Shown: piece by piece, positions 1-64,000 of the stretch | Layout: every line of letters begins with the position of its first letter | Numbering within the stretch: the stretch's first letter is position 1 | Assembly (NCBI GenBank): GCA_016722945.1 | Contig: JAEQMT010000037.1 | Coordinates: forward strand, 62,001 to 126,000 | Direction: 5' to 3' | Length of the DNA: 64,000 bases | From: Desulfofustis sp. PB-SRB1 | Lineage (GTDB): Bacteria > Desulfobacterota > Desulfobulbia > Desulfobulbales > Desulfocapsaceae | Translations under genes and position numbers: made by a program | Notes under the pieces: model-generated | The model's input: only the letters and a program-made list of their open reading frames with translations | Databases searched by the model: none | What the model was told of the DNA's origin: nothing

Positions 1-681
1 AAGGATAACCTCTATGCCAAGGAGATCATCGTCGGCGATGGTGAGAGGCGGAGGCGTTACATCCTCTGTTATAACCCCAAACAAGCGCAAAGGCAGCGGA
101 GCCACAGACAGCTAATAATCGAGCTGCTTGAAGCTGAGTTGGCCACGCACAAGGATCACTCAGCAACTGCCCAGTGGGCTATTGAATTGTTGGCATCACG
201 CCGTTTCAAGAAATATCTGCGAACCACCAAAGGTGGCCTCATTCGTATTGACCGGGCTGCCGTTGGTAAGGCGGCAAAGTATGATGGAAAATGGGTAATT
301 GAAACCAACGACGATACCATTAGTCTCGAGGATGCGGCGTGCGGTTACAAGAGTCTGATGGTGATCGAGCGTTGTTTCCGCTCGTTGAAACGTACCCAGA
401 TAAAGATGGTGCCGATGTACCACTGGGCCTCCCGAAGGATTGTGAGTCATGTCAAAATTTGCGTACTGGCCTTGCTTATCGAACGGATCGCTGAAATGAC
501 CTGCGGCATGTCGTGGCACCATATCCAGCGAAATTTGGAGACACTGCAGATCACAGAATTTTTTGATTTAAAGTATCGTGTGCTTATGCGCAACGAAGTG
601 ACAACAGAGGCAAGAAACATATTAAAATCATTAAAGATAAAGGTACCAAAGCAGCTCATACACGCGGAAAAAACAGCTTGA
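1..681 (+). CDS. IS1634-type transposase, C-terminal part (cut by window start)
   Basis: The frame is open from base 1, so the 5' part lies outside the window. The visible protein has the C-terminal half of an IS1634/IS4-type DDE transposase: a charged linker (ILCYNPKQAQRQR), then GYKSLMVIERCFRSLK, where the Glu (codon at 367-369) is the expected third catalytic acid, then the MYHWASRRIVSHVKICVLAL stretch typical of this family. The stop is at 679-681. I could not fix the right inverted repeat; the element probably ends within the next 150 bases, which hold no gene. Whether the copy is intact cannot be judged from here. Confidence 0.8.
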   Translation, partial: KDNLYAKEIIVGDGERRRRYILCYNPKQAQRQRSHRQLIIELLEAELATHKDHSATAQWAIELLASRRFKKYLRTTKGGLIRIDRAAVGKAAKYDGKWVIETNDDTISLEDAACGYKSLMVIERCFRSLKRTQIKMVPMYHWASRRIVSHVKICVLALLIERIAEMTCGMSWHHIQRNLETLQITEFFDLKYRVLMRNEVTTEARNILKSLKIKVPKQLIHAEKTA

Positions 682-932
682 ATTTGTAGACACACGCCGA
701 ATCTTGCTATGCATCGCATAACCACCAACAGCAATGGTTTGCGGTGATTCATGTACTTACAGACCGCAAACCCAAGATGTAAACTTTCTAAAAACACCAA
801 AATAAAAGACCTGACCCCATCAACCATTCGAGTTTGAAAAGTTTTGCTTTGCGGTCATTACCTTCCACCGGTATTATCAACACGATATTCTTTTCGCTGA
901 ACCTTTCCATCCAACATAACGGAGATTGCACC

Positions 933-1862
933 ATGAAGTTTTCCGCCTTTATGTTTCAGCTAATCCTGGTGAGCATCGTTTTCACCATAGCGGGCAACGC
1001 CTTTGGTCAGCAATCCGAGCGACCGGTGATCGTCGCCTCCACCACCCAGATCGCCGATTTTGCCCGTCAGGTTGCCGGAGATCGGGCCGTGGTTCATTCA
1101 ATCCTGGCGCCGGGCGCAGACCCACACACCTATCAGCCCACTCCCGATGATGTTCAGATCGTCCTGGGCGCTGATCTCTGCCTGGAAAACGGTATGCATC
1201 TGGAAGGCAAAAACTGGATGGCGACCCTGGCCCGCGATGCCGGCAAACCGCTGGTCACCGTTACCGACGGGATCAAGCCGCTGACCATCGAGGAAGAAGA
1301 ACAGAGCATCGCCGACCCGCATGCCTGGTTCTCGCCACGCAACGTTGCCGTCTACGTCAACAATATCGTGGGCGCCGTCGGCGCCATTGATCCCGATAAC
1401 CTGACCGAATACCAAGCGCGGGCTACCTTGTTTTTGCAGCAACTGCGGGTGCTGGACGGCTGGATCCGTGAGCAGGTGAACCGCATCCCGACCCAGCGCC
1501 GCATCCTGGTGACCACCCACGACGCCTTCAACTATTTCTGCCGTGAATACAAGTTTAACGAAAATAACGATTTTCTCTCCATCGCGCCGGTGGGCTGGTC
1601 TACCGGGGCCGAAGTCGGCGGCGGCATGACCCCTGAGCGGCGGCGCCTGGTGGTGCAGTCCATCAGGGAGAGCGGTGCCCCGGCCATCTTCGTGGAAACT
1701 ACCATCAACCCCAAGCAGATTCGCGAAATCGCCAGGGAAACCGGGGTCACCATCGGCGGTGAACTCTACTCCGATTCCATGGGCGAGAAGGGGACCGCCG
1801 GTGAGACCTACATCGGTATGATGCGGGAAAACGTCCTGCTCATGGTGGGCGCCCTGAAGTAA
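933..1862 (+). CDS. Metal ABC transporter substrate-binding protein (TroA/ZnuA family)
   Basis: Periplasmic receptor for Mn/Fe/Zn uptake, 309 aa. I place the start at the ATG at 933, which has GGAG 9 nt upstream and opens directly into a signal peptide (hydrophobic residues 8-20, cleavage near AFG-Q). An upstream in-frame start at 834 would put 33 poorly hydrophobic residues before it. The expected metal ligands are visible: His65 (PGADPH), His130 (ADPH), His196 (TTHDAF) and Asp281 (LYSDS), the same H/H/H/D set as TroA. There is no His-rich loop of the ZnuA type, so Mn or Fe is at least as likely as Zn. The stop overlaps the next start (TAATG), so this is the first gene of a coupled operon. 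Confidence 0.92.
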   Translation: MKFSAFMFQLILVSIVFTIAGNAFGQQSERPVIVASTTQIADFARQVAGDRAVVHSILAPGADPHTYQPTPDDVQIVLGADLCLENGMHLEGKNWMATLARDAGKPLVTVTDGIKPLTIEEEEQSIADPHAWFSPRNVAVYVNNIVGAVGAIDPDNLTEYQARATLFLQQLRVLDGWIREQVNRIPTQRRILVTTHDAFNYFCREYKFNENNDFLSIAPVGWSTGAEVGGGMTPERRRLVVQSIRESGAPAIFVETTINPKQIREIARETGVTIGGELYSDSMGEKGTAGETYIGMMRENVLLMVGALK

Positions 1863-2362
1863 TGCGCTTTGTCCTTGTCACCCTTATCTGGCTGGTGATC
1901 GTCGGCGGCCTTAAGCTCTATACCGAGCGCCGTGATACCGCCCTGGCTCGTTCACCCTGGCAACCGGTTGCTGAAATCATGGCGATGGGGACGTTTGCCC
2001 TGGAGATCACCCCCACCTTCGGGATCGAGCCCGACCCGTTTGCCCTTACCACCACCGATGCCCAACTCATGGATATCCGCGTCAACGGCATCACTCTGAC
2101 ACCGCCGGCGGACCGCCCGCGGGCCAACACACCATTGCGCTTTGATAGCGTAGAAAATATTCGCCACGGGCACAACGAGATATTCATCAGGGCCAGTCCG
2201 CCCTTCGACGAGGGCGGCAGGGTGTATGGCATCAGGGTCAGATGTTTCCATGATGCCGAATCGCTGACGGATCAGACTATCTGGGCCGAAGGCGGCGCCA
2301 CCGTTGTCGGCACGGTGGGATTTACCTATGAACCCAATGGCGGGAAACCCCATGACCACTGA
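1862..2362 (+). CDS. Membrane-anchored hypothetical protein inside the metal ABC operon
   Basis: 166 aa, unrecognised. One N-terminal hydrophobic helix (about residues 3-18) is followed by a roughly 145-residue soluble part that looks beta-rich and should lie on the periplasmic side; the tail is GGKPHDH with two His. It overlaps the receptor gene upstream by 1 base and the ATPase gene downstream by 11 bases, so it is translated with the transporter. Its position between receptor and ATPase suggests an accessory role in metal delivery or sensing. That is inference from context only. Confidence 0.75.
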   Translation: MRFVLVTLIWLVIVGGLKLYTERRDTALARSPWQPVAEIMAMGTFALEITPTFGIEPDPFALTTTDAQLMDIRVNGITLTPPADRPRANTPLRFDSVENIRHGHNEIFIRASPPFDEGGRVYGIRVRCFHDAESLTDQTIWAEGGATVVGTVGFTYEPNGGKPHDH

Positions 2363-3113
2363 GTCCCCCTACGTTATCGAGGTCGAACACCTTACCGTGA
2401 GCTACCACGCCCGCGCCGCTCTGCTCGATGTCAGCGTCCGTATCGAGCGCGACCAGCTGGTGGGGGTGATCGGTCCCAACGGGGCTGGCAAGTCCACCTT
2501 TATCAAAGCGATACTGGGATTCATCAAACCCGACATCGGCACCGTGCTGATCAACGGCGGCGATGCCCAGAAGGCCACCGGACAGGTGGCCTACGTGCCG
2601 CAACGCGGCGCGGTGGACTGGGATTTTCCGATCACCGTCCAAGAGGTGGCGATGATGGGACGCTATCAGCAGATACCGTGGTACACATCCCCTCGCCCCA
2701 CCGACTACCAGGCAGCCAGGGAGGCCCTGGAGATGGTGCGCATGGAAAAATTTGGCGAGCGGCAGATTGGCGAGCTTTCCGGCGGCCAGCAGCAGCGCGT
2801 CTTTCTCGCCCGGGCACTGGCCCAGGGCAGCGACATCCTGCTGCTTGACGAACCCTTCGCGGGGGTCGACGCAGCCACCGAACGGGCCATTCTCGACGTG
2901 CTGGAACGGGCCAAAGAGGCGGGCAAGACCCTGGTGGTGGTGCACCATGACCTGGCCACCGCGGCCGAATATTTTGACAAGCTTATTCTCATCAAACAGC
3001 GGCTCTACGGCTACGGAACTCCACAGGCGGTGTTGCAGGAGGATCTTCTTGCCAAGGTATACGAGGGGCGGTTGCGCATTTTCCGCGATGTGGTGCGGGA
3101 GGATGCATCGTGA
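2352..3113 (+). CDS. Metal ABC transporter ATP-binding protein (TroB/ZnuC type)
   Basis: 253 aa when started at the ATG at 2352, which follows a GGGAAA and overlaps the upstream stop by 11 bases; in-frame ATGs a little further upstream cannot be excluded. All ABC ATPase motifs are present: Walker A GPNGAGKST at residues 41-49, Q-loop YVPQ at 81-84, signature LSGGQ at 142-146, Walker B ILLLDEP at 162-168 and the switch His in VVVHHDLATA. The family powers import of Mn, Fe or Zn through the permease encoded next. The stop overlaps the permease start (TGATG). Confidence 0.95.
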   Translation: MTTESPYVIEVEHLTVSYHARAALLDVSVRIERDQLVGVIGPNGAGKSTFIKAILGFIKPDIGTVLINGGDAQKATGQVAYVPQRGAVDWDFPITVQEVAMMGRYQQIPWYTSPRPTDYQAAREALEMVRMEKFGERQIGELSGGQQQRVFLARALAQGSDILLLDEPFAGVDAATERAILDVLERAKEAGKTLVVVHHDLATAAEYFDKLILIKQRLYGYGTPQAVLQEDLLAKVYEGRLRIFRDVVREDAS

Positions 3114-4384
3114 TGTATGAACTGTTTATCGCGCCGCTCACCGAGGTCTACTTCCAGAAGGCGCTTATCGGCGGTTCAATCGTCGCCGTTGTCGCCGGTG
3201 TGGTGGGCTGCCTAGTGGTGCTCAGGCGCATGGCTTTCCTGGGCGACGCCCTGGCGCACGCAATGATCGCCGGTGTGGCCGGCGGCTATCTGGTGATGAA
3301 GATGATATTCGGCCTGGAGGCCCATGCCCCCGGCATGCTGCTCGGTTCGCTGCTGGCGGCCATCGTCACGGTGGCGCTGATCAGCTTCGTGGCGCGGATC
3401 TCACGGATCAAGGAGGACACCGCCATCGGCATCATGTACACTGGGATCTTTGCCCTTGGGGTGGTGGCGGTCTCCATCTTCCGCCACTACATCCACATCG
3501 ATCTGATGCACTTCATCATGGGCGACATCCTCGGCGTGGCCGATATCGATCTGTGGGTGTCGGCCTTTGTCGCCGCCGGCGTACTCACCATCCTGATCTT
3601 CTTTTTCAGACACTTTCAACTCGCCACCTTCGATCCGATCATGGCCGCCTCCATCGGCTTGCCGGTGCTCATGCTCGACTACCTGCTCACCACCTGCGTA
3701 TCGCTGGTGGTGGTCAGCGCCGTCTCCATGGTGGGGGTCATCCTGGTGGTTGGACTGCTTATTACCCCGGCGGCCACCGCCTACCTGCTCAGCGACCGGC
3801 TGGACAAGATGATGGGGCTGGCGGCATTGTTCGGGGTAACCAGCGTCGTCGGCGGTCTCTATCTCTGCGTCTGGCTCGATTCGGCCGGGGGCGGGGCGAT
3901 TATGCTGTTCTGTACCCTGCAGTTTCTGGTGGTGCTTGCGGTGGCCCCCAAATACGGGCTGCTGGCCCGATGGCTGCGGCTGCGCCGGCTGGTCCCGCAA
4001 CAGGTGGTGGAGGATGTGCTTACCACCGTGCTGCGCCACTCCGGGCCGACCCCTGTTGCGGTCATCAAGACCTATGTGCATGATGATAGAGGCGACCTTG
4101 CCCGGGCCCTGCGGCAGATGATCCAGGACGGCCTGCTTCGGCAGGCGGGAGAGGACTACGAGCTCACCGAAAAAGGTGATGTGGAGGCGAACAATATGCT
4201 GCGCGCCCACCGGCTCTGGGAAAAATATCTGCACGCCATCGGCACCCCGCACGAAGAGGTGCACGCTACCGCCCATCATCTGGAGCACATCCGTAAAGGC
4301 GGCGCCGTCGATTATCTTGATGAAAAACTGGGCAAACCCGATACCGACCCACACGGCAAGGTAATTCCGGGAGGCTCGTCGTAA
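3113..4384 (+). CDS. Metal ABC permease fused to a C-terminal DtxR/MntR-type repressor
   Basis: 423 aa. Residues 1-290 are an ABC-3 (TroC/ZnuB) permease with eight or so hydrophobic helices. Residues 295-423 are a DtxR-like regulator: a winged helix (VVEDVLTTVLRH to YELTEKG), then the metal-binding and dimerisation domain. By position, His366, Glu370, His384, His388, Glu391 and His392 line up with the metal ligands of DtxR/MntR. The start is the ATG at 3113 (TGATG overlap); a GTG lies one codon earlier. A permease-repressor fusion of this kind is known from Chlamydia (YtgC-YtgR), where the repressor is released by cleavage. Here the last helix ends near residue 280 and a basic linker (RWLRLRRL) joins the domains. 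Confidence 0.93.
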   Translation: MYELFIAPLTEVYFQKALIGGSIVAVVAGVVGCLVVLRRMAFLGDALAHAMIAGVAGGYLVMKMIFGLEAHAPGMLLGSLLAAIVTVALISFVARISRIKEDTAIGIMYTGIFALGVVAVSIFRHYIHIDLMHFIMGDILGVADIDLWVSAFVAAGVLTILIFFFRHFQLATFDPIMAASIGLPVLMLDYLLTTCVSLVVVSAVSMVGVILVVGLLITPAATAYLLSDRLDKMMGLAALFGVTSVVGGLYLCVWLDSAGGGAIMLFCTLQFLVVLAVAPKYGLLARWLRLRRLVPQQVVEDVLTTVLRHSGPTPVAVIKTYVHDDRGDLARALRQMIQDGLLRQAGEDYELTEKGDVEANNMLRAHRLWEKYLHAIGTPHEEVHATAHHLEHIRKGGAVDYLDEKLGKPDTDPHGKVIPGGSS

Positions 4385-4397
4385 CGAGGTACATATC

Positions 4398-5192
4398 ATG
4401 CTTGGCGCAATTGCCGGCGATATCATCGGCTCACGCTTTGAACGATCGCCCATAAAGACCAAGGATTTTCCCCTTTTCACGGCGCAGAACCACTTTACCG
4501 ACGACACCGTGCTTACCGTGGCGGTGGCCGAGGCCATCCTCACCGCTGACTCATATCAGCATACCCTGCACCGCTACGGCAACCGGTATCCGCACGCCGG
4601 CTATGGGGCCTCGTTTCGCGCCTGGCTGACACAACATGATCCCCACCCATACGGAAGCTGGGGAAACGGCTCCGCCATGCGGGTGGCCCCGGTGGGCCAT
4701 GCCTTTGATAATGAAGAGGAGGTACTGGCGGAGGCGGAAAAATCAGCCTGCGTCACCCACGATCATCCGGAGGGTATCAGAGGGGCGCAGGCTATCGCCT
4801 GGGCCGTTTTTGCGGCCCGCACCGGAGGCGACAAGCCCTTTATAAGAGAAGAGATCACCGCTCGCTTTGGCTATGACCTGGGCTCCACCCTCGCCGACAT
4901 CAGTCCCGGCTATCGCTTTGATGTCTCCTGCGCCGGCAGCGTTCCCCAGGCAATCATCTCTTTTCTCGAAGCAGACGACTGGCAGGATGCGGTGCGCAAC
5001 GCCGTTTCCCTGGGCGGCGACTCCGACACCCTGGCCTGCATGGCGGGTGCCGTCGCGGAAGCGTTCTGGGGTGGTATCCCGGCCGTGGTCTACGCCCAGA
5101 TGCGGCGTTACCTGCCCACCGATTTTCAAAAAACCATCGAGGCCTTTTACGCCCGTTTCACCTTGCCGGTTCACAGCCGGGGAGACGGGTGA
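4398..5192 (+). CDS. ADP-ribosylglycohydrolase family protein
   Basis: 264 aa, full length for the DraG/ARH fold. The family removes ADP-ribose from proteins or small molecules using two Mg ions. The two metal-binding motifs are present: FTDDT at residues 33-37 and GGDSDT at 206-211; GNGSAMRVAP at 89-98 and the HDHPEG loop are also typical. A GAGGT lies 8 bases before the ATG. It begins 13 bases after the permease-repressor gene, so it probably belongs to the same transcript. No partner ADP-ribosyltransferase is visible nearby, so the substrate is unknown. Confidence 0.92.
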   Translation: MLGAIAGDIIGSRFERSPIKTKDFPLFTAQNHFTDDTVLTVAVAEAILTADSYQHTLHRYGNRYPHAGYGASFRAWLTQHDPHPYGSWGNGSAMRVAPVGHAFDNEEEVLAEAEKSACVTHDHPEGIRGAQAIAWAVFAARTGGDKPFIREEITARFGYDLGSTLADISPGYRFDVSCAGSVPQAIISFLEADDWQDAVRNAVSLGGDSDTLACMAGAVAEAFWGGIPAVVYAQMRRYLPTDFQKTIEAFYARFTLPVHSRGDG

Positions 5193-5342
5193 TACGCATC
5201 ACCACGCCCTCTTGTTGGAGATTATTGCCAACTTACAATTGAAGATGGTAGTTTGGTACTTTGGGAATTTTTGGTCTGAAAGAAGAAGTCATTCTCGCAC
5301 GTCAGGTATTGATGACGCCACCACCATTCAAGGAGCGGCACC

Positions 5343-6635
5343 ATGAGCACATGGCAGAAAGAGTACGAAGCTAAATGCGTCACCGCTGAAGAAGCGGCCT
5401 CCATTATCGAATCCGGTGATCATATCTGGTTTCCCGTGGGCGCCGGTGAACCAGACATCTTCTTGAAAGCGCTGATCGCCCGGAAAGAAACGCTTGAGGG
5501 AGTGGTCACTCGCCAGATCCTGCCCGCCAAGCCGGGTTATTTCGACGAGGAGACGGCACCCCAGATCCGCCACGATTCGCTTTTCATCTCAGGTGCTTCG
5601 CGGGCGGCGGTCAATGGCGGATGGGCGGACCTGACCCCCAACTACTTTAGTGAGATTCCACGACTTATCCGTGAATACTGGGCGGCCGATGCGGTGGGCG
5701 TGGTGGTCTCTCCCATGGATGAACATGGCTATCTGAGCCTTGGACTGGGTGTTGATTACACCTGGGAGGCGATCAAAAAGGCGAAAAAAATCATCTTCGA
5801 GGTAAACCAGCAGGCCCCTCACTGCCACGGTAACTGCCAGGTGCACATCAGCGAGGTGACCCACATCGTGGAAAATTCCAATCCCATCCCGGAGCTGCCC
5901 AGTGCGCCGCTGTCCGATATCGACAAGGCCATCGGCGGCTACGTTGCCGAGCTGATCGATGACGGGGCAACCCTGCAGATAGGTTTCGGCGGGGTGCCAA
6001 ATGCGGTCTGCGAGGCCCTTAAGGACAAAAAGGATCTTGGCATCCACACGGAAATGGTGACCGAGGGGATCATGGAGTTGTGCGAATGCGGCGCCGCCAA
6101 CAATTCGAAAAAAAGCTTCAACCCCGGTAAATTGATCGGCACCTTCGCCTGGGGCACAAAGAAGCTTTACGAGTTCATGGACAACAACCCGATGCTTTCC
6201 ATGCAGCCCGTTGATTACACCAACAACCCGTATAACATCGGCAGAAACGACAACATGGTCGCCATAAATGCCTCCGTTGAGGTCGATTTCATGGGCCAAT
6301 GCTGTTCCGAGTCCATGGGCCCCCTGCAGTGGAGCAGCACCGGCGGCCAGGTCGATTTTTTCCGGGGCGCCAATATTTCGCAGGGCGGCAAAGGGTTTGT
6401 AACCATGCCGTCAACGGCGAAAAAGGGAAACATATCACGGATCGTACCGCACCTCTCCCATGGTGCCGCGGTGACCACCAGTAAAAACGATGTGGATCAT
6501 GTGGTCACCGAATACGGGGTGGCCAAGCTGCGCGGCAAAAACATCCGCCAGCGCACCGAGGCGCTCATCGCCATCGCCCATCCCGATTTTCGGCAAGAGC
6601 TCAAAGAGGCGGCCCGCACGATGAATCTTTTATAG
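5343..6635 (+). CDS. Acetyl-CoA hydrolase / 4-hydroxybutyrate CoA-transferase family protein
   Basis: 430 aa, the usual length of the Cat1/AbfT family, which moves CoA between acetyl-CoA and short organic acids through a glutamyl-CoA intermediate. The C-terminal half has the CoA-site QIGFGGVPNAV (residues 212-222) and GIHTEM, whose Glu237 matches the position of the catalytic Glu of AbfT. The start has AAGGAG 8 bases upstream. The next genes encode a small membrane protein and a sodium symporter, so the set may take up an organic acid and activate it. The exact acid cannot be read from sequence. Confidence 0.9.
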   Translation: MSTWQKEYEAKCVTAEEAASIIESGDHIWFPVGAGEPDIFLKALIARKETLEGVVTRQILPAKPGYFDEETAPQIRHDSLFISGASRAAVNGGWADLTPNYFSEIPRLIREYWAADAVGVVVSPMDEHGYLSLGLGVDYTWEAIKKAKKIIFEVNQQAPHCHGNCQVHISEVTHIVENSNPIPELPSAPLSDIDKAIGGYVAELIDDGATLQIGFGGVPNAVCEALKDKKDLGIHTEMVTEGIMELCECGAANNSKKSFNPGKLIGTFAWGTKKLYEFMDNNPMLSMQPVDYTNNPYNIGRNDNMVAINASVEVDFMGQCCSESMGPLQWSSTGGQVDFFRGANISQGGKGFVTMPSTAKKGNISRIVPHLSHGAAVTTSKNDVDHVVTEYGVAKLRGKNIRQRTEALIAIAHPDFRQELKEAARTMNLL

Positions 6636-6643
6636 CTTACTTC

Positions 6644-6859
6644 ATGATGACCCGCCCCTTTGCCTACTGGCTCATCTGGTTTTGTGTACTGCTCGTCATC
6701 GACATCGGCGTGCCCTTTACCCTGCTGCAAAACATCCCCACCATTGCCGGCAGCTTTACCTTCTGGCTCATCTGGGGCCTGGTTGCCATTTTCTCCATGC
6801 TTGTCATGATGAGCGGCTGGCGTGAACCAGCCGATGGCGACAGGGCCGCACAACAATGA
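6644..6859 (+). CDS. Small two-helix membrane protein, probable symporter partner
   Basis: 71 aa with two hydrophobic segments (about residues 8-28 and 38-58) separated by a short loop. It starts 8 bases after the CoA-transferase stop and overlaps the symporter start by 4 bases (ATGA), so it is translationally coupled to the symporter. Small proteins of this size and place occur next to many SSS-family transporters (YhdT next to PanF, for example). I infer that it is the accessory subunit of the downstream symporter; I cannot name its family with confidence. Confidence 0.75.
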   Translation: MMTRPFAYWLIWFCVLLVIDIGVPFTLLQNIPTIAGSFTFWLIWGLVAIFSMLVMMSGWREPADGDRAAQQ

Positions 6860-8352
6860 GCAGTGCCGCCCAGACCTGGCTGGCGGTGGCCGTGTATGCG
6901 CTCATCGGCCTGACCGTGGCACTCATCGCCCGTCGCCGGATGGGCGGCGGCGTCAACGAGTTTTTTCTGGCCAATCGCGGCCTGGGCGGGGTGGTGGCGG
7001 CGCTCTCTTATGCCGCCACTACCTACTCCGCCTTCATGATGGTGGGGCTGGCCGGCATCACCTACAAGCTCGGAGTGGGGGCGCTGGGGTTCGAGCTTAC
7101 CTATCTGGGCGGCCTGGTACTGGTGGTATTTTTCGGTCCGCGATTCTGGCTGGCCGGCAAACGATTCAACTATCTGACCCACGCCGAACTGCTGGCGGAC
7201 CGCTACCAAAGCCCGCTGGTGGGAGTGGTCGCAACCCTGCTCTGCCTTGTTTTTCTCATCCCCTATGGGGCCATCCAGCTCATGGGCATCGGCTATCTGC
7301 TGGCGACCCTTTCGGACGGCACCATTTCGATCACCGGCGCCATGGCGGCGGCATGCGTACTGGCGGTTTTATGGGCGGCTATTGCCGGGCTGCGCTCGGT
7401 GGCCTGGACCGATGCCTTGCAGGCCGTGGTGATGCTCATCTCCGCTCTGCTGGTCTTGGGTTTTGTGATACAGAGAGGGTTTGGCGGCATTTCCCCCTTT
7501 GTCAGCCGATTAAACAATGAGGTACCTGAGTTGCTGAGCGGCGCCGGGCTGTTTTCCTTCAATCTCTTCATCGGCCTGAGTCTGCCCTGGCTCTTCTTCT
7601 CGCTCTCCAACCCCCAGGTCACTCAGCGCCTCTTCGTACCCCGCTCCGTCGTCGCCTTCAAACAGATGGTGGGCGGCTTTCTTATCTTCGGCTTTATCTA
7701 TACCATTACCGCCGTACTCTGGGGATTCAGCGCCCGGCTGCTGCTGCCCGATCTGGCCGCACCCGATCTTGCCACCCCGTCTCTGCTGGCCCTGCCGATT
7801 GTCCCGCAAGTCCTGGTATTGGTGGTGATGATCGGTATTCTGGCAGCCGCCATCTCCACCATCGATTCCATCATTTTGACCCTGTCATCGCTGGTGGGCC
7901 GCGATCTTGTCAGAAATGGTCTAAAGGTGCAGTTCAGCGAGCAGCGTGAGCTGCGTCTGGGGAAATGGGTGGTGGTGGTACTGGCCGTGATCTTTTTTCT
8001 TTTCGGCCGCTGGGCCGCCGGCAAGAGCGGGCTCGCCTTTATGATTGTGCCGCTCTCCTCGGCCGCCGCGGCCGGTCTGCTGATGGCGGTGCCGGCGCTG
8101 ATCGGGGCATTTTTCTGGAAGCGGGCAACCGGGGCCGGGGCATTGACCAGCATGACGACGGGCGCCGTGCTTGTCTTGGTGCTGCAATTTTCCGACCTCA
8201 AACCCCTGGGCATGTGGCCGGGGGTATGGGGATGCATCGTCTGTGTCGCGCTTTTTATCGGGATCAGTCTGATGACCACCCCGCCGCGGGCCAAGGCGGA
8301 AGAATTTATCGGCTATCTTGAACGCGAACTGCCCCGTTATAGATTTTTTTGA
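6856..8352 (+). CDS. Sodium:solute symporter (SSS family)
   Basis: 498 aa with about 13 membrane helices. It shows the N-terminal SSS features, including the unwound first-helix region (AALSYAATTYSAFMMVGLAG, about residues 51-70) and the conserved LADRYQSP and GLRSVAWTDALQ segments. The family uses the sodium gradient to import solutes such as monocarboxylates, pantothenate, proline or sugars; the substrate here is not evident. Being coupled to a small membrane protein and to a CoA-transferase makes a short carboxylate plausible. The stop lies 13 bases from the stop of the convergent HAD gene. Confidence 0.93.
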   Translation: MSSAAQTWLAVAVYALIGLTVALIARRRMGGGVNEFFLANRGLGGVVAALSYAATTYSAFMMVGLAGITYKLGVGALGFELTYLGGLVLVVFFGPRFWLAGKRFNYLTHAELLADRYQSPLVGVVATLLCLVFLIPYGAIQLMGIGYLLATLSDGTISITGAMAAACVLAVLWAAIAGLRSVAWTDALQAVVMLISALLVLGFVIQRGFGGISPFVSRLNNEVPELLSGAGLFSFNLFIGLSLPWLFFSLSNPQVTQRLFVPRSVVAFKQMVGGFLIFGFIYTITAVLWGFSARLLLPDLAAPDLATPSLLALPIVPQVLVLVVMIGILAAAISTIDSIILTLSSLVGRDLVRNGLKVQFSEQRELRLGKWVVVVLAVIFFLFGRWAAGKSGLAFMIVPLSSAAAAGLLMAVPALIGAFFWKRATGAGALTSMTTGAVLVLVLQFSDLKPLGMWPGVWGCIVCVALFIGISLMTTPPRAKAEEFIGYLERELPRYRFF

Positions 8353-8365
8353 GCACTAAATTGGG

Positions 8366-9016
8366 CTATCTCCTTTCATCCACCAGAACAATCAGCTCAC
8401 CTGGTTCAGACAACAGGTGATCAGGTTCCGCGTGTCGCAGTTCATGTTCTGAGCCAAATCCCCAGAGCACCCCGGCGGCGGACAACCGGGCCTTGCGGGC
8501 GGCGATAAGATCGGTTGCACGATCACCAATCAGCATGGCCCGTCGATCAATGAGTCCATCCTGCCGCAGGCGGGTAAGCCGCTCATCTTTGCCGAGGCCT
8601 CCATCGCCGCCGCTGATATATAAAAAATAGGTGTGCCAGCCAAACATGGTGACAATTTTCTCGGCAATATTTTTGGGTTTGGTCGTGCATATCCCCATCC
8701 CGCATCCACACCGTGAAAGCGTATCCAGCATGTGGTCGATCCCCTCATACACCCTGTTTCTCCGGTACCCGGTATCGTTGTAATCTTGGCGGTAAGCGGC
8801 AACACAGGAAGCGATCAGGCGATGATCGGTGGAACCAGTAAATAACCGGAACATATCGGCAAGAGGTGGGCCGATGTGGGGAATGACTTCGCTTATATCC
8901 AACGGATCAAGCCCATGCCTGGCAAGGGCATAGTTGATGGATTGAGTGATACCCGCACCCGGATCGCTCAGGGTTCCGTCGAGATCAAAAACAAGAGAGG
9001 ATATCGTCTTCGCCAT
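8366..9016 (-). CDS. HAD-family hydrolase, phosphoglycolate phosphatase-like
   Basis: 216 aa. HAD motif I is VFDLDGTLSD (nucleophile Asp11), motif II is CTTKPK with its Thr and Lys region, and motif IV is LIGDRATDLIAA. The helical cap between motifs I and II (about residues 18-85) is of the Gph/PgmB type. Such enzymes dephosphorylate phosphoglycolate, sugar phosphates or nucleotides. The gene is alone on this strand and diverges from the purine salvage genes; with those neighbours a nucleotide substrate would also be reasonable, but this is a guess. Confidence 0.88.
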   Translation of the reverse strand: MAKTISSLVFDLDGTLSDPGAGITQSINYALARHGLDPLDISEVIPHIGPPLADMFRLFTGSTDHRLIASCVAAYRQDYNDTGYRRNRVYEGIDHMLDTLSRCGCGMGICTTKPKNIAEKIVTMFGWHTYFLYISGGDGGLGKDERLTRLRQDGLIDRRAMLIGDRATDLIAARKARLSAAGVLWGFGSEHELRHAEPDHLLSEPGELIVLVDERR

Positions 9017-9186
9017 ATGAGTCGTGCCTGCTTACCCGAGTGTCGCCCAAGTGGACGGCGGGCACGGCAAGAGCATTGGAAAATCTTGTTGAGAAGGACG
9101 ATTACTTTTTGTAAATGACCTGAGACAATGCGGTTACGTACTGTTTCAACCCCACCTCGCCCACCTCAAAAGAGATTACCGCCATT

Positions 9187-10476
9187 ATGATCGAAAATCT
9201 TTTCCAACTCAAGGCCCACCACACCACCATCCGGCGGGAAGTGATTGCCGGTATCACCACATTTCTGACCATGGCCTACATCATCACCGTGAACCCGGCG
9301 ATTCTCGCCAATGCGGGTATGGACTTCGGCTCGGTGTTCGTCGCCACCTGCATCGCCGCCGCCTTGGGCACCGCCGTCATGGGACTGGCGGCCAATTATC
9401 CGGTAGCGCTGGCGCCGGGGATGGGCCTTAATGCCTTTTTCACCTTCGGGGTGGTGATCGGAATGGAGCAGAGCTGGCAGGTGGCTCTGGGCTGCGTATT
9501 CTGGTCCGGCTGTATCTTCTTTCTGCTCAGTATCTTCAAAGTGCGGGAATGGATCATCAATGCCATACCCGCCTCGCTCAAAACCGGCATTGCCGTGGGT
9601 ATCGGCCTATTTCTCGCGATTATCGGTTTGCAGGGCGCCGGGGTCGTGGTGGACAATCCCGCCACCCTGGTGGGGCTGGGCAATGTCAAAAGCGCCCAGG
9701 CTCTGCTTTTTTTCGGTGGTTTCGTCCTCATTGCCGCGCTCTATCGTCGACGGGTGGTGGGCTCGGTAATCATCGTCATCCTTACCACCACCATTATCGG
9801 CCTGTTGATCGGGCTGGTGGAATATAAGGGTATCGTCTCGCCACCGCCAAGCATTTCCCCCACCCTGTTTCAGCTCGACATCATGGGCGCCATCGAGGCC
9901 GGGTTGTTTGCGGTGATCTTCACCTATTTATTTGTGGATTTTTTCGACACCTCGGGCACTCTGATTGCGGTTGCCAAGGAAGGCAACCTGCTCGATGAAA
10001 AAAGACGCCTGCCACGCCTGGGCGGCGCCCTGATGGCCGACAGTCCGGCCAGGATCGCCGGCTCCCTGCTGGGCACCTCCACCACCACCTCGTACATCGA
10101 AAGCGGCGCCGGCATTGCCGCCGGTGGCAGAACCGGGTTGACCGCGCTGGTGGTGGCCCTGCTCTTTTTGTTATCGCTCTTTTTCGCGCCGCTGGCCCAG
10201 ATGATTCCCGCCTACGCCACCGCCTCCGCCCTGCTTTTTGTGGCGGTATTGATGATCAGTTCCATCGCCTCGGTGCAGTGGAACGACATCACCGAATCAG
10301 CGCCGGTGGTGGTTACCGCGGTGATGATGCCACTCTCCTATTCCATTGCCGAGGGTATCGCTCTTGGCTTCATCACCTACGTTTTGGTCAAGGTTCTGGC
10401 CGGCAGGTTTAACGAGATCAAACTCAGCGTGATCATCATCGCCGTCCTGGCCCTGCTGAAATTTTTCATCCTCTAA
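9187..10476 (+). CDS. NCS2-family purine permease (AzgA/PbuG type)
   Basis: 429 aa, about 12-14 membrane helices. The N-terminus (TIRREVIAGITTFLTMAYIITVNP) and the two half-sites GMGLNAFFTF and LFVDFFDTSGTLIAVA are typical of AzgA-like adenine/guanine/hypoxanthine transporters rather than UraA-like ones. Its stop is 11 bases before apt, which fits import of a free purine base followed by its conversion to a nucleotide. Confidence 0.93.
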   Translation: MIENLFQLKAHHTTIRREVIAGITTFLTMAYIITVNPAILANAGMDFGSVFVATCIAAALGTAVMGLAANYPVALAPGMGLNAFFTFGVVIGMEQSWQVALGCVFWSGCIFFLLSIFKVREWIINAIPASLKTGIAVGIGLFLAIIGLQGAGVVVDNPATLVGLGNVKSAQALLFFGGFVLIAALYRRRVVGSVIIVILTTTIIGLLIGLVEYKGIVSPPPSISPTLFQLDIMGAIEAGLFAVIFTYLFVDFFDTSGTLIAVAKEGNLLDEKRRLPRLGGALMADSPARIAGSLLGTSTTTSYIESGAGIAAGGRTGLTALVVALLFLLSLFFAPLAQMIPAYATASALLFVAVLMISSIASVQWNDITESAPVVVTAVMMPLSYSIAEGIALGFITYVLVKVLAGRFNEIKLSVIIIAVLALLKFFIL

Positions 10477-10487
10477 GGTGATAACTT

Positions 10488-11030
10488 ATGAACGAACACT
10501 ATTTCGACATAAAGGAGCACATCCGCACTATTCCTAATTGGCCGAAACAAGGCGTGATGTTCAGAGACATCAGTTCGTTGCTGGAAAACCGACTGGTGTT
10601 CAGACGCACCATCGATTTGTTCGTACATCGCTACTTCACCACCGCCATTGACGCGGTGGTGGGGATCGATGCCCGCGGTTTTATCATCGGCGCCCCTCTT
10701 GCCTATGAGCTGAACGCCGGTTTCATCCCGGTACGAAAGAAAGGCAAGCTGCCGGGCACCACCATCTCCAAGTCTTACCAGCTGGAATATGGCGAAGCGG
10801 AAGTGGAGATGCAGACCGACTGGCTGGACGGCACCATGGACGTGTTGCTGGTGGATGACCTTATCGCCACCGGCGGCACCATGCTGGCGGCGACAGCACT
10901 GATCAAACAATTGGGAGCAAACATCGTCGAAGCCGCCGCCATTATCGATCTTCCCGATCTGGGCGGCAGCGCCAAATTGAGAAACGCCGGTCTGCGTGTG
11001 CACACCTTTTGCGCCTTTGAGGGCGAATAG
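10488..11030 (+). CDS. apt: Adenine phosphoribosyltransferase
   Basis: 180 aa, the normal size. The enzyme makes AMP from adenine and PRPP. The PRPP-binding loop is VLLVDDLIATGGTM (about residues 121-134); the N-terminal PNWPKQGVMFRDISSLL and the flexible loop around KGKLPGTT are typical of Apt. It follows the purine permease by 11 bases with AAGGTG as ribosome site, forming a two-gene adenine salvage operon. Confidence 0.96.
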   Translation: MNEHYFDIKEHIRTIPNWPKQGVMFRDISSLLENRLVFRRTIDLFVHRYFTTAIDAVVGIDARGFIIGAPLAYELNAGFIPVRKKGKLPGTTISKSYQLEYGEAEVEMQTDWLDGTMDVLLVDDLIATGGTMLAATALIKQLGANIVEAAAIIDLPDLGGSAKLRNAGLRVHTFCAFEGE

Positions 11031-11194
11031 CGAGGTTCTTTTCACCGATGCCTGAAAGGCCCCCGACCCCTTCGATCCGTTTGAAAAAAAGGGAATCGGC
11101 ACTATCTTTAGAGGTATAATAGCTAAGCGTATTGCACAATTGCCGTCTGCCCGTGGTATACGCTTACATGGTTTGAATATCAGCTCCAGGCGTC

Positions 11195-11908
11195 ATGAAA
11201 AACAAAGAAATAGCTCGTAAACCGCAAGGTGGAAATGGGCTAGCCAAGAAATCTTCCTCCTCGGAAATCTCATCATTTTTACAAGCGGCACGCGCCATCG
11301 ACACAAACGCCAGCGGACGCCTTATCTTTGCCATGGATGCCACCATGAGCAGGCAGCCAAGCTGGGATCGAGCCATGACTATTCAAGCCTCGATGTTTGA
11401 TGCAGTGGGAAAGACCGGCGGCTTGTCGGTACAGCTTGTCTACTTTCGCGGCATTGACGAGTGCCGGGCGTCGAAATGGGTGATAAATGCGCGTGCCCTA
11501 CGCGATCTGATGATCCGAATCAATTGTATGGCTGGGCCTACCCAGATCGGCAAAATCCTTTCCCATGCGCAGCGGGAAAACAGTAAACAAAAGGTATCGG
11601 CCATGGTGTATATCGGGGATTGCCTGGAAGAAAGCGTTAGCGAGCTCTATAAAAAGTCGGGCGAGCTGGGGCTTTTGGGAGTGCGATGCTTTTTCTTTCA
11701 GGAAGGAACCGATAGGGGTGCTGAAAACGGTTTTCGCGAAATGGCCGGGCTCACCGGCGGCGCCTATCATCGTCTGGGGCCCGACTCCGCCCGCGAGCTT
11801 GCCGGTCTTCTGCAGGCGGTTGCGGTCTACGCCCAGGGAGGACTGCAATCTCTGATTAGCGCCAATACCCGGGAAGCTACCCTGCTGCTGGAGCAGATCA
11901 AGCGGTAA
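11195..11908 (+). CDS. VWA-like domain protein (soluble)
   Basis: 237 aa, no membrane helix. Residues 42-200 form a von Willebrand A-like fold: GRLIFAMDATMS carries a DxTxS form of the metal site (Asp48, Thr50, Ser52), a later Thr is in AGPTQIG, and VYIGDCLEE supplies the third metal loop. The N-terminal 25 residues are basic and probably disordered. The gene starts with a weak ribosome site; a TATAAT lies at 11115-11120 without a convincing -35. It precedes a J-domain membrane protein by 23 bases, and the two probably work together. Confidence 0.75.
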   Translation: MKNKEIARKPQGGNGLAKKSSSSEISSFLQAARAIDTNASGRLIFAMDATMSRQPSWDRAMTIQASMFDAVGKTGGLSVQLVYFRGIDECRASKWVINARALRDLMIRINCMAGPTQIGKILSHAQRENSKQKVSAMVYIGDCLEESVSELYKKSGELGLLGVRCFFFQEGTDRGAENGFREMAGLTGGAYHRLGPDSARELAGLLQAVAVYAQGGLQSLISANTREATLLLEQIKR

Positions 11909-11931
11909 AATGATGCTATACAGGTGATCAG

Positions 11932-12612
11932 ATGATGCCATATCTTCTTATCCTGCTCTGTCTGCTCGGTTTGCTCGGATGGATGGTGATGACCCAGCCG
12001 CCGCGGAAAACGGCCTCACTGATCGTGAAAAGCGGCCCCCTTGCGCTCATCGGTCTGGGTATATTATTAACGGCTTTACAGCGCGGCTTTTTCGGGATAC
12101 CAATGATCTATCTGGGGGTACGCTGGTTGCGCCGCCGGCGCCCGCTGCAACCAATGTCACCGCCAGGCGGGCGCACCTCAACGGTCAGCTCTGAGTATCT
12201 TGAGATGGAGCTCGATCATGATACCGGCGAGATGGACGGCACCGTTTTGTCCGGGGCCAAGAGCGGCAGCCGCCTCAGCTCGCTTGGCGAGGAGGAAATT
12301 GTCGATCTGTGCCGGGAATTTCATGCTGATCCCGACACCGTCACCATGCTTGAGACCTACCTTGACCGCACCCATCAGGGATGGCGCGAGAACTCCGATT
12401 TCCAATCGTCCCACACAGGCCATGATTTTTCAGATAGCACCACCATGTCGAAAAAAGAAGCGTGCCAGATTCTCGGAGTCACCGAAAACGCCTCGCGCGA
12501 TGAGATTTTAAAGGCGTGGCGCCAGCTGATTAAAAAAGTACATCCTGACAGCGGCGGCTCAGCCTTTCTCACCGCCAAGATAAACGCCGCCAAGGAAGTA
12601 CTTCTGGGTTAA
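11932..12612 (+). CDS. Membrane protein with C-terminal DnaJ (J) domain
   Basis: 226 aa. Two hydrophobic segments (about residues 3-17 and 29-55) anchor the protein; the last 55 residues are a J domain with the essential HPD tripeptide (IKKVHPDSGG). J domains stimulate Hsp70/DnaK, so this protein should bring DnaK to the cytoplasmic face of the inner membrane. The J domain is shorter than that of DnaJ and resembles the TIM14/Pam18 type. The segment between membrane and J domain is acidic and shows no other recognisable fold. Confidence 0.85.
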   Translation: MMPYLLILLCLLGLLGWMVMTQPPRKTASLIVKSGPLALIGLGILLTALQRGFFGIPMIYLGVRWLRRRRPLQPMSPPGGRTSTVSSEYLEMELDHDTGEMDGTVLSGAKSGSRLSSLGEEEIVDLCREFHADPDTVTMLETYLDRTHQGWRENSDFQSSHTGHDFSDSTTMSKKEACQILGVTENASRDEILKAWRQLIKKVHPDSGGSAFLTAKINAAKEVLLG

Positions 12613-12690
12613 TATCCACTTGAAGTTAATCTTTTCCGGGGACGCCATATTTATTGTTGACTCATGTTCTCTTTTATTTAATCTTGCGCC

Positions 12691-13350
12691 ATGGCACGAA
12701 TCGCACGGGTAATCGCGCCGGGGCACCCCCACCATATCGTCCAGCGGGGTAATCGCCGGCAGCCAACTTTTTTCAAAGATGAAGACTATGAGCTTTACAT
12801 AGAGCTCATGGCGCAGTGGTGTATCCGTTATCAGGTGGACATCTGGGCGTATTGTCTGATGCCCAACCATATTCACCTCATCGCCGTGCCCCGGGATGAG
12901 ACCGGCCTTGCCCGGGCAATTGGTGAAGCCCATCGACGTTACACCCGCCATGTCAATGTTCGTGAAAAATGGCGCGGTCATCTCTGGCAGGAACGTTTTT
13001 TCTCAAATCCGATGGATGAGTACTATCTGCTTGCCGCCGCCCGCTACGTGGAAATGAATCCGGTGGCCGCCGGTTTGGTCAAAAAACCCGGCGACTATCA
13101 ATTTTCCAGCGCCCGCGCTCATTTAGAGGGCGTCGATGATGAACTGGTGAAGGTTGACCCACTGCTTGAAATGATCGAATTCTGGAACGATTTTTTGCGG
13201 CTTTCTACCGAAGAAGAGTGTATGGTATTGCAAAAGTATAACCGCACCGGAAGGCCTCTGGGAAATGACACCTTTATCGACACCATTGAAGCATCTCTGG
13301 GCAGAACGTTGCGTCCCCAAAAGCCAGGCCCGAAGCGGCGCGAGCAGTAA
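12691..13350 (+). CDS. REP-associated tyrosine transposase (RAYT, Y1 HUH family)
   Basis: 219 aa. It has the IS200/Y1-type fold: the HUH metal motif is in YCLMPNHIHLIAVP, and the catalytic Tyr is expected in AARYVEMNPVAAGLV. The opening ARIARVIAPGHPHHIVQRGN is characteristic of RAYTs, single-copy transposases that act on short palindromic REP sequences. The repeats at 35089-38275 and 58613-58706 carry such a hairpin, but I have no evidence that this protein acts on them. No IS-type ends flank the gene. Confidence 0.9.
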   Translation: MARIARVIAPGHPHHIVQRGNRRQPTFFKDEDYELYIELMAQWCIRYQVDIWAYCLMPNHIHLIAVPRDETGLARAIGEAHRRYTRHVNVREKWRGHLWQERFFSNPMDEYYLLAAARYVEMNPVAAGLVKKPGDYQFSSARAHLEGVDDELVKVDPLLEMIEFWNDFLRLSTEEECMVLQKYNRTGRPLGNDTFIDTIEASLGRTLRPQKPGPKRREQ

Positions 13351-13385
13351 AAAACAACAAACTGTCCACTGAAACAGGAGGTAGC

Positions 13386-13874
13386 ATGGATTATTTTGAA
13401 TTTTCGATTCAGATGGAAAAAGATGCCGAAGCACTCTATCGCAAAATGGCCGAGAGGGCTCCGATGGAAGGGGTAAAAAAAGTGTTGCTCCTGCTGGCCC
13501 AGGACGAGGTGGCCCATCGGGTGGCCATCGAGCGGCTGCGAGATCGGATGGATGTCGACTCCGTGCCAGGCACCGCCCTTGAGATCAAGACCGTGTTTGA
13601 TGAGATGAAAAACGACCCGGCCATCAATGAGGTCAGTGTCGACGCGGTTGAAGATTACCGCAAGGCGGTGGAAATCGAACAGCGCGGCATGGATTTTTAC
13701 CAGCAGAAGTTTAGCGAAGCCGAGGACGAAGAGAGCAAAAAGCTCTTTGAGGTACTCATGAGACAGGAGAGCTATCACCTACGCACCACTCAGAATCTGC
13801 TCGACATGGTGCAACGCCCCGACTGGTGGGTGGAAAACGCCGAGTTCAATCCGCAAGACTCCGACTCGTACTAA
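13386..13874 (+). CDS. Ferritin-like di-iron protein (rubrerythrin type)
   Basis: 162 aa, four-helix bundle without the C-terminal rubredoxin domain of classical rubrerythrin. Likely iron ligands: a Glu in MEKDAEALY (residues 11-15), Glu41 and His44 (DEVAH), Glu96 or Glu98 (VEIEQ), Glu128 and His131 (QESYH). Such proteins are usually linked to peroxide or oxygen protection in anaerobes. A strong AGGAGGT precedes the ATG, and a good terminator follows at 13888-13931, so it ends a transcript. Confidence 0.88.
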   Translation: MDYFEFSIQMEKDAEALYRKMAERAPMEGVKKVLLLLAQDEVAHRVAIERLRDRMDVDSVPGTALEIKTVFDEMKNDPAINEVSVDAVEDYRKAVEIEQRGMDFYQQKFSEAEDEESKKLFEVLMRQESYHLRTTQNLLDMVQRPDWWVENAEFNPQDSDSY

Positions 13875-13887
13875 TCCTGAAGGTATT

Positions 13888-13931
13888 AACAGACCGGCCC
13901 CGCCTTCGCGTTGAGGCCGGTCTGTTGTTTT
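13888..13931 (+). terminator. Rho-independent terminator after the ferritin-like gene
   Basis: A perfect 12-bp stem (AACAGACCGGCC at 13888-13899 and its complement at 13915-13926) with a 15-base loop is followed by GTTTT. It lies 13 bases after the stop of the ferritin-like gene. Confidence 0.8.
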
Positions 13932-14052
13932 GAAGGGCCGGCAAGGCCCGCGCCCCTAGCATTGTATCCCGGACCCATGATTTTGGGCCTGGATACGCTC
14001 TTTTCCGTGTGGTAATTTCCCCGATTCTAAAAACCGTGTTGTTATCATTGAA

Positions 14053-15015
14053 ATGACGAAACAAGCCATGGTAGCGATTTCCAACCTCCGCCGGATGTAC
14101 GGCGAGGTTGCCGCCGTCAATGATGTCTCCTTCTCTATTGATCACGGCGATATCGTCGGCCTGTTGGGCCATAACGGCGCCGGCAAGACAACCGTCATGA
14201 AGATGCTGACCGGCTACCTGGAGCCCACCAGCGGCGCCATCACCATTGATGGCCTATCGCTGGCCGCACATCGCCGGAAAATCCAAAGCAAAATAGGCTA
14301 CCTGCCGGAGAACTGCCCGGTCTACCCTGAGATGAGCGTTGCCTCCTATCTCGATTATGGCGCCACATTGCATGGTGTCCCGGCCAGCCGGCGACCTGAG
14401 CTGATCCGCGCCGCCCTGAGCAAAACGGCCCTTATTGACAAAGCCGATCAGCCGATTGCAACCCTTTCCCGGGGATACCGTCAGCGTACCGGCGTTGCCA
14501 ATGCCATTCTGCATAACCCCTCTCTGCTCATTCTCGATGAACCCACCAATGGGCTTGACCCTACCCAGATCCAGCACATGCGGGAACTGATCGGAGCGCT
14601 GGCGAAAAACGCCACCATCATCATCTCCACCCATATCCTGCCGGAGGTGCAGGCGGTATGCAACCGCGCTATTATTCTCAATGCCGGCCGGATGGTGTTC
14701 GACTCACGGCTCGATGAACTGGGCGCCGGCAATCGACTAATGCTCACTCTTGATCAGGCAGCAGACCGGGTGACAAAAACTCTTGCCGCCATCGACGGAG
14801 TTCTCGCGGTTGAGCGGGCGACTGATGAAACCGACCACCCAGAATCGACATTTTTCATCCACCTGAATGGGGGGCACGGCGCCAACCGGATCGCCGCCGA
14901 CATCGCCCACACAGTGCATGAAAACGGCTGGCAATTGTTTGGCCTGTCTCGCCACAGCCGTACCCTCGAGTCATTGTTTGCCGAAATCAGCAGCCGTGAG
15001 GAGGTTACGCCATGA
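14053..15015 (+). CDS. ABC transporter ATP-binding protein (GldA-like)
   Basis: 320 aa. Walker A is GHNGAGKTT (about residues 38-46), Walker B is LLILDEP, and the signature is LSRGYRQRTG rather than LSGGQ, a variant common in GldA/NatA-type ABC-2 exporters. The C-terminal 90 residues after the ATPase core also fit that group. It overlaps the permease gene by 4 bases (ATGA). The three-gene set of ATPase, permease-GldG and DUF4340 occurs in many non-gliding Proteobacteria, so gliding should not be inferred. Confidence 0.92.
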   Translation: MTKQAMVAISNLRRMYGEVAAVNDVSFSIDHGDIVGLLGHNGAGKTTVMKMLTGYLEPTSGAITIDGLSLAAHRRKIQSKIGYLPENCPVYPEMSVASYLDYGATLHGVPASRRPELIRAALSKTALIDKADQPIATLSRGYRQRTGVANAILHNPSLLILDEPTNGLDPTQIQHMRELIGALAKNATIIISTHILPEVQAVCNRAIILNAGRMVFDSRLDELGAGNRLMLTLDQAADRVTKTLAAIDGVLAVERATDETDHPESTFFIHLNGGHGANRIAADIAHTVHENGWQLFGLSRHSRTLESLFAEISSREEVTP

Positions 15016-17894
15016 GCACCATCATGCACGTGGCCCGCAAGGAGTTCAGCGCCTTTTTTGCAACCCCGGCCGCGTTTATCTTTCTGGGCTCGTTTCTGGC
15101 AGTGACCCTGTTTATCTTTTTCTGGGTGGAGCAGTTCTTCGCCGCAAACATCGCTGAAATTCGCCCGCTCTTTGGGTGGATGCCGATTCTTCTCATCTTT
15201 CTTATCGGCGCCGTAACCATGCGAAGTTTCTCCGAAGAGCGACGGGCCGGCACCCTGGAATACCTGCTTACCGCCCCCGTTGCCCCGCTGCAGCTGGTGC
15301 TGGGAAAGTTTTTTGCCTGCCTGGCCCTGGTTGCGGTGTCGCTCATTCTCACCCTGCCGATTTTGGTAACCGTAGCGCTGCTGGGGCCTCTGGACTGGGG
15401 CCCGGTATACGGCGGTTACCTGGCGGCGCTCTTTCTCGCTTCGGCCTACATCGCCATCGGCCTGTTTGTCAGCACCCAGTCGGAAAACCAGATCGTCAGC
15501 CTCATTACCACCGTGGTCATCGGCGCTTTGTTTTACCTGCTGGGCACCGAAACCCTGGGCAACCTGATGGGATATCGCGGCGCTGAAATTCTGCACCTGC
15601 TGGGCACCGGTTCACGTTTTCAATCAATTACCAGGGGCGTTATCGATCTGCGCGATCTCTACTATTACATCTGCATTGCAGGTGTCTTCATTACCCTCAC
15701 CATATTCAGCCTGGAGCGGCTGCGTTGGGCGAACAACCCCAGCAACCGCCAACACCGCCGATGGAAACTGGCAACCGTGCTGCTGATTGCCAATCTGCTG
15801 GCGGCCAATTTCTGGCTAGCGCCACTTGGCGGATTGCGCGCCGATCTCACCAGCGGCTCAATCTATTCAATTTCCGATACAACCAGACGCTATCTAGCCC
15901 AGCTCCGCGAACCGCTGCTTATTCGCGGCTATTTTTCACCACAGACGCACCCACTGCTGGCACCGCTGATTCCACGGCTGCGCGACCTGCTTGCCGAGTA
16001 TGGTGAAGCAGGCGGCGCCAAGGTGCGGGTCGAGTTCATCGATCCATTGGCAAATCCCGAACTGGAGCAGGAGGCGGGGCAGCGTTTCGGCATTCGCCCC
16101 AACCCGTTTCAAACCGCTGATCGATACCAGGCGGCGGTGACCAACTCCTACTTTGATATCTTGATATTATACGGCGACCAGTTCGAGACCCTGGGATTTC
16201 GCGACCTCATCGAGGTCAAGATACGTCCCGGCCAAGAGCTGGATGTGGAGCTGCGCAATCCCGAATATGACATCACCCGGACCATCAAAAAGGTGCTGTA
16301 CGGCTACCAGAGCGGCGGCGATCTCTTTGCGGCCATCGACACACCTCTCAGCTTTACCGGCTATATCTCGCCTGATCACCGTTTGCCGAACGAATTGATT
16401 ACCCTGCGAGCCGATCTGGACGATATCCTTGTCGAGTTTACCAGACAAAGCGACGGCGCCTTTACCGCTGCTATCATCGATCCGGACGCAGACGGCGGTC
16501 TGGTGGCCAAGCAGATAGAAGCCGATTTCGGGTTTCGCCCCATGGCGCTGAGCCTGTTTGACGACAACCAGTTCTGGTTTTATCTGACCCTGGCCGGTAA
16601 CGGCGAAATAGTGCAGGTACCGGTGCCGGAAGATCTGTCAAGGGAATCCTTGCAACGCTCACTGGAGGCGGCCCTGAAGCGGTTTTCCAGCGGCTTCACG
16701 AGAAGCGTCGGGCTCTATACCCCACCACCGCCCCAGCCGCCGATCCCGCAGCTCGGTGTAACCGGCGGCGGCAGGCAATTTCAATATCTTAAAGAACTAC
16801 TGGGACAACAGCATCGCATCATCGAGGCTGACCTGGCCGGCGGCCGGGTTCCCGCCGAAGCCGACATTCTGCTGGTGGCGGCACCTGAAAGCCTTACTGA
16901 GAAACAGGTTTTCGGCATCGACCAGTTTCTCATGCAAGGCGGCACCGTCATCATCGCCACGGCGCCCTTTGCCATCTCGCTGCAGGGACCGTTGGCCCTT
17001 GCCCGGCACCAGTCGGGGCTGAGCCGGTGGCTCGCCCATCATGGCATCACCATCGCCGAGACTCTGGTGCTCGATCCGCAAAGCAGCCCGTTTCCGGTGC
17101 CGGTGCAGCGCAGCGTCGGCGGTTTCACCGTGCAGGAGACACACCTGGTCAATTACCCCTTTTTCGTTGATATCCGGCCCGACGGTATGGATCGGCACAG
17201 CACTATCTTCAGTACCATCAATCAGCTTACCATGAACTGGGCATCCCCCATTGAAATAGATCCCGCGGAGCGACAGGAACAAACCCTTACCCCCCTGCTG
17301 CACAGTTCGGCATTGAGCTGGACAACAACCGATACCAGTGTACAGCCTGATTTTGAACGGTACGGCGAGCTTGGTTTCGATGTCGGCGATGATCGCGGGC
17401 GCAGAGTACTGGGCATCCTGGCGGAGGGGAATTTCACCTCCTTTTTTGCCGGCAGCCCCTCACCGCTTCTTAGCGAATCCTCCGGTCAACCGGCCGCTGA
17501 CGAACCGGCCCAAGAACAAACCAAACCGGTCATCGCCCGTCAGCTCGATAAATCAGCCGGGACAGCGCGACTCTTCGTCTTTTCCTCTAACGAATTTATC
17601 GAAGACACTATTTTAGGCATCGGCGCAAGCGTCCGTCAGACCGAGTACCTGAATCCCGTGCAGATGCTCGCCAACGTGGTGGACTGGTCGCTGGAAGATC
17701 GGGACTTGCTTGAAATCCGCGGTCATGTCCATTTTTCCCGACCGCTGGCGCCGCTGAGCGGTGCCGAACAGCGCTTTTGGGAATATCTCAATTATGGTCT
17801 GGCGGTGGCCGGTCTGGCCGCGGTGTGGCTGCTCAAGATCGTGCTGGTAAATCGTTCACGCCGTCACTGGCGCCGGATGACGGCGACCCACTGA
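15012..17894 (+). CDS. ABC-2 permease fused to a GldG-like auxiliary domain
   Basis: 960 aa. Residues 1-240 hold the ABC-2 permease (GldF-like), about six helices starting with VARKEFSAFFATPAAFIFLG and including RRAGTLEYLLTAPV. From residue 245 a further helix leads into a long periplasmic GldG/ABC_transp_aux region (about 275-915), with LTSGSIYSISDTTRRYLAQL at its start and a final anchor helix near 920-945. In Bacteroidetes GldF and GldG are separate; here they are one chain. The cargo is unknown. Confidence 0.9.
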   Translation: MSTIMHVARKEFSAFFATPAAFIFLGSFLAVTLFIFFWVEQFFAANIAEIRPLFGWMPILLIFLIGAVTMRSFSEERRAGTLEYLLTAPVAPLQLVLGKFFACLALVAVSLILTLPILVTVALLGPLDWGPVYGGYLAALFLASAYIAIGLFVSTQSENQIVSLITTVVIGALFYLLGTETLGNLMGYRGAEILHLLGTGSRFQSITRGVIDLRDLYYYICIAGVFITLTIFSLERLRWANNPSNRQHRRWKLATVLLIANLLAANFWLAPLGGLRADLTSGSIYSISDTTRRYLAQLREPLLIRGYFSPQTHPLLAPLIPRLRDLLAEYGEAGGAKVRVEFIDPLANPELEQEAGQRFGIRPNPFQTADRYQAAVTNSYFDILILYGDQFETLGFRDLIEVKIRPGQELDVELRNPEYDITRTIKKVLYGYQSGGDLFAAIDTPLSFTGYISPDHRLPNELITLRADLDDILVEFTRQSDGAFTAAIIDPDADGGLVAKQIEADFGFRPMALSLFDDNQFWFYLTLAGNGEIVQVPVPEDLSRESLQRSLEAALKRFSSGFTRSVGLYTPPPPQPPIPQLGVTGGGRQFQYLKELLGQQHRIIEADLAGGRVPAEADILLVAAPESLTEKQVFGIDQFLMQGGTVIIATAPFAISLQGPLALARHQSGLSRWLAHHGITIAETLVLDPQSSPFPVPVQRSVGGFTVQETHLVNYPFFVDIRPDGMDRHSTIFSTINQLTMNWASPIEIDPAERQEQTLTPLLHSSALSWTTTDTSVQPDFERYGELGFDVGDDRGRRVLGILAEGNFTSFFAGSPSPLLSESSGQPAADEPAQEQTKPVIARQLDKSAGTARLFVFSSNEFIEDTILGIGASVRQTEYLNPVQMLANVVDWSLEDRDLLEIRGHVHFSRPLAPLSGAEQRFWEYLNYGLAVAGLAAVWLLKIVLVNRSRRHWRRMTATH

Positions 17895-17907
17895 TGAGGA
17901 GGCGGCC

Positions 17908-18843
17908 ATGCGGAGACTCATCATCATAGCTGTTTCGGCACTCATCATACAGGTGGGTTTGATCGTTTTTCTCAATTCGGCAACGGTTGATTACCAACCC
18001 TTTGCGCCCGAGCGAAAACTTATTACCTTCGACCCTTCTCTGGTTGATGAACTGCTCATTTCCGGCCCCGCAGATGAGCAGGTGCGGATAATCCGGGAAG
18101 AAGGCTCGTGGCGGCTGCCGAACCTTTTCAACGCCCCCGCTGAGAGCCGGCGAGTCGAGGCCGTTCTGGCAAAGCTTGCCGCCCAGCAGAAGGGCCTCGC
18201 GGTGGCCACCTCCAGCGGGGCATGGAAACGATTCGAGGTCGCCGACAATACTTTCAACCGGCGCCTTCAGCTTTTCCAGGACGGCCGAATGCTTGGCGAT
18301 ATCTATATCGGTACGGCGGCGGGATTTCAGCAATCACACGCCAGGGTGAACGGTGAAAACAGCATCCACACCATTACCATCAGCGGTTTTGATCTTGAAC
18401 CGGAGAGCCAGAGCTGGCTCGATCGAAGCATGCTGCGCCTTGCCACCGACGATATCAGCGCCGTCACCTTTGATGATTTTGAACTGCGCCGCGACGATGC
18501 CGGCTCGTTCAGCCTGGCGCCGCCGCACCAGGGTGAAGCGGTGGTTGCCGAGCAGGCGGAGTCTCTGTTCACTACCATCGCCGACCTGATGATAGAATCG
18601 GTGGCGGACCCCGCTTTTGAAACCGGGACCGAAGGCGCCGAACCAGCGCTTGATTTTATCGTGAAAACGGGGGAGGGTTCGACCCTTTCCTACGATTTCA
18701 TAGCCGGCGAAGATCAGTGGTATATCCTGACTCGCTCCGATCTGCCGTTCACGTTTCGGACATATGCGTGGATCGTTGAGGAATTACAATCATTTACCCG
18801 GCACAAGCTGACCGGAGAAGAGAGCGGCGCCCGGTCACCCTGA
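17908..18843 (+). CDS. DUF4340 domain protein
   Basis: 311 aa, one N-terminal membrane helix (about residues 5-22) and a periplasmic body made of repeated beta-rich units, the pattern of DUF4340. A strong GAGGAGG lies before the ATG, 13 bases after the stop of the permease-GldG gene. DUF4340 proteins nearly always accompany GldG-type ABC genes and are presumed to be a periplasmic partner of the same complex; no biochemical role is known to me. It ends 13 bases from the convergent diguanylate cyclase gene. Confidence 0.85.
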   Translation: MRRLIIIAVSALIIQVGLIVFLNSATVDYQPFAPERKLITFDPSLVDELLISGPADEQVRIIREEGSWRLPNLFNAPAESRRVEAVLAKLAAQQKGLAVATSSGAWKRFEVADNTFNRRLQLFQDGRMLGDIYIGTAAGFQQSHARVNGENSIHTITISGFDLEPESQSWLDRSMLRLATDDISAVTFDDFELRRDDAGSFSLAPPHQGEAVVAEQAESLFTTIADLMIESVADPAFETGTEGAEPALDFIVKTGEGSTLSYDFIAGEDQWYILTRSDLPFTFRTYAWIVEELQSFTRHKLTGEESGARSP

Positions 18844-18856
18844 CAGGTTTTCCCAT

Positions 18857-20098
18857 TTAGGCGGAAGTGTCGGCTTCGGCAACCACTTTGTTGCGTCCCG
18901 TCTGTTTTGCCTTATAGAGGCACGAATCCGCCTTATTGATCGACGAGTTGAGTGATTCCTCGCTTGAGCCGGCGGTAAAACTTACCCCGAAAGACATGGT
19001 GAGGTTGATGATGTGCGATTCGTACTTGAAGGGATGCTTCTCAATTTTCTGCCGCTGTTTTTCCGCCAGCATCCGGCAGCTCTTGAGTTGAGCATCGGGC
19101 AGCAGCATGAGAAACTCCTCACCGCCCCAGCGCCCCAGAAAGTCTCTTTTACGGATCGAGGAAAGCAGCAGCTTTGAAATCTGTTTCAAGATGAAGTCCC
19201 CGCAACTGTGACCATAGGTGTCGTTCACATCCTTGAAGAAATCAATGTCGGCAATGATAACTCCCATGGGCGGGTAGCCGCCGCTAAGGTCACCATCTAC
19301 GGCGCCATGATGGGCTCTGGCAAATTCCGCCTCCAGACGAATCTTCATCCCCCGCCGATTCAGGAGACTGGTAAGGGGATCACGGGTCGCCAACTCTTTA
19401 AACCGCTGCGTGGTCTTAATAAGATCGTTGAGGTGATCGAGGTTTTCCAGAACCGTTCCCAGGTGCGCCCGCAACAGCTTCAGCAGGGCGGAAACCTCCG
19501 GCGTATCGGCAAGCTTTGCGTATTTGTCCTTAAACTTGGCACTGGTACCAAAGACCAGAAAACCGGCCACATCGTAATGAGTCATACCCGATGAAAAGCG
19601 GATGATGCCATATTCATCCATCAAAAAATCGAGGCGATATTTCATCAGGCTATTGTGTTCGCATCTCCCCATACAGAAGATCGGGTCTTCATGTTCGTTG
19701 AGCAGCTCAATCAACGGATCGTCGGCGGCAATGGCAAGATCGGTGATTAGATCGAGATCATGCAGGGAGAAGTATCCCTCATGGGCCTGCACCGTGAAAA
19801 CGCCCTTGGCCTGCCTGTAGAAGACCAGGCCGCGCTCTACCTGCAGGTGATATACAATGAAATCGCACGCCGCGGTAAACAGCGAAGCCTTGCTTTTCGA
19901 GCGATAGAAAGAATGACTTAACTGGGCCAGATGGCTGAGCTGGGAAAGCTTTGCGAGAGTCTTTGATTCATTTTCCAGTTCGCCCTGGGTTGCTTCCTTT
20001 GCCACGGCGGACTGGGAGAGCAGACGAATCTGGTTTTTAAGCCGTTCGTTTTCCTTTTCCAGCTGGTTTATACGATTTTCCAGTACCCAGTCGCTCAT
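18857..20098 (-). CDS. Diguanylate cyclase (GGDEF domain)
   Basis: 413 aa, soluble. Residues 4-50 form a coiled coil, 60-215 a GAF-like sensory region, and 240-410 a GGDEF domain with active-site GGEEF, so synthesis of cyclic di-GMP from GTP is expected. The product-inhibition site RxxD is present five residues before GGEEF (RKRD). No phosphodiesterase domain is attached; an HD-GYP protein that could degrade the same messenger is encoded at 49017-50315. Confidence 0.94.
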   Translation of the reverse strand: MSDWVLENRINQLEKENERLKNQIRLLSQSAVAKEATQGELENESKTLAKLSQLSHLAQLSHSFYRSKSKASLFTAACDFIVYHLQVERGLVFYRQAKGVFTVQAHEGYFSLHDLDLITDLAIAADDPLIELLNEHEDPIFCMGRCEHNSLMKYRLDFLMDEYGIIRFSSGMTHYDVAGFLVFGTSAKFKDKYAKLADTPEVSALLKLLRAHLGTVLENLDHLNDLIKTTQRFKELATRDPLTSLLNRRGMKIRLEAEFARAHHGAVDGDLSGGYPPMGVIIADIDFFKDVNDTYGHSCGDFILKQISKLLLSSIRKRDFLGRWGGEEFLMLLPDAQLKSCRMLAEKQRQKIEKHPFKYESHIINLTMSFGVSFTAGSSEESLNSSINKADSCLYKAKQTGRNKVVAEADTSA

Positions 20099-20395
20099 GA
20101 CCTGCTCGGCGATTGTTTAATAGTGTCGTAAAAATCCTCTCAAGCGTAGCATATCATATTTCGGTTCAATAGCAAAACCGTGATGATAGCCTATCGAGCA
20201 AAACACCAAAGGCTTCTGCCTTAACCCCGTTTTCAATGGGTTACCAGTGTGCACAGTGGAACCACGTATTCCAATGTTCAATGGGGCAATCGTTTTTTCT
20301 ATCAATCATCAGAGATGATCGGTTGAGAAAAAAACACCGATCGCATGGCAGGCGGCCGATTGCAACCGACCTTCATGGGCGGGATAGAGGACGGC
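20099..20395. other. Intergenic region without recognised gene
   Basis: About 300 bases between the start of the diguanylate cyclase gene and the end of the ArnT-like gene. The only feature noted is GTGTCGTAAAAATCC near 20123, which resembles the first bases of the dispersed repeat found elsewhere in the window. I saw no convincing RNA, promoter or small ORF. Confidence 0.5.
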
Positions 20396-22139
20396 TCACG
20401 GTTCCACGAGAGCCGGCGGAATAAAGAGATCCAACTCCACCCAGCTGGTGGAGCCGAAATTCATGCCATGGATGGTTTCCACCCGGTACCCCATTGACTG
20501 GGCCATCTTTACCAATGGTTCAAACTCCGCGCTGCGATCGCGTTTAGGGGTGGCAGTATCGATGCCGGCACGCAGGTTGGCGAAATAGTGTTCCAGATTC
20601 CATTCCCGCATCTGAATGACCATGGTCGGCATCTCCTCACCCGCCTCCGCTAAGACGAGGCTTGGATGATACGGTGGATTCATCTGCCAGCCGGCACCGG
20701 TGTAATAGACCAGGCTGGGCTCGGTAAATCCGTAGGCAAGTTTGGCGGTACGGGGCGAAACTTCACCAACCTTCTCGACAATGGCAACGGTGGCGTGCAC
20801 CGAACGCAGTGCCGATGCCCCCACCGACACCGCCAGCCCCATAATTGCCACCATCCCGAAAAAGAAAACATCCCGCCGCACCCCGGAACCGGTAGTAACA
20901 AAAAGCAACACCACAAAGAGCCACATGGCGGCCAGCATGAGGAGCAGAGCCCAGCCGAACCGGTTCAACGGCGCCAGTCCGCCGCTGAATGGAAATATCA
21001 GTAAGATGGCGCCAATCGCCAGAATCACCAGCGCCCAGATCCCGCCCACCGCATAAAACCAGCGCCGTTCACCCCTGCTGAAGTCAGGGCAAAAAACCAT
21101 GGCGGAACAGGAGCAGAAAAAAGGCGCCAAAACCGGGCATCACATAGTGCGGCAATTGGGTTTTATAGAACAGGAAAATAAGGTACGGGTTGAGCAGCCA
21201 ACTGAACAGAAAGGCGGTATCGGCATCAAATGGTGAGCACCCGTTGCGATACGCGCGCCAGCCAAACACGATCCACGGAAAGAGGCTGAAAAGCGCGGTA
21301 AGAAAATAGTATCCGGGAATCGGAATCCGGCCGTTGAACGCCTCCACCCCCCGGTCCACCACATGAGTGCCGATGCCCACCTGCCAGAAAGCGCCGCCGG
21401 TGTTAACGAGTGCGGGTATCCCCCAGGCGCCGATAATCAGCAGGCTGAGCACTATCCCCGAAGGCCACTGCAGCGGCGCCCAGTTCAGCGGCTGACGCCA
21501 CAGCATCACCCGAAAACCGACCAGGCTCAACAGCGGCACCAGCACACCAATAGGCCCTTTGGTGAGAAAGCCCAGGCCAAGACTCAACCACAACAGCCAG
21601 AAAAAGCGGTTCCAGGGCTGGTATCGGCGGCCACTGAGCAGCAGTTCCCAGAGACTGAGATGGGCCAGGATTACAAAAAGAACCATGACCATGTCGGCAA
21701 CCGCGATACGGCCATGGATAAAAACCTGCAACGAGGTAAGCCAGGCGAGCCCGGCCAGCAACCCACAGGCCGGGGAAAACATCCGCGTCCCCATCGCCCA
21801 GATGGCCAGGGCGCAACAGAACACCGCCGCCACGCTGGGTAACCGGGCGCCAAATTCATTCTTACCGGCCAGCGTATAGCCGCCGCGCATCAGCCAGTAG
21901 ATAAACACCGGCTTGTCAAAGCGGTAGTCGTCGTTGAAATAGGGGATAAACCATTCGCCGCGTTCCATCATCTCTACCGTGGCCTGGGAAAACCGCGGTT
22001 CATCGCGGTCAAGCAGTGGTAGAAAAGAGGTACCCGGCAGATAGATAACGGCGGTAACCAGCAACAGCAAAAGAGGCGCCAGCCATTTCAGCCGACGGCT
22101 TGTGGGTTCATCATAGGCCGTGGAAAAGAGATCGTTCAC
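20396..22139 (-). pseudogene. ArnT-like lipid A glycosyltransferase (GT83), frameshifted
   Basis: The first 350 codons (22139 down to 21084) encode an ArnT/PMT-type glycosyltransferase: PLLDRDEPRFSQATVEMMERGEWFIPYF and FDKPVFIYW are the periplasmic active-site loop, followed by many membrane helices. The frame stops just after PGFGAFFLLLF, where the next frame continues with more helices and a plausible C-terminal domain to 20396. Removing one base from the A6 run at 21091-21096 would join both parts into about 580 aa, the normal family length. It is either a true inactivating frameshift, a slippage site, or a sequencing error. The gene follows LAB_N by an ATGA overlap. Confidence 0.8.
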
Positions 22140-22453
22140 GTCGCCCGCCGTTTGGCATCACCGATATGAAGGCTGAGATTGTACAGAGCAACTCCAGTCG
22201 GCATGAGATTTGACAGAATCCCCACCGAGTCGTTCTTGCCGAATATGAAGTAGGTGAGCAGCAGGATGGATCCACTCAAGCTCATCAACCAGAACAGCAG
22301 CGGAAAGGTCGGTATCCTGGCGCGATATGAGGCCGCCATCTGTACCACCCAGCGACCGCCGAAGCAGAGTACGCCCAGATACCCGACAATCTTCCACCAG
22401 GTCACCACCAGGGTGACATCCATCAGTTTGATGGTAAAGAGCATTTCATTCAT
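22136..22453 (-). CDS. LAB_N domain protein (lipid A biosynthesis N-terminal-like)
   Basis: 105 aa with three membrane helices. It matches the small LAB_N family, named for the N-terminal extension of some LpxB proteins; FGGRWVVQMAASYRAR and PLLFWLMSLSGSILLL are its typical segments. It overlaps the GT2 gene upstream and the ArnT-like gene downstream by 4 bases each. Homologues usually sit between exactly these two partners and are thought to help modify lipid A or move the lipid-linked sugar; the reaction is not established. Confidence 0.9.
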   Translation of the reverse strand: MNEMLFTIKLMDVTLVVTWWKIVGYLGVLCFGGRWVVQMAASYRARIPTFPLLFWLMSLSGSILLLTYFIFGKNDSVGILSNLMPTGVALYNLSLHIGDAKRRAT

Positions 22454-23145
22454 TTTGACTCACTAGTGTCAGAGGGATCGACCATCCGCTTCAGATACCA
22501 GCCCACCCCGATGAGATCGTATACCCCCCGCAACGCCCTATCAAGGTTGGTGTATTTGGACACACCGCCGCCGCGGGGTCGATGATTGGTGGGAACCTCG
22601 GCGATGGTGAAGCCGGCCTTTTTGAAAAAGGCGCCAAGATAGCGATGGATGCCGTTAAATGCAATGAGATGATCAATAGCCTGACGCCGGCAGGCTTTCA
22701 GGGAACAGCCGGTGTCACGGAGCCCGTCGTCAAAAAACAGGCGGCGGATCGCATTGGCACACCGAGACGCTAGGCGCCGCGACGCTGAATCGCGCCTTCT
22801 GGCGCGGTAGCCGCAGACCACATCCACCTGTTCGCGGGCAAAACCATCCAGCAGAACCTTGATATCGGCCGGGTCGTTCTGCCCGTCCCCATCCATCATC
22901 ACCACGATATCTCCCGTCGCCTGCCGCAACCCGGCCAGAAGAGCAGCACTTTGTCCCTGGTTTTTCGCCATGCGCAGCCCCCGGCAACAAGGATCCGCAA
23001 GAATCAATTCCCAGGTACCATCGCTGCTGCCGTCGTCAACCGCAATAATCTCCGCATCCGGCTGCGCCCCGCACACCTCGGCCAGAACCCGGGCGACATT
23101 TTCCTGCTCGTTATAAAATGGAATCACAATGGACAACGAATTCAT
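22450..23145 (-). CDS. GT2 glycosyltransferase (ArnC / dolichyl-phosphate mannosyltransferase type)
   Basis: 231 aa from the ATG at 23145, which has AGGTG before it; a GTG three codons upstream is less likely. The GT-A core begins SIVIPFYNEQENV, continues with IIAVDDGSSDGTWELI, and the metal-binding DxD is in VVMMDGDGQNDPAD. It lacks the C-terminal membrane helices of ArnC, as do DPM1-type enzymes. It should put a sugar on undecaprenyl phosphate for use by the ArnT-like enzyme downstream. Confidence 0.92.
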   Translation of the reverse strand: MNSLSIVIPFYNEQENVARVLAEVCGAQPDAEIIAVDDGSSDGTWELILADPCCRGLRMAKNQGQSAALLAGLRQATGDIVVMMDGDGQNDPADIKVLLDGFAREQVDVVCGYRARRRDSASRRLASRCANAIRRLFFDDGLRDTGCSLKACRRQAIDHLIAFNGIHRYLGAFFKKAGFTIAEVPTNHRPRGGGVSKYTNLDRALRGVYDLIGVGWYLKRMVDPSDTSESK

Positions 23146-23339
23146 ACCGCACACCTGATATCACCGCCGTTTCGCCAAGAACGGGTGCTCATGGTGACCG
23201 GAATCAATCACCCAAGCCCGCTTCGTCGGTTTTACTTGATAGCCATCCTCCCGCCATGCCGACAAGAGCAAAAAAAGGTTTATAATACCAGCGTTGCGAT
23301 AATTATCACCCCAAAATTCCACCACATCGAGGCAAGCAA

Positions 23340-24428
23340 ATGAATGACAATAGCCTGTTTTCTCCGGTCATCGTCGGTGATCTCACCCTGCAGAACCGTA
23401 TTGCCATGGCCCCCATGACCAGGGGTCGAGCCGGTAGTGAACGCATTCCCAATGATCTGATGGCGCAGTATTACCTTCAACGGGCCTCAGCCGGCATCAT
23501 TATCACGGAGGCAACGGTTATCTCCGCTCAGGGCAACGGCTGGGTGGATTCTCCCGGCATCTACACCGATGAGATGACGCGCGGCTGGAAACTGGTGACC
23601 GAGGCGCTGCGTCCCACCGGCACCCCGCTCTTTCTTCAGCTCTGGCACTGCGGACGGGTCTCCCACAGCGATTTTCATAATGGCGAGCCGCCGGTGTCGG
23701 CCTCGGCGGTAAAACTCATGGGCGACCACATCCGGACACCGAAAGGGAAAAAACCGTATGAAACGCCGCGAGCTTTGACCCTTGAGGAAATCGCCTCCAC
23801 CATAGGTGATTATCGCGGCGCCGCCACCCGCGCCCGTGAGGCTGGGTTTGACGGAGTCGAGCTGCACGCGGCGAACGGCTATCTGGTCAACCAGTTTCTC
23901 GATGGCAAAACCAATCTGCGCACCGATCGCTACGGCGGCAGCCTGGAGAACAGAAGCAGGTTCCTGATGGAGGCGCTGGCCGCCATTCTTGAGGTATGGC
24001 CGGCCAACCGGGTCGGCCTGCGGCTCTCGCCCAACGGTGTTTTCAATGATATGGGGGCGCCCGATTTTCGCGAACTCTATCTCCACGTATTAGAAGGGCT
24101 TGCCCCGTTCGGCCTGGCCTATGTCCACATCATGGACGGGCTTGCCTTTGGCTTTCATGAGCAGGGTGAACCGCTGACCCTTGCCGAATGCCGCCGCGTC
24201 TACCCCGGCGTCATCATGGCCAATTGCGGCTATACCAAAGAACTTGCCGAACAAAAGATTGGTTCAAAAGAAGCCGACGTGGTTGCCTTTGGCCGACCTT
24301 ATATATCCAACCCCGACCTGGTGGAACGTCTGCAAAACGATTGGCCGCTCGCGCCGGCCGAGGACATGAGCCGCTGGTACACCCCCGGCCCGGAGGGCTA
24401 TACCGATTATCCGCCCTACCGGCAATAG
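23340..24428 (+). CDS. Old yellow enzyme family ene-reductase (NemA-like)
   Basis: 362 aa, classical OYE class. FMN-binding and catalytic elements are visible: LQNRIAMAPMTRGRA at the N-terminus, LQLWHCGRVSH, the substrate-anchoring pair in VELHAANGYLVNQFLD (His and Asn, followed by the Tyr proton donor region), and TDRYGGSLENRSRF. It reduces activated C=C bonds or nitro compounds using NAD(P)H. GAGG precedes the start. It is a single gene converging with mgtE. Confidence 0.95.
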   Translation: MNDNSLFSPVIVGDLTLQNRIAMAPMTRGRAGSERIPNDLMAQYYLQRASAGIIITEATVISAQGNGWVDSPGIYTDEMTRGWKLVTEALRPTGTPLFLQLWHCGRVSHSDFHNGEPPVSASAVKLMGDHIRTPKGKKPYETPRALTLEEIASTIGDYRGAATRAREAGFDGVELHAANGYLVNQFLDGKTNLRTDRYGGSLENRSRFLMEALAAILEVWPANRVGLRLSPNGVFNDMGAPDFRELYLHVLEGLAPFGLAYVHIMDGLAFGFHEQGEPLTLAECRRVYPGVIMANCGYTKELAEQKIGSKEADVVAFGRPYISNPDLVERLQNDWPLAPAEDMSRWYTPGPEGYTDYPPYRQ

Positions 24429-24438
24429 AACGCAGCAC

Positions 24439-24474
24439 GGCGCGGAGGACCGAATGTTGAGCGCCGCGCCTTTT
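24439..24474. terminator. Likely terminator between convergent oye and mgtE genes
   Basis: A GC-rich 7-bp stem (GGCGCGG at 24439-24445, CCGCGCC at 24464-24470) is followed by TTTT on the plus strand. It sits between two stop codons of convergent genes. The loop is long (18 bases), so confidence is moderate. Confidence 0.5.
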
Positions 24475-24478
24475 GCTA

Positions 24479-25798
24479 TCAAATAAGATAATTCTGAAAC
24501 AATACCGCCAGCCCCAGAAAGGCCAGGAATCCCATCACATCGGTGACGGTGGTGAGAATAATCGATGAGCTTTGGGCCGGATCGATACCGATTCGTTTCA
24601 TGATTATGGGGATGGAACTGCCGGCCAGACCGGCGATGATGAGATTGATGATCATGCCCAGTCCGATCACCACACCGAGCCAGTAGTTGCCGTACCAGAC
24701 ATAGGCGATTACCGCCGTGATGATGCCGATGACCAGCCCGTTGATGGCGCCCAGCTTGGTCTCCTTGAGAATCAGGGCCGGCACCCTGGCGGGGGGAATC
24801 TCGCGCATGACCAGTCCGCGCATGACCACCGCCAGCGACTGTGCCCCGGCGTTACCGCCCTGACCGGCAATAACCGGTAAGAAAACCGCCAGGATGGTCA
24901 ACTTGGCTATAATGTCCTGAAAAAGGGCCACCACCGCGGCGGCCAGAAATGCGGTGCCGAGATTTACCGTCAGCCAGAGCAGACGCTTTTTCAGGGCAAA
25001 ACCGATGGATGAAAACACCCGCTCATCGCCGCCGACACCAAACATCTTCTGCATGTCGCCGCTGAGATCCTCCTTGATGCCGCGCAGCATGTTCTCTGCT
25101 TTGATGACACCCAGTAACCGATTCTCACCATCGACTACCGGCGCGGCAAAATATTTGCGCGACGCCATCTCGCGGGCGGCGTCGGATCGATCGGTAAAGC
25201 AGTGCAGGGCAAACACCGAGGTGATCATGATGGATTCGAGTCTCTGACCCGGTTCGGCCAGAAAGAGGGTGCGGGTATTCAGCACCCCCTGTAACACGTT
25301 GTCCTCATCAACCACATAGGCATATGAGGCGGGAAACTTCCTCTCCACGCTCAATTTTCGCAAACGATCGATTACCGCACCGGCCGACTCATCCTTTTTG
25401 AAGGTAAGCATGTCCATGCTCATATAACGCCCGACACTTCCCTCCGGATAGGTGAGCAACTCTCTGATGTTGTCCACCAGCCTGCCTTTGATCTCCGGCA
25501 GAAGCTCACCGCGCTTCTCAACGCTCAGATGCATGACGATGGCAGCGGCCTGCTGGGCGGGCATATTAATCAGGAGCTTCTTTATTTTCTCAACCTCGCA
25601 CTGCTCCAGCAGCGCCCCCGCGAATCCACTCTGCAGACGGTTGATGAGCCGGACTCCCACCTGAACCGGCACCGCCGACAACAAGGCGGCGCCGTCACCC
25701 ACCGGCAGATCTTCAACAACTTTTGCAGCCTCAGCCACATCACGCTCAATCAAGGCGGCCAAGACACTCACCAATTGATCCTCATTCATCTCATGCAT
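24479..25798 (-). CDS. mgtE: Magnesium transporter MgtE
   Basis: 439 aa from the ATG at 25798, which has GGTGG upstream; a start at 25972 would add 58 residues unlike the family. Domain order is as in MgtE: N-terminal helical domain (residues 1-125, superhelix of DVAEAAKVVEDL-like repeats), two CBS domains (about 128-250), then five membrane helices with PVIAGQGGNAGAQSLAVVMRGL, the conserved ion-pore region. It is a Mg-gated Mg channel of the inner membrane. Confidence 0.95.
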   Translation of the reverse strand: MHEMNEDQLVSVLAALIERDVAEAAKVVEDLPVGDGAALLSAVPVQVGVRLINRLQSGFAGALLEQCEVEKIKKLLINMPAQQAAAIVMHLSVEKRGELLPEIKGRLVDNIRELLTYPEGSVGRYMSMDMLTFKKDESAGAVIDRLRKLSVERKFPASYAYVVDEDNVLQGVLNTRTLFLAEPGQRLESIMITSVFALHCFTDRSDAAREMASRKYFAAPVVDGENRLLGVIKAENMLRGIKEDLSGDMQKMFGVGGDERVFSSIGFALKKRLLWLTVNLGTAFLAAAVVALFQDIIAKLTILAVFLPVIAGQGGNAGAQSLAVVMRGLVMREIPPARVPALILKETKLGAINGLVIGIITAVIAYVWYGNYWLGVVIGLGMIINLIIAGLAGSSIPIIMKRIGIDPAQSSSIILTTVTDVMGFLAFLGLAVLFQNYLI

Positions 25799-25867
25799 AT
25801 CGACCACCCTTTTTGTCTGAGCCCCGGCACCTCCGTGCCGGTTCGAACATATTTTCCACAGCCATAA

Positions 25868-26104
25868 AGATACGCCTTTGCCAGGCCATCGCAACAGGTG
25901 CTTAGCACGTTCTTGCCTGAAATCAGCCGTCATTTTTCGCAACATCCTGCTGATGGAGTAGGCCTTGGCCATCTCACCGGGTCATTGGAATCTGGCAAAG
26001 TGGCAGATATGATTATAGTTGACGATGCACTGGTTACTCCGAGGGTGGTGGTCACCATGGTGGAGGGAAAACCGGTGTATCAATCAAAGACCCGGTATAC
26101 ATGA
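25868..26104 (+). pseudogene. Remnant of an amidohydrolase (C-terminal end only)
   Basis: The frame is open from 25868 to 26104, about 78 codons. The last 50 residues (GVGLGHLTGSLESGKVADMIIVDD, then PRVVVTMVEGKPVY) match the C-terminal beta-sandwich closing segment of amidohydrolases such as PhnM or dihydroorotase-like enzymes. No catalytic domain is present upstream; that space is occupied by the start of mgtE on the other strand. The remnant still ends in ATGA, coupled to the DUF748 gene, so an intact amidohydrolase probably once preceded it in an operon. Confidence 0.6.
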
Positions 26105-29100
26105 AATCCTTTTCTTACCTGCTGAAAGATATATGGAAGCGCCGCCTTGTCCGCCTGGCGACAATCTTATTGGCGCTCGTTGTCATGGTAGTTCTGCTGA
26201 CCCCGATTGCCCTTCGATTTGCGGCAACCTCATGGCTGACCCGCAATGGTGCCGAGACCGCCTCCATCGAAACACTCTCCATCAATCCGTTCACCGGCAC
26301 GCTGCACCTGACCGGGGTTTCAGCCTGGCAGGATGGCAAGGAAGTTATCTCGGGTGACGATCTCTTCATTGATATCGATGTCCAAGACCTGTTCAGCCGC
26401 CATGTGCTCATCGAACAGCTTGATCTTAACGGCGTGAGTGTTGAAGTCGAACGGTTCATGGACGGTGGTCTGCGAATCGGCTCATACCGGCCCGTAGCGG
26501 CCCCCGAAGCGGTACCGGAACCAGCGGAAACGGCACAACCCTGGTATGTCACCATCATCTCTGTCTCCCTGGATAAGGTCTTAATAGACTACACGATGCC
26601 GAAATTGTCAGGCCAAATTCAACTCGATCATGCCGACGGCGCCAATATCACCACCGATCCCGACGCTTCGCCCGGTTCCCTAAGCCTTACAGGGACCGTA
26701 AACAAGGCGCCGATTTCTCTTGATCTTACCACCGTGGGAATTAGCAGAGGCATCCAGCTGGCCGGTGCGGTACGCATAGAGGATTTGTCTCTCGGCAACG
26801 CGGAAAAGATAGTACAGCCGGTCATGCAAAGCATGCAGGGAACCTTCCGGGCCGATGGAGCACTTGTTGTCACACTTGGTGAGGACGGCGTACTTACGGA
26901 ATTTGACGGCCAACTCGGGCTGTTTTCCACGGCCCTGGCAAGCGAGAGCTTTTCGCTAGCGGGGTCCTATGACTGGCAGGGAACATTATCCTATCAGATC
27001 ACTCCCGAAATCACCCCCGTCGTCGCCGTCAATGGTATTCTCACCGCGGCTCAACCGGAGTTCGCTCTTGCCGCCACCACCTCTATCCAGGCCCAGACCA
27101 TCTCCCTGCAGGCGGAAGGAGAGGTTCAGCTGTTGCCGGCCATCCAGATAGAAACAGCCGCCACTCTTACATATACCGGTCTTGATTACCGTGGCGCCGA
27201 TCTTGGTCTGCAGGGCGCCAGCGGTGGCTGGCAGGGAAGAATCGGCTATGGCGCCCAAGAAAACAGGTTGGCGGTGGCGATAGAGGGAAAAACGGAGTTT
27301 GCCCACTTTATCCAGGGTAACATGGATGCCCCCACTCTGGATGTGCGTGAGTTCTCGGTGGAGGGAATTGCCACCATCGCCAAAAATGAGACCTTCACCG
27401 GATCGTTTTACGGCGCCCTAACTGTTACCGAAAGCGGACTTGCTCAGCCCAGTAAACAATTAGAACTCACTGAAATTGACTGGCGTGGGATGCTTTCCGT
27501 GCAAACGGGAGGCGATCAAACGCCAACTCAGCTCAAAGCTAATGGGACCCTGGCTGCCGGCAGCATCACCTTTGCCCAAGCCGATCAGCTTGCCCTCAGT
27601 CAGGATAAAATCGTTATCGACGGCAACGTATCTTTCACCTCCGGCGACGATCTGGCCGCCTCCTACCAGGGTGAAATTTCTCTGGCTAACACCTCGGTGA
27701 GCATCCCTCAGCTTACCATCAGCGGTGAAGAGTCCGGTTGGGGCGGATCAATCGAGCTTGCCGGAAACACGGACAACGGCATCATCGAAGTAAATACCGA
27801 CGGCGTGCTTAGTGCCACGACGTTTTCTTTCGGGCAATCAGACACCCAACTGAGCCAGCAGTCGCTCATGCTCAACGGCGCTGCCGGAATTACCGTTGGC
27901 GACGGGCTCGCCGCTTCCTATCAGGGTAAGATTTCATTGGCGGGAACCTCCCTTTTTTCCGACCGACTCGCAATCGCCGGCCAGACAGCGGAGTGGGACG
28001 GCGAGTTGTCGTTTGCACAAGACCCAGCGGCAGCCATGACGGCTGATGGGCAAGGTACGCTGAAGATGTCTGATGTTTCCATTGACCAGGGGCTGGAGCT
28101 GAACATCAACCAGCAGGCTGTCACCCAACTGAGCCAGCAGTCGCTCACGCTCAATGGCGCCGCCGGAATTACCGTTGGCGACGGGCTCGCCGCTTCCTAT
28201 CAGGGTAAGATTTCATTGGCGGGAACCTCCATTGTTTTCGACCGGCTCGCAATCGCCGGCCAGACAGCGGAATGGGACGGCGAGCTGTCGTTTGGGCAGG
28301 ACTCATCGGCAGCCATGACGGCTGGTGGACAAGGTACCCTGAAGATGTCTGATGTTTCCTTTGATCAGGGGCTGAAACTGAGTATCGCTCAGCAGGCAGT
28401 GGAGATATCGGGAATCGGCTCACTTAAACAATCTGATGCGCTGGAAATCACCTACGACGGCACCGTCGATCTCGATGGCTCACGCATAGAAAATGATACA
28501 TTCAGCCTCACCGGAACCCGGACCGGCTGGTCGGGTGTAGTTAATTATCAACAGCATGGTCAAACGCCTACCATCGGGGTAAACGGTTCTCTCAGCGCGC
28601 ATGAACACACCGTGGCGGTAGCCGCGGCCGATCTGTCGGTGGGCTTTGATGAGCTGTCCATCGGCACCGATACACGGCTGACACCGACCCTTATGGAAGC
28701 TTCATCGGGGTCAATGGATCTCACCTTGGACGGGCTCAGCATCGCCATGAACGAATCGGAGATCATCACGGTTGCAGAGATCGAGCTTGATTCACTGACC
28801 ACCAAGCCGGCGGGCAAGCCACGTCTCACCTCGCTTACGATAGCCGATATCACGCTGCCGCCCTCAACTCTTCAGCCCCACACCATTTCTCTTGCTGAAT
28901 ATACCATAGAGGATGCCGATATAGGTTGGGATATGGAGGCGCTCTCAGCCCGCCGCCAACAAATCAACGGTCTGGAATGTACCCCGGAAAACGGTGAATC
29001 AAGGCTGACCATCAGCGCCGTTACCCTGGCACAAACGGTTCTTTCGGAGCGTTTTACACATGTTGAGATCGATTCAATCAGTGGGGAGGAGATGAGTTGG

Positions 29101-30405
29101 ACAAAAACCGGACAACTACCCGACACCCCACCCGATTACTCTTTGGGCGCGATAACCGTCTCGGATATGGCATGGCAGCCGGAGAGCGGCACCAAAATTC
29201 AATCCATCCACGCCACCGATCTTTTTGGTAGACTTGCTAAGGCTCCTTCTGAGGCCCCACCTTCAGGGACAACTGAGTCCAGCGTCAAATCCCCTCCCAC
29301 TCCGCCTGAAACCGTTGACGTGGGCGCCGATGAAGATACAAAATCAACACCGTCAAAAGCCATTGCACTAGCCATCGAATCAGTGCTTGTGGACGGGGCA
29401 AGCGGCATCTCTTTTATCGACACGACACTTGCGACCCCCTTTGCCGCCACTATTGAGATAATCGAGGCACGTGCCTCAAAAATCGATTTCAATCAGCCGG
29501 AAGTTCCTTTCGAATTCTCAATCGATGCCGTTGTTGACACCTATGCACCACTGACTATTTCCGGAACCGCGGCACCTCTGGCCACCGAGTATCTGATCAC
29601 GAAAACAACCCGCCTGCGCAACTACTCTCTGCCCAAATTATCAGCCTACGGGGCGGAAACCATCGGCACCCTCTTTGAGTCCGGACGTCTGAGTCTCACC
29701 TCATCGGCAACCGTCGTCGGCTCCAAAGTTGACTCAGAAAACACCCTGACGCTCAAAGAGATTAAAACAAAATCGGCTCAAAATGAACAGGCGAAAGCAT
29801 TTCGCTCCAAACTCCCGGTACCGCTGGATACGGCGCTCTACATGATGGCCGACAGCGACGGCACCATCACTCTGGATATCCCCATTAGCGGTAATCGAAA
29901 CGACATTGACGTGGGTATCGGCGACGTTCTGGGCACCGCGCTGAGCAAAGCCATTACGGTGGCGGTTACTCCCTATCTGGCCTACACCGTCCTGGGACCG
30001 ACCGGGGCGCTGGCCTATCTCGGCGTTCAGGTGGGCCGCGGATTGCTTGACACCGACCTGCCATCTCTGTCCTTTGAGACGGGACAAACCGAACTCGCTG
30101 AAAAGCAGATCGAAACCCTGGATTCCATCGGCAAAACACTTGCAAAGCGTTTCACAGGCGATGCGCAGGAGACAATTTCCATCTGCGCCACGGTGGGCTC
30201 CGAAGAGCTGGGCCGGCATGAGACCTCTTCGCTTACCGATAGGCAATCGGGCAAAGCGTTGTTCGAGCTGGGTGAGACCCGGGCGCTCACCGTGCGTAAT
30301 TACCTTGCCGCCACCCATGCCATTGCGGAAAGCCGCATGCTCATTTGTAGCCCGCGGATAGATTTCAAGAAGAACACAAGCGGCCGCATCGAGTTTAAAG
30401 AGTAA
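26101..30405 (+). CDS. Large DUF748 (AsmA-like) envelope protein with internal duplications
   Basis: 1434 aa. A cytoplasmic N-terminus and one membrane helix (about residues 20-42) are followed by SWLTRNGAETASIETLSINPFTG, the usual opening of DUF748. The long periplasmic body is rich in beta-strand-like repeats. The region around 1250-1330 (PLDTALYMMADSDGTITLDIPISG) is the DUF748 signature, and the last 100 residues resemble an OmpA-type peptidoglycan-binding end (LSFETGQTEL). Residues 581-766 hold two nearly identical 93-residue units. The family is related to AsmA/TamB-like proteins that span the periplasm and may carry lipids; function here is inferred only. Confidence 0.88.
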   Translation: MKSFSYLLKDIWKRRLVRLATILLALVVMVVLLTPIALRFAATSWLTRNGAETASIETLSINPFTGTLHLTGVSAWQDGKEVISGDDLFIDIDVQDLFSRHVLIEQLDLNGVSVEVERFMDGGLRIGSYRPVAAPEAVPEPAETAQPWYVTIISVSLDKVLIDYTMPKLSGQIQLDHADGANITTDPDASPGSLSLTGTVNKAPISLDLTTVGISRGIQLAGAVRIEDLSLGNAEKIVQPVMQSMQGTFRADGALVVTLGEDGVLTEFDGQLGLFSTALASESFSLAGSYDWQGTLSYQITPEITPVVAVNGILTAAQPEFALAATTSIQAQTISLQAEGEVQLLPAIQIETAATLTYTGLDYRGADLGLQGASGGWQGRIGYGAQENRLAVAIEGKTEFAHFIQGNMDAPTLDVREFSVEGIATIAKNETFTGSFYGALTVTESGLAQPSKQLELTEIDWRGMLSVQTGGDQTPTQLKANGTLAAGSITFAQADQLALSQDKIVIDGNVSFTSGDDLAASYQGEISLANTSVSIPQLTISGEESGWGGSIELAGNTDNGIIEVNTDGVLSATTFSFGQSDTQLSQQSLMLNGAAGITVGDGLAASYQGKISLAGTSLFSDRLAIAGQTAEWDGELSFAQDPAAAMTADGQGTLKMSDVSIDQGLELNINQQAVTQLSQQSLTLNGAAGITVGDGLAASYQGKISLAGTSIVFDRLAIAGQTAEWDGELSFGQDSSAAMTAGGQGTLKMSDVSFDQGLKLSIAQQAVEISGIGSLKQSDALEITYDGTVDLDGSRIENDTFSLTGTRTGWSGVVNYQQHGQTPTIGVNGSLSAHEHTVAVAAADLSVGFDELSIGTDTRLTPTLMEASSGSMDLTLDGLSIAMNESEIITVAEIELDSLTTKPAGKPRLTSLTIADITLPPSTLQPHTISLAEYTIEDADIGWDMEALSARRQQINGLECTPENGESRLTISAVTLAQTVLSERFTHVEIDSISGEEMSWTKTGQLPDTPPDYSLGAITVSDMAWQPESGTKIQSIHATDLFGRLAKAPSEAPPSGTTESSVKSPPTPPETVDVGADEDTKSTPSKAIALAIESVLVDGASGISFIDTTLATPFAATIEIIEARASKIDFNQPEVPFEFSIDAVVDTYAPLTISGTAAPLATEYLITKTTRLRNYSLPKLSAYGAETIGTLFESGRLSLTSSATVVGSKVDSENTLTLKEIKTKSAQNEQAKAFRSKLPVPLDTALYMMADSDGTITLDIPISGNRNDIDVGIGDVLGTALSKAITVAVTPYLAYTVLGPTGALAYLGVQVGRGLLDTDLPSLSFETGQTELAEKQIETLDSIGKTLAKRFTGDAQETISICATVGSEELGRHETSSLTDRQSGKALFELGETRALTVRNYLAATHAIAESRMLICSPRIDFKKNTSGRIEFKE
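27843..28400 (+). repeat. Two tandem 279-bp repeats within the DUF748 gene
   Basis: Unit 1 is 27843-28121 and unit 2 is 28122-28400, in frame and 93 codons each. They are nearly identical over most of their length (both contain GAAGLTVGDGL-like and YQGKISLAGTS segments at matching places). A weaker third relative precedes them at about 27580-27760, where DDLAASYQGEISLANTS is visible. This points to recent duplication within the coding sequence. Confidence 0.9.
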
Positions 30406-30520
30406 GCGAGGCGTGCGGTTCAAAAGGGTAGGAAACTCCCTGTACATTAGCAATGTTGACTGGGGCAGCGAAATGCTTATGGATGCGTTGTATTGATTCT
30501 TATCAAACATGGAGGTAGAC

Positions 30521-31009
30521 ATGAATAGCATAAAGCTGATAGCCCTAACAACTTTGGCGCTGTTTTTAATCCCCGCCGTCGCGCTGGCCGCGCAGCCTGC
30601 CTGGATGGACACCAAGACCAAGGAGTTGGTGGATGCCGCCCGCGCCGAGACCAATCAGGTGCCCATTGCCGATCTGAAGCGGGTTATCGATGAGGATGAA
30701 GACGTCATCATCATCGATGTCCGTACCCCCGACGAGTATGAAGTCGCGCACGTACCCGATGCCTACAACATTCCCCGCGGCCTGCTGGAATTTTCCATCT
30801 GGTCGATAGCCCCGGATCTGGACGAGACCATCTACGTCTACTGCCGATCCGGCGCCCGCGCCGCCCTGGCCGCCAAGCAGATGCAGGAACTTGGTTACAC
30901 CAATGTCTATTCGGTCTCAACCGGTTCCGTCGACTGGGCCCAGTCCGGTTATCCGCTGCAGACCTCGATCTTGGATGAGCGGGTTATTATCTTGCCTGTT
31001 CAGGAATAG
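30521..31009 (+). CDS. Exported rhodanese-domain protein
   Basis: 162 aa from the ATG at 30521, with GGAGGT 5 bases upstream; an ATG at 30509 is in frame but sits before the ribosome site. A signal peptide (hydrophobic residues 6-20, cleavage near ALA-AQ) precedes a single rhodanese domain: VIIIDVRTPDEYEVAHVPDAYNIP, then the active-site loop YCRSGAR with the catalytic Cys. It should handle sulfane sulfur in the periplasm. A strong terminator follows directly. Confidence 0.92.
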   Translation: MNSIKLIALTTLALFLIPAVALAAQPAWMDTKTKELVDAARAETNQVPIADLKRVIDEDEDVIIIDVRTPDEYEVAHVPDAYNIPRGLLEFSIWSIAPDLDETIYVYCRSGARAALAAKQMQELGYTNVYSVSTGSVDWAQSGYPLQTSILDERVIILPVQE

Positions 31010-31011
31010 CG

Positions 31012-31056
31012 AAGATGTCGGAAAAAGCCTGAACCGGCTTTTTCCGACATCTTTTG
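31012..31056 (+). terminator. Strong hairpin terminator after the rhodanese gene
   Basis: A perfect 18-bp inverted repeat (arms 31012-31029 and 31036-31053; loop TGAACC) with internal A5/T5 tracts. It starts 3 bases after the stop. The symmetry suggests it could also stop transcription from the opposite strand. Confidence 0.88.
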
Positions 31057-31115
31057 ACATGGTGAAATTGGCAGCAGTACCAGAAAGAATATCATCCAAG
31101 GCAACCACCTGATTA

Positions 31116-32513
31116 CTAGCCCTGCTTCTCCAGCAGTGCCACATTTTCCACATGGTGGGTGTGAGGGAACATGTCCACCGGTTGCATAGCCCGCACCCGA
31201 TAGATATCCGTCAATAAAGAGAGATCCCGAGCCTGGGTGGCGGGATTGCAGCTCACGTAGACCAACCGCGGCACAGCCATATCGGCAAGCGTCTCGACCA
31301 CGTTCGGGTGCAGGCCGGAGCGGGGCGGGTCAACAACAACGACATCCACCGGATTAGCGGCGACAAACCCTCTATCGGCCAGCACCTCCCTGACATCACC
31401 CACCACGAAAGAGACGTTTTCAATACTATTGATACGGGCGTTTTCCCGGGCATCACCAATTGCCGGCGCGACGTTCTCGATACCGACCACCTTCTGCGCC
31501 CGAGGGGCTAAGGTGAGCGCGATGGCGCCGGTGCCGGTGTAGAGATCATATACCCGGGTGGTGCCGTCGAGCCCGGCAAAGTCCCCCACCACCCGATACA
31601 GTTTTTCCGCCTGCTCGGAATTGGTCTGGTAAAACGACTTCGGCCCCACCTTGAGGCGCAGCTCTCCCAATTGCTCGATCAGGTGATCCGCCCCACCCCA
31701 GAGTTTCACATCGAGATCGGTGATGGTATCGTTGCCCTTGGGATTGATCACATACCACAGCGAGGAAATACCCGGAAATTCATGGTGCAGAAATGCCAGC
31801 AGTGCCTCACGCTGCTCACTATCTTCAAAAAACAGTGAAACAATCACCATCACCTGACCATCGGCGCCGGTTCTGATGATGAGATTGCGCAACCAGCCGC
31901 GACGCCTCCGGCAATCGTGAAAACTCAGGCCGTGTTTGATGCCGTAGTCCCGCACGGCACGACGGATTGCATTGGATGGCTCAGGCTGCAGCCAGCAGGT
32001 TTCAATATCGAGAATACGATCGAAACGGCCCGGCAGATGATAGCCCAGTCCGCGCGGCTGGCGCTCTTCGTCAGCCATCTCCTCGGGTAGAAACCAGCGG
32101 CGCTGGGCAAAGGTAAACTCCAGTTTGTTGCGGTACCAGCGGCTCTGCCGAGCTCCGATGATGGGGTGAACAATGTCGGCTTCAATCTTGCCGATATGGG
32201 CCATCTGCTCCACCACCTGCGCCTGTTTCTGCTTGCACTGCAGCGGATAGGGAATATGTTGCCAGTTGCAGCCGCCGCAGTGGGCAAAGTGGCGACAAAA
32301 CGGCTCGATCCGGTGTGGCGATGCGGCTATCAACCGGCTTACCCGTCCCTCGTAAAAACCACGACGCCGGTTGGTGACGTGGATATCCACCACATCGCCG
32401 GGTGCGGTCTTGGGAACAAAGACGATTGTATCGTTGTAAGAGCCGAAGCATTTGCCCCCGGCGGCAAAACCGGTGATTCGCAAGCCCTTGATGTGGCGGA
32501 GTCTACGGCCCAT
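31116..32513 (-). CDS. rlmD: 23S rRNA (uracil-5-)-methyltransferase RlmD/RumA family
   Basis: 465 aa. An N-terminal TRAM domain (about residues 1-60) is followed by the iron-sulfur cysteine cluster CRHFAHCGGCNW with a fourth Cys in YPLQC. The SAM-binding domain has YDLYTGTGAIALTLA and VVVDPPRSGLHP, and the catalytic Cys is in YVSCNPAT. The enzyme makes 5-methyluridine in 23S rRNA; RlmD methylates U1939. RlmC and TrmA relatives cannot be fully excluded, but TRAM plus cluster favours RlmD. Confidence 0.9.
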   Translation of the reverse strand: MGRRLRHIKGLRITGFAAGGKCFGSYNDTIVFVPKTAPGDVVDIHVTNRRRGFYEGRVSRLIAASPHRIEPFCRHFAHCGGCNWQHIPYPLQCKQKQAQVVEQMAHIGKIEADIVHPIIGARQSRWYRNKLEFTFAQRRWFLPEEMADEERQPRGLGYHLPGRFDRILDIETCWLQPEPSNAIRRAVRDYGIKHGLSFHDCRRRRGWLRNLIIRTGADGQVMVIVSLFFEDSEQREALLAFLHHEFPGISSLWYVINPKGNDTITDLDVKLWGGADHLIEQLGELRLKVGPKSFYQTNSEQAEKLYRVVGDFAGLDGTTRVYDLYTGTGAIALTLAPRAQKVVGIENVAPAIGDARENARINSIENVSFVVGDVREVLADRGFVAANPVDVVVVDPPRSGLHPNVVETLADMAVPRLVYVSCNPATQARDLSLLTDIYRVRAMQPVDMFPHTHHVENVALLEKQG

Positions 32514-32655
32514 TCAGATGATGCCCGGCGGGTCAGTCATACCATTTTGCAACGGTGTGCTACTCATCACGGCAAAATATCCGTGCGCCGGTGGGCGGGT
32601 ATGCTTATTCTGGGCATTAGTTAGATGTTAAACCCTTGATCGAAATTCATCGACA

Positions 32656-33084
32656 ATGATACTTGCGCACCATACCGTGACGCCGCTCATGGAGCAACAC
32701 ATTGATGACTCCCTCGGTATCGCCGCACCTGGTGACACCGATGACAACGGCAAACCGGTCACATCCTCGCCTTTGCCGGTAGTTGGCTGGAGCAGCTCGT
32801 TTCGCCTCCGGTTAAGCGGCGAACCGGGCGCCTGTCTCGCCCGGATCGAACGGCGTCCACATGGTCTTCTCATAACCATTGATACGCAATCAGGCCCATT
32901 GCTCTGGGTGGTGCCCCATCATTTTGTGTCGATCTTCAAAACCGACACCCTCGCCATCCACGCCCAAGAAGATTACCTGACACTTCGACTGCAAGGAAAC
33001 GACGATCACCGCTTTATAGATTGCATTCTGCATGACAAAAGCCGCCTCAGCGACCATCAATCCTACTACGGCGAAAGAGGGTAA
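32656..33084 (+). CDS. Hypothetical protein
   Basis: 142 aa, no signal peptide or membrane helix, no motif that I recognise. The middle part (SSFRLRLSGEPGACLARIERRPHGLLITIDTQ split over two strands) looks like a small beta-rich fold. There is no clear ribosome site before the ATG, but the frame is conserved in composition and ends 33 bases before the next gene on the same strand. It is moderately likely to be real. Confidence 0.5.
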   Translation: MILAHHTVTPLMEQHIDDSLGIAAPGDTDDNGKPVTSSPLPVVGWSSSFRLRLSGEPGACLARIERRPHGLLITIDTQSGPLLWVVPHHFVSIFKTDTLAIHAQEDYLTLRLQGNDDHRFIDCILHDKSRLSDHQSYYGERG

Positions 33085-33117
33085 TAAAATAGGCCCAAGA
33101 CAGAGGAGAAAAACGCC

Positions 33118-33426
33118 ATGGCAGTAAGCATTTCGACGATCATCGTCTGGATTGTGGTGGGAATACTGGCGGGAACACTGGCCGGGATGGCAATTAAAAG
33201 AAAGAAGCAGGGCTTTGGCTGGATGTACAACCTGCTGCTGGGAATGGCGGGAGCGGTGATCGGCGGCTTTCTCTTTAATCTGCTGAACATCGATTTTGGC
33301 CTCTCCACCATATCCATCAGCCTGCGCGACCTGGTCTCCGCTTTCGTCGGCGCCCTGCTTGTGCTGGCCGCTATTCACCTGGTACGGCGCCGCTCGGCAA
33401 AGAAAAACGAGACCACCCTGCGCTAA
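33118..33426 (+). CDS. GlsB/YeaQ/YmgE family small membrane protein
   Basis: 102 aa with three membrane helices and Gly-rich turns (IVVGILAGTLAGMAIKRKKQG, LLLGMAGAVIGGFL, LVSAFVGALLVLAAIHLV), the pattern of the transglycosylase-associated/YeaQ family, often induced by envelope or salt stress. The name reflects an old association, and no enzymatic activity is expected. GAGGAG precedes the start. It lies 60 bases upstream of the BCCT gene. Confidence 0.88.
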   Translation: MAVSISTIIVWIVVGILAGTLAGMAIKRKKQGFGWMYNLLLGMAGAVIGGFLFNLLNIDFGLSTISISLRDLVSAFVGALLVLAAIHLVRRRSAKKNETTLR

Positions 33427-33487
33427 TCTTTTCTAATCAAGGGAAAATCCCTTTACCAATGTGCATACCTCTCAGGCTGAGAATAAT

Positions 33488-34966
33488 ATGTTTCGCAACC
33501 CGGTGTTATTAATAGCCCTGGCCCTGACCGTCTCCGTTGCCGGCTGGGGAATTGTCGACAACCAGGGACTGGCGGCGTTCGCGGCCAGGGAAGTGGAGAT
33601 AATGTTTACCAGCCGCGGCTGGTTCGTCATGCTTACCGCCAGCATCATGTTGCTGGTTTGCTTGTGGCTCGCCTTTTCCCGTCATGGCGCCATCAAACTG
33701 GGCAAGCAGGATGAAGAGCCGGAGTTTTCCACGATCAGTTGGCTGACCATGATGTTTGCCGCCGGCATGGGTGTCGGCCTGCTTTTTTACGGCTCGGCCG
33801 AGCCCCTTTCGCACTTTCTTTTCATCAAATCAAATGAGCCTCCCGCTATCGCTGCCAGTTATGCCATGCTGCTCACCTATTTTCACTGGGGACTGCACGC
33901 CTGGGCTATATATGGATTTACCGCTCTGGTGCTCGCCTATTTTTCCTTCAGGCGCAACACCTCGCAGTTGGTAAGCGCACCGATTATCAACATCTTCGGG
34001 GTTAATCGCTGGACAAGGGCAGCCGGCGGGCTGGTGGACATCCTCTCCATTTATGCCATCGCCATCGGCCTGGCGGGATCGGTGGCCATGGGAGTGTTCC
34101 AGGTTCAGGACGGGGTCGCCATGCTGTTCGCCCTTGACACCAGTCTAGGCCTCGCCCTGGGTGTGTTTGCCATCCTCTGTGTATCCTTTATCGTCCCGCT
34201 CACCATGGATCTCAGCAAAGGCATGGCAACCCTATCCAACATTGCCCTGTTGATCGCCGTCGGCCTGATGGTCTTTCTGATTCTGTGTGGTCCCACCTCG
34301 TCACTGATGAATGGGATCGTCGAGGGGATCGGCAGCTATCTCACCAAGGTGGTACCTCTGGGCTTCATGACCTACACCTTTTTCGGCGAAGAAGTCCGGG
34401 GCTGGTTTTCCGCCTGGACCCTCAACTATATGGTCTGGTGGTTGGCGTGGTCGCCTTTTGTCGGGGTGTTTATCGCCCGTATCTCGCGGGGACGCACCAT
34501 TCGCGAATTTCTGTTGGGGGTGCTGCTGGTGCCCACCTGTTTTTCCATCCTCTGGTTCGGGGTCTTCGGCGGGGTCGGTTTTTATGAATCCGCGGCAGGC
34601 CGGCTCGATCCCACCATCGTACAGACCAATATCAACCAGACCAGCTTTCTGGTACTGGACAATTTTCCGCTATCATCACTGACCATCGCCGCCACCGTGG
34701 TGGCCGCCTTCTTGTTTATCGTCACCAGCGTGGTAAGCGCCGCCTTCGTACTCTCCATGTTTTCCACCCGGGGAAACCCTGATCCCAGCGTGAAAATCAA
34801 ATTGATCTGGGGCGTTATTTTAGGGGCGCTCGGCCTGGTGATGATCCTCTCCGACAGCGTCGATGCGGTGCGGCAGATTATTGCCATCAGCGCCAGCCCT
34901 TTTGTTTTTATCGTTCTGTTGTTGATGGTGTGTTTTTTAAAAGCGCTCAAAAAAGAACAGGAGTAG
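33488..34966 (+). CDS. BCCT-family transporter (betaine/choline/carnitine type)
   Basis: 492 aa, 12 helices. The BCCT hallmarks are there: TMMFAAGMGVGLLFYGSAEPLSHF, HWGLHAWAIYGF, and WWLAWSPFVGVFIARISRGRTIREF, whose Trp residues form the trimethylammonium-binding box. It should import an osmolyte such as glycine betaine or choline with sodium or protons. The ATG at 33488 (GAGAA upstream) looks better than the in-frame GTG at 33461. There is no long C-terminal osmosensing tail; a 34-aa membrane peptide is encoded directly after it. Confidence 0.93.
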   Translation: MFRNPVLLIALALTVSVAGWGIVDNQGLAAFAAREVEIMFTSRGWFVMLTASIMLLVCLWLAFSRHGAIKLGKQDEEPEFSTISWLTMMFAAGMGVGLLFYGSAEPLSHFLFIKSNEPPAIAASYAMLLTYFHWGLHAWAIYGFTALVLAYFSFRRNTSQLVSAPIINIFGVNRWTRAAGGLVDILSIYAIAIGLAGSVAMGVFQVQDGVAMLFALDTSLGLALGVFAILCVSFIVPLTMDLSKGMATLSNIALLIAVGLMVFLILCGPTSSLMNGIVEGIGSYLTKVVPLGFMTYTFFGEEVRGWFSAWTLNYMVWWLAWSPFVGVFIARISRGRTIREFLLGVLLVPTCFSILWFGVFGGVGFYESAAGRLDPTIVQTNINQTSFLVLDNFPLSSLTIAATVVAAFLFIVTSVVSAAFVLSMFSTRGNPDPSVKIKLIWGVILGALGLVMILSDSVDAVRQIIAISASPFVFIVLLLMVCFLKALKKEQE

Positions 34967-34970
34967 GCGC

Positions 34971-35075
34971 ATGGAAAATGTAACAGATACCATCTTAAAT
35001 GTTTGGGTTTTCATCTTTTTTGGTGTTCTCATCTGGCTCTTCTTCAAGGAGGAACCGAAAAAAAGCGATGAATAA
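34971..35075 (+). CDS. 34-aa single-helix membrane protein after the BCCT gene
   Basis: The ORF starts with ATG 5 bases after the BCCT stop, and its ribosome site AGGAG overlaps the end of that gene. The peptide has a short acidic start (MENVTDTI), one hydrophobic helix (residues 9-25, LNVWVFIFFGVLIWLFF) and a charged tail (KEEPKKSDE). Size, topology and coupling resemble the tiny partners of other secondary transporters such as MetS of MetPS. I infer that it is a small subunit of the transporter. Confidence 0.65.
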   Translation: MENVTDTILNVWVFIFFGVLIWLFFKEEPKKSDE

Positions 35076-35088
35076 TAATGATGATAAT

Positions 35089-35136
35089 GATGGCGTCGTA
35101 AAAAAACCCTATTACCCGTCATGGGGGGGGTCTATA
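35089..35136 (+). repeat. Dispersed repeat copy A, left part (split by IS3-family insertion)
   Basis: Begins GATGGCGTCGTAAAAA and continues as in copy B at 37999. The rest of this copy follows the insertion sequence at 36521. Confidence 0.75.
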
Positions 35137-35200
35137 GTGGACCCCAAAAATGGGACAGCAAATTAAGTTATTTTCCTCACCATAACGGGGATACTGAAAA

Positions 35201-35494
35201 ATGACAGAAAAAAGGCGCAGGACCTACACCGCGGCATTCAAGGCAAAGGTTGGCTTGGAGGCGATCCGTGGGGTACAGACTACTAACGAAATTGCCCAGG
35301 CATACGGTGTCCATCCGGTGCAAGTCGGCCACTGGAAAAAGGCGATCACCGAACAAGCCGGGACACTGTTTGAAACCAAGCGGGGACGCAAAAAACGCGA
35401 CGAAGCCACTGAGCCGGATAGATTATACACGGAAATCGGCCGGTTGAACATGGAGCTGGACTGGTTGAAAAAAAAGTCCGGACTGAGCCGGTGA
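35201..35494 (+). CDS. IS3-family OrfA (helix-turn-helix protein)
   Basis: 97 aa. The first 55 residues are the IS3-type HTH (RTYTAAFKAKVGLEAIRGVQ, then NEIAQAYGVHPVQVGHWKK), and the end (LYTEIGRLNMELDWLKKKSG) is the leucine-zipper coiled coil used for dimerisation. It overlaps orfB by 4 bases (GTGA), where translation coupling or frameshifting would give the fused transposase. Confidence 0.9.
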   Translation: MTEKRRRTYTAAFKAKVGLEAIRGVQTTNEIAQAYGVHPVQVGHWKKAITEQAGTLFETKRGRKKRDEATEPDRLYTEIGRLNMELDWLKKKSGLSR

Positions 35495-36465
35495 GCGTTC
35501 GACAAACCTGGATAGAGCCTGCTCCAGCAGGCCAATCCTCAGCTCCATCGCTGAGTCGCCAGTGTGAACTGGCCGGAGTAACCCGCTCAGGGGTCTATCG
35601 GTGCTGGAAGGGTGACACTCCGGTCAGCGAGCTGGATCTGAAACTGCTGAGGTTAATTGATGCCGAGTACACCCGCCGCCCCTTTTACGGCAGCAGGAGA
35701 ATGGTCTTATCGTTACGTGATGCTGGGTATCAGGTCAACCGTAAACGGGTACAGCGTTTGATGAAGGTGCTCGGACTTGCCGGCATGCTGCCCGGACCTC
35801 ATACCAGTAAACCGCATCCCACCCATAAGATCTATCCTTACCTGCTGCGTGGTGTGGCCATTACTCGACCAGACCAGGTGTGGAGCGCCGATATCACCTA
35901 TATCCGGTTGGCCCGCGGGTTTGCCTATCTGGTGGCGATCATGGACTGGTACTCGCGTCGAGTCTTGGCCTGGCGGTTGTCCAATACACTTGATTCAGGT
36001 TTCTGTATCGACTGTCTGGAAGAGGCGCTCCGTACGTATAGTGCGCCGGAGATATTCAACACCGACCAGGGGGCTCAATTTACCAGTACGGCTTTTACGA
36101 AGGTACTCACGGATGCAAAGATTGCGATCAGCATGGATGGACGGGGCAGGGCATTGGATAATATTTTCGTCGAGCGGTTGTGGCGTAGCGTCAAATATGA
36201 GGATATTTACCTTAAGGGGTACGAGTTCTTTGCCGAGTTGTACCGTGGCCTCCGAGCGTATTTCACCTTTTATAACGATGAGCGGCCCCATCAGGCGTTG
36301 GGCTACCTTACGCCCGCATCAGTCTATCGAGCGGGCACGGGCGGGGGTGCGGAAATAAAGGATCATTTCAACACGGATAGCTCCGGTACCATTTCGGCTC
36401 CGCTTCGCTCCACCGAAATGGTACCGGAAAGAGGAACTGGGGCAGCGCTAATCCGCTGCGAATAA
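35491..36465 (+). CDS. IS3-family transposase OrfB (DDE integrase core)
   Basis: 324 aa, apparently intact. The catalytic triad is visible: Asp in QVWSADITYIR, Asp in FNTDQGAQFTS, Glu in LDNIFVERLWRSVKYED. The HTH_21 segment (LIDAEYTRRPFYGSRRM) precedes the core. The final 35 codons contain a 16-bp perfect inverted repeat (see 36382-36428), and the protein runs about 40 residues past the usual end of the domain. Confidence 0.92.
   Translation: MSVRQTWIEPAPAGQSSAPSLSRQCELAGVTRSGVYRCWKGDTPVSELDLKLLRLIDAEYTRRPFYGSRRMVLSLRDAGYQVNRKRVQRLMKVLGLAGMLPGPHTSKPHPTHKIYPYLLRGVAITRPDQVWSADITYIRLARGFAYLVAIMDWYSRRVLAWRLSNTLDSGFCIDCLEEALRTYSAPEIFNTDQGAQFTSTAFTKVLTDAKIAISMDGRGRALDNIFVERLWRSVKYEDIYLKGYEFFAELYRGLRAYFTFYNDERPHQALGYLTPASVYRAGTGGGAEIKDHFNTDSSGTISAPLRSTEMVPERGTGAALIRCE
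36382..36428. repeat. Perfect 16-bp inverted repeat in the 3' end of orfB
   Basis: Arms TCCGGTACCATTTCGG (36382-36397) and CCGAAATGGTACCGGA (36413-36428), with a 15-base spacer. It has no T-run, so it is not a standard terminator. It may form an mRNA or DNA hairpin near the right end of the insertion sequence. Confidence 0.85.
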
Positions 36466-36520
36466 AGGAAAGGGAAATAACTTAAATTCAGGGGAAAATT
36501 GTCCTTGACTTGGGGTCCAC

Positions 36521-36620
36521 CTCAGTCGACCAGAAATCCGTAATTAATTGAAATTACTTGATTCCCGCTTTCGCGGGAATGACGATAGCAAGCAATAGCA
36601 GGGTTTTTACTAATTAATCA
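36521..36620 (+). repeat. Dispersed repeat copy A, right part with REP-type hairpin
   Basis: Contains the palindrome ATTCCCGC-TTTC-GCGGGAAT at 36561-36580 followed by GACGATAGCAAGCAATA, as in copy B. The last part AGGGTTTTTACT is the inverted match of the left start (AGTAAAAACCCT), so the element has inverted ends. Confidence 0.8.
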
Positions 36621-36638
36621 ATAATACAAGGAGAAATT

Positions 36639-37907
36639 ATGCCTGCTCCACCACGTATGTTGCTTACAAACTATAAATTAAGACGGTGCGGTGCCGGGTT
36701 GTGCTTTGCTTTCGCCATCATTGTTCAGACCTCGATAGCGCTGGCCCAGTTCGAGACCCCCGCCACCTACTCCGCCGCTTCACTGCTTGATAGTAAATTG
36801 TTGAAAGGCGCCTCTTTTGAAGTTCAAGATGAGGTGAAAAGCGACGGAATGTTCTACCACTTTACCGTCGACTCACCGTTCGGCACATTTGAGGCGTATT
36901 CCATGACCGCTCTGCGTCAGCTTGTTCATGAGATTGAGGTTATTGGCGCCATGAAGCAGGTCGCCACCGACGACGCAGCCATTGAATCACTCAAACAGTC
37001 GGGCAAAAACACGGTTGCCGGGGTGCGCAATTTGGTGGAAAAGCCGCGGGAAACCCTTGAAGGCGCCGCGGCCGGGGTCGGCAGCTTGTTTAACCGGGCG
37101 GCAGGCACCGTTGGTAAACGCAAGACCACCGATGCCGAAGACAACCGGGCACAACAGATTATCGGTTTTTCAAAGTCAAAAGGAGCCATTGCGACTCATT
37201 ACGGGGTAAACGTCTACTCCGGCAACCAGGTGCTCCAGGAGGAACTGGACCGGCTCGCCTGGGCCGACTATCTCGGCGGTCTCGGGGTGGGGGCAGTCGC
37301 AACCACCGTGCCGGGGCTTGGCGGTGCGGTACTAGCTACCTCAGGTACGGCGCGGCTGCTCAACGAAGTCATCAACACCACCCCGGCCGCCGAGTTGTGG
37401 CTGCAAAACAAAAACAAACTGCTTGCCATGGGCGTCCAAGAAGACACCGTGGAGTTATTTCTCAACAACCGGGTCTTTACACCTGCTCTGACAACGGTGA
37501 TGGTGGCGGCCCTGGAGCAGATGGAGTCGGTGGAAAACAGAGAGCTCTTCATTAAAATCGGCCTGCAGGCTAGTGACACCCGTATGGCCCGGGTTATTAC
37601 CTCCACCGTCGTAATGAGTGCCGGTTATCATCTCCATGTCAGCCCCCTTAGTCGGGTGACGCGCCTGGCCAGAATCAGCAAGGTTCATACGAAAGACGAT
37701 ACAACAGTCGTTGTTCTGCCTACAGATCATCTCATCTGGAGTGAACAGGTGGCAACTACCGCGCAGGCGCTCAGTGCGGAAACTCAAAACGGGATTCAAC
37801 TCTTTACGCTGGGCGATCTGAGCACGACTGCCATGGAAAATCTCAAGAAATTGGGCTGGCGGGTGCACACCGATGCCGGTACTGTATTGATGCCTTCCAG
37901 GCAATAG
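36639..37907 (+). CDS. Exported hypothetical protein
   Basis: 422 aa, family not recognised. AAGGAG precedes the ATG; a signal peptide (hydrophobic residues about 21-34, cleavage near ALA-QF) follows a basic start. The mature part has an amphipathic region around 95-160 (EKPRETLEGAAAGVGSLFNRAAG), a Gly-rich hydrophobic patch near 208-236 (LGGLGVGAVATTVPGLGG), and an alpha/beta-looking C-terminal half. It is bordered on both sides by copies of the dispersed repeat and is probably a single-gene transcript, so it may or may not belong to the operon that begins at 38294. Confidence 0.75.
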   Translation: MPAPPRMLLTNYKLRRCGAGLCFAFAIIVQTSIALAQFETPATYSAASLLDSKLLKGASFEVQDEVKSDGMFYHFTVDSPFGTFEAYSMTALRQLVHEIEVIGAMKQVATDDAAIESLKQSGKNTVAGVRNLVEKPRETLEGAAAGVGSLFNRAAGTVGKRKTTDAEDNRAQQIIGFSKSKGAIATHYGVNVYSGNQVLQEELDRLAWADYLGGLGVGAVATTVPGLGGAVLATSGTARLLNEVINTTPAAELWLQNKNKLLAMGVQEDTVELFLNNRVFTPALTTVMVAALEQMESVENRELFIKIGLQASDTRMARVITSTVVMSAGYHLHVSPLSRVTRLARISKVHTKDDTTVVVLPTDHLIWSEQVATTAQALSAETQNGIQLFTLGDLSTTAMENLKKLGWRVHTDAGTVLMPSRQ

Positions 37908-37998
37908 GCAATCACCTCGATACGCCGTTCTTTATGGTTGACAGAGTATCAACACGGTGGATATGGTTGCACTTAAAAGATGTTAACAGATTAATGAA

Positions 37999-38275
37999 GA
38001 TGGCGTCGTAAAAACCCCGATTACGGTCATTGTGGGGTTGAACCGCAATCCATAATCAATTGAAATTACTGGATTCCCGCTTTCGCGGGAATGACGATAG
38101 CAAGCAATATTGCGGTTTCACGAATTCATCAATGAAAATCCTGAAAAATGAGAATTTTTGTGCAAGATCGAGGCGCGAGAAACATCTTACCACAGCCATC
38201 TGACTGATCGTGCCGGGATAAACTTTTTTGAGCAACGATGAGATTGGCCGAAAAGGTCATTTTACAAAAGTCCTT
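37999..38275 (+). repeat. Dispersed repeat copy B, full length
   Basis: Starts GATGGCGTCGTAAAAA, carries the hairpin ATTCCCGC/GCGGGAAT at 38073-38092, then a second conserved block (AAAATGAGAATTTTTG to GGCCGAAAAGGTCATTTT, 38144-38265) that recurs as copy D at 52069. The stretch 37908-38293 has no other content that I can see. Confidence 0.8.
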
Positions 38276-38293
38276 CATGATGTTCTTCGCCCA

Positions 38294-39046
38294 ATGTTAG
38301 TTCGCAGTATAGCTCTTGTTTTACTTATTGCGGCAATGGCTTCACTTGGATATGGAGCCGCCCCGACGGCAAGCGATTTGCGCTTCTCCATTGATGCCTT
38401 GACGCGGATTCGCGACTCCGCTGAAAAAAGTCTGGAGCAAACCATCAATACATCAGATCGCTTTGAGTCAATCCAATTTATCACCTTTCTATCCAGCCGC
38501 ATCCAGGCTGACTGCCGGGCCCTGATGCAGCTTGCGCCCGGCGCTATTGCCGGGCTGCCGTGCACTCCCGCCGTAATAAACAGCGCTGCGTCATATCCAG
38601 ACGCCATATCACAGGGCGAAAAGGTTGCCGATCTGGACAGCAGGCTTCGTGGTCAGTTACAGGATTTTGACGATATGCTCCTGGCTGAGCATGAATCAAT
38701 GGCGGCTACCGCCGGCAGCGGTGCAGGCAACAGCGGAGAGGGGGCCACGGGCGGTGAAACGGTTGCCCAGTCAACGCTGGAAGATGATCGCTCGGCACAA
38801 GGATCAACCGGGCAAAACGAGCAAAATGAGCAAAACGAGCCTGCCGCCTATCCCGGCCCCTGCCCCGATGGCCAGGAGTGCGGCCAAGACCTGCCGCCGC
38901 GGGTCGATGATGATCAGCTCGGCAAAGACGACGACATCGTTGCCCGTCAATTGCGCGAGGCGGCGGAGCAGGAGCGTGATCCTGAGCTAAAAGAAAAGCT
39001 CTGGGAAGAATATTACCGGTATAAAAACAGTGGCGCGGCTCAATGA
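38294..39046 (+). CDS. Exported hypothetical protein with acidic low-complexity tail
   Basis: 250 aa from the ATG at 38294, where a signal peptide (LVRSIALVLLIAAMASLGYGA) starts. The frame is open further upstream (TTG at 38228), but those bases belong to the dispersed repeat, so I reject that start; no good ribosome site supports either. Mature residues 20-120 look helical with two Cys (DCRAL, PCTPA); residues 140-195 are low complexity with NEQNEQNE; and the end is charged and helical (LREAAEQERDPELKEKLWEEYYRY). First gene of the VWA/TolQ-like operon; function unknown. Confidence 0.7.
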   Translation: MLVRSIALVLLIAAMASLGYGAAPTASDLRFSIDALTRIRDSAEKSLEQTINTSDRFESIQFITFLSSRIQADCRALMQLAPGAIAGLPCTPAVINSAASYPDAISQGEKVADLDSRLRGQLQDFDDMLLAEHESMAATAGSGAGNSGEGATGGETVAQSTLEDDRSAQGSTGQNEQNEQNEPAAYPGPCPDGQECGQDLPPRVDDDQLGKDDDIVARQLREAAEQERDPELKEKLWEEYYRYKNSGAAQ

Positions 39047-39065
39047 GGGTGCAGGATTGGAGCAC

Positions 39066-40334
39066 ATGAAAAGCATCACGGTGGGTATCCCACACGTTTC
39101 CATCATCGCCGCGGCAGCTACGATCGCACGATATTGTTCCGCCGTTGCGATGATAATCCTGCTGGTGTCCGGATGCGCCTCCGTGCCGGGTCGGCAGGTG
39201 GCCGACGCTGTTCGCCCGGAAATGGTGCCGAATGAGTTGCACCCGGACGAACTGCTTGACGTATCGATCGTGGTGTTCGACCCGGGCAAGCTGCCGGACG
39301 ATGAAGACGAAAGAATCGGCCTGTCGCCTGAGATCCGTGCCGCCGAAGCCCGCTTTGTCCCCACCCATCTCAAATATACCATGCAGCAATCAGGCTATTG
39401 GGGCACGGTGCGGGTGATTCCCCGCGCCGATGTGGGCAGCGATGTACTGGTCACCGGCAGGATCGATTACTCTGATGGAGAATCAATGGTTCTTACCATC
39501 GAGGCCTATGATTCCCGCGGCAGGCAATGGTTCAAAAAGGACTATGCGGAAACCTCAAAATCGCATGAACATACCGGGATCGAACCGCAGAAAACCGATG
39601 TGTTTCAGGACCTGTTCACCACCATTGCCAATGATCTCGTCGACGCCCGCAACCAGCTGCGCTACGATGAGATACGAAACATTAAACTGATCGCCCGGCA
39701 ACAATTCGCCTCCTCGATGGCGCCGGAAGCCTTTGCCGGCTATCTTGTAAAAGACGATCAGGGCTACTGGCAACTGGTGCGGTTACCGGCCGAAAATGAT
39801 CCGATGATGGAGCGGATCGAAGCAGTGCGCAGCCGTGACGACATGCTGGTGGATATCATCAACGGCCATTACGATGCCTACTACCGCGACCTGTGGCAGC
39901 CCTACTCCGAGTGGCGGCGTTCCCGCCGCGATGAGGTTGCGGCCATGCGTAAGCTGGAGCGCGAGGCATTGGGTAGGCAGCTACTGGGAATCGCCGCCAT
40001 CGTCGGTGGAATCGCGATCGGCATGGACAGCGACAATATCGACAGATCCGGCGTGTTGACCGATGTTCTGATCCTTGGCGGCGCCGCCGCGGTCTACAGC
40101 GGTTTTGAGAAACGCAAGGAAACGGAAATAAACAAGGATGTGATTGCCGAACTCGGCGAGTCGTTTCAGTCCGAGGCATCACCGTTGCTGCTTGAAGTCC
40201 AGGGTGAAACCATACGCCTTACCGGCACGGCGGAAGAAAGATATGGTCAGTGGAGAAAAATCCTGCGCGAGATCCATTTCCAGGAAACGGGGATGACTCC
40301 CGTAAGCCAAAGCGAACAAGTAACACCCCAATAG
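39066..40334 (+). CDS. Lipoprotein of unknown function, VWA/TolQ-like operon
   Basis: 422 aa from the ATG at 39066 (GGAG 6 bases upstream). Residues 27-38 hold a lipobox, ILLVSGC, so the mature protein should start at the Cys and be lipid-anchored. The body includes a beta-rich part (VRVIPRADVGSDVLVTGRIDYSDG) reminiscent of GNA1162/LpoB-like periplasmic lipoproteins, and a later hydrophobic Gly-rich stretch (LLGIAAIVGGIAIGMD) that may insert in a membrane. It follows the previous stop by 19 bases. No certain family assignment. Confidence 0.75.
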   Translation: MKSITVGIPHVSIIAAAATIARYCSAVAMIILLVSGCASVPGRQVADAVRPEMVPNELHPDELLDVSIVVFDPGKLPDDEDERIGLSPEIRAAEARFVPTHLKYTMQQSGYWGTVRVIPRADVGSDVLVTGRIDYSDGESMVLTIEAYDSRGRQWFKKDYAETSKSHEHTGIEPQKTDVFQDLFTTIANDLVDARNQLRYDEIRNIKLIARQQFASSMAPEAFAGYLVKDDQGYWQLVRLPAENDPMMERIEAVRSRDDMLVDIINGHYDAYYRDLWQPYSEWRRSRRDEVAAMRKLEREALGRQLLGIAAIVGGIAIGMDSDNIDRSGVLTDVLILGGAAAVYSGFEKRKETEINKDVIAELGESFQSEASPLLLEVQGETIRLTGTAEERYGQWRKILREIHFQETGMTPVSQSEQVTPQ

Positions 40335-40352
40335 TCGCTTCGCCATACGATC

Positions 40353-41801
40353 GTGCCCTCCCCTGTTCCATCACCTCCTGTTCTTACCCCACCGGGCTCC
40401 TCAGAGCCCATGGAGCCGCCCGGCCGCACCGGATGGCCGGTGCTGATCGTTCTTGTCCTGCTGGTTCTTGTTGGGGCGGTAGGCTGGCTTGTTTATCTGA
40501 CGATTAGCCCACCGCCCCAGCAACCGGTAACGGGTTTGGTGGAACCAGCACCGACACCCAGCCAGACCGGTGGGGCTGATGAATCAGAACCTTCCGACAA
40601 TAAGGAACTTGATGCATGGCTGCGCGTTCAGGCCCGGGCCCTTTCACTCAATACCGATGAGTGGGGTGATCCACGCCATGATTGGGCGGTCAGCACAGCA
40701 GCTGAAGCCGATGAGGCGTATCGGCGGGGATTGTACACCGATGGCGCCATTCTTTATAATCAGGCCGCCACCGCCATGGCATCACTTATCGCTGAGCGGG
40801 ACACCCTGCTGAACAATCGTCTTGCCAAAGCTCAGCAGGCACTTGGCCAGGAAGACGGCGCCGCCGCCACCTTGCTATTCACCCAGGCACTGGCCATTGA
40901 TCCGGACAATGAACAGGCAAAACGGGGAGCGGCCAGGGCCTCCGTGTTGGGCATGGTCGTCAGCCAATATAATGCGGCTCAAAATCTCGAGCAGTCAGGG
41001 GCACTCGCCGAGGCGGCTGAAGCATACCGCGCTATTATAGCCCTTGACCCATCCTACCAACCGGCCGCGGAGGGGTTTGCCCGAGTAAACGGGCAACTTA
41101 CCGAGATCCGCTTCCAGCAGGCTCTGGGCCTGGGGTTGCGCAGTCTCGAGAACAATCAGCTGGAACCGGCCGAAAACTACTTAAACGAAGCGGCCGCGCT
41201 GAATCCCGTCCACCCGGCTTTATCCCAGGCCCGTACCCAACTGACCATCGCTGCCCAGAAAGCCTCTTTGATTGCCGACAAAACCCGCGCTGAAAGTTAT
41301 GTCAAAACGGAACAGTGGCGCCGGGCGGGCGAGCTCTATGAACAAATACTCAGCACCACACCTGATCTGAGTTTTGCGCTGATCGGCAAAGAGATGGCAG
41401 CAACCCGGGCAACACTCGATGACGCCCTGCAAGATATTATCGAACGGTCGAACCGACTCAGCGATGAGACGGTACTTCGTTCCGCGCGTCTCGTGCTGTC
41501 CCAGGCGCAGGCAGTCAACAACCCCGGCCCGCGCCTGAAAGAACAGATTGCCCGCGCCGAAGCACTCATCCAGCAGGCCGGTGCCGAGGTGCGTGTTGTG
41601 CTGAGCTCAGATGGACTCACCACCGTGACCGTCTACCGTGTCGGTTCGCTCGGCACCTTCACCACTATGGAATTATCATTGCGGCCCGGAATATACACCA
41701 TGGTCGGCAGCCGTCCCGGTTACCGTGATGTCCGCCACCAGCTTCAGGTTACGCACGATAATGCAATCACCCTCGATATCCGCTGCCGGGAGAAAATTTG
41801 A
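40353..41801 (+). CDS. Membrane protein with TPR-like repeats and PEGA-like C-terminus
   Basis: 482 aa if started at GTG 40353; an ATG at 40410 (MEPPGRTGWP) is an alternative. A Pro-rich cytoplasmic tail leads to one membrane helix (about residues 28-51). Periplasmic residues 85-400 are helical repeats of TPR type (YRRGLYTDGAILYNQAATAM, QALGQEDGAAATLLFTQALAIDPDN, LAEAAEAYRAIIALDPSYQPA). The last 75 residues form a PEGA-like beta domain (LRPGIYTMVGSRPGYRD). It is coupled to the next gene by a 4-base overlap. I infer a scaffold that binds other parts of the machine. Confidence 0.8.
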   Translation: MPSPVPSPPVLTPPGSSEPMEPPGRTGWPVLIVLVLLVLVGAVGWLVYLTISPPPQQPVTGLVEPAPTPSQTGGADESEPSDNKELDAWLRVQARALSLNTDEWGDPRHDWAVSTAAEADEAYRRGLYTDGAILYNQAATAMASLIAERDTLLNNRLAKAQQALGQEDGAAATLLFTQALAIDPDNEQAKRGAARASVLGMVVSQYNAAQNLEQSGALAEAAEAYRAIIALDPSYQPAAEGFARVNGQLTEIRFQQALGLGLRSLENNQLEPAENYLNEAAALNPVHPALSQARTQLTIAAQKASLIADKTRAESYVKTEQWRRAGELYEQILSTTPDLSFALIGKEMAATRATLDDALQDIIERSNRLSDETVLRSARLVLSQAQAVNNPGPRLKEQIARAEALIQQAGAEVRVVLSSDGLTTVTVYRVGSLGTFTTMELSLRPGIYTMVGSRPGYRDVRHQLQVTHDNAITLDIRCREKI

Positions 41802-44182
41802 ACCGATTCATTGAGATACGAGGCCTTTCCACGGCCACCTTCAGAGAGCATGATCTGCCTTTGTCGATCGGCGGTGAGCATGGTGATCTCACCGTACCCG
41901 GCATTGATGATATCGTTGCCTATATTGGCGAGTCGGAAGGGTTTTTATTTCTCCAGCCGATTGTCCCGGGCTTGCCCGTCTTTGTGAATGATGAGTTGAT
42001 CGATGCATCCGTCTGGCTCAAATCTGGAGACATCTGCCGGGTCGGCAAAACAGCGTTCTATCTTACCCTGCGCGGAAACAGGACGATTATCGAACTAGTC
42101 ACGGTTGACGAGAAGCCGCTCGCTCCGTCAACCGCTCCACCACCCAAACCACCCCATACCGCCTCAACTGCTCTGCCCCGGGTCGAACCCTCTTCCATCA
42201 AACAAACGGCGCGCTATCGATTTCAGCTGGCGGTCTTTACCGTCCTTGCCCTGCTCGCCTCGGCAGCCCTGTTCCTGGTGGCCGGGGTCAAATTCACCGT
42301 GCGGATCGAGCCGCCGCCCGAGCATCTATCAATTCAGGGGTTTCCCCCGGTTATCGGAGTTGCCGAACATTTTTTCGCGATACCGGGAAAGTATAAGCTC
42401 AGCGCCGGCAAGGAGGGTTACCGGGAGCTTCGTGAAGAGATCACCGTGTCCCGTGATCAGCCGCTCTCTTTTTATTTCAGCATGGCAAAAAAACCGGCAA
42501 TCTTCACCATCAACTCATCGCCTCAGGGAGCAGCGGTATTTCTTAATGAAAACAAGATCGGCACCACCCCACTTGAGTCTGTGGAGATCGAGGCGGGCAG
42601 CCACCGGTTGGAACTTTCCCTGAGCGGTTATTTTCCCGTTAGGCAAACCATCTCCACCAATGCGATGGGTGAGCGTCGCGCCCTTGACTTTAACCTTACC
42701 TCCGCCATGGCGGAGATCACCATCACCAGTGTTCCCGCCTCCGCCTCGGTTACCATTGACGATGTGGTTGCAGGTGTTACCCCCTTTACCGCCCGGCTTG
42801 AGCAGGGCGAGCACATCGTCCGCCTTACCAGGGAGCAGTATCGTGAGCAGCGCATCGCCATTGAGGTGATCGCCGGCCAGAACCAGAGCCGGCAGGTGAA
42901 GCTGACCCCCAAACCGGCGCTGGTGCAGCTTACCAGCACACCGGCGGGTGCGCTGGCGCTGATTTGTGAGCGTTTTGTCGGAATCACCCCGGTTACCGTG
43001 GAGGTTGATCCCCGTGAAGCGGCAACATTGGTGCTCAGGCACAGCGGCTACAAGACCGAAGAACGTCGCCTCACCCTCACCCCGGACAGCCGTCATGAGG
43101 TAGATGTTGAACTTAAGAGAAAAACCGGAACGATTTTTATCTCAGGTTCACCGACGCAGACGAGGCTGAGGGTACAAAACACACTCGTTGATTTTTCAAG
43201 CGGCAAGATTTCTCTGCCGGTGGGCCGCCATGAACTGCTCTTTTCGGCGGACGGCTACCAGGAGCTGCGAAAACCGGTCACCGTACGCGATGATTTTCCC
43301 ATACAAATCACTTTTACCCTGACCAGACCCGGGCAGGTTGCCGAGCAAGATCTGAGCTCACATAAAAGCAGGGCGGCGCGGGAGGGTTTTATATTCGTGG
43401 AAAATGGCGCATTTATCATGGGGGCGGCACGTGGTGAAGCGGGTCGCCGGGCCAACGAGCAACAACGTTCCATCACCCTCACCAGAGCCTTTTATGTTTC
43501 ACAGCGCGAGGTGAGCAACAAGGAGTTTCGCCGCTTTCGGCCAAACCACGATTCCGGCCGGATCGCAGCCGAGCCCCTTGACGGCGACACCCAGCCGGCT
43601 GTCAATGTCAGTTGGGACGATGCTGCCCGTTACGCCAACTGGCGCAGCGTCCAGGAAAACCTGTCGCCGTTTTATCAGGAGGTAGAGGGCCGCATGATTG
43701 CGATCTCACCACCAACCGCGGGCTACCGACTGCCCACCGAGGCCGAATGGGAATACCTTGCCGCACATCTGGGCAGAGATGAACGGAACCGTTTCCCCTG
43801 GCCGGGAACTTTTCCTCCCCGGCAACCAAGCGGTAATTTTGCCGACGAGTCGGCGCGCCGGCTGCTCACTGTTATCATCAATGATTACCGGGACGGGTTT
43901 GCCGCTACCGCACCGGTGGGTAGTTTTTCCCCCAATAAAGCGGGGGCATTTGATCTGGGCGGCAATGTATCGGAGTGGTGTCACGACTACTATACCCCCT
44001 ATTTTCCGCCGGGCGAAACCGCCGCTACCGATCCGCTTGGTCCGCCGGACGGCCGCCATCACGTTATCCGCGACTCATCCTGGCGGGATGCAAACATAAC
44101 AGAACTTCGGCTCAGCTTCAGAGGCTACGGTATTGAAAAAAGTGACGATCTCGGCTTTCGCCTGGCCCGCTATGCGAACTAG
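41798..44182 (+). CDS. FHA-like / PEGA-repeat / FGE-fold membrane protein
   Basis: 794 aa, start TTG at 41798 overlapping the upstream stop. Order: an FHA-like beta domain in the cytoplasm (residues 1-100, ending GDICRVGKTAFYLTL), a Pro-rich linker, one membrane helix (about 142-163), four or five PEGA repeats (165-525; each has a PxGAxVxxxxxxxGxTP-like turn), and a formylglycine-generating-enzyme (SUMF1) fold at 530-794 (FVENGAFIMGA, YRLPTEAEWEY, FDLGGNVSEWCHDYY, LGFRLAR). The Cys pair needed for true FGE activity is not where expected, so a binding role is more likely. An FHA domain suggests control by Ser/Thr phosphorylation, but no kinase gene is visible. Confidence 0.85.
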   Translation: MNRFIEIRGLSTATFREHDLPLSIGGEHGDLTVPGIDDIVAYIGESEGFLFLQPIVPGLPVFVNDELIDASVWLKSGDICRVGKTAFYLTLRGNRTIIELVTVDEKPLAPSTAPPPKPPHTASTALPRVEPSSIKQTARYRFQLAVFTVLALLASAALFLVAGVKFTVRIEPPPEHLSIQGFPPVIGVAEHFFAIPGKYKLSAGKEGYRELREEITVSRDQPLSFYFSMAKKPAIFTINSSPQGAAVFLNENKIGTTPLESVEIEAGSHRLELSLSGYFPVRQTISTNAMGERRALDFNLTSAMAEITITSVPASASVTIDDVVAGVTPFTARLEQGEHIVRLTREQYREQRIAIEVIAGQNQSRQVKLTPKPALVQLTSTPAGALALICERFVGITPVTVEVDPREAATLVLRHSGYKTEERRLTLTPDSRHEVDVELKRKTGTIFISGSPTQTRLRVQNTLVDFSSGKISLPVGRHELLFSADGYQELRKPVTVRDDFPIQITFTLTRPGQVAEQDLSSHKSRAAREGFIFVENGAFIMGAARGEAGRRANEQQRSITLTRAFYVSQREVSNKEFRRFRPNHDSGRIAAEPLDGDTQPAVNVSWDDAARYANWRSVQENLSPFYQEVEGRMIAISPPTAGYRLPTEAEWEYLAAHLGRDERNRFPWPGTFPPRQPSGNFADESARRLLTVIINDYRDGFAATAPVGSFSPNKAGAFDLGGNVSEWCHDYYTPYFPPGETAATDPLGPPDGRHHVIRDSSWRDANITELRLSFRGYGIEKSDDLGFRLARYAN

Positions 44183-44411
44183 CCCACCGGCCTTCTTAGT
44201 TCTGGCGGTGCTGCTACAATTTTCCATGATAAACCCGCCGGCATCGGCGCAGCCGGTTACCACCCTGGAGCAATCCGTGACCGCTGAACCCCCCGCCGAA
44301 ACTGATCAGGGGCAGGGCGAGCAGACCGGAGCAGATGATAAGTATCAGCCGTTTGCCCCACGAGAAGAAATCTCCGCCGATACCATCATCGATTTCCCCG
44401 AGGATATCTGA
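44175..44411 (+). CDS. Small exported protein, VWA/TolQ-like operon
   Basis: 78 aa from the ATG at 44175, which overlaps the end of the FGE-fold gene by 8 bases; the frame is open further upstream but inside that gene. A signal peptide (PAFLVLAVLLQFSMINPPASA) precedes about 55 acidic, Gln-rich residues that end in the ordered-looking motif REEISADTIIDFPEDI. It is probably a periplasmic peptide that docks on a partner through its C-terminus. No homologue is known to me. Confidence 0.65.
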   Translation, partial: RTSPPAFLVLAVLLQFSMINPPASAQPVTTLEQSVTAEPPAETDQGQGEQTGADDKYQPFAPREEISADTIIDFPEDI

Positions 44412-44424
44412 GCTCAGATCCACC

Positions 44425-45243
44425 ATGAAACAACACCAACCACCCATTGAGCTGCTCTACCAGATTGTCTCCCTGCTCATCGCTTTTATTCTTGTACATG
44501 GCTTCTACGTCACCGTGGTACGGCCACAGGCCGAGTCGTTCCTGCAACAGGAACAGCTACTTATGGAACAAGACGACAGCCACGTCCGGCAGCGCAATTT
44601 CTTCGTGGTGGTAAAGGATTTTGAGCAGGAGGCCTGTTTGATTCTGATGCTCTGGGCCGGCGCCATCCTTGCCTACAAGGGAGAATCGGTGCGGCGTCAA
44701 CGACGCCTGCTGAACAACGATCTCTTACAGTTGCCGCCGGCGCTGCCCATCGGTCTCGAGGACACCGCCCAGTTGCAGGCCAGAATCACTGAGACCGCCG
44801 GCGGCAAAGGTCATTACCTGCTCCCCCGGGCGCTAGCCACCGCTATTCACCGTTTTGCCGCGACCGGAGATGTGCAGGACAGTGCCGCGGCGGTAGGTGA
44901 AATCTGCCAGGCCGAGGGGGAGCGGCTTGATGCCGAGTTATCCATCATTCGCTATGTGGCCTGGGCCATTCCGTCCATCGGTTTTATCGGCACCGTGCGC
45001 GGTATCAGTGCGGCGCTGGGCGAGGCGCATCTGGCGCTTAAGGGCGACATTACCAGCGTTGTCCAATACCTCGGGGTTGCCTTTAACTCCACCTTCATCG
45101 CCTTGATCATTTCCATCATCCTGATGTTTTTCGTTCATCAACTGCAACTTGCCCAGGAGCGACTGGTGCTGGATACCAGACAATACTGTAACCTCAATTT
45201 CATCAGCCGCCTGCGCAAACCGATTCACCAGCAACCGACATGA
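44425..45243 (+). CDS. MotA/TolQ/ExbB-type proton channel protein
   Basis: 272 aa from the ATG at 44425; an upstream in-frame start lies in the previous gene. Topology fits TolQ/ExbB: helix 1 near residues 8-30, another hydrophobic segment near 70-85 (CLILMLWAGAILAY), a large cytoplasmic part, then the two conserved pore helices: VAWAIPSIGFIGTVRGISAAL (about 180-200) and LGVAFNSTFIALIISIILMFFVHQL (about 215-240). Family members form pentamers around ExbD/TolR/MotB-type helices and let ions through to drive movement. The stop overlaps the first VWA gene by 4 bases (ATGA), which pairs the two products as channel and partner. Confidence 0.88.
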   Translation: MKQHQPPIELLYQIVSLLIAFILVHGFYVTVVRPQAESFLQQEQLLMEQDDSHVRQRNFFVVVKDFEQEACLILMLWAGAILAYKGESVRRQRRLLNNDLLQLPPALPIGLEDTAQLQARITETAGGKGHYLLPRALATAIHRFAATGDVQDSAAAVGEICQAEGERLDAELSIIRYVAWAIPSIGFIGTVRGISAALGEAHLALKGDITSVVQYLGVAFNSTFIALIISIILMFFVHQLQLAQERLVLDTRQYCNLNFISRLRKPIHQQPT

Positions 45244-46328
45244 ACGTGAAACGCCGGAGTTTTTCTTTATTCAACCTGTCGTTTATCGACATCATGTTCT
45301 GCGGGTTCGGCGCCGTCGTTCTGCTGGTGCTGATCATCAATGCCAGCGAACGCACGGAAAACACCAGCCGACAGGTTGCCAACCGTGACCACGCCGCCCG
45401 CCTGCGGCTCGAGCTTGAGACGGCGGCTGAACTGCGCGCCGAATTGCAGGAACAGCTGCGCTCAGCGCGCCTGCAACGTGCCACGGAGGAAGATAAACTA
45501 CTCGCACTTGCAAGAGAAATTGATTCCCGGCAGGCTGACTTCGACACCCTGCGGCAGCGAAATCAGCGGGAAAAAGAAGATCTGAGCCGACTGCAGCATG
45601 AGCTAGTTGCCCTGGATACGGAAAAACAGCAGCGCCTTGCCGACATGCGGCAGAGAGATGATGAACAACCACGCACCCTCCAATTTGTCGGTGAGGGCAA
45701 CCGGCAGTACCTGACCGGGCTTAAACTTGACGGTGATCACGTCCTCATTCTGCTTGACAGCTCCGCCAGCATGCTCGATCAGCGCATCGTCGATATCATT
45801 ATTCGCCGCAACCTCAAAGATGGCGCCAAGACCGACGCACCGAAGTGGCGGCGCGCTTTACGCACCGTTAACTGGCTGCTGGCCAATATCTCACCGGACA
45901 GCAATGTTCAAGTGATGACTTTTAATGAGGTGCCCGTTCCCGTCTTACCTGATGGATGGATCGCCGTTAGCGACACCGAGGCACTGCTTGCCCTGCTTCG
46001 CGCCCTGCGGACAGTGGTGCCGGAGGGCCCCACCAGCCTGATCAACGTCTTTGCCGCGGCAGCCGCCCTGCAGCCCCCACCCGACAATATCATTCTTATT
46101 ACCGACGGACTTCCCACCATCAGTGCGGCGCCCACCGGCCGGGCGAAGGTAAGCGGGAGCAGGCGGGTAAGGCTGTTCAGCGACGCCATCGCCGAGATTC
46201 CACCGGACATAGCGGTCAATATCATACTATTTCCGCTGGAGGGCGATCCGCTGGCCGCGGCTTCCTACTGGCAACTCGCCATTGCAACCGGCGGCTCGCT
46301 GTTTACCCCCACCAGCGACTGGCCATAA
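45240..46328 (+). CDS. Membrane-anchored VWA protein with ExbD/TolR-like helix (1)
   Basis: 362 aa. A basic N-terminus and one helix, NLSFIDIMFCGFGAVVLLVL (residues 12-31), with Asp17 placed as in the ExbD/TolR helix (family pattern FIDVM). Residues 38-145 are a long coiled coil. The periplasmic part is a VWA domain: MIDAS motif DSSAS at residues 173-177 (VLILLDSSASML), GPTSLINVFAAAA with the metal Thr, and ILITDGLPT. It overlaps the channel gene by 4 bases. I infer that it is the partner subunit of the channel, with a VWA head in place of the usual peptidoglycan- or receptor-binding domain. Confidence 0.85.
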   Translation: MNVKRRSFSLFNLSFIDIMFCGFGAVVLLVLIINASERTENTSRQVANRDHAARLRLELETAAELRAELQEQLRSARLQRATEEDKLLALAREIDSRQADFDTLRQRNQREKEDLSRLQHELVALDTEKQQRLADMRQRDDEQPRTLQFVGEGNRQYLTGLKLDGDHVLILLDSSASMLDQRIVDIIIRRNLKDGAKTDAPKWRRALRTVNWLLANISPDSNVQVMTFNEVPVPVLPDGWIAVSDTEALLALLRALRTVVPEGPTSLINVFAAAAALQPPPDNIILITDGLPTISAAPTGRAKVSGSRRVRLFSDAIAEIPPDIAVNIILFPLEGDPLAAASYWQLAIATGGSLFTPTSDWP

Positions 46329-46367
46329 TTTATCACAACCCTGACAGATTATCAGTCACAATAACCG

Positions 46368-47372
46368 GTGCACCAATTGAGTAGACGCAGAAGCGCCACC
46401 GACGTGTTCAGCCTTGCCTTCCTCGACGTGGTGTCCTGCGGGTTTGGTGCTATCATCATCTTGCTGATCATCTCGCAGACCTCGGAACCACGTGGGCCGG
46501 AAGACCGGATCGCCGATTTTTCCACTGAAATTACCCGCACTCAGCGTGAGCTGGATGCGATACGAGACGAAATTGGCGAGTTGCGCCAACTCGTCGACGG
46601 TGAGCAACGCGAAACATTCACCCTGCGCGAAGAGAAGCAGACATTACAGCAAAGGTTCGCACACACGGAGGATGCCATCGATGATACAGCATTAGAGCTG
46701 ACCGCCACCACCCGTCTCAGCCAGAACCTGGCCATGGTAAAACAGAGCCTGAGCGAGGAGATGCGCCGTCTTCAGGCGGTGGTGGAACAGCCGTGGGTTG
46801 AAGAGAGCCCCATCGGCGGCATCCCGGTTGATTCAGAATACATCATTTTTATCATCGACACTTCCGGTTCCATGCAATCCAGGGCCTGGCCGGCGGTGCA
46901 GCAAAAAATGGATGAGGTCCTTGCCATCTACCCGCGGGTCAAAGGCATACAGGTTCTCAACGATATGGGCCGTTACCTCTTTTCCCAATACGAAGGCCGC
47001 TGGATCCCCGACTCCCCGGCCAGACGAAAGGCCATTCTCAAACGGCTTGCCGGCTGGAGACCGTTTTCCAATTCCAGTCCGGTGGAGGGCATCACCGCCG
47101 CCATCAAAACATTCTACCGGCCGGACCGGACCATCAGCCTCTACGTATTCGGCGATGATTTTTCTTCCGGTTCCATCCAGGAAGTTGTCGAGACCGTTGA
47201 GCGGCTCAACTCATTGACCGATGATGGAAGAAAACGGGTGCGGGTTCACACGGTGGGCTTTCCGGTTCATTTTTCCCCGGAGCCAAGCCCAAACGCGGTT
47301 CGCTTTGCGGCCCTGATGCGACGTCTGGCGGAAGACAACAACGGCAGTTTCGTGGGGCTCTCCGACCTTTAA
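46368..47372 (+). CDS. Membrane-anchored VWA protein with ExbD/TolR-like helix (2)
   Basis: 334 aa, GTG start at 46368, 39 bases after the first VWA gene. Same plan as that protein: a basic start, the helix SLAFLDVVSCGFGAIIILLI (residues 15-34) with Asp20, a coiled coil (about 48-140), then VWA with MIDAS DTSGS at 164-168 (FIIDTSGSM) and VFGDDFSSGS near 265. The shared helix pattern F-(I/L)-D-(I/V)-x2-CGFGA shows that the two are paralogues and may form the hetero-dimer that sits in a pentameric channel. Last gene of the operon. Confidence 0.85.
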   Translation: MHQLSRRRSATDVFSLAFLDVVSCGFGAIIILLIISQTSEPRGPEDRIADFSTEITRTQRELDAIRDEIGELRQLVDGEQRETFTLREEKQTLQQRFAHTEDAIDDTALELTATTRLSQNLAMVKQSLSEEMRRLQAVVEQPWVEESPIGGIPVDSEYIIFIIDTSGSMQSRAWPAVQQKMDEVLAIYPRVKGIQVLNDMGRYLFSQYEGRWIPDSPARRKAILKRLAGWRPFSNSSPVEGITAAIKTFYRPDRTISLYVFGDDFSSGSIQEVVETVERLNSLTDDGRKRVRVHTVGFPVHFSPEPSPNAVRFAALMRRLAEDNNGSFVGLSDL

Positions 47373-47388
47373 CCGCACGGATAGCAAT

Positions 47389-47465
47389 GATGGCGTCGTA
47401 AAATCTATTTTTCTTTATGGCGGCAACTGCCAAAACCACAAACCTACTTTTTGCGACTTATAGTA
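47389..47465 (+). repeat. Partial copy of the dispersed repeat
   Basis: Starts GATGGCGTCGTAAAAT, and about 60 bases later shows TTTTTGCGACTTATAG, a loose inverted match of the start. It lacks the central hairpin. It separates the VWA operon from the SPFH gene. Confidence 0.5.
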
Positions 47466-47536
47466 TCTTTGCTTAATGATTTTCCTTTCTATAATCAGGT
47501 CAAGCAATAGCTAAATGCAACCAAGAGGAGCCGTCC

Positions 47537-48487
47537 ATGGAACAACTTGTCTTTGACTACGTTTTCACCGTACCCGTCGCGCTACTGATCTTTGTGCTGT
47601 TTCTGATTAGGTCGGCCATAAAATTCGTCCCCCAAAACCGCGCCTTTGTTATAGAGCGGTTCGGTAAATTCAACAAAACAATTGAGGCAGGCCTCAATTT
47701 CATCGTCCCGTTCATCGATCGGGTAGCCCATGACCGCTCGCTCAAAGAGCAGGCGGTGGATGTGCCCAGTCAGGGCGCCATTACCAAGGACAACATTTCC
47801 CTGACCGTTGACGGAGTTTTGTATTTCCGCGTGCTGGACCCTTACAAGGCATCGTACGGGGTTGAAGACTATACCTTCGCGGTAACCCAACTGGCCCAGA
47901 CCACCATGCGCTCGGAAATCGGTAAAATAGAGTTGGATAAAACCTTTGAGGAACGAGACCAACTCAACGTCAACATCGTCAACTCCATAAATCAAGCCGC
48001 CGAGCCTTGGGGTGTCCAGGTACTGCGGTACGAGATCAAAGATATTGTCCCGCCCCAGTCGGTAATGTCGGCCATGGAGGCGCAGATGCGGGCGGAACGG
48101 GAAAAGCGGGCCCGCATCCTCGAATCGGAGGGCCAGCGCCAGGCGGAAATAAATCAGGCAGAGGGTGAAAAGCAGGCCAGGGTGCTGGCCGCCGAAGCCG
48201 AAAAGGAGCAACAGATTCTCACCGCCGAAGGCGAAGCGACGGCCATTCTGCGGGTTGCCGAAGCCCAAGCCGAAGCCCTCGCCATGGTAGGGGCGGTGGC
48301 TATTACCGGCGAAGGACTGGCTGCCGTTCAGTTGGATCTGGCCACCAAGGCCATCGCCGCCAAGGAGGCCATTGCCAAGGAAAGTTCGGTGGTGCTGCTG
48401 CCGGACAGCGCCACGGAGGCGGCCTCCATCGTCGCCCAGGCCATGGCGGTGGTGGACACCTTCAAAAGCGTTACACCGGCTGCCTGA
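47537..48487 (+). CDS. SPFH/Band 7 (stomatin/QmcA-like) membrane protein
   Basis: 316 aa. One N-terminal membrane helix (about residues 8-27), then the SPFH domain starting IKFVPQNRAFVIERFGKFNKTIEAGLNFIVPFIDRV, and a long Ala/Glu-rich coiled coil (about 180-260, EKRARILESEGQRQAEINQAEGE in short blocks). The family forms large ring cages on the inner membrane. AGAGGAG precedes the start. The NfeD gene follows by 2 bases, the usual pairing. Confidence 0.94.
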   Translation: MEQLVFDYVFTVPVALLIFVLFLIRSAIKFVPQNRAFVIERFGKFNKTIEAGLNFIVPFIDRVAHDRSLKEQAVDVPSQGAITKDNISLTVDGVLYFRVLDPYKASYGVEDYTFAVTQLAQTTMRSEIGKIELDKTFEERDQLNVNIVNSINQAAEPWGVQVLRYEIKDIVPPQSVMSAMEAQMRAEREKRARILESEGQRQAEINQAEGEKQARVLAAEAEKEQQILTAEGEATAILRVAEAQAEALAMVGAVAITGEGLAAVQLDLATKAIAAKEAIAKESSVVLLPDSATEAASIVAQAMAVVDTFKSVTPAA

Positions 48488-48489
48488 TC

Positions 48490-48975
48490 ATGGATGGTTT
48501 AATCTCATACCCCTACGCTCTGATCATCATCGGGATCGTCTTGATCACCCTGGAGGCGGTGGTGTTCGGTTTTGCCACCCTGTTTTTGATCTTTATCGGT
48601 CTTGGCTGTTTCACCACCGCGTTACTGATGTGGATCGGCATTCTCGATTCCACCTTTCTGGCAGCGGCGGCCTCGGTAAGCATAGCTACGTTCGTGTATG
48701 CCGTATTACTCTGGAAGCCGCTGCACAGGTTGCAAAACAAGCAACAGGATCCGACCCGGCAGACCAACACACTGGATGGTTTGAGCTTTCGCCTGCCCGA
48801 ACCGCTCAGCATTACTAATCCAATCAGCTACCGCTACTCCGGTGTTTCATGGCAGGTGTTACTGGAATCCGGTCACACTCAGGAACTGCCGGCCGGCGCC
48901 GAAGTGGAAGTGTACCGGACCGAAGTTGGCAAACTGTTCGTTATGCCAAGAAAAAAGGAGAACAATAACGGGTGA
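48490..48975 (+). CDS. NfeD family protein (YbbJ type)
   Basis: 161 aa. Three membrane helices (about residues 8-75) are followed by the small NfeD OB-fold (about 95-160), ending with VEVYRTEVGKLFVMPRKK. The short form without protease domain pairs with QmcA-like SPFH proteins, as seen here with the gene immediately upstream. It probably caps or stabilises the SPFH ring. Confidence 0.93.
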   Translation: MDGLISYPYALIIIGIVLITLEAVVFGFATLFLIFIGLGCFTTALLMWIGILDSTFLAAAASVSIATFVYAVLLWKPLHRLQNKQQDPTRQTNTLDGLSFRLPEPLSITNPISYRYSGVSWQVLLESGHTQELPAGAEVEVYRTEVGKLFVMPRKKENNNG

Positions 48976-49016
48976 GATGACACCGGTAAGAGTGCCTGCT
49001 GTCGATGAGGCGCGGT

Positions 49017-50315
49017 TCAATCAGTGCCAGAACAGATTGGTTTAAGATTAGCTATTTCTTTGAAAAAACGGTCACGGAACTGATAGAAGCCGGTATATGC
49101 CTCGGAGAGATTGACGATTCTATTCAACTCATCGTGCATAGAGAGAAATTCATCTTCATAGTGCAGAAACAGATCCACCAACTCAGGATCAAAATCGGTG
49201 CCCCGCCCCTTGGCGATGATGGCGGTAGCCTCACTAGTAGACTGACGATTTTTGTATCTTCGGGCACTGGTAATAACGTCGAAGGTGTCGCAAATAGCAA
49301 CGATGCGCGCTTCAATGGGAATATCGGTGCCTTCCAGCCCACGCGGGTAGCCGCTACCGTTCCATTTTTCATGATGGCACATGGCGACGCGCTCAGCCAT
49401 CTGCAATACCGGCGTCTCCGAACCGGCCAGGATGGCGGCGCCGCTTATCGTATGCCGATTAATTAATAATCGTTCTTTTTCCGACAGGCTGTGGGTCGAT
49501 TTAAGGATCACGTCGGGAATACCGATTTTGCCGATATCGTGCATCAACGACGCGTAATAGAGCTGTTCGGTGGTCTCCCGATCAAACCCGTACCGAGCCG
49601 CCAGCAGGGCGCTGTAGTTGCCGATTCGCAGGGCATGGGCGCCGGTCACCTCGTCGCGGCAATCAACCGCGGTCACCAGACGTGAGATGATCTCGATATA
49701 TGCCGCCTTCAAGTCGACCCGAGACTCGGCAAGATGCTCGTTGACGGCGTGCAGACCGCCGACAATCTCGGCAATGGTATAGGTTACCAGCGCTGAAAAA
49801 AACAAAAAGGTCAACAGGAAGAGCACCGCCATACCGGGCGGAAAATTCCATGGCCAGTCCACGATGCCCCGCAGGTTTACGACTGCGAGAAACACGACGG
49901 TCAGAGAATTGACCGCAAAAACAAGGTGCACCAGCCGTTTAGAGAGCAAAACAGCGGCCATTATCGGGGTCACGAATAAAATATAAAAACCAACCGCAAT
50001 GGGCCCGAAGGCGGCGGTAAAATAGGTGCCGGAAATATAGAGAATGGCAACGAGTACCCCGGCTCTCAACAGATAGGGGGCGGTTTTTGTAAATAAGAGA
50101 AAAACAAAGGCAACAAGAAAAATGGCATCAAAAACAATATTGAGGTAAAGCCCGTCTCTCAATGACAGGAAGGTGCTTACCGAAATCGGAACACCCCCAA
50201 GGATTAGGCTGATTCTGGCAACCAGAAAAACGATCCGATTGCGCCAGTAGTGAACATCTTCGAGGGGATCATCCCGGTGAAGTAATTGCTTCAGATTTGA
50301 CGGGGTGCTGATCAT
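49017..50315 (-). CDS. HD-GYP cyclic-di-GMP phosphodiesterase with membrane sensor
   Basis: 432 aa. Residues 30-185 hold about six membrane helices of a MASE-like sensor; a short linker leads to the HD-GYP domain (about 205-380). The HD pair is in LMHDIGKIGIPD, and further metal ligands are in NRHTISGA and CHHEKWNGSGYPRGL with the GYP motif complete, so cleavage of c-di-GMP is expected. It could oppose the GGDEF protein encoded at 18857-20098. Single gene. Confidence 0.94.
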   Translation of the reverse strand: MISTPSNLKQLLHRDDPLEDVHYWRNRIVFLVARISLILGGVPISVSTFLSLRDGLYLNIVFDAIFLVAFVFLLFTKTAPYLLRAGVLVAILYISGTYFTAAFGPIAVGFYILFVTPIMAAVLLSKRLVHLVFAVNSLTVVFLAVVNLRGIVDWPWNFPPGMAVLFLLTFLFFSALVTYTIAEIVGGLHAVNEHLAESRVDLKAAYIEIISRLVTAVDCRDEVTGAHALRIGNYSALLAARYGFDRETTEQLYYASLMHDIGKIGIPDVILKSTHSLSEKERLLINRHTISGAAILAGSETPVLQMAERVAMCHHEKWNGSGYPRGLEGTDIPIEARIVAICDTFDVITSARRYKNRQSTSEATAIIAKGRGTDFDPELVDLFLHYEDEFLSMHDELNRIVNLSEAYTGFYQFRDRFFKEIANLKPICSGTD

Positions 50316-50504
50316 CAGATCATCGTTTTACGGAAGCAGCTGATACAAAAATACACTTAATGCGCCATACATGCTCGACCGCAACATCTTTCTGTATACG
50401 TATAACCACCACATATCGACTCACCACATCATAAAAGGCGCCCATTTCCTGTTTATACCTCCGGTTGATATAGGCTGCCCGAAACTCCATGAAGCGCGAT
50501 TGTA

Positions 50505-51401
50505 TCACTCTTTGCACGGTTTGCCAGTGCCACGTCTTTTCAGAGCCTTAGCCTCTGAGTGGTTGGTGGACAAAACGAGTATAGCCACCAGGGTAATGAG
50601 CCCACCCACCACCAGCCGCCAGCCAAGCGTATCGCCAAACCAGAAAACCCCAAAGATAGTAGCCAGGATAGGCGCCGCCAGCAACAAGGGGGTTACCACG
50701 GCGACCGGATACTTGCCAAGAAGATAATAGACGGTACCATGACCAATTATCGATGCGCCAACCGCCGAATAGAGCGGCGCCCAGAAATCCCGCGGACTGC
50801 TTTCTTTTAGAATTCCGAGATGATCCGTCTCAAAGATCAGCGACAGCACCATTAAAGACGGCGCCGCGACCAGGGCGATCCAGGCCTGCAGGCGAAATAC
50901 TCCCAGCTTTGGGCACTGGCGCATGAGAATAGTTGCCACCGCCATGGCCAATGCGGCGCCGATAACCCAGAGTACCGATGCGAGATGAGCCAGCACGACC
51001 GGGTCAAATCCGATGATCATTACCCCGGCAAAGGCCGTCACAATTGCCGCAAAACGGCGAAATGGAATGCGTTCACCAAGAAAAACAAAGGCCAGCAGGG
51101 CGGAAAAGGGGACATAGAGCTGGGTGGCGATTGCCACTGAGCCGATATTTCCACTGCCGTGCAGGCCGATGAAGATCATCCCGAAATGAATGGTGCCCAG
51201 CAGAAACGAAACCCGCAAAAGCGGCATCATATACCCTCTGGCCGGCCTGAGCCAGGGGAGGGTTATGATAAGAAGCAGGAAAAATCGAATAGCGGTAAAA
51301 AAGAGCGGTTGAAACTCTTCAGCGCCGATCTTTCCGGCAATGAAGTTGAATCCCCACGCGCAGTTGACGACAACAACCAGAAGCAGATCAACAGGGCGCA
51401 T
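50505..51401 (-). CDS. EamA/DMT-family transporter
   Basis: 298 aa with ten membrane helices in two similar halves (NCAWGFNFIAGKIGAEEF at the start; AVGASIIGHGTVYYLLGKYPV in the second half), the RhaT/YedA-type drug/metabolite exporter fold. Substrate unknown; many members export amino acids or related metabolites. It stands alone. Confidence 0.92.
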   Translation of the reverse strand: MRPVDLLLVVVVNCAWGFNFIAGKIGAEEFQPLFFTAIRFFLLLIITLPWLRPARGYMMPLLRVSFLLGTIHFGMIFIGLHGSGNIGSVAIATQLYVPFSALLAFVFLGERIPFRRFAAIVTAFAGVMIIGFDPVVLAHLASVLWVIGAALAMAVATILMRQCPKLGVFRLQAWIALVAAPSLMVLSLIFETDHLGILKESSPRDFWAPLYSAVGASIIGHGTVYYLLGKYPVAVVTPLLLAAPILATIFGVFWFGDTLGWRLVVGGLITLVAILVLSTNHSEAKALKRRGTGKPCKE

Positions 51402-51483
51402 GCGGAAGGCGCAAACGGGAAATCAAAGATGGTGAATAGGCAACGGATATCGTGAAAAAATAAATCAGTCAGCCTTATCTAAA

Positions 51484-51512
51484 GGGTGCGGCGGGCCCGC
51501 CCCGCCACACCC
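51484..51512 (-). terminator. Possible terminator after the zinc-ribbon gene
   Basis: A GC-rich hairpin, read on the minus strand as GGGTGTGGCGGG, a short loop, then CCCGCCGCACCC with one bulge, followed by TTT. It lies 15 bases past the stop of the minus-strand gene at 51527. The T-run is short. Confidence 0.5.
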
Positions 51513-51526
51513 GATAGAGAAAGGGA

Positions 51527-51874
51527 TCACTTCTTGAAAATCGACATAAAAGCGCTACGGGTAGCTTTCAATGAGGTTTCGCTGTCTTTGCTTTCCACGA
51601 TCTCTTTTAATTCGCCAGGATCAAGATGAACGGCGCCGCACCCCTCGTTGACGCAGATGTCGACCTTGACGTTGCCCTCGTCAACCTCTGCCAGACTCCT
51701 GGTGCCGCACCGAAAACAGTGGTACTTATGCTCTTCGGCATATTTCTCATCGGCCTCTTTGGCGGATTTCTCCCGAAGCTGCTGCAGCAACTTCTTATCC
51801 TGCTCGGCAAAATAGGCCTCTTCGGATTTGGCACTGGGATTAACCAGATGTACACTTACTTTGTCTTTAGGCAT
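51527..51874 (-). CDS. Zinc-ribbon protein (zf-TFIIB type)
   Basis: 115 aa from the ATG at 51874, with GGAGG 9 bases upstream. The first 60 residues are charged and helical; the rest holds a zinc ribbon: HCFRCGTRSL (Cys-x2-Cys) and ICVNEGCGAVHLDPGEL (Cys-x4-Cys), the latter typical of the zf-TFIIB group. Function of such small ribbon proteins is unclear. Confidence 0.85.
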   Translation of the reverse strand: MPKDKVSVHLVNPSAKSEEAYFAEQDKKLLQQLREKSAKEADEKYAEEHKYHCFRCGTRSLAEVDEGNVKVDICVNEGCGAVHLDPGELKEIVESKDSETSLKATRSAFMSIFKK

Positions 51875-52068
51875 GTTCGGATCCTCCATATCATAGTATA
51901 TTTGGTCAGGCTGCGGCCACAAGAATAGCCTTTCAATCACCCACTTGCAAGTGGTTCTTGGCAGGCATCACCATCTTTCATTCGGCCTAACGCGCTGTGC
52001 CGCACCAGTCGGCAAAGTCATTAAAACAAAAGTGAAATCGAGGTTTTTTGGAGCCTTGCAAAATGAGA

Positions 52069-52190
52069 CTTTTCGTTCAAGATTAAGGCACGAGAAAAAT
52101 ATTACCGCGGACCGACCTCATATTTTGAGGACAACATTTTTTGCGCAACAATGAGGTTGGGCGTAAAGGCCATTTTTCGAGGCTCCCCAT
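52069..52190 (+). repeat. Dispersed repeat copy D (distal block)
   Basis: From AAAATGAGACTTTTCG through ATTACCGCGG to TTGGGCGTAAAGGCCATT, it follows the distal block of copy B (38144-38265) with the same order and spacing. It fills most of the 323 bases between the zinc-ribbon and ppk2 genes; the rest shows nothing else. The end GAGGCTCCCCATC is a decayed GACGCCATC. Confidence 0.7.
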
Positions 52191-52197
52191 CACTTTG

Positions 52198-52983
52198 CTA
52201 ATAACGTGCTTTTACTGCATGGGCAAAGTCAATATCCTTGGGCTGGCCCTTCTTGCGCTCGCGTCGTTTACCCAGTTTCGGGGCATCAAAGGGTACTTTT
52301 TCATAGTCGATACAAGAAAGCAGATGGGAGATACAATTGAGCCGCGCCCGTCTTTTGTCGTCTGCTACCACCTTATACCAGGGGGCGTGTTTTGAATCAC
52401 TGGCGCTGATCATCCGGTCGTAGGCGGCGGTATAGTCGTACCAGCGCTGGTATGATTCCACATCCATGGGACTCAGTTTCCACTGCCGTAGCGGATCATC
52501 CAAACGCCTCCGAAAACGCTTCTCCTGCTCTTCTTGAGACACATCAAAAAAGTACTTAATCAAAATAATGCCGTCATTGACCAGGTAATATTCAAAGGCT
52601 GAGACATTAGCCAGAAAGGTCTCATACTGCTCATCCGTGCAGAACCCCATCACCTTCTCCACTCCGGCCCGGTTATACCAGGAGCGATCAAACAGCACCA
52701 CCTCACCCGCCGCCGGCATTTGAGCGATATAGCGCTGCATGAAGAGCTGCGTCTTTTCCCGTTCATTGGGGGCGGGCAGGGCCACCACCCGGAAAACACG
52801 CGGACTCACCCGCTCGGTAATGCGCTTGATTACCCCGCCCTTGCCGGCCGCATCACGTCCCTCAAAGACAACGACAACGCGCAACCCCTGCTTTTTTACG
52901 TAACGCTGCAGCAGACAGAGCTGAATCTGTAGTTTTTGCAACTCCTCTTCATACTTTTCTTCCTTGAGTTTTTTTCCCGCCAT
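52198..52983 (-). CDS. ppk2: Polyphosphate kinase 2 (PPK2)
   Basis: 261 aa, one PPK2 domain. Walker A is FEGRDAAGKGG (about residues 41-51), Walker B is VVLFDRSWYNRAGVEKVMGF, and the lid region has RRLDDPLRQWKLSPMDVES. The family transfers phosphate between polyphosphate and nucleoside di- or monophosphates. Size and motifs fit class I (NDP-phosphorylating). Single gene; GGGGGAAAG precedes the start. Confidence 0.95.
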   Translation of the reverse strand: MAGKKLKEEKYEEELQKLQIQLCLLQRYVKKQGLRVVVVFEGRDAAGKGGVIKRITERVSPRVFRVVALPAPNEREKTQLFMQRYIAQMPAAGEVVLFDRSWYNRAGVEKVMGFCTDEQYETFLANVSAFEYYLVNDGIILIKYFFDVSQEEQEKRFRRRLDDPLRQWKLSPMDVESYQRWYDYTAAYDRMISASDSKHAPWYKVVADDKRRARLNCISHLLSCIDYEKVPFDAPKLGKRRERKKGQPKDIDFAHAVKARY

Positions 52984-53078
52984 GCTTTCCCCCTTTGTTC
53001 ATTGTAACGCTTCCAATATTTAGTTTGCCTTCCAATTCTTAGCACTATACGCGGGAAATCAATAAAAATCGGACAGCC

Positions 53079-53119
53079 GTCAAAGAAGGGATGCGGTTAT
53101 ATGCCGCACCCCTCCTTGA
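53079..53119 (-). terminator. Possible terminator after the HtrA gene
   Basis: An imperfect hairpin of about 15 bp (CAAAGAAGGGATGCGG opposite CCGCACCCCTCCTTG) around the loop TTATATG, 25 bases past the stop of the minus-strand HtrA gene. There is no strong T-run. Confidence 0.4.
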
Positions 53120-53143
53120 ACAGAGAGAGAAGCGTGTGAGTAT

Positions 53144-54628
53144 TTAGCCTACCTGCCGGGCCAGCGGAACATAGATTTTGCCGCCCTGACGCTCGATGAG
53201 CAGCAGGAGACGCTCTTTGTCATCGGCCGTGGCGATTTGATCCTTTACCGCACCGATGGAATCCACCGACTGACGATTCACCTCGATAATGACATCGCCG
53301 GGACGAATACCGGCCTCCTCAGCCGGACTGCCCGGCTCGACACCGACCACGACCACGCCTTGCTCACCTTTTACGTCAAACTGTTTGGTGATAGATTCAT
53401 CGAGTTCATGCAACTGCATCCCCCATTTTCCCTTGGCGGAGTCATCAGCACCGGCGACTTCGATATCGTCACCGGCCAACTTGCCAACCGTGATCATCAG
53501 GGATTTTTCAGCGCCGTCGCGCATGACGATCACTTCAACTTCTTCATTTACCGGGGTGGCGGCAACGACAGCGGGAAGATCATGGCTGTCCTCAATACCG
53601 GCACCACCGAAGTTCGTGATGATGTCACCACGCTCAATACCCGCCTTTTCAGCCGGGCTATCCTTTGTAACATCGGTTACCAGGGCGCCGGCGGCTTCAT
53701 CGATGGCCATTGCCTCGGCCAGTTCCGGAGTCAGGGTCTGGATGTTTACCCCGATATAGCCGCGGGTTATATGACCGTCATTGACCAGTTGCGGAATCAG
53801 CGGTTTGGCCATATCCACCGGGATGGCAAAGCCGATGTTCTGACCCTGCGGGATAATCGCGGTGTTAATGCCGACCACCTCGCCCTTCATGTTGAACAGG
53901 GGGCCACCGGAGTTGCCGGGGTTGATTGAGGCATCGGTCTGAATGAAGTCATCGTAGGGCCCGGCCCCGATAACCCGCCCTTTGGCGCTGACGATACCGG
54001 AGGTAACGGTGTGGTTAAGACCAAAGGGATTGCCGATAGCCATCACCCAGTCACCGACCCTGATCTCATCGGAGCTGCCCAGAGCCGCGGCGGGCAGGGT
54101 ATCGCCAGTATCGATCTTGAGTACGGCAAGATCAGTCTTCGGATCACGGCCGACGATTTCGGCCGGATATTGTTTTTCGTTATCCAGGGTGACGGTTATC
54201 TCCTGGGCATGTTCAACCACATGATTATTGGACAGGATGTATCCGTCGCTGCTGATGATGACCCCCGAGCCGGCGCCCTGGGAACGGTGTCCTTTCGGAT
54301 TTCGCGGCATGTGCTCGAAAAACCTGTCGAAAAACTCGCCGAATGGCCCTTCCTGAAAGCCGTGTCCATCAAAATCCGCCGGGGCCACCGAGGTTACCTT
54401 CACGTTGACCACGGTGGGGCTCAGGCTCTGGGCCAGCTGGGCAAACGAGGTCGGCGCCATTTCCACCATTTCGGTGGTGACGAAGGGACCCTTCATCACC
54501 TCTTCAGCCGTCTTTGACTGGGCCAGGTGGCTGGTGACAAATAGAGATCCGGCCGCCAGAGCGACCACTCCGGCAACCAGCAATCGCTTCATACTGGATG
54601 ATTTTGCTGCTTTTCCTTGTTGTTTCAT
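53144..54628 (-). CDS. HtrA/DegP-type periplasmic serine protease
   Basis: 494 aa. N-terminal signal or anchor (residues 14-32), trypsin-like domain with the catalytic triad His (ILSNNHVVEHA), Asp (DPKTDLAVLKI) and Ser (NPGNSGGPLF), then two PDZ domains (about 285-375 and 400-490). This is the DegP/DegQ/MucD layout; the enzyme degrades or refolds damaged envelope proteins. It lies downstream of a two-component system on the same strand, separated by 121 bases, and is a likely target of it, as degP is of CpxRA. Confidence 0.95.
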   Translation of the reverse strand: MKQQGKAAKSSSMKRLLVAGVVALAAGSLFVTSHLAQSKTAEEVMKGPFVTTEMVEMAPTSFAQLAQSLSPTVVNVKVTSVAPADFDGHGFQEGPFGEFFDRFFEHMPRNPKGHRSQGAGSGVIISSDGYILSNNHVVEHAQEITVTLDNEKQYPAEIVGRDPKTDLAVLKIDTGDTLPAAALGSSDEIRVGDWVMAIGNPFGLNHTVTSGIVSAKGRVIGAGPYDDFIQTDASINPGNSGGPLFNMKGEVVGINTAIIPQGQNIGFAIPVDMAKPLIPQLVNDGHITRGYIGVNIQTLTPELAEAMAIDEAAGALVTDVTKDSPAEKAGIERGDIITNFGGAGIEDSHDLPAVVAATPVNEEVEVIVMRDGAEKSLMITVGKLAGDDIEVAGADDSAKGKWGMQLHELDESITKQFDVKGEQGVVVVGVEPGSPAEEAGIRPGDVIIEVNRQSVDSIGAVKDQIATADDKERLLLLIERQGGKIYVPLARQVG

Positions 54629-54749
54629 GTGTTTCCTCTCATCTTTTGTAGATAGTCATGCGCTGCGCAGCCGGTTACGGCTCGTACACCATGACGATAC
54701 ATCGCCAAGATGACGCTCAGATGACGCCAGGATGAGAAGTGTGTAATGG

Positions 54750-56162
54750 TTACACTTTTTTCGGAAGTATGAGGCAAAAGGTTGAGCCGCGGCCGGGCTC
54801 ACTCTTCACCTCAAGCCGCCCGCCATGGGCGGCGGCAATGGACTGGACGATGCTCAAGCCAAGGCCGACCCCGTGCGCGTTTTTCGTCCTGGTCTGATCA
54901 CTGCGGTGAAAACGGTGGAAAATCCGCTCCTGCTCCTGAGTTGAAATGCCGATACCGGTATCGATCACGGCAATGCGCACCTCATCGGCTCCATCGTCGA
55001 TGCGGACCTGCACCGAACCACCCTCAGGAGTATATTTAATACCGTTGTCCACCAGGTTCATGAGGGCCCGATAGAGATGCTCGCCGTCACCATCCACCAC
55101 CACCGGCGCAGCCGATGCGAGGGTCAGTGAGATTCGGCGCGTAGCCGCCATCGTGGTCAACTGCTCCACCACCTTTGCGGCCAGCACCCCGATATCGTTC
55201 TGCTGAAAATCGGTGGCCAGCACACCGGCATCGGCCCGGGCGAGCAGCAGCAGCCCTTCTACCAAATGATTGAGCCGGTCGATCTCCTCCAGGCCGCTGC
55301 GCAGTACCGCTTCATATTCCGGCCGCTCGCGGGGTCTGCGCAGCGCCACTTCAAACTCCCCTTTGATAATGGTGAGCGGGGTCTGCAGTTCATGAGAGGC
55401 ATCGGCGCTGAAGCGGCGCATCTGCGAGACCGATTCATCCAGCCGCCCGAGCATCTCGTTTAAGGTGTTGGCCAGCCGGTCCAACTCATCACCGCTGCCG
55501 CTCTCGGCAAGCCGCCGGTCAAGCCGTTCGGCGCTGATTTTTCTGGCCGTTCGGGTCATTTTGTCAACCGGGCGCAGGGCCCGGCGGGCCACCAGCCAAC
55601 CGCCTCCGCCGGCCAGCAGCAGGGCCACCGGGAAAATCGCCGCCATCACGGTGAGAAAACGGCGCTTGGCGGCAACGCTGTTTTCCAGCGACATTGCCAC
55701 CCGAACAAGATGTACCAGCCGACCACGCTCCAGTACCGGCATGGTGAGCACCCGGATGGGATAACGCTCCGCCGGGCTTTGGAGCGTCTCAAACAGCGGT
55801 CTGCCATCCGCCGCGGCCTGCCGCGCCGCCTCGCTCAGCGGCATCTCCAGACTGCGTTCATCGCGGTTTTGCATATCTTCCCGGCGGCCCAGCGGATCGA
55901 ACAGCTCAACACGCCGGTCAAGCGGGGAAAAGCCGAAAAATCGGCGAAACAACTCATCCACATCGTCTGGGAAAAAAGAGCGGTCGTCCTCCCGGACGGT
56001 GCGCACCAGGACTTCCGCCACCCCCTCCAGGGCGCTGTCCATCTCGCGGGCGAGACTCACGCTCAACAGCGAATAGCCGATCGCCGCCAGTACGAAAAAG
56101 GTGCAACCAAGCAGACCTGAATACCACAGGGTAAGCCGGACGCCGATTGAGCGAAATCTCAT
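54750..56162 (-). CDS. Sensor histidine kinase (CusS/QseC type)
   Basis: 470 aa. Two membrane helices (about residues 10-32 and 170-195) enclose a periplasmic sensor of about 135 residues; a HAMP domain (LVARRALRPVDKMTRTARKIS), HisKA with the phospho-acceptor His in DASHELQTPLTIIKGE, and HATPase_c with LVDNGIKYTPEGG and GVGLGLSIVQSIAAAHGG follow. It overlaps the regulator gene by 4 bases. The signal is unknown; heavy-metal-type kinases share this plan. Confidence 0.95.
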   Translation of the reverse strand: MRFRSIGVRLTLWYSGLLGCTFFVLAAIGYSLLSVSLAREMDSALEGVAEVLVRTVREDDRSFFPDDVDELFRRFFGFSPLDRRVELFDPLGRREDMQNRDERSLEMPLSEAARQAAADGRPLFETLQSPAERYPIRVLTMPVLERGRLVHLVRVAMSLENSVAAKRRFLTVMAAIFPVALLLAGGGGWLVARRALRPVDKMTRTARKISAERLDRRLAESGSGDELDRLANTLNEMLGRLDESVSQMRRFSADASHELQTPLTIIKGEFEVALRRPRERPEYEAVLRSGLEEIDRLNHLVEGLLLLARADAGVLATDFQQNDIGVLAAKVVEQLTTMAATRRISLTLASAAPVVVDGDGEHLYRALMNLVDNGIKYTPEGGSVQVRIDDGADEVRIAVIDTGIGISTQEQERIFHRFHRSDQTRTKNAHGVGLGLSIVQSIAAAHGGRLEVKSEPGRGSTFCLILPKKV

Positions 56163-56842
56163 CCCTGCTCCTCCACCTTGAGGACGTAGCCTACTCCGCG
56201 GACGGTATGAAAGAGCTTGGGGCAGCCCGGCATATCGATCTTGCGGCGCAGCCGGTAGATATGCACGTCGATGACGTTGGTTTCGGTGTCGAACTGATAA
56301 TCCCAGACATGCTCGCTGATCATCGCCCGAGTCAACACCCTGCCCTGACTGCGCATGAAATAGTCGAGCAGGGCAAACTCCTTGGCGGTCAGCTCAATTC
56401 TCTGATCTCCCCGATACACCGTACGCCGGGCTGGATCCAGCCGCAGATCGCCAACCTCCAAGATGGGTGCGGAGGCCCCCGCGCCACGTCTGAGCAAGGC
56501 CCGCACCCGAGCCAGCAATTCATGAAAACTAAAAGGTTTGGCCAGATAATCGTCAGCACCGGCATCAAGACCGATCACCTTGTCCTCGACGCTGGCCCGT
56601 ACGGTGAGCAGCAGCACCGGGGTGGCGATCCGTTGCCGGCGTAGCCGGCTGAGTACCTCGAGACCGTTTAAACCGGGCAGGTTGATATCGAGCACCACCA
56701 GATCATGAGCCCCCTCTTTCGCCATGCCAAGTCCGGTGGTACCGTCGGCGGCATGATCCACCGCGTAACCTTCCTCTTCCAGCCCTTTTTTGATGAAACC
56801 GGCAAGTTTTTTTTCGTCTTCAACGATCAGGACCCTCATCAT
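56159..56842 (-). CDS. OmpR/PhoB-family response regulator
   Basis: 227 aa from the ATG at 56842; a longer frame to 56908 would add a low-quality Gly/Lys-rich start. Receiver domain MRVLIVEDEKKLAGFI with phospho-acceptor Asp in LVVLDINLPGLNG and the Lys in YLAKPFSFHELL; DNA-binding winged helix at 128-225 (LTAKEFALLDYFMRSQGRVLTR in part, HIYRLRRKID). Close to CusR-type regulators. Two palindromes lie just upstream (56888-56936). Confidence 0.95.
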   Translation of the reverse strand: MMRVLIVEDEKKLAGFIKKGLEEEGYAVDHAADGTTGLGMAKEGAHDLVVLDINLPGLNGLEVLSRLRRQRIATPVLLLTVRASVEDKVIGLDAGADDYLAKPFSFHELLARVRALLRRGAGASAPILEVGDLRLDPARRTVYRGDQRIELTAKEFALLDYFMRSQGRVLTRAMISEHVWDYQFDTETNVIDVHIYRLRRKIDMPGCPKLFHTVRGVGYVLKVEEQG

Positions 56843-56887
56843 GCCCCCGCGTATGCCCTTCTTACAGCCGCCCCCGCATCCTTTTTT

Positions 56888-56936
56888 TGTCGGTCTCAAG
56901 ACCGACATTACCCACCTCTGGGAGGGTCGCCCTCCC
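56888..56936. promoter_or_regulatory. Two adjacent palindromes between the response regulator and lexA2-like genes
   Basis: TGTCGGTCTCAAGACCGACA (56888-56907) is a perfect 20-base palindrome with 9-bp arms, and GGGAGGG-TCG-CCCTCCC (56920-56936) follows 12 bases later. Both are in the leader or promoter of the two-component operon, divergent from the lexA2-like gene. They could be operators or mRNA hairpins; neither has a T-run on the coding side. Confidence 0.5.
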
Positions 56937-57037
56937 GGGCGACAAAACTAAAATTATGCCACCCATAGCACCAACACAAGATAAAAACACCGTCACCGTG
57001 GAGATGCTGACACCACCAATGTACGATGCCATCAAAA

Positions 57038-57084
57038 ATGTACATTGACATTCCCGACAAAGTCGTTTTATAGTACAAACGTAC
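57038..57084 (+). promoter_or_regulatory. Promoter of the lexA2-like gene with GTAC-N4-GTAC operator
   Basis: TTGACA (57045-57050) and TATAGT (57069-57074) are spaced by 18 bases, a good sigma-70-type promoter. The palindrome GTACAAACGTAC (57073-57084) covers the -10 region, and ATGTACAT (57038-57045) touches the -35. LexA2 proteins of pseudomonads bind GTAC-N4-GTGC-type sites, so self-repression is likely. The start codon is 17 bases past the operator. Confidence 0.65.
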
Positions 57085-57101
57085 ATACACATTGGTGTGC
57101 C

Positions 57102-57755
57102 ATGGAACTGACCCACAAACAACAGCGTCTGCTCGACTACCTTAAAAACCGGCGTGCCCAGGATGGATCGATCCCCAGCCTGCGTCGGGCGGCGGCCGAC
57201 CTGGGGGTGAGCCACACGGCCGTGGCCCAGCTTATGGCCCAACTCGAAAAAAAACAGGTTATCCGCCGGGCCGGGCGCTACAGCCGCGCCATCGAGTTCA
57301 TGCCCGTCAAACAGCCCGCACCGTCCCCCCAACACGGTCGGCGAGCACCCATTGTCGGCCATATCACCGCCGGTCTGCCCATGTATGCCCAGCAGCAATG
57401 GGATGGGAGCGTCGTTCTCGATGAAACCCTGTTCGGCACCACCCAGCTGTTCTGCCTGCGGGTACAGGGTGATTCCATGCGCGGCGCCGGCATCCTCGAC
57501 GGCGATCTGGTGGTATGCGAACCGCGCCAATATGCCGAAAACGGCGAGATCGTGGCAGCCCTGGTGAACCAGGAAGAAGCTACCGTCAAGAGATTTTTCC
57601 GCACCGATAAAGGCATCGAGCTGCGCCCGGAAAACGACGCGTACCAGATCATCCACTATCACCTCAACGAGGTCCTGGTACAGGGTGCGGTGGTAGGGGT
57701 TATCCGCGCCCCACGGCTTTACCGGAACAGGCATGAGCGCACCCGGCATCAATGA
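57102..57755 (+). CDS. LexA-like SOS repressor (LexA2 type)
   Basis: 217 aa from the ATG at 57102. Winged helix in residues 1-68 (LTHKQQRLLDYLKNRR, IPSLRRAAADLGVSHTAVAQL), then the S24 autoprotease: the cleavage site Ala-Gly in HITAGLP, catalytic Ser in VQGDSMRGAGILDGD, and Lys in EATVKRFF. RecA-stimulated self-cleavage should release the operon. The DNA-binding helix differs from the E. coli type, fitting the GTAC-type operator just upstream. It heads the DUF72-imuB-dnaE2 cassette and overlaps DUF72 by 23 bases. Confidence 0.9.
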   Translation: MELTHKQQRLLDYLKNRRAQDGSIPSLRRAAADLGVSHTAVAQLMAQLEKKQVIRRAGRYSRAIEFMPVKQPAPSPQHGRRAPIVGHITAGLPMYAQQQWDGSVVLDETLFGTTQLFCLRVQGDSMRGAGILDGDLVVCEPRQYAENGEIVAALVNQEEATVKRFFRTDKGIELRPENDAYQIIHYHLNEVLVQGAVVGVIRAPRLYRNRHERTRHQ

Positions 57756-58581
57756 ACCACCGGCGACGGTTACCCTCGCCCACGCCGGCGGCTCGTGCCA
57801 CCTGCTGTTCGGCACCTGCGGCTATTCCTATCTGGAATGGGCCGACAGCGGCTTTTATCCGGCCGGCACCAAAACACAGGCGATGCTGTCCACCTATGGC
57901 CGCTCTTTCTCCGCCGTCGAACTCAACTACACCTGGTATCAGATGGCCCGGGCCGAACCACTGCGCCGGATGATGGAAAAGGCCCCCGCCCATCTGCAGT
58001 TCGGCGCCAAGCTGACCCGAACCCTCACCCATGAGCGCGACGACAACTGGCGCCGGGAGCTGCACGCGTATCGAGACGGGATCGAGCCGCTGCGCCACCG
58101 GCTGCTGGCCATCCTGGTACAATTGCCGCCCGGCTTCGACCGCACCATCACCCATCGCCGCTATCTGGCCGAACTGCTCGACGGGCTCGCCGGTCTGCCG
58201 GTGGCGGTCGAGTTCCGTCACCGTTCCTGGGCCATAGACAAGGTATTTGCCGAATTCGAGCACCGCCGGGTATCGCTGGTCATGGTGGATGCACCGGAGC
58301 TGCCCGATCTGTTTCCACCGCTTGGTGTGGTAACCAACCCGGAGCTTTTCTACGTGCGGTTGCACGGCCGTAACCTGGCGGGATGGCGCAGCGGTTCCAT
58401 GCAGAAAAAGTTCGACTACGACTATCGGGCCGCCGAGCTGCGCCAGTGGTGCGATACCATGTTGGCACCCATGGCGCGGCAGGCCAGCCGGGGCATCATC
58501 TTCTTCAACAACCATGTCCGGGCGCAGGCGCCGCGCAACGCCCTGATGCTGGCCGAGATCGTCCGCGAAAGCATGGCCTGA
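57733..58581 (+). CDS. DUF72 family protein (YecE-like)
   Basis: 282 aa, TIM-barrel-like DUF72: FGTCGYSYLEWADSGFYPAGT near the start, FSAVELNYTWYQ, then VAVEFRHRSW and YVRLHGRN, with FFNNHVRAQAPRNA at the end. The activity of the family is unknown. It overlaps the repressor gene by 23 bases, so it is part of the SOS-regulated transcript. In the classic cassette this place is taken by imuA; here no imuA-like gene is visible. Confidence 0.92.
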   Translation: MSAPGINEPPATVTLAHAGGSCHLLFGTCGYSYLEWADSGFYPAGTKTQAMLSTYGRSFSAVELNYTWYQMARAEPLRRMMEKAPAHLQFGAKLTRTLTHERDDNWRRELHAYRDGIEPLRHRLLAILVQLPPGFDRTITHRRYLAELLDGLAGLPVAVEFRHRSWAIDKVFAEFEHRRVSLVMVDAPELPDLFPPLGVVTNPELFYVRLHGRNLAGWRSGSMQKKFDYDYRAAELRQWCDTMLAPMARQASRGIIFFNNHVRAQAPRNALMLAEIVRESMA

Positions 58582-58612
58582 CGCTCTCGTTGAAAGTTGA
58601 ACTTGGGTGTAA

Positions 58613-58706
58613 AGATGGCTAAGTGAAAACCCAGAAATTGCGTTCTGCCGTCATTCCCGTGAAAGCGACAATCTATTAATTTCAATCAGTTATGAGTTAC
58701 GGATCG
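58613..58706 (-). repeat. Dispersed repeat copy C (inverted), between DUF72 and imuB
   Basis: Read on the minus strand it follows copies A and B: CGGAT, AATTTCAAT..., a decayed hairpin around GTCATTCCCGTGAAAGCG (58650-58667 on the plus strand), and AAAACCC. It fills the only wide gap (133 bases) in the lexA2-dnaE2 cassette. Confidence 0.65.
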
Positions 58707-58714
58707 GGCCATGC

Positions 58715-59923
58715 ATGGCTGATATGGAAGTTCAAGACGCCATCACACCTATGGAACGGGCAATCATTCACATAAATGTGGCAGACTTTGCGGTGGCGGT
58801 GGAACGGGCCACCGACGCCACCCTGCGCCGCGGACCACTGATCGTCGCCCCGCTGGCGGCGGCCCGGCCACTGGTTTTTGACATGAGCGAGGAGGCCTAT
58901 GGCGACGGAGTGCGCAAGGGGATGGCGCTGTCCCGGGCGACCCGGATGTGTCGGGCGGCACGGGTGGTGGCGCCGCGTTTTGCGCAGTATCAGCGGGCCA
59001 TGGCAGCGCTTGTGAATGAGTCGCGGCACTTCACCCCGACGCTGGAAGCGGGAATGGCGGACGGCCATCTCTTTCTCGACGTCACCGGCACCCACCGGCT
59101 TTTCGGTGCCGCTCCCGAGGTGAGCTGGCGTTTGGCCAAAGAGGTGCGCAACACCCTCAACATCCGGCCAATCTGGACGCTGGCGAGCAATAAACTGGTG
59201 GCCAAGGTAGCGTCACGGCTGGTTAAACCGGTGGGCGAGTACATTGTTGCCGAAGGTGAGGAAGAACATTTTCTGGCGCCACTCTCACCGCTGCTGCTGC
59301 CGGGCCTGCGTGCCGATGAGCGACGCTGTCTGATCGATCTGCACATCGATACCATCGGTGCTCTGGCCCTATTTTCGCCGGCCCAGCTCGGCGCCGTCTT
59401 CGGCTCCCGGGCATCCCGGCTGCACGATTTGAGCCGCGGTATCGACCAGCAGCCGCTGTCTACCGGCGACAAGAGAGCACCCGCCATGAGCCGCGAACAC
59501 GAATTTGCCGACGATACCGACGACTACCGTCAGGTGGCCGGCGTCATTACCACCCTTGCCGCCGCCATCGGCAACCGGCTGCGGGCCGACCGGCTGGCCG
59601 GCCGGCGGTTGACCCTGACCCTGCGTTTTACCGACGGCACCGCCGTCACCCGGCAACTATCACGAAAACGGGGCAGTGCCGTCGATCACGAGCTACGGGA
59701 CATGGCCCAGACCCTGCTCAAGCGCTGCTGGCAGCGGCGCATTCGGGTGCGCGGCTGCCGGTTGCGTTGCGACCGGCTGCACCGCCATGTCGTCCAGCTC
59801 AGCCTCTTTACCGAACCGGCCCGCGCCGCCGGCAAAACCAGTCGGCTACTCGCCGCCCTGGATGCGGTGCATGCCGCCCACGGCGCGGATGCCATCCGCT
59901 ACGGCGGGCAGCACACCGCCTGA
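58715..59923 (+). CDS. imuB: ImuB-like Y-family polymerase homologue
   Basis: 402 aa (or 390 from the ATG at 58751). Y-family palm, fingers and little finger are recognisable (IIHINVADFAVAVERATD, LFLDVTGTHRLFG, a helix-hairpin-helix around LIDLHIDTIGALALFSPAQLG). The catalytic acids seem lost: the first-motif Asp is Asn or Ala by alignment, and the SxDE pair is replaced in ADGHLFLDVTG. Loss of activity is typical of ImuB, which acts as an adaptor between the beta clamp and DnaE2. It is followed by dnaE2 after 7 bases. Confidence 0.87.
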   Translation: MADMEVQDAITPMERAIIHINVADFAVAVERATDATLRRGPLIVAPLAAARPLVFDMSEEAYGDGVRKGMALSRATRMCRAARVVAPRFAQYQRAMAALVNESRHFTPTLEAGMADGHLFLDVTGTHRLFGAAPEVSWRLAKEVRNTLNIRPIWTLASNKLVAKVASRLVKPVGEYIVAEGEEEHFLAPLSPLLLPGLRADERRCLIDLHIDTIGALALFSPAQLGAVFGSRASRLHDLSRGIDQQPLSTGDKRAPAMSREHEFADDTDDYRQVAGVITTLAAAIGNRLRADRLAGRRLTLTLRFTDGTAVTRQLSRKRGSAVDHELRDMAQTLLKRCWQRRIRVRGCRLRCDRLHRHVVQLSLFTEPARAAGKTSRLLAALDAVHAAHGADAIRYGGQHTA

Positions 59924-59930
59924 TTCCGCC

Positions 59931-62900
59931 ATGGTGCCCCTGCGCGTTCGTTCGCATTTTTCCCTCATGCACGGCACCAGCGCCCCGGACACCCTCTGCC
60001 GCCGAGCCGCGGCCATGGGATACTCGCACCTGGCGCTCACCGACATCGACAATCTCTACGGGCTCTGGCCCTTTCTCACCGCCTGTGAAAACCACCGGAT
60101 CAAACCGATCATCGGGGCAGAGCTGAGCACCACCGGTAATGCACCGCTTACCGCCCTGGTCCAGAATTCTGTCGGCTACCGCAATCTTTGCAGGCTCATC
60201 ACCCGGCGCCGGGCGACGCCCGCTGCACCACTGCCTCTTACCGATGAAACGGCGTGGCAGGGACTCTTCGTTCTGACGGACGATCAGACCCACCTGAAAT
60301 CACTGCACGAATGCGGGGTGGCGGTGGCGGCGGATCTGGGCAACCGGCCAAGCCGCGGCGGCACGGCGCTGCGCAAAGAGGCCGGGGAGCTGGGCATAGC
60401 AACGATCGCCACCCCGAACAGCAGTCTGGCAGGCAGCGACGAAGCCCCGTTATACCGGCTTTTGCAGGCAATCAGAACCAACTCGCTGCTCAGCCATGCG
60501 CCCCCACATGTACCGGACACCATCCAACCGGCCCCCCTGCTCGCCCCGGAAGTGTATCGCGAGCGTTTCGCGGTATGGCCCGAGGTGGTGCGCGCCACCG
60601 ATGCCATCGCCGAGCGCTGCACGCTCAGGCGGCCCGATTTCGGCTTGGTGATGCCGCCCTGCAACACCCCGGCCGGCAGCTCCGCCGCCAGGGTCACCCG
60701 CGACGCCGCTTACCGGGGGGCGCGCAGGCGCTATGGCGATGATCTGAGCGAGACGGTAGTGGAGCGGCTCGAACATGAACTGAGCATCATCGAACAGATG
60801 GGCTTCTCCACCTATTTCCTGGTGGTACGCGACATCATCCATCCACTTACGGCGGACGGCACCCGCCGTCGACGCCGCATCTGCGGGCGCGGTTCGGCAG
60901 CCGCCTCGCTGGTCGCCTACTGCCTGGAGATCACCAACGTCTGCCCAATCCGCTACAATCTCTACTTCGAGCGGTTTCTCAATCCCGGCCGGCGCGACCC
61001 GCCCGATATCGATATCGATTTTGCCTGGGACGAACGCGATGATGTCCTTGCCGAGGTGTTCACCGCCTACCCGGACCGGGCCGCCATGGTGTGCAACCAG
61101 ATCTGTTTCCAGCCCCGTATGGCTATCCGGGAAACGGCCCGGGCCTTTGGATTACCGGATTATGAAATTTCGCGGGTGAGCAGACGGCTGCCCTGGTTTC
61201 ACCTCAGCGAACAAGCCCCCCTGGCCGAGCGCCTCAGCCGCGCCCCTACCCTTAAGAATCAGGATTTTTCCGGGCCGTGGCCGGAGATCATCACCCTGGC
61301 CGAGCAGCTGGTGGGAGCGCCGCGCCACCTCTCGGTTCACTCCGGCGGGGTGGTGATCACGCCAACGCCAATATCCGACTATGTACCGGTGGAACGGGCC
61401 GCCAAGGGTGTGCCGATTATCCAGTGGGAGAAAGACGCCACTGAACTGGCCGGCCTGGTGAAGATCGACCTGCTCGGCAACCGCAGTCTGGCCGTGGTGC
61501 GCGACGCCATCGGCGCCGTTCGAGCCGGCGGGGAGGAGTTTTCTGAACAAAACTGGGAACCAGAAGATGACCCCGCCACCCGGGCGGCGGTTGCTCAGGG
61601 CGCCACCATGGGCTGCTTTTACATCGAAAGCCCGGCCATGCGGCTGCTCCAGCAAAAGGGTGCCAGCGGCGACTTTACCCAGTTGGTCATCCAGTCCTCC
61701 ATCATCCGGCCCGCCGCCAACGAGTTCGTCCGCGAGTATGTCCGCCGGCTGCACGGCGGCCTCTGGCATCCCCTGCACCCGGGCCTGGAAGAGGTGCTTG
61801 ACGAGACGTTTGGGCTCATGGTGTACCAGGAAGATGTCTCGAAAGTAGCGGTTGCCCTGGCCGGCTTCTCGCACAGTGAGGCGGACGGACTGCGCAAGGT
61901 GATGTCGAAAAAAGACCGCGAGCGCCATCTGGGCGACTATCGGAGCGCTTTTTTCACAGGCTGCCGGGACAAGGGCATGAGTGATGAAGCGGTCGAGCCG
62001 ATCTGGAACATGATGATGAGTTTTGCCGGCTATTCCTTCTGCAAGCCGCACTCCGCCTCCTATGCCCGGGTATCGTTTCAGGCGGCCTATCTGAAGGTGC
62101 ACCGGCCGGCGGAATTCATGGCGGCGGTTATCTCCAATCAGGGTGGCTATTATTCGACGTTTGCCTACGTCTCGGAGGCCAAGCGGCTGGGGTTGACCAT
62201 CGAGCCGCCCGATGTCACCATCAGTAACTACCGCTGGCACGGCAAGGACAACCGTCTCCGGGTGGGTTTGCAGGCTATCCGCGATCTCAGCGGCAAAACG
62301 GTGCGGCGACTGCTGGCGGCCCGGGCGAACAAGCCGTTTACCTCGTTTGACGATTTGTGCCAGCGGGTACACCCCGCCGTCGATGAACTGACCGCCCTGC
62401 TTGACAGCGGCGCCCTTGACGGGTTCACCGCCAACGACGGCCGCGCCGCACTGGCCTGGCAGATCGCGGTGCGAAGACAAAAGCGCCGCGGCCCCACCAA
62501 GACATCGCTGTTTGCCGAGCAACCGGTAACGCCGCCGCTGCCGGAGCAACCGGAAATCGAGCGGCTGCGAAAAGAGTATCGCACCCTTGGCTTTTTGACC
62601 AAACAACACCCCATCGAACTGCTCTCGCTGGCACATCCGCGGACCCTCAAGGCAGTCGATCTCGCCCGTCATGTCCACAAACGGGTGCGTTTTGCCGGCT
62701 GGCTGCTCACCGGCAAGCTGGTCTCCACCAGAACCGGAGACCCCATGGAATTTCTCAGCTTCGAAGACGAAACGGGAATCATCGAGGCCACCCTCTTTCC
62801 CCGCGTCTATCGGCAGCATGCCCACCTGCTGGGCAGCGGCCGCCCCTACCTGCTGAGAGGCACCGTGGAAGAAGACTTCGGCGCCATCACCCTGACCGTG

Positions 62901-62936
62901 GAAACCATAAAAACCTTGCACTCCACACCGGCCTGA
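59931..62936 (+). CDS. dnaE2: Error-prone DNA polymerase III alpha subunit DnaE2
   Basis: 1001 aa from the ATG at 59931; an upstream open frame is only a shadow of imuB. N-terminal PHP domain (LRVRSHFSLMHGTSAPDTLCRRA, LALTDIDNLYGLW), then the C-family polymerase core with the catalytic acids in RDPPDIDIDFAWDERDD and a third in the region of VKIDLLGNRSLAVV; the HhH segment and an OB fold (VRFAGWLLTGKLV) close the chain. In known systems DnaE2 performs damage-induced mutagenesis together with ImuB. Slightly shorter than usual (about 1050). Confidence 0.94.
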   Translation: MVPLRVRSHFSLMHGTSAPDTLCRRAAAMGYSHLALTDIDNLYGLWPFLTACENHRIKPIIGAELSTTGNAPLTALVQNSVGYRNLCRLITRRRATPAAPLPLTDETAWQGLFVLTDDQTHLKSLHECGVAVAADLGNRPSRGGTALRKEAGELGIATIATPNSSLAGSDEAPLYRLLQAIRTNSLLSHAPPHVPDTIQPAPLLAPEVYRERFAVWPEVVRATDAIAERCTLRRPDFGLVMPPCNTPAGSSAARVTRDAAYRGARRRYGDDLSETVVERLEHELSIIEQMGFSTYFLVVRDIIHPLTADGTRRRRRICGRGSAAASLVAYCLEITNVCPIRYNLYFERFLNPGRRDPPDIDIDFAWDERDDVLAEVFTAYPDRAAMVCNQICFQPRMAIRETARAFGLPDYEISRVSRRLPWFHLSEQAPLAERLSRAPTLKNQDFSGPWPEIITLAEQLVGAPRHLSVHSGGVVITPTPISDYVPVERAAKGVPIIQWEKDATELAGLVKIDLLGNRSLAVVRDAIGAVRAGGEEFSEQNWEPEDDPATRAAVAQGATMGCFYIESPAMRLLQQKGASGDFTQLVIQSSIIRPAANEFVREYVRRLHGGLWHPLHPGLEEVLDETFGLMVYQEDVSKVAVALAGFSHSEADGLRKVMSKKDRERHLGDYRSAFFTGCRDKGMSDEAVEPIWNMMMSFAGYSFCKPHSASYARVSFQAAYLKVHRPAEFMAAVISNQGGYYSTFAYVSEAKRLGLTIEPPDVTISNYRWHGKDNRLRVGLQAIRDLSGKTVRRLLAARANKPFTSFDDLCQRVHPAVDELTALLDSGALDGFTANDGRAALAWQIAVRRQKRRGPTKTSLFAEQPVTPPLPEQPEIERLRKEYRTLGFLTKQHPIELLSLAHPRTLKAVDLARHVHKRVRFAGWLLTGKLVSTRTGDPMEFLSFEDETGIIEATLFPRVYRQHAHLLGSGRPYLLRGTVEEDFGAITLTVETIKTLHSTPA

Positions 62937-63028
62937 TAAACAATCCGGCCCATCCTTTCTTTGCAGGATTTGTAATATGGCTTACTGTTGGGATACCACA
63001 AGTTTTGATTGATTACTGGGATACGACC

Positions 63029-63982
63029 ATGAACAAACCTGTAGATGTTTCCTCATTGGGGACCGAGCCGGAAATTTTTGAAAAGATACTGGATAGGGCG
63101 GGCAGCTATATCCTCGGCAAGCGACATGAACTGCGACTCGCTCTGTGCTGCATTATGGCCCAAGGCCACCTGCTGATCGAAGATATCCCCGGCATCGGCA
63201 AAACCACCATGGCGAAGATGCTGGCGCACCTGCTCGGCCTCGATTTTCAGCGGGTGCAGTGCACCAGCGACATGCTGCCCGGCGATATTCTCGGCTTTTC
63301 CGTATTCAACCGGGAAAGCGGCGGTTTTTCCTTTCATCCCGGCCCCATCTTCACCCAGATCCTGCTCACCGACGAAATCAACCGTACTCCGCCGAAAACC
63401 CAGAGCGCCCTGCTCGAAGCCATGGAGGAGCGCCAGGTTTCCTACGAGGGCAAAACCAGGGATCTGCCCGCGCCGTTTTTTGTCATTGCCACCCAGAATC
63501 CGCTGGAGCAGAGCGGCACCTATCCGCTGCCCGAATCCCAGCTTGACCGTTTTCTCTTTCGCCTGGAACTGGGCTACCCGGACCGGGACGCGGAACATGC
63601 CCTGCTGAAGGGCGGTGGGGTGGATACCGCGGCCGCCGCCATCGAGCCCATCGTGTCGGCCGATGAGGTGCTTATTCTGCAACAGCGCACCAGCGATATT
63701 CAGGTTACCGGCCACCTTATCGGCTACGTTCAGGATATTCTTGATGTTACCAGGCATTCCGGCCGATTCGTCCTCGGTTTGTCACCACGGGCCGGTCTGC
63801 TGCTGCTGAAAGCGGCCAAGGCATGGGCCTTTCTTGACGGCAGAAGCTTCGTGCTGCCCGAAGATATCCAGATGGTGCTGCCCTATGTGGCCCAGCACCG
63901 GTTGCGTACGGCCGATTCCCACGAGGAGCTGAGCGCCGCCGAGCTGGCTGAGGTGTTTCTGAGCGTTCCGGTACCAGTGTAG
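63029..63982 (+). CDS. moxR: MoxR-type AAA+ ATPase
   Basis: 317 aa from the ATG at 63029; a TTG at 63005 is in frame but less likely. Walker A is EDIPGIGKTTMAK (about residues 52-64), Walker B is ILLTDEINRTPPKTQSALLEAMEE, sensor 1 is ATQNP, and the arginine-finger and lid regions follow (LPESQLDRFLFRL, FVLGLSPRAGLLLL). MoxR proteins are chaperone-like ATPases that normally act with VWA and DUF58 proteins encoded next to them; the next gene begins 2 bases later. Confidence 0.95.
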   Translation: MNKPVDVSSLGTEPEIFEKILDRAGSYILGKRHELRLALCCIMAQGHLLIEDIPGIGKTTMAKMLAHLLGLDFQRVQCTSDMLPGDILGFSVFNRESGGFSFHPGPIFTQILLTDEINRTPPKTQSALLEAMEERQVSYEGKTRDLPAPFFVIATQNPLEQSGTYPLPESQLDRFLFRLELGYPDRDAEHALLKGGGVDTAAAAIEPIVSADEVLILQQRTSDIQVTGHLIGYVQDILDVTRHSGRFVLGLSPRAGLLLLKAAKAWAFLDGRSFVLPEDIQMVLPYVAQHRLRTADSHEELSAAELAEVFLSVPVPV

Positions 63983-63984
63983 CA

Positions 63985-64000
63985 ATGCGCGTCTCCCTGG
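63985..64000 (+). CDS. Start of the gene after moxR (cut by window end)
   Basis: ATG CGC GTC TCC CTG begins 2 bases after the moxR stop. Only five codons are visible. In most genomes a DUF58 gene stands here, but nothing in these bases proves it. Confidence 0.3.

Follow-up and report, generated by a model that had tools for sequence, protein, structure and literature searches.

Ion-driven motors of the 5:2 type drive flagella and gliding, and they supply the energy for iron uptake, for upkeep of the outer membrane and for type IX secretion; in the last of these, a PorL/GldL-GldM motor is found together with a PorK/GldK ring. In the Agl-Glt machinery of Myxococcus xanthus, as presented in the parts of PMC3169522 that deal with these proteins, AglR corresponds to TolQ, AglQ and AglS are two TolR proteins, GltG combines FHA, TM and TonB elements, and exported TPR proteins are also present. 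A different arrangement has been predicted as a motor in PMC12204202 (Mol Biol Evol 2025, msaf138), whose section on tolQ and vWA pairs describes a tolQ-like gene that has two heterologous, TM-anchored vWA proteins encoded next to it. These carry an ExbD-like pore helix with a conserved Asp, a ring of conserved Thr residues accompanies them and tolR/exbD is missing; in an AF3 model of tolQ with the vWA pair, the Asp residues lie inside the Thr ring. The text of the same section names neither a lipoprotein nor a TPR, an FHA or a small exported protein as partner, the TPR gene mentioned there belonging to the other vWA family, and the terms PEGA, FGE, formylglycine and Hsp70 are absent from the main text of the paper.

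The locus described here occupies positions 38294-47372 of the window, by which we mean the whole stretch of 64,000 nucleotides from Desulfofustis sp. PB-SRB1 that was analysed. Open reading frame calls confirmed eight closely packed genes, all on the + strand (Table 1). With the start positions that we chose, on which coordinates and junctions both depend, the successive junctions from A to H measure +19, +18, -4, -11, +13, -4 and +39 bases, in agreement with a first, sequence-only reading that had proposed eight genes in one direction with overlaps or gaps of less than 40 bases. Scans for promoters and terminators were uninformative, giving 7 and 15 matches, little more than the shuffled expectations of 5.0 and 10.5. 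Two sets of neighbours were considered as parts of the system and rejected: neither the upstream gene at 36639-37907 nor the SPFH/NfeD-like genes downstream had a tblastn match at 1e-3 in 14 relative loci, several of which stop close to the operon.

Table 1. Genes of the operon, with coordinates in the window and main features of their products.
Gene	Position	Strand	Features
A	38294..39046	+	exported; signal-like N-terminus (by eye), variable linker, near-invariant C-terminal motif DDDIVARQLREAAEQERDPELKEKLWEEYYRYK
B	39066..40334	+	lipoprotein; TolB-N/PelC/CsgG-type domain, then long helical hairpin
C	40353..41801	+	N-terminal TM anchor (by eye), TPR repeats, C-terminus weakly PEGA-like
D	41798..44182	+	degenerate FHA 1-93, TM 143-162, five PEGA stretches, FGE fold about 523-793
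E	44172..44411	+	small exported protein; C-terminal end EEISADTIIDFPEDI
F	44425..45243	+	channel subunit, TolQ/ExbB/MotA class
G (VWA1)	45240..46328	+	ExbD-like TM helix with Asp17, coiled coil, VWA with DSSAS metal motif
H (VWA2)	46368..47372	+	ExbD-like TM helix with Asp20, coiled coil, VWA with DTSGS metal motif

The conservation of the gene set was examined in the best 80 named loci out of at least 584 relatives of H. G adjoins H in all 80, and 45 of them carry A, B, C, D, F, G and H together, in each case in the same order and on one strand. F was found by profile in 67 loci, to which the tail of F in L068 can be added; among the others, four show X (an additional gene discussed below) and then the contig end, and seven have less than 50 bases upstream. 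In L089, no F is present in the 946 bases before the G-H pair and a gene on the opposite strand adjoins instead, while L067 offers more than 9.5 kb upstream, has a short D and lacks A, B and C. E was searched with a profile built on four sequences sharing a common end motif, so that its locus count leans towards that motif. In a survey of 257 genomes of the class, B occurs in 37, the VWA proteins in 42 and both in 35, the last figure being tallied by eye from two genome lists. Named isolates carrying the set belong to Seongchinamella, Kineobactrum, Sediminihaliea and Geothermobacter; no Idiomarina locus is present among the best 80. Since the order recurs in distant bacteria, the set is not a product of chance: the eight genes are a real, co-inherited unit. 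The earlier view of an operon-like unit of envelope proteins is supported. Both the 80 loci and the 257 genomes show that the genes co-occur widely outside this strain, and the channel and VWA genes were not found to pair always with other partners of known function.

The channel assignment is supported, as F matches MotA_ExbB in Pfam over the cut-off (E 8e-13), a feature common to ExbBD, TolQR and MotAB. In contrast to these motors, the PF02472 (ExbD) subunit is missing, none of nine window proteins matching this family, and VWA proteins stand in its place. The host genome (97.6% complete) has three channel matches and two ExbD matches; because each ExbD gene adjoins one of the other two channels, the window channel is the one without ExbD. 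An ordinary ExbB/ExbD set is what PMC6851124 describes in its relevant part, and it has no bearing on the operon. In F, T191 and T224 (numbered from 44422) are invariant in 66 of 66 sequences and align with the Thr of the GTV and ATA/TTA motifs that the genome's other two TolQ/ExbB proteins carry. The Pfam matches of the VWA pair are weak: G matches VWA_2 slightly below the cut-off (E 8.9e-6, 26.7 bits against 27) and H matches VWA below it (E 9.5e-4). Their identity as two paralogous, anchored VWA proteins, already proposed from sequence, is nevertheless sustained by these matches taken together with the DxSxS metal motif, which is invariant in all sequences long enough to judge, window included (75/75 for G, 81/81 for H). 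The same sequences all carry Asp17 in G and Asp20 in H, and in alignment these residues fall on the Asp that both ExbD proteins of the host genome have. Profile searches against the PDB recovered no relative of F at E<=0.01 and no motor or VWA relative of G (mostly coiled coils, best 0.01) or H (best 2.4e-4, a designed coiled coil); the link to ExbB/ExbD is thus made by Pfam for F and by motif alignment for G and H. Rather than being mere heads beside the channel, the two adhesion-type VWA proteins probably form its axle and take the place of ExbD/TolR.

The core of the operon resembles the TPH-vWA/tolQ motors as far as the published section describes them: F adjoins a heterologous VWA pair, the window set has no PF02472 protein, both genomic ExbD genes being elsewhere, and the Asp of the ExbD-like helix and the channel Thr are conserved, a likeness seen here at the level of sequence only. 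The claim that the system was undescribed must therefore be restricted, since the channel and VWA-pair core is predicted in PMC12204202; of the other genes we found no description in the literature, and the machine beyond the motor core appears undescribed. New elements are the TolB/PelC/CsgG-type domain in B, the degenerate FHA fold and the FGE domain lacking catalytic cysteines in D, and the presence, in one branch, of D proteins without FHA together with the extra protein X.

A Zorya-type anti-phage system with a ZorA-like channel as sensor could be suspected from F, which weakly matches ZorA models (NCBIfam 0.005, PADLOC 0.0016 and 0.0031). We consider this reading most improbable: the NCBIfam match scores 15.8 bits where the cut-off is 500, no further Zorya model was matched by seven proteins in PADLOC (B, C, D, F, G, H and one X), and PADLOC and PHROGs scans gave weak or coiled-coil matches only. 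Moreover, the products are mostly exported- or membrane-looking, H has no match in a plasmid collection, and the gene set is uniform across distant bacteria.

Of the two candidate scaffolds, C was expected to be a TPR/PEGA membrane protein. Its TPR_2 match exceeds the Pfam cut-off (E 2.3e-6, 27.7 bits against 27), but the PEGA match is weak (0.043) and below cut-off. For D, the predicted FHA/PEGA/FGE architecture was recovered, PEGA (4.4e-48) and FGE (4.3e-40) by Pfam and FHA by PDB profile and fold. Pfam finds no FHA domain in D, and a profile search against the PDB gave three matches at E<=1 (0.03, 0.08 and 0.1), to EmbR, over a stretch that we take to be its FHA domain, and to two Ki-67 entries. 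Residues 1-93 of the D model superpose on the Ki67 FHA domain (Z 10.5, 88 aligned, 2.3 A) and on GarA (Z 10.3). In canonical FHA domains, the Arg after IG (IGR) and the SRxH motif provide the phosphopeptide-binding residues. Neither the Arg nor SRxH is present in a 24-row alignment of D N-termini, which makes it doubtful that this domain acts as a phospho-switch; the first reading had proposed it as a cytoplasmic switch. As to the FGE domain, window D has an Asp opposite human C336, one half of the catalytic cysteine pair of FGE enzymes (C336/C341). Because the stretch of the catalytic pair is without cysteine, a role in binding is more likely for this domain than an enzymatic one. This part of D matches PorK (phmmer 3e-14, Z 22.4). 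An FGE-fold envelope partner beside a 5:2 motor would be common to the operon and type IX secretion; PorK, however, is a lipoprotein, whereas D is held by a TM helix and has FHA and PEGA parts as well.

A further comparison is with Agl-Glt, and the operon may be a machine for surface movement or polymer assembly that works like this Myxococcus core, a reading that we hold possible, if doubtful. The set of roles is comparable to that described in the relevant parts of PMC3169522: a TolQ-like channel, two different D-type subunits (two TolR proteins in Agl-Glt), an FHA-TM-periplasmic protein, and TPR and envelope partners. On the other hand, AglQ and AglS are described there as PF02472 proteins, the Agl-Glt axle is without a VWA pair, and GltG has a TonB match where window D has PEGA-FGE; by Pfam, the window set contains neither a PF02472 subunit nor TonB_C. 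Under this reading, the operon would be an analogue of Agl-Glt and not a member.

One branch combines D proteins that appear to be without FHA with an additional protein, X, which is Hsp70-like. D is short in 19 of 20 X-bearing loci, the missing FHA being judged from length and from the N-termini of seven short D proteins. One of five X proteins scanned with Pfam has an FHA match over the cut-off and a second has one below threshold; Pfam Hsp70 matched none of the five. On a tree that takes in loci with F, G and H only, and for which L110, L123 and L126 were labelled before their confirmation by tblastn, X maps as one change. In 12 loci, all X-bearing, one upstream gene family adjoins A, and its single tested member matches TonB_C over the cut-off (1.1e-5).

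B is a lipoprotein as predicted, its lipobox Cys being invariant in 44 alignment rows (Ala follows in the window). In sequence, B has no match better than 0.32 among PDB profiles, with no similarity detected to PelC/CsgG/FlgT/PqiC-type domains, and two chance-level matches in Pfam. In structure, the best Foldseek match is TolB (4r40, E 7.3e-4, prob 1.0), and residues about 55-203 share the TolB-N/PelC/CsgG fold, with Z scores of 12.8 for FlgT, 12.1 for PelC, 11.4 for TolB and 10.3 for CsgG. Compared with the PelC/CsgG/FlgT/PqiC class, B is extended by its long helical hairpin and by a further part at the C-terminus. The proposal that the lipoprotein makes the outer-membrane contact is retained as regards location, since B is likely at the outer membrane.

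With a TolQ-class channel and a TolB-N-type domain in B, both shared with Tol-Pal, the operon could be a third Tol/Ton-like system, its motor driving B and outer-membrane contacts and stabilising the outer membrane like TolQRA-TolB-Pal; the TonB_C member adjoining A in X-bearing loci would fit such a scheme. It seems quite unlikely all the same. TolR, the TolB beta-propeller and an OmpA/Pal domain are absent from the eight window proteins by Pfam, and the spread in the class is patchy (B in 37/257 genomes). Furthermore, tolQ-like, exbD/tolR-like, TonB_2, PD40 propeller and TPR genes form a cluster of their own elsewhere in the genome, so the operon need not replace Tol, and replacement of Tol-Pal was rejected on this ground. 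The TolB_N family has no match in the host genome, though a PD40 propeller gene sits in that cluster.

The exported proteins A and E have near-invariant C-terminal ends, which are newly noted here. In A, the patterns A.QLRE.A and LW.EY occur in all 46 named loci with an A match; the end of E conserves FPxDI.

All together, we find it fairly probable that the operon encodes a trans-envelope machine built on a 5:2-type ion-driven rotary motor with a two-VWA axle. From the observed gene set, conservation, motifs and folds we infer its assembly, stoichiometry, ion coupling, ligand and function as follows. Five copies of F would form the channel ring, and one G and one H helix would lie inside it as the axle, instead of an ExbD/TolR dimer. 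The invariant Asp residues of G and H would take the ion, apparently a proton, and ion flow would turn or cock the axle, its motion passing through the G/H coiled coils to the two periplasmic VWA heads, whose metal sites may alternately hold acidic ligands and let them go. Among candidate ligands, the nearest would be the conserved acidic C-terminal peptides of A and E, or sites on the FGE-fold head of D. B, with its TolB/PelC-type domain, would be the outer-membrane end, C and D the inner-membrane scaffolds, and the FHA of D, or X in one branch, the cytoplasmic control or docking side. As output, force exerted at the outer membrane would be most likely, serving a surface polymer or an envelope process outside essential housekeeping. 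Of the machine first imagined, in which proton or sodium flow moves VWA heads, the ion drive stands as the likeliest model, but the VWA proteins would rather be the axle. A more specific version, a motor class with a hetero-VWA axle whose metal-dependent, ion-switched heads reversibly grip the A/E peptides and so pull the B assembly, with an exchangeable FHA module, on D or on X, as cytoplasmic gate, is speculative and, on balance, unlikely.

If the trans-envelope motor reading is true, the operon would be another widespread user of the 5:2 engine, distinguished by its kind of axle and known with a complete set of partners. The loss of FHA from D where X appears, some members of which carry FHA, offers a natural experiment on motor control. 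Finally, the fixed eight-gene order, the named isolates and the clear targets for point mutation make its function testable.

All eight ORFs proposed in the sequence-only reading lie on the + strand at the positions it gave, and the tight packing it described (less than 40 bases) was borne out by junctions of -11 to +39 bases. Of its domain calls, MotA_ExbB in the TolQ/ExbB-like channel (F), PEGA and FGE in protein D and TPR in protein C exceeded the Pfam cut-offs, whereas Pfam reported no FHA domain for D. A predicted model of D (mean pLDDT 80.0, pTM 0.40) nevertheless adds strength to the FHA assignment: its residues 1-93 match the FHA domains of Ki67 (Z 10.5) and GarA (Z 10.3). The VWA matches of G and H, the two proposed VWA proteins, both fell under the Pfam cut-off, by a hair in one and clearly in the other; however, a DxSxS motif is invariant in 75/75 G and 81/81 H sequences (the window and those of 80 named loci with sufficient sequence length), which strengthens the VWA assignment.

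We next consider conservation of the gene set. H found matches in 16 of 97 genomes (its own and 96 relatives), 11 of them, besides its own, better than 1e-60. By tblastn, the exported protein A, the lipoprotein B, and C, D, F, G and H occurred in the window order in 9 of 14 stretches from relatives; the remaining five, most of which end at a contig edge, held part of the set only. The small exported protein E was detected in 4 of the 14. When the H alignment was run against the contigs of named genomes, at least 584 related loci emerged, and the best 80 were kept. Among these 80, G always adjoins H, F comes before G in 67 (the tail of F is also present in L068), and A-D and F-H are all present in 45, with order and strand identical in 45/45. 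In 41 loci the start of H has 9.5 kb or more of the locus before it; 40 of these have the complete set, the exception (L067) being without A-C and having a shortened D. Four loci carry X, an Hsp70-like extra protein, upstream and then reach the contig end, seven have fewer than 50 bases upstream, and in L089 no F was found in the 946 bases before G. The eight genes had been read as one unit, and their order and co-occurrence are indeed conserved outside this strain.

Coordinates of neighbouring genes and of individual related loci
Feature	Location	Remark
IS3-type transposase pair (by eye)	35201-36465	two overlapping ORFs, upstream of the operon
Exported-looking 422-residue protein	36639-37907	no Pfam family; no match near the operon in 14 relative loci
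Two paired genes, SPFH/stomatin-like and NfeD-like (by eye)	47537-48975	next to the operon on its downstream side; no match at that place in the relative loci searched
VWA pair without a channel before it	L089:1-2038	opposite-strand gene there reads like GMP synthase (by eye)
G and H broken into several open frames	L045 (G027) 7495-10282	as if from system decay or assembly errors
X, example	L112:7584-8879	
Predicted lipoprotein (by eye), example	L125:3345-4166	

Hosts among the best 80 loci include Desulfobulbaceae, Desulfuromonadales, Geothermobacter and many Gammaproteobacteria; Planctomycetota and Kiritimatiellia are represented by single MAG contigs each, for which binning errors are possible. 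In a class survey of 257 genomes, its own included, 37 had B, 42 matched the VWA profile and 35 had both (Fisher 9e-34, a guide only, since the genomes are related). Two of the 42 VWA genomes (G005, G095) are weak, doubtful matches, and one of the two B-only genomes (G011) does have a weak VWA match. At the phylum level B is rare (6/297 sampled genomes, own counted).

The genome holds three MotA_ExbB and two ExbD matches. One channel-ExbD pair is part of a Tol-like cluster that also has TonB_2, a PD40 propeller and TPR, and the other adjoins a TonB_C protein and Peripla_BP_2 proteins, so that F is the only channel without a neighbouring ExbD; most simply, therefore, G and H would fill the ExbD position beside F. 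T191 and T224 of F are invariant (66/66), and both other channel proteins of the genome have Thr at the aligned positions, which we take to be those of the pore threonines. The N-termini of the window G and H have a short basic stretch, then a helix FxDxxxCGFGA, whose Asp is invariant (75/75 G, 81/81 H) and aligns with that of both ExbD proteins encoded in this genome. No characterised system had been recognised in the sequence-only reading; however, PMC12204202 (2025) already predicts such a motor core, with tolQ beside heterologous TPH-vWA pairs, without tolR/exbD, and gives an AF3 model. PEGA, FGE, formylglycine and Hsp70 are words absent from the main text of that paper, and searches of open-licence PMC papers listed nothing relevant on the accessory genes. 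The engine is a published prediction, while neither the complete set of parts nor the exchange between FHA and Hsp70 described below was found in print in that literature.

The lipobox Cys of B is invariant in 44 rows. In the window this Cys is followed by Ala, which by the +2 rule suggests the outer membrane. In the predicted model (pLDDT 84.9), a domain at about 55-203 resembles TolB-N, PelC, CsgG, FlgT and PqiC. TolB was the best Foldseek match (7.3e-4) and the sole one at E<=0.001; structure matches were FlgT (Z 12.8), PelC (Z 12.1; 2.7 A over 116 residues) and TolB (Z 11.4). Normalised on the whole model, the TolB rows have low TM-scores (0.15-0.19), since the match is confined to one domain.

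D combines FHA with a single TM helix, a series of PEGA repeats and an FGE fold, the last with a best match of Z 24.2 and PorK at Z 22.4. No Cys is present in the stretch of the FGE catalytic pair and the usual FHA phosphate-binding residues are absent, thus both parts look like binding modules. The C-terminus of A carries a motif of 30-odd residues, both test patterns being found in 46/46 loci with an A match. Among 60 loci with D and F there were 51 E matches, in all 51 of which position -4 is P and position -1 is I, while positions -2 and -5 are D and F, respectively, in 50, although the E profile was built from sequences ending FPxDI and so favours that end. When the only requirement was a terminal I with a P close to it, 59/60 loci yielded an ORF, and L063 one further in a wrong frame.

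X is a ninth gene preceding G in 25/80 loci, which lie between L087 and L129; it had no match in the window or in 14 relative loci. In the PDB, a profile of eight X proteins matched Hsp70 proteins (1.1e-4) as well as FHA domains (Rad53/SPK1, 2.1e-3). In Pfam, one of five X proteins scanned had FHA over the cut-off (3.3e-8) and a second weakly, and none matched Hsp70. The FHA is C-terminal and recognisable only in some members; by eye, several have a short or eroded C-terminus. Neither this erosion nor the lack of F in L089 bears on the motor core in the window. D has 680-720 residues in 19 of the 20 X-bearing loci where it is uncut by a contig edge, and the seven N-termini examined among these all start without the FHA part; the exception, L087, has X together with a long D (809 residues). 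In loci without X, D has 751-826 residues, except in L055 (split) and L067. On an F+G+H tree (66 rows, quick method; window branch long, 0.74), the X state requires a single change. By these sequence comparisons, the FHA of D and X appear to form an exchangeable cytoplasmic module.

In 12 X-bearing loci (L106, L111-L116, L118, L120, L121, L126, L127) one gene family adjoins A upstream; the member tested, from L114, carries TonB_C (1.1e-5) together with a weak TPR match, and is possibly an extra force transducer. In 11 X-bearing loci a predicted lipoprotein family overlaps or adjoins the end of H, and the one member tested had no Pfam family.

The gene set, its order, the motifs and the folds are established by calculation; beyond these, we infer a machine in which F would form a ring with a G-H hetero-axle inside, ion flow would be coupled to the motor, the VWA heads would grip an acidic peptide, either that of A or that of E, or else D's FGE head, and B would be the outer-membrane end. 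Two systems are the nearest working analogies. One is the Agl-Glt core, with TolQ, two TolR, an FHA-TM protein and TPR proteins (PMC3169522); its ExbD-type subunits are absent from the window operon, which is therefore not filed with it. The other is type IX secretion, which likewise pairs a 5:2 motor with a partner of FGE fold, PorK, matched by the D model; the comparison covered this fold, and the operon is not filed with that system either. All together, the eight genes encode a real machine that is conserved and for the most part uncharacterised.
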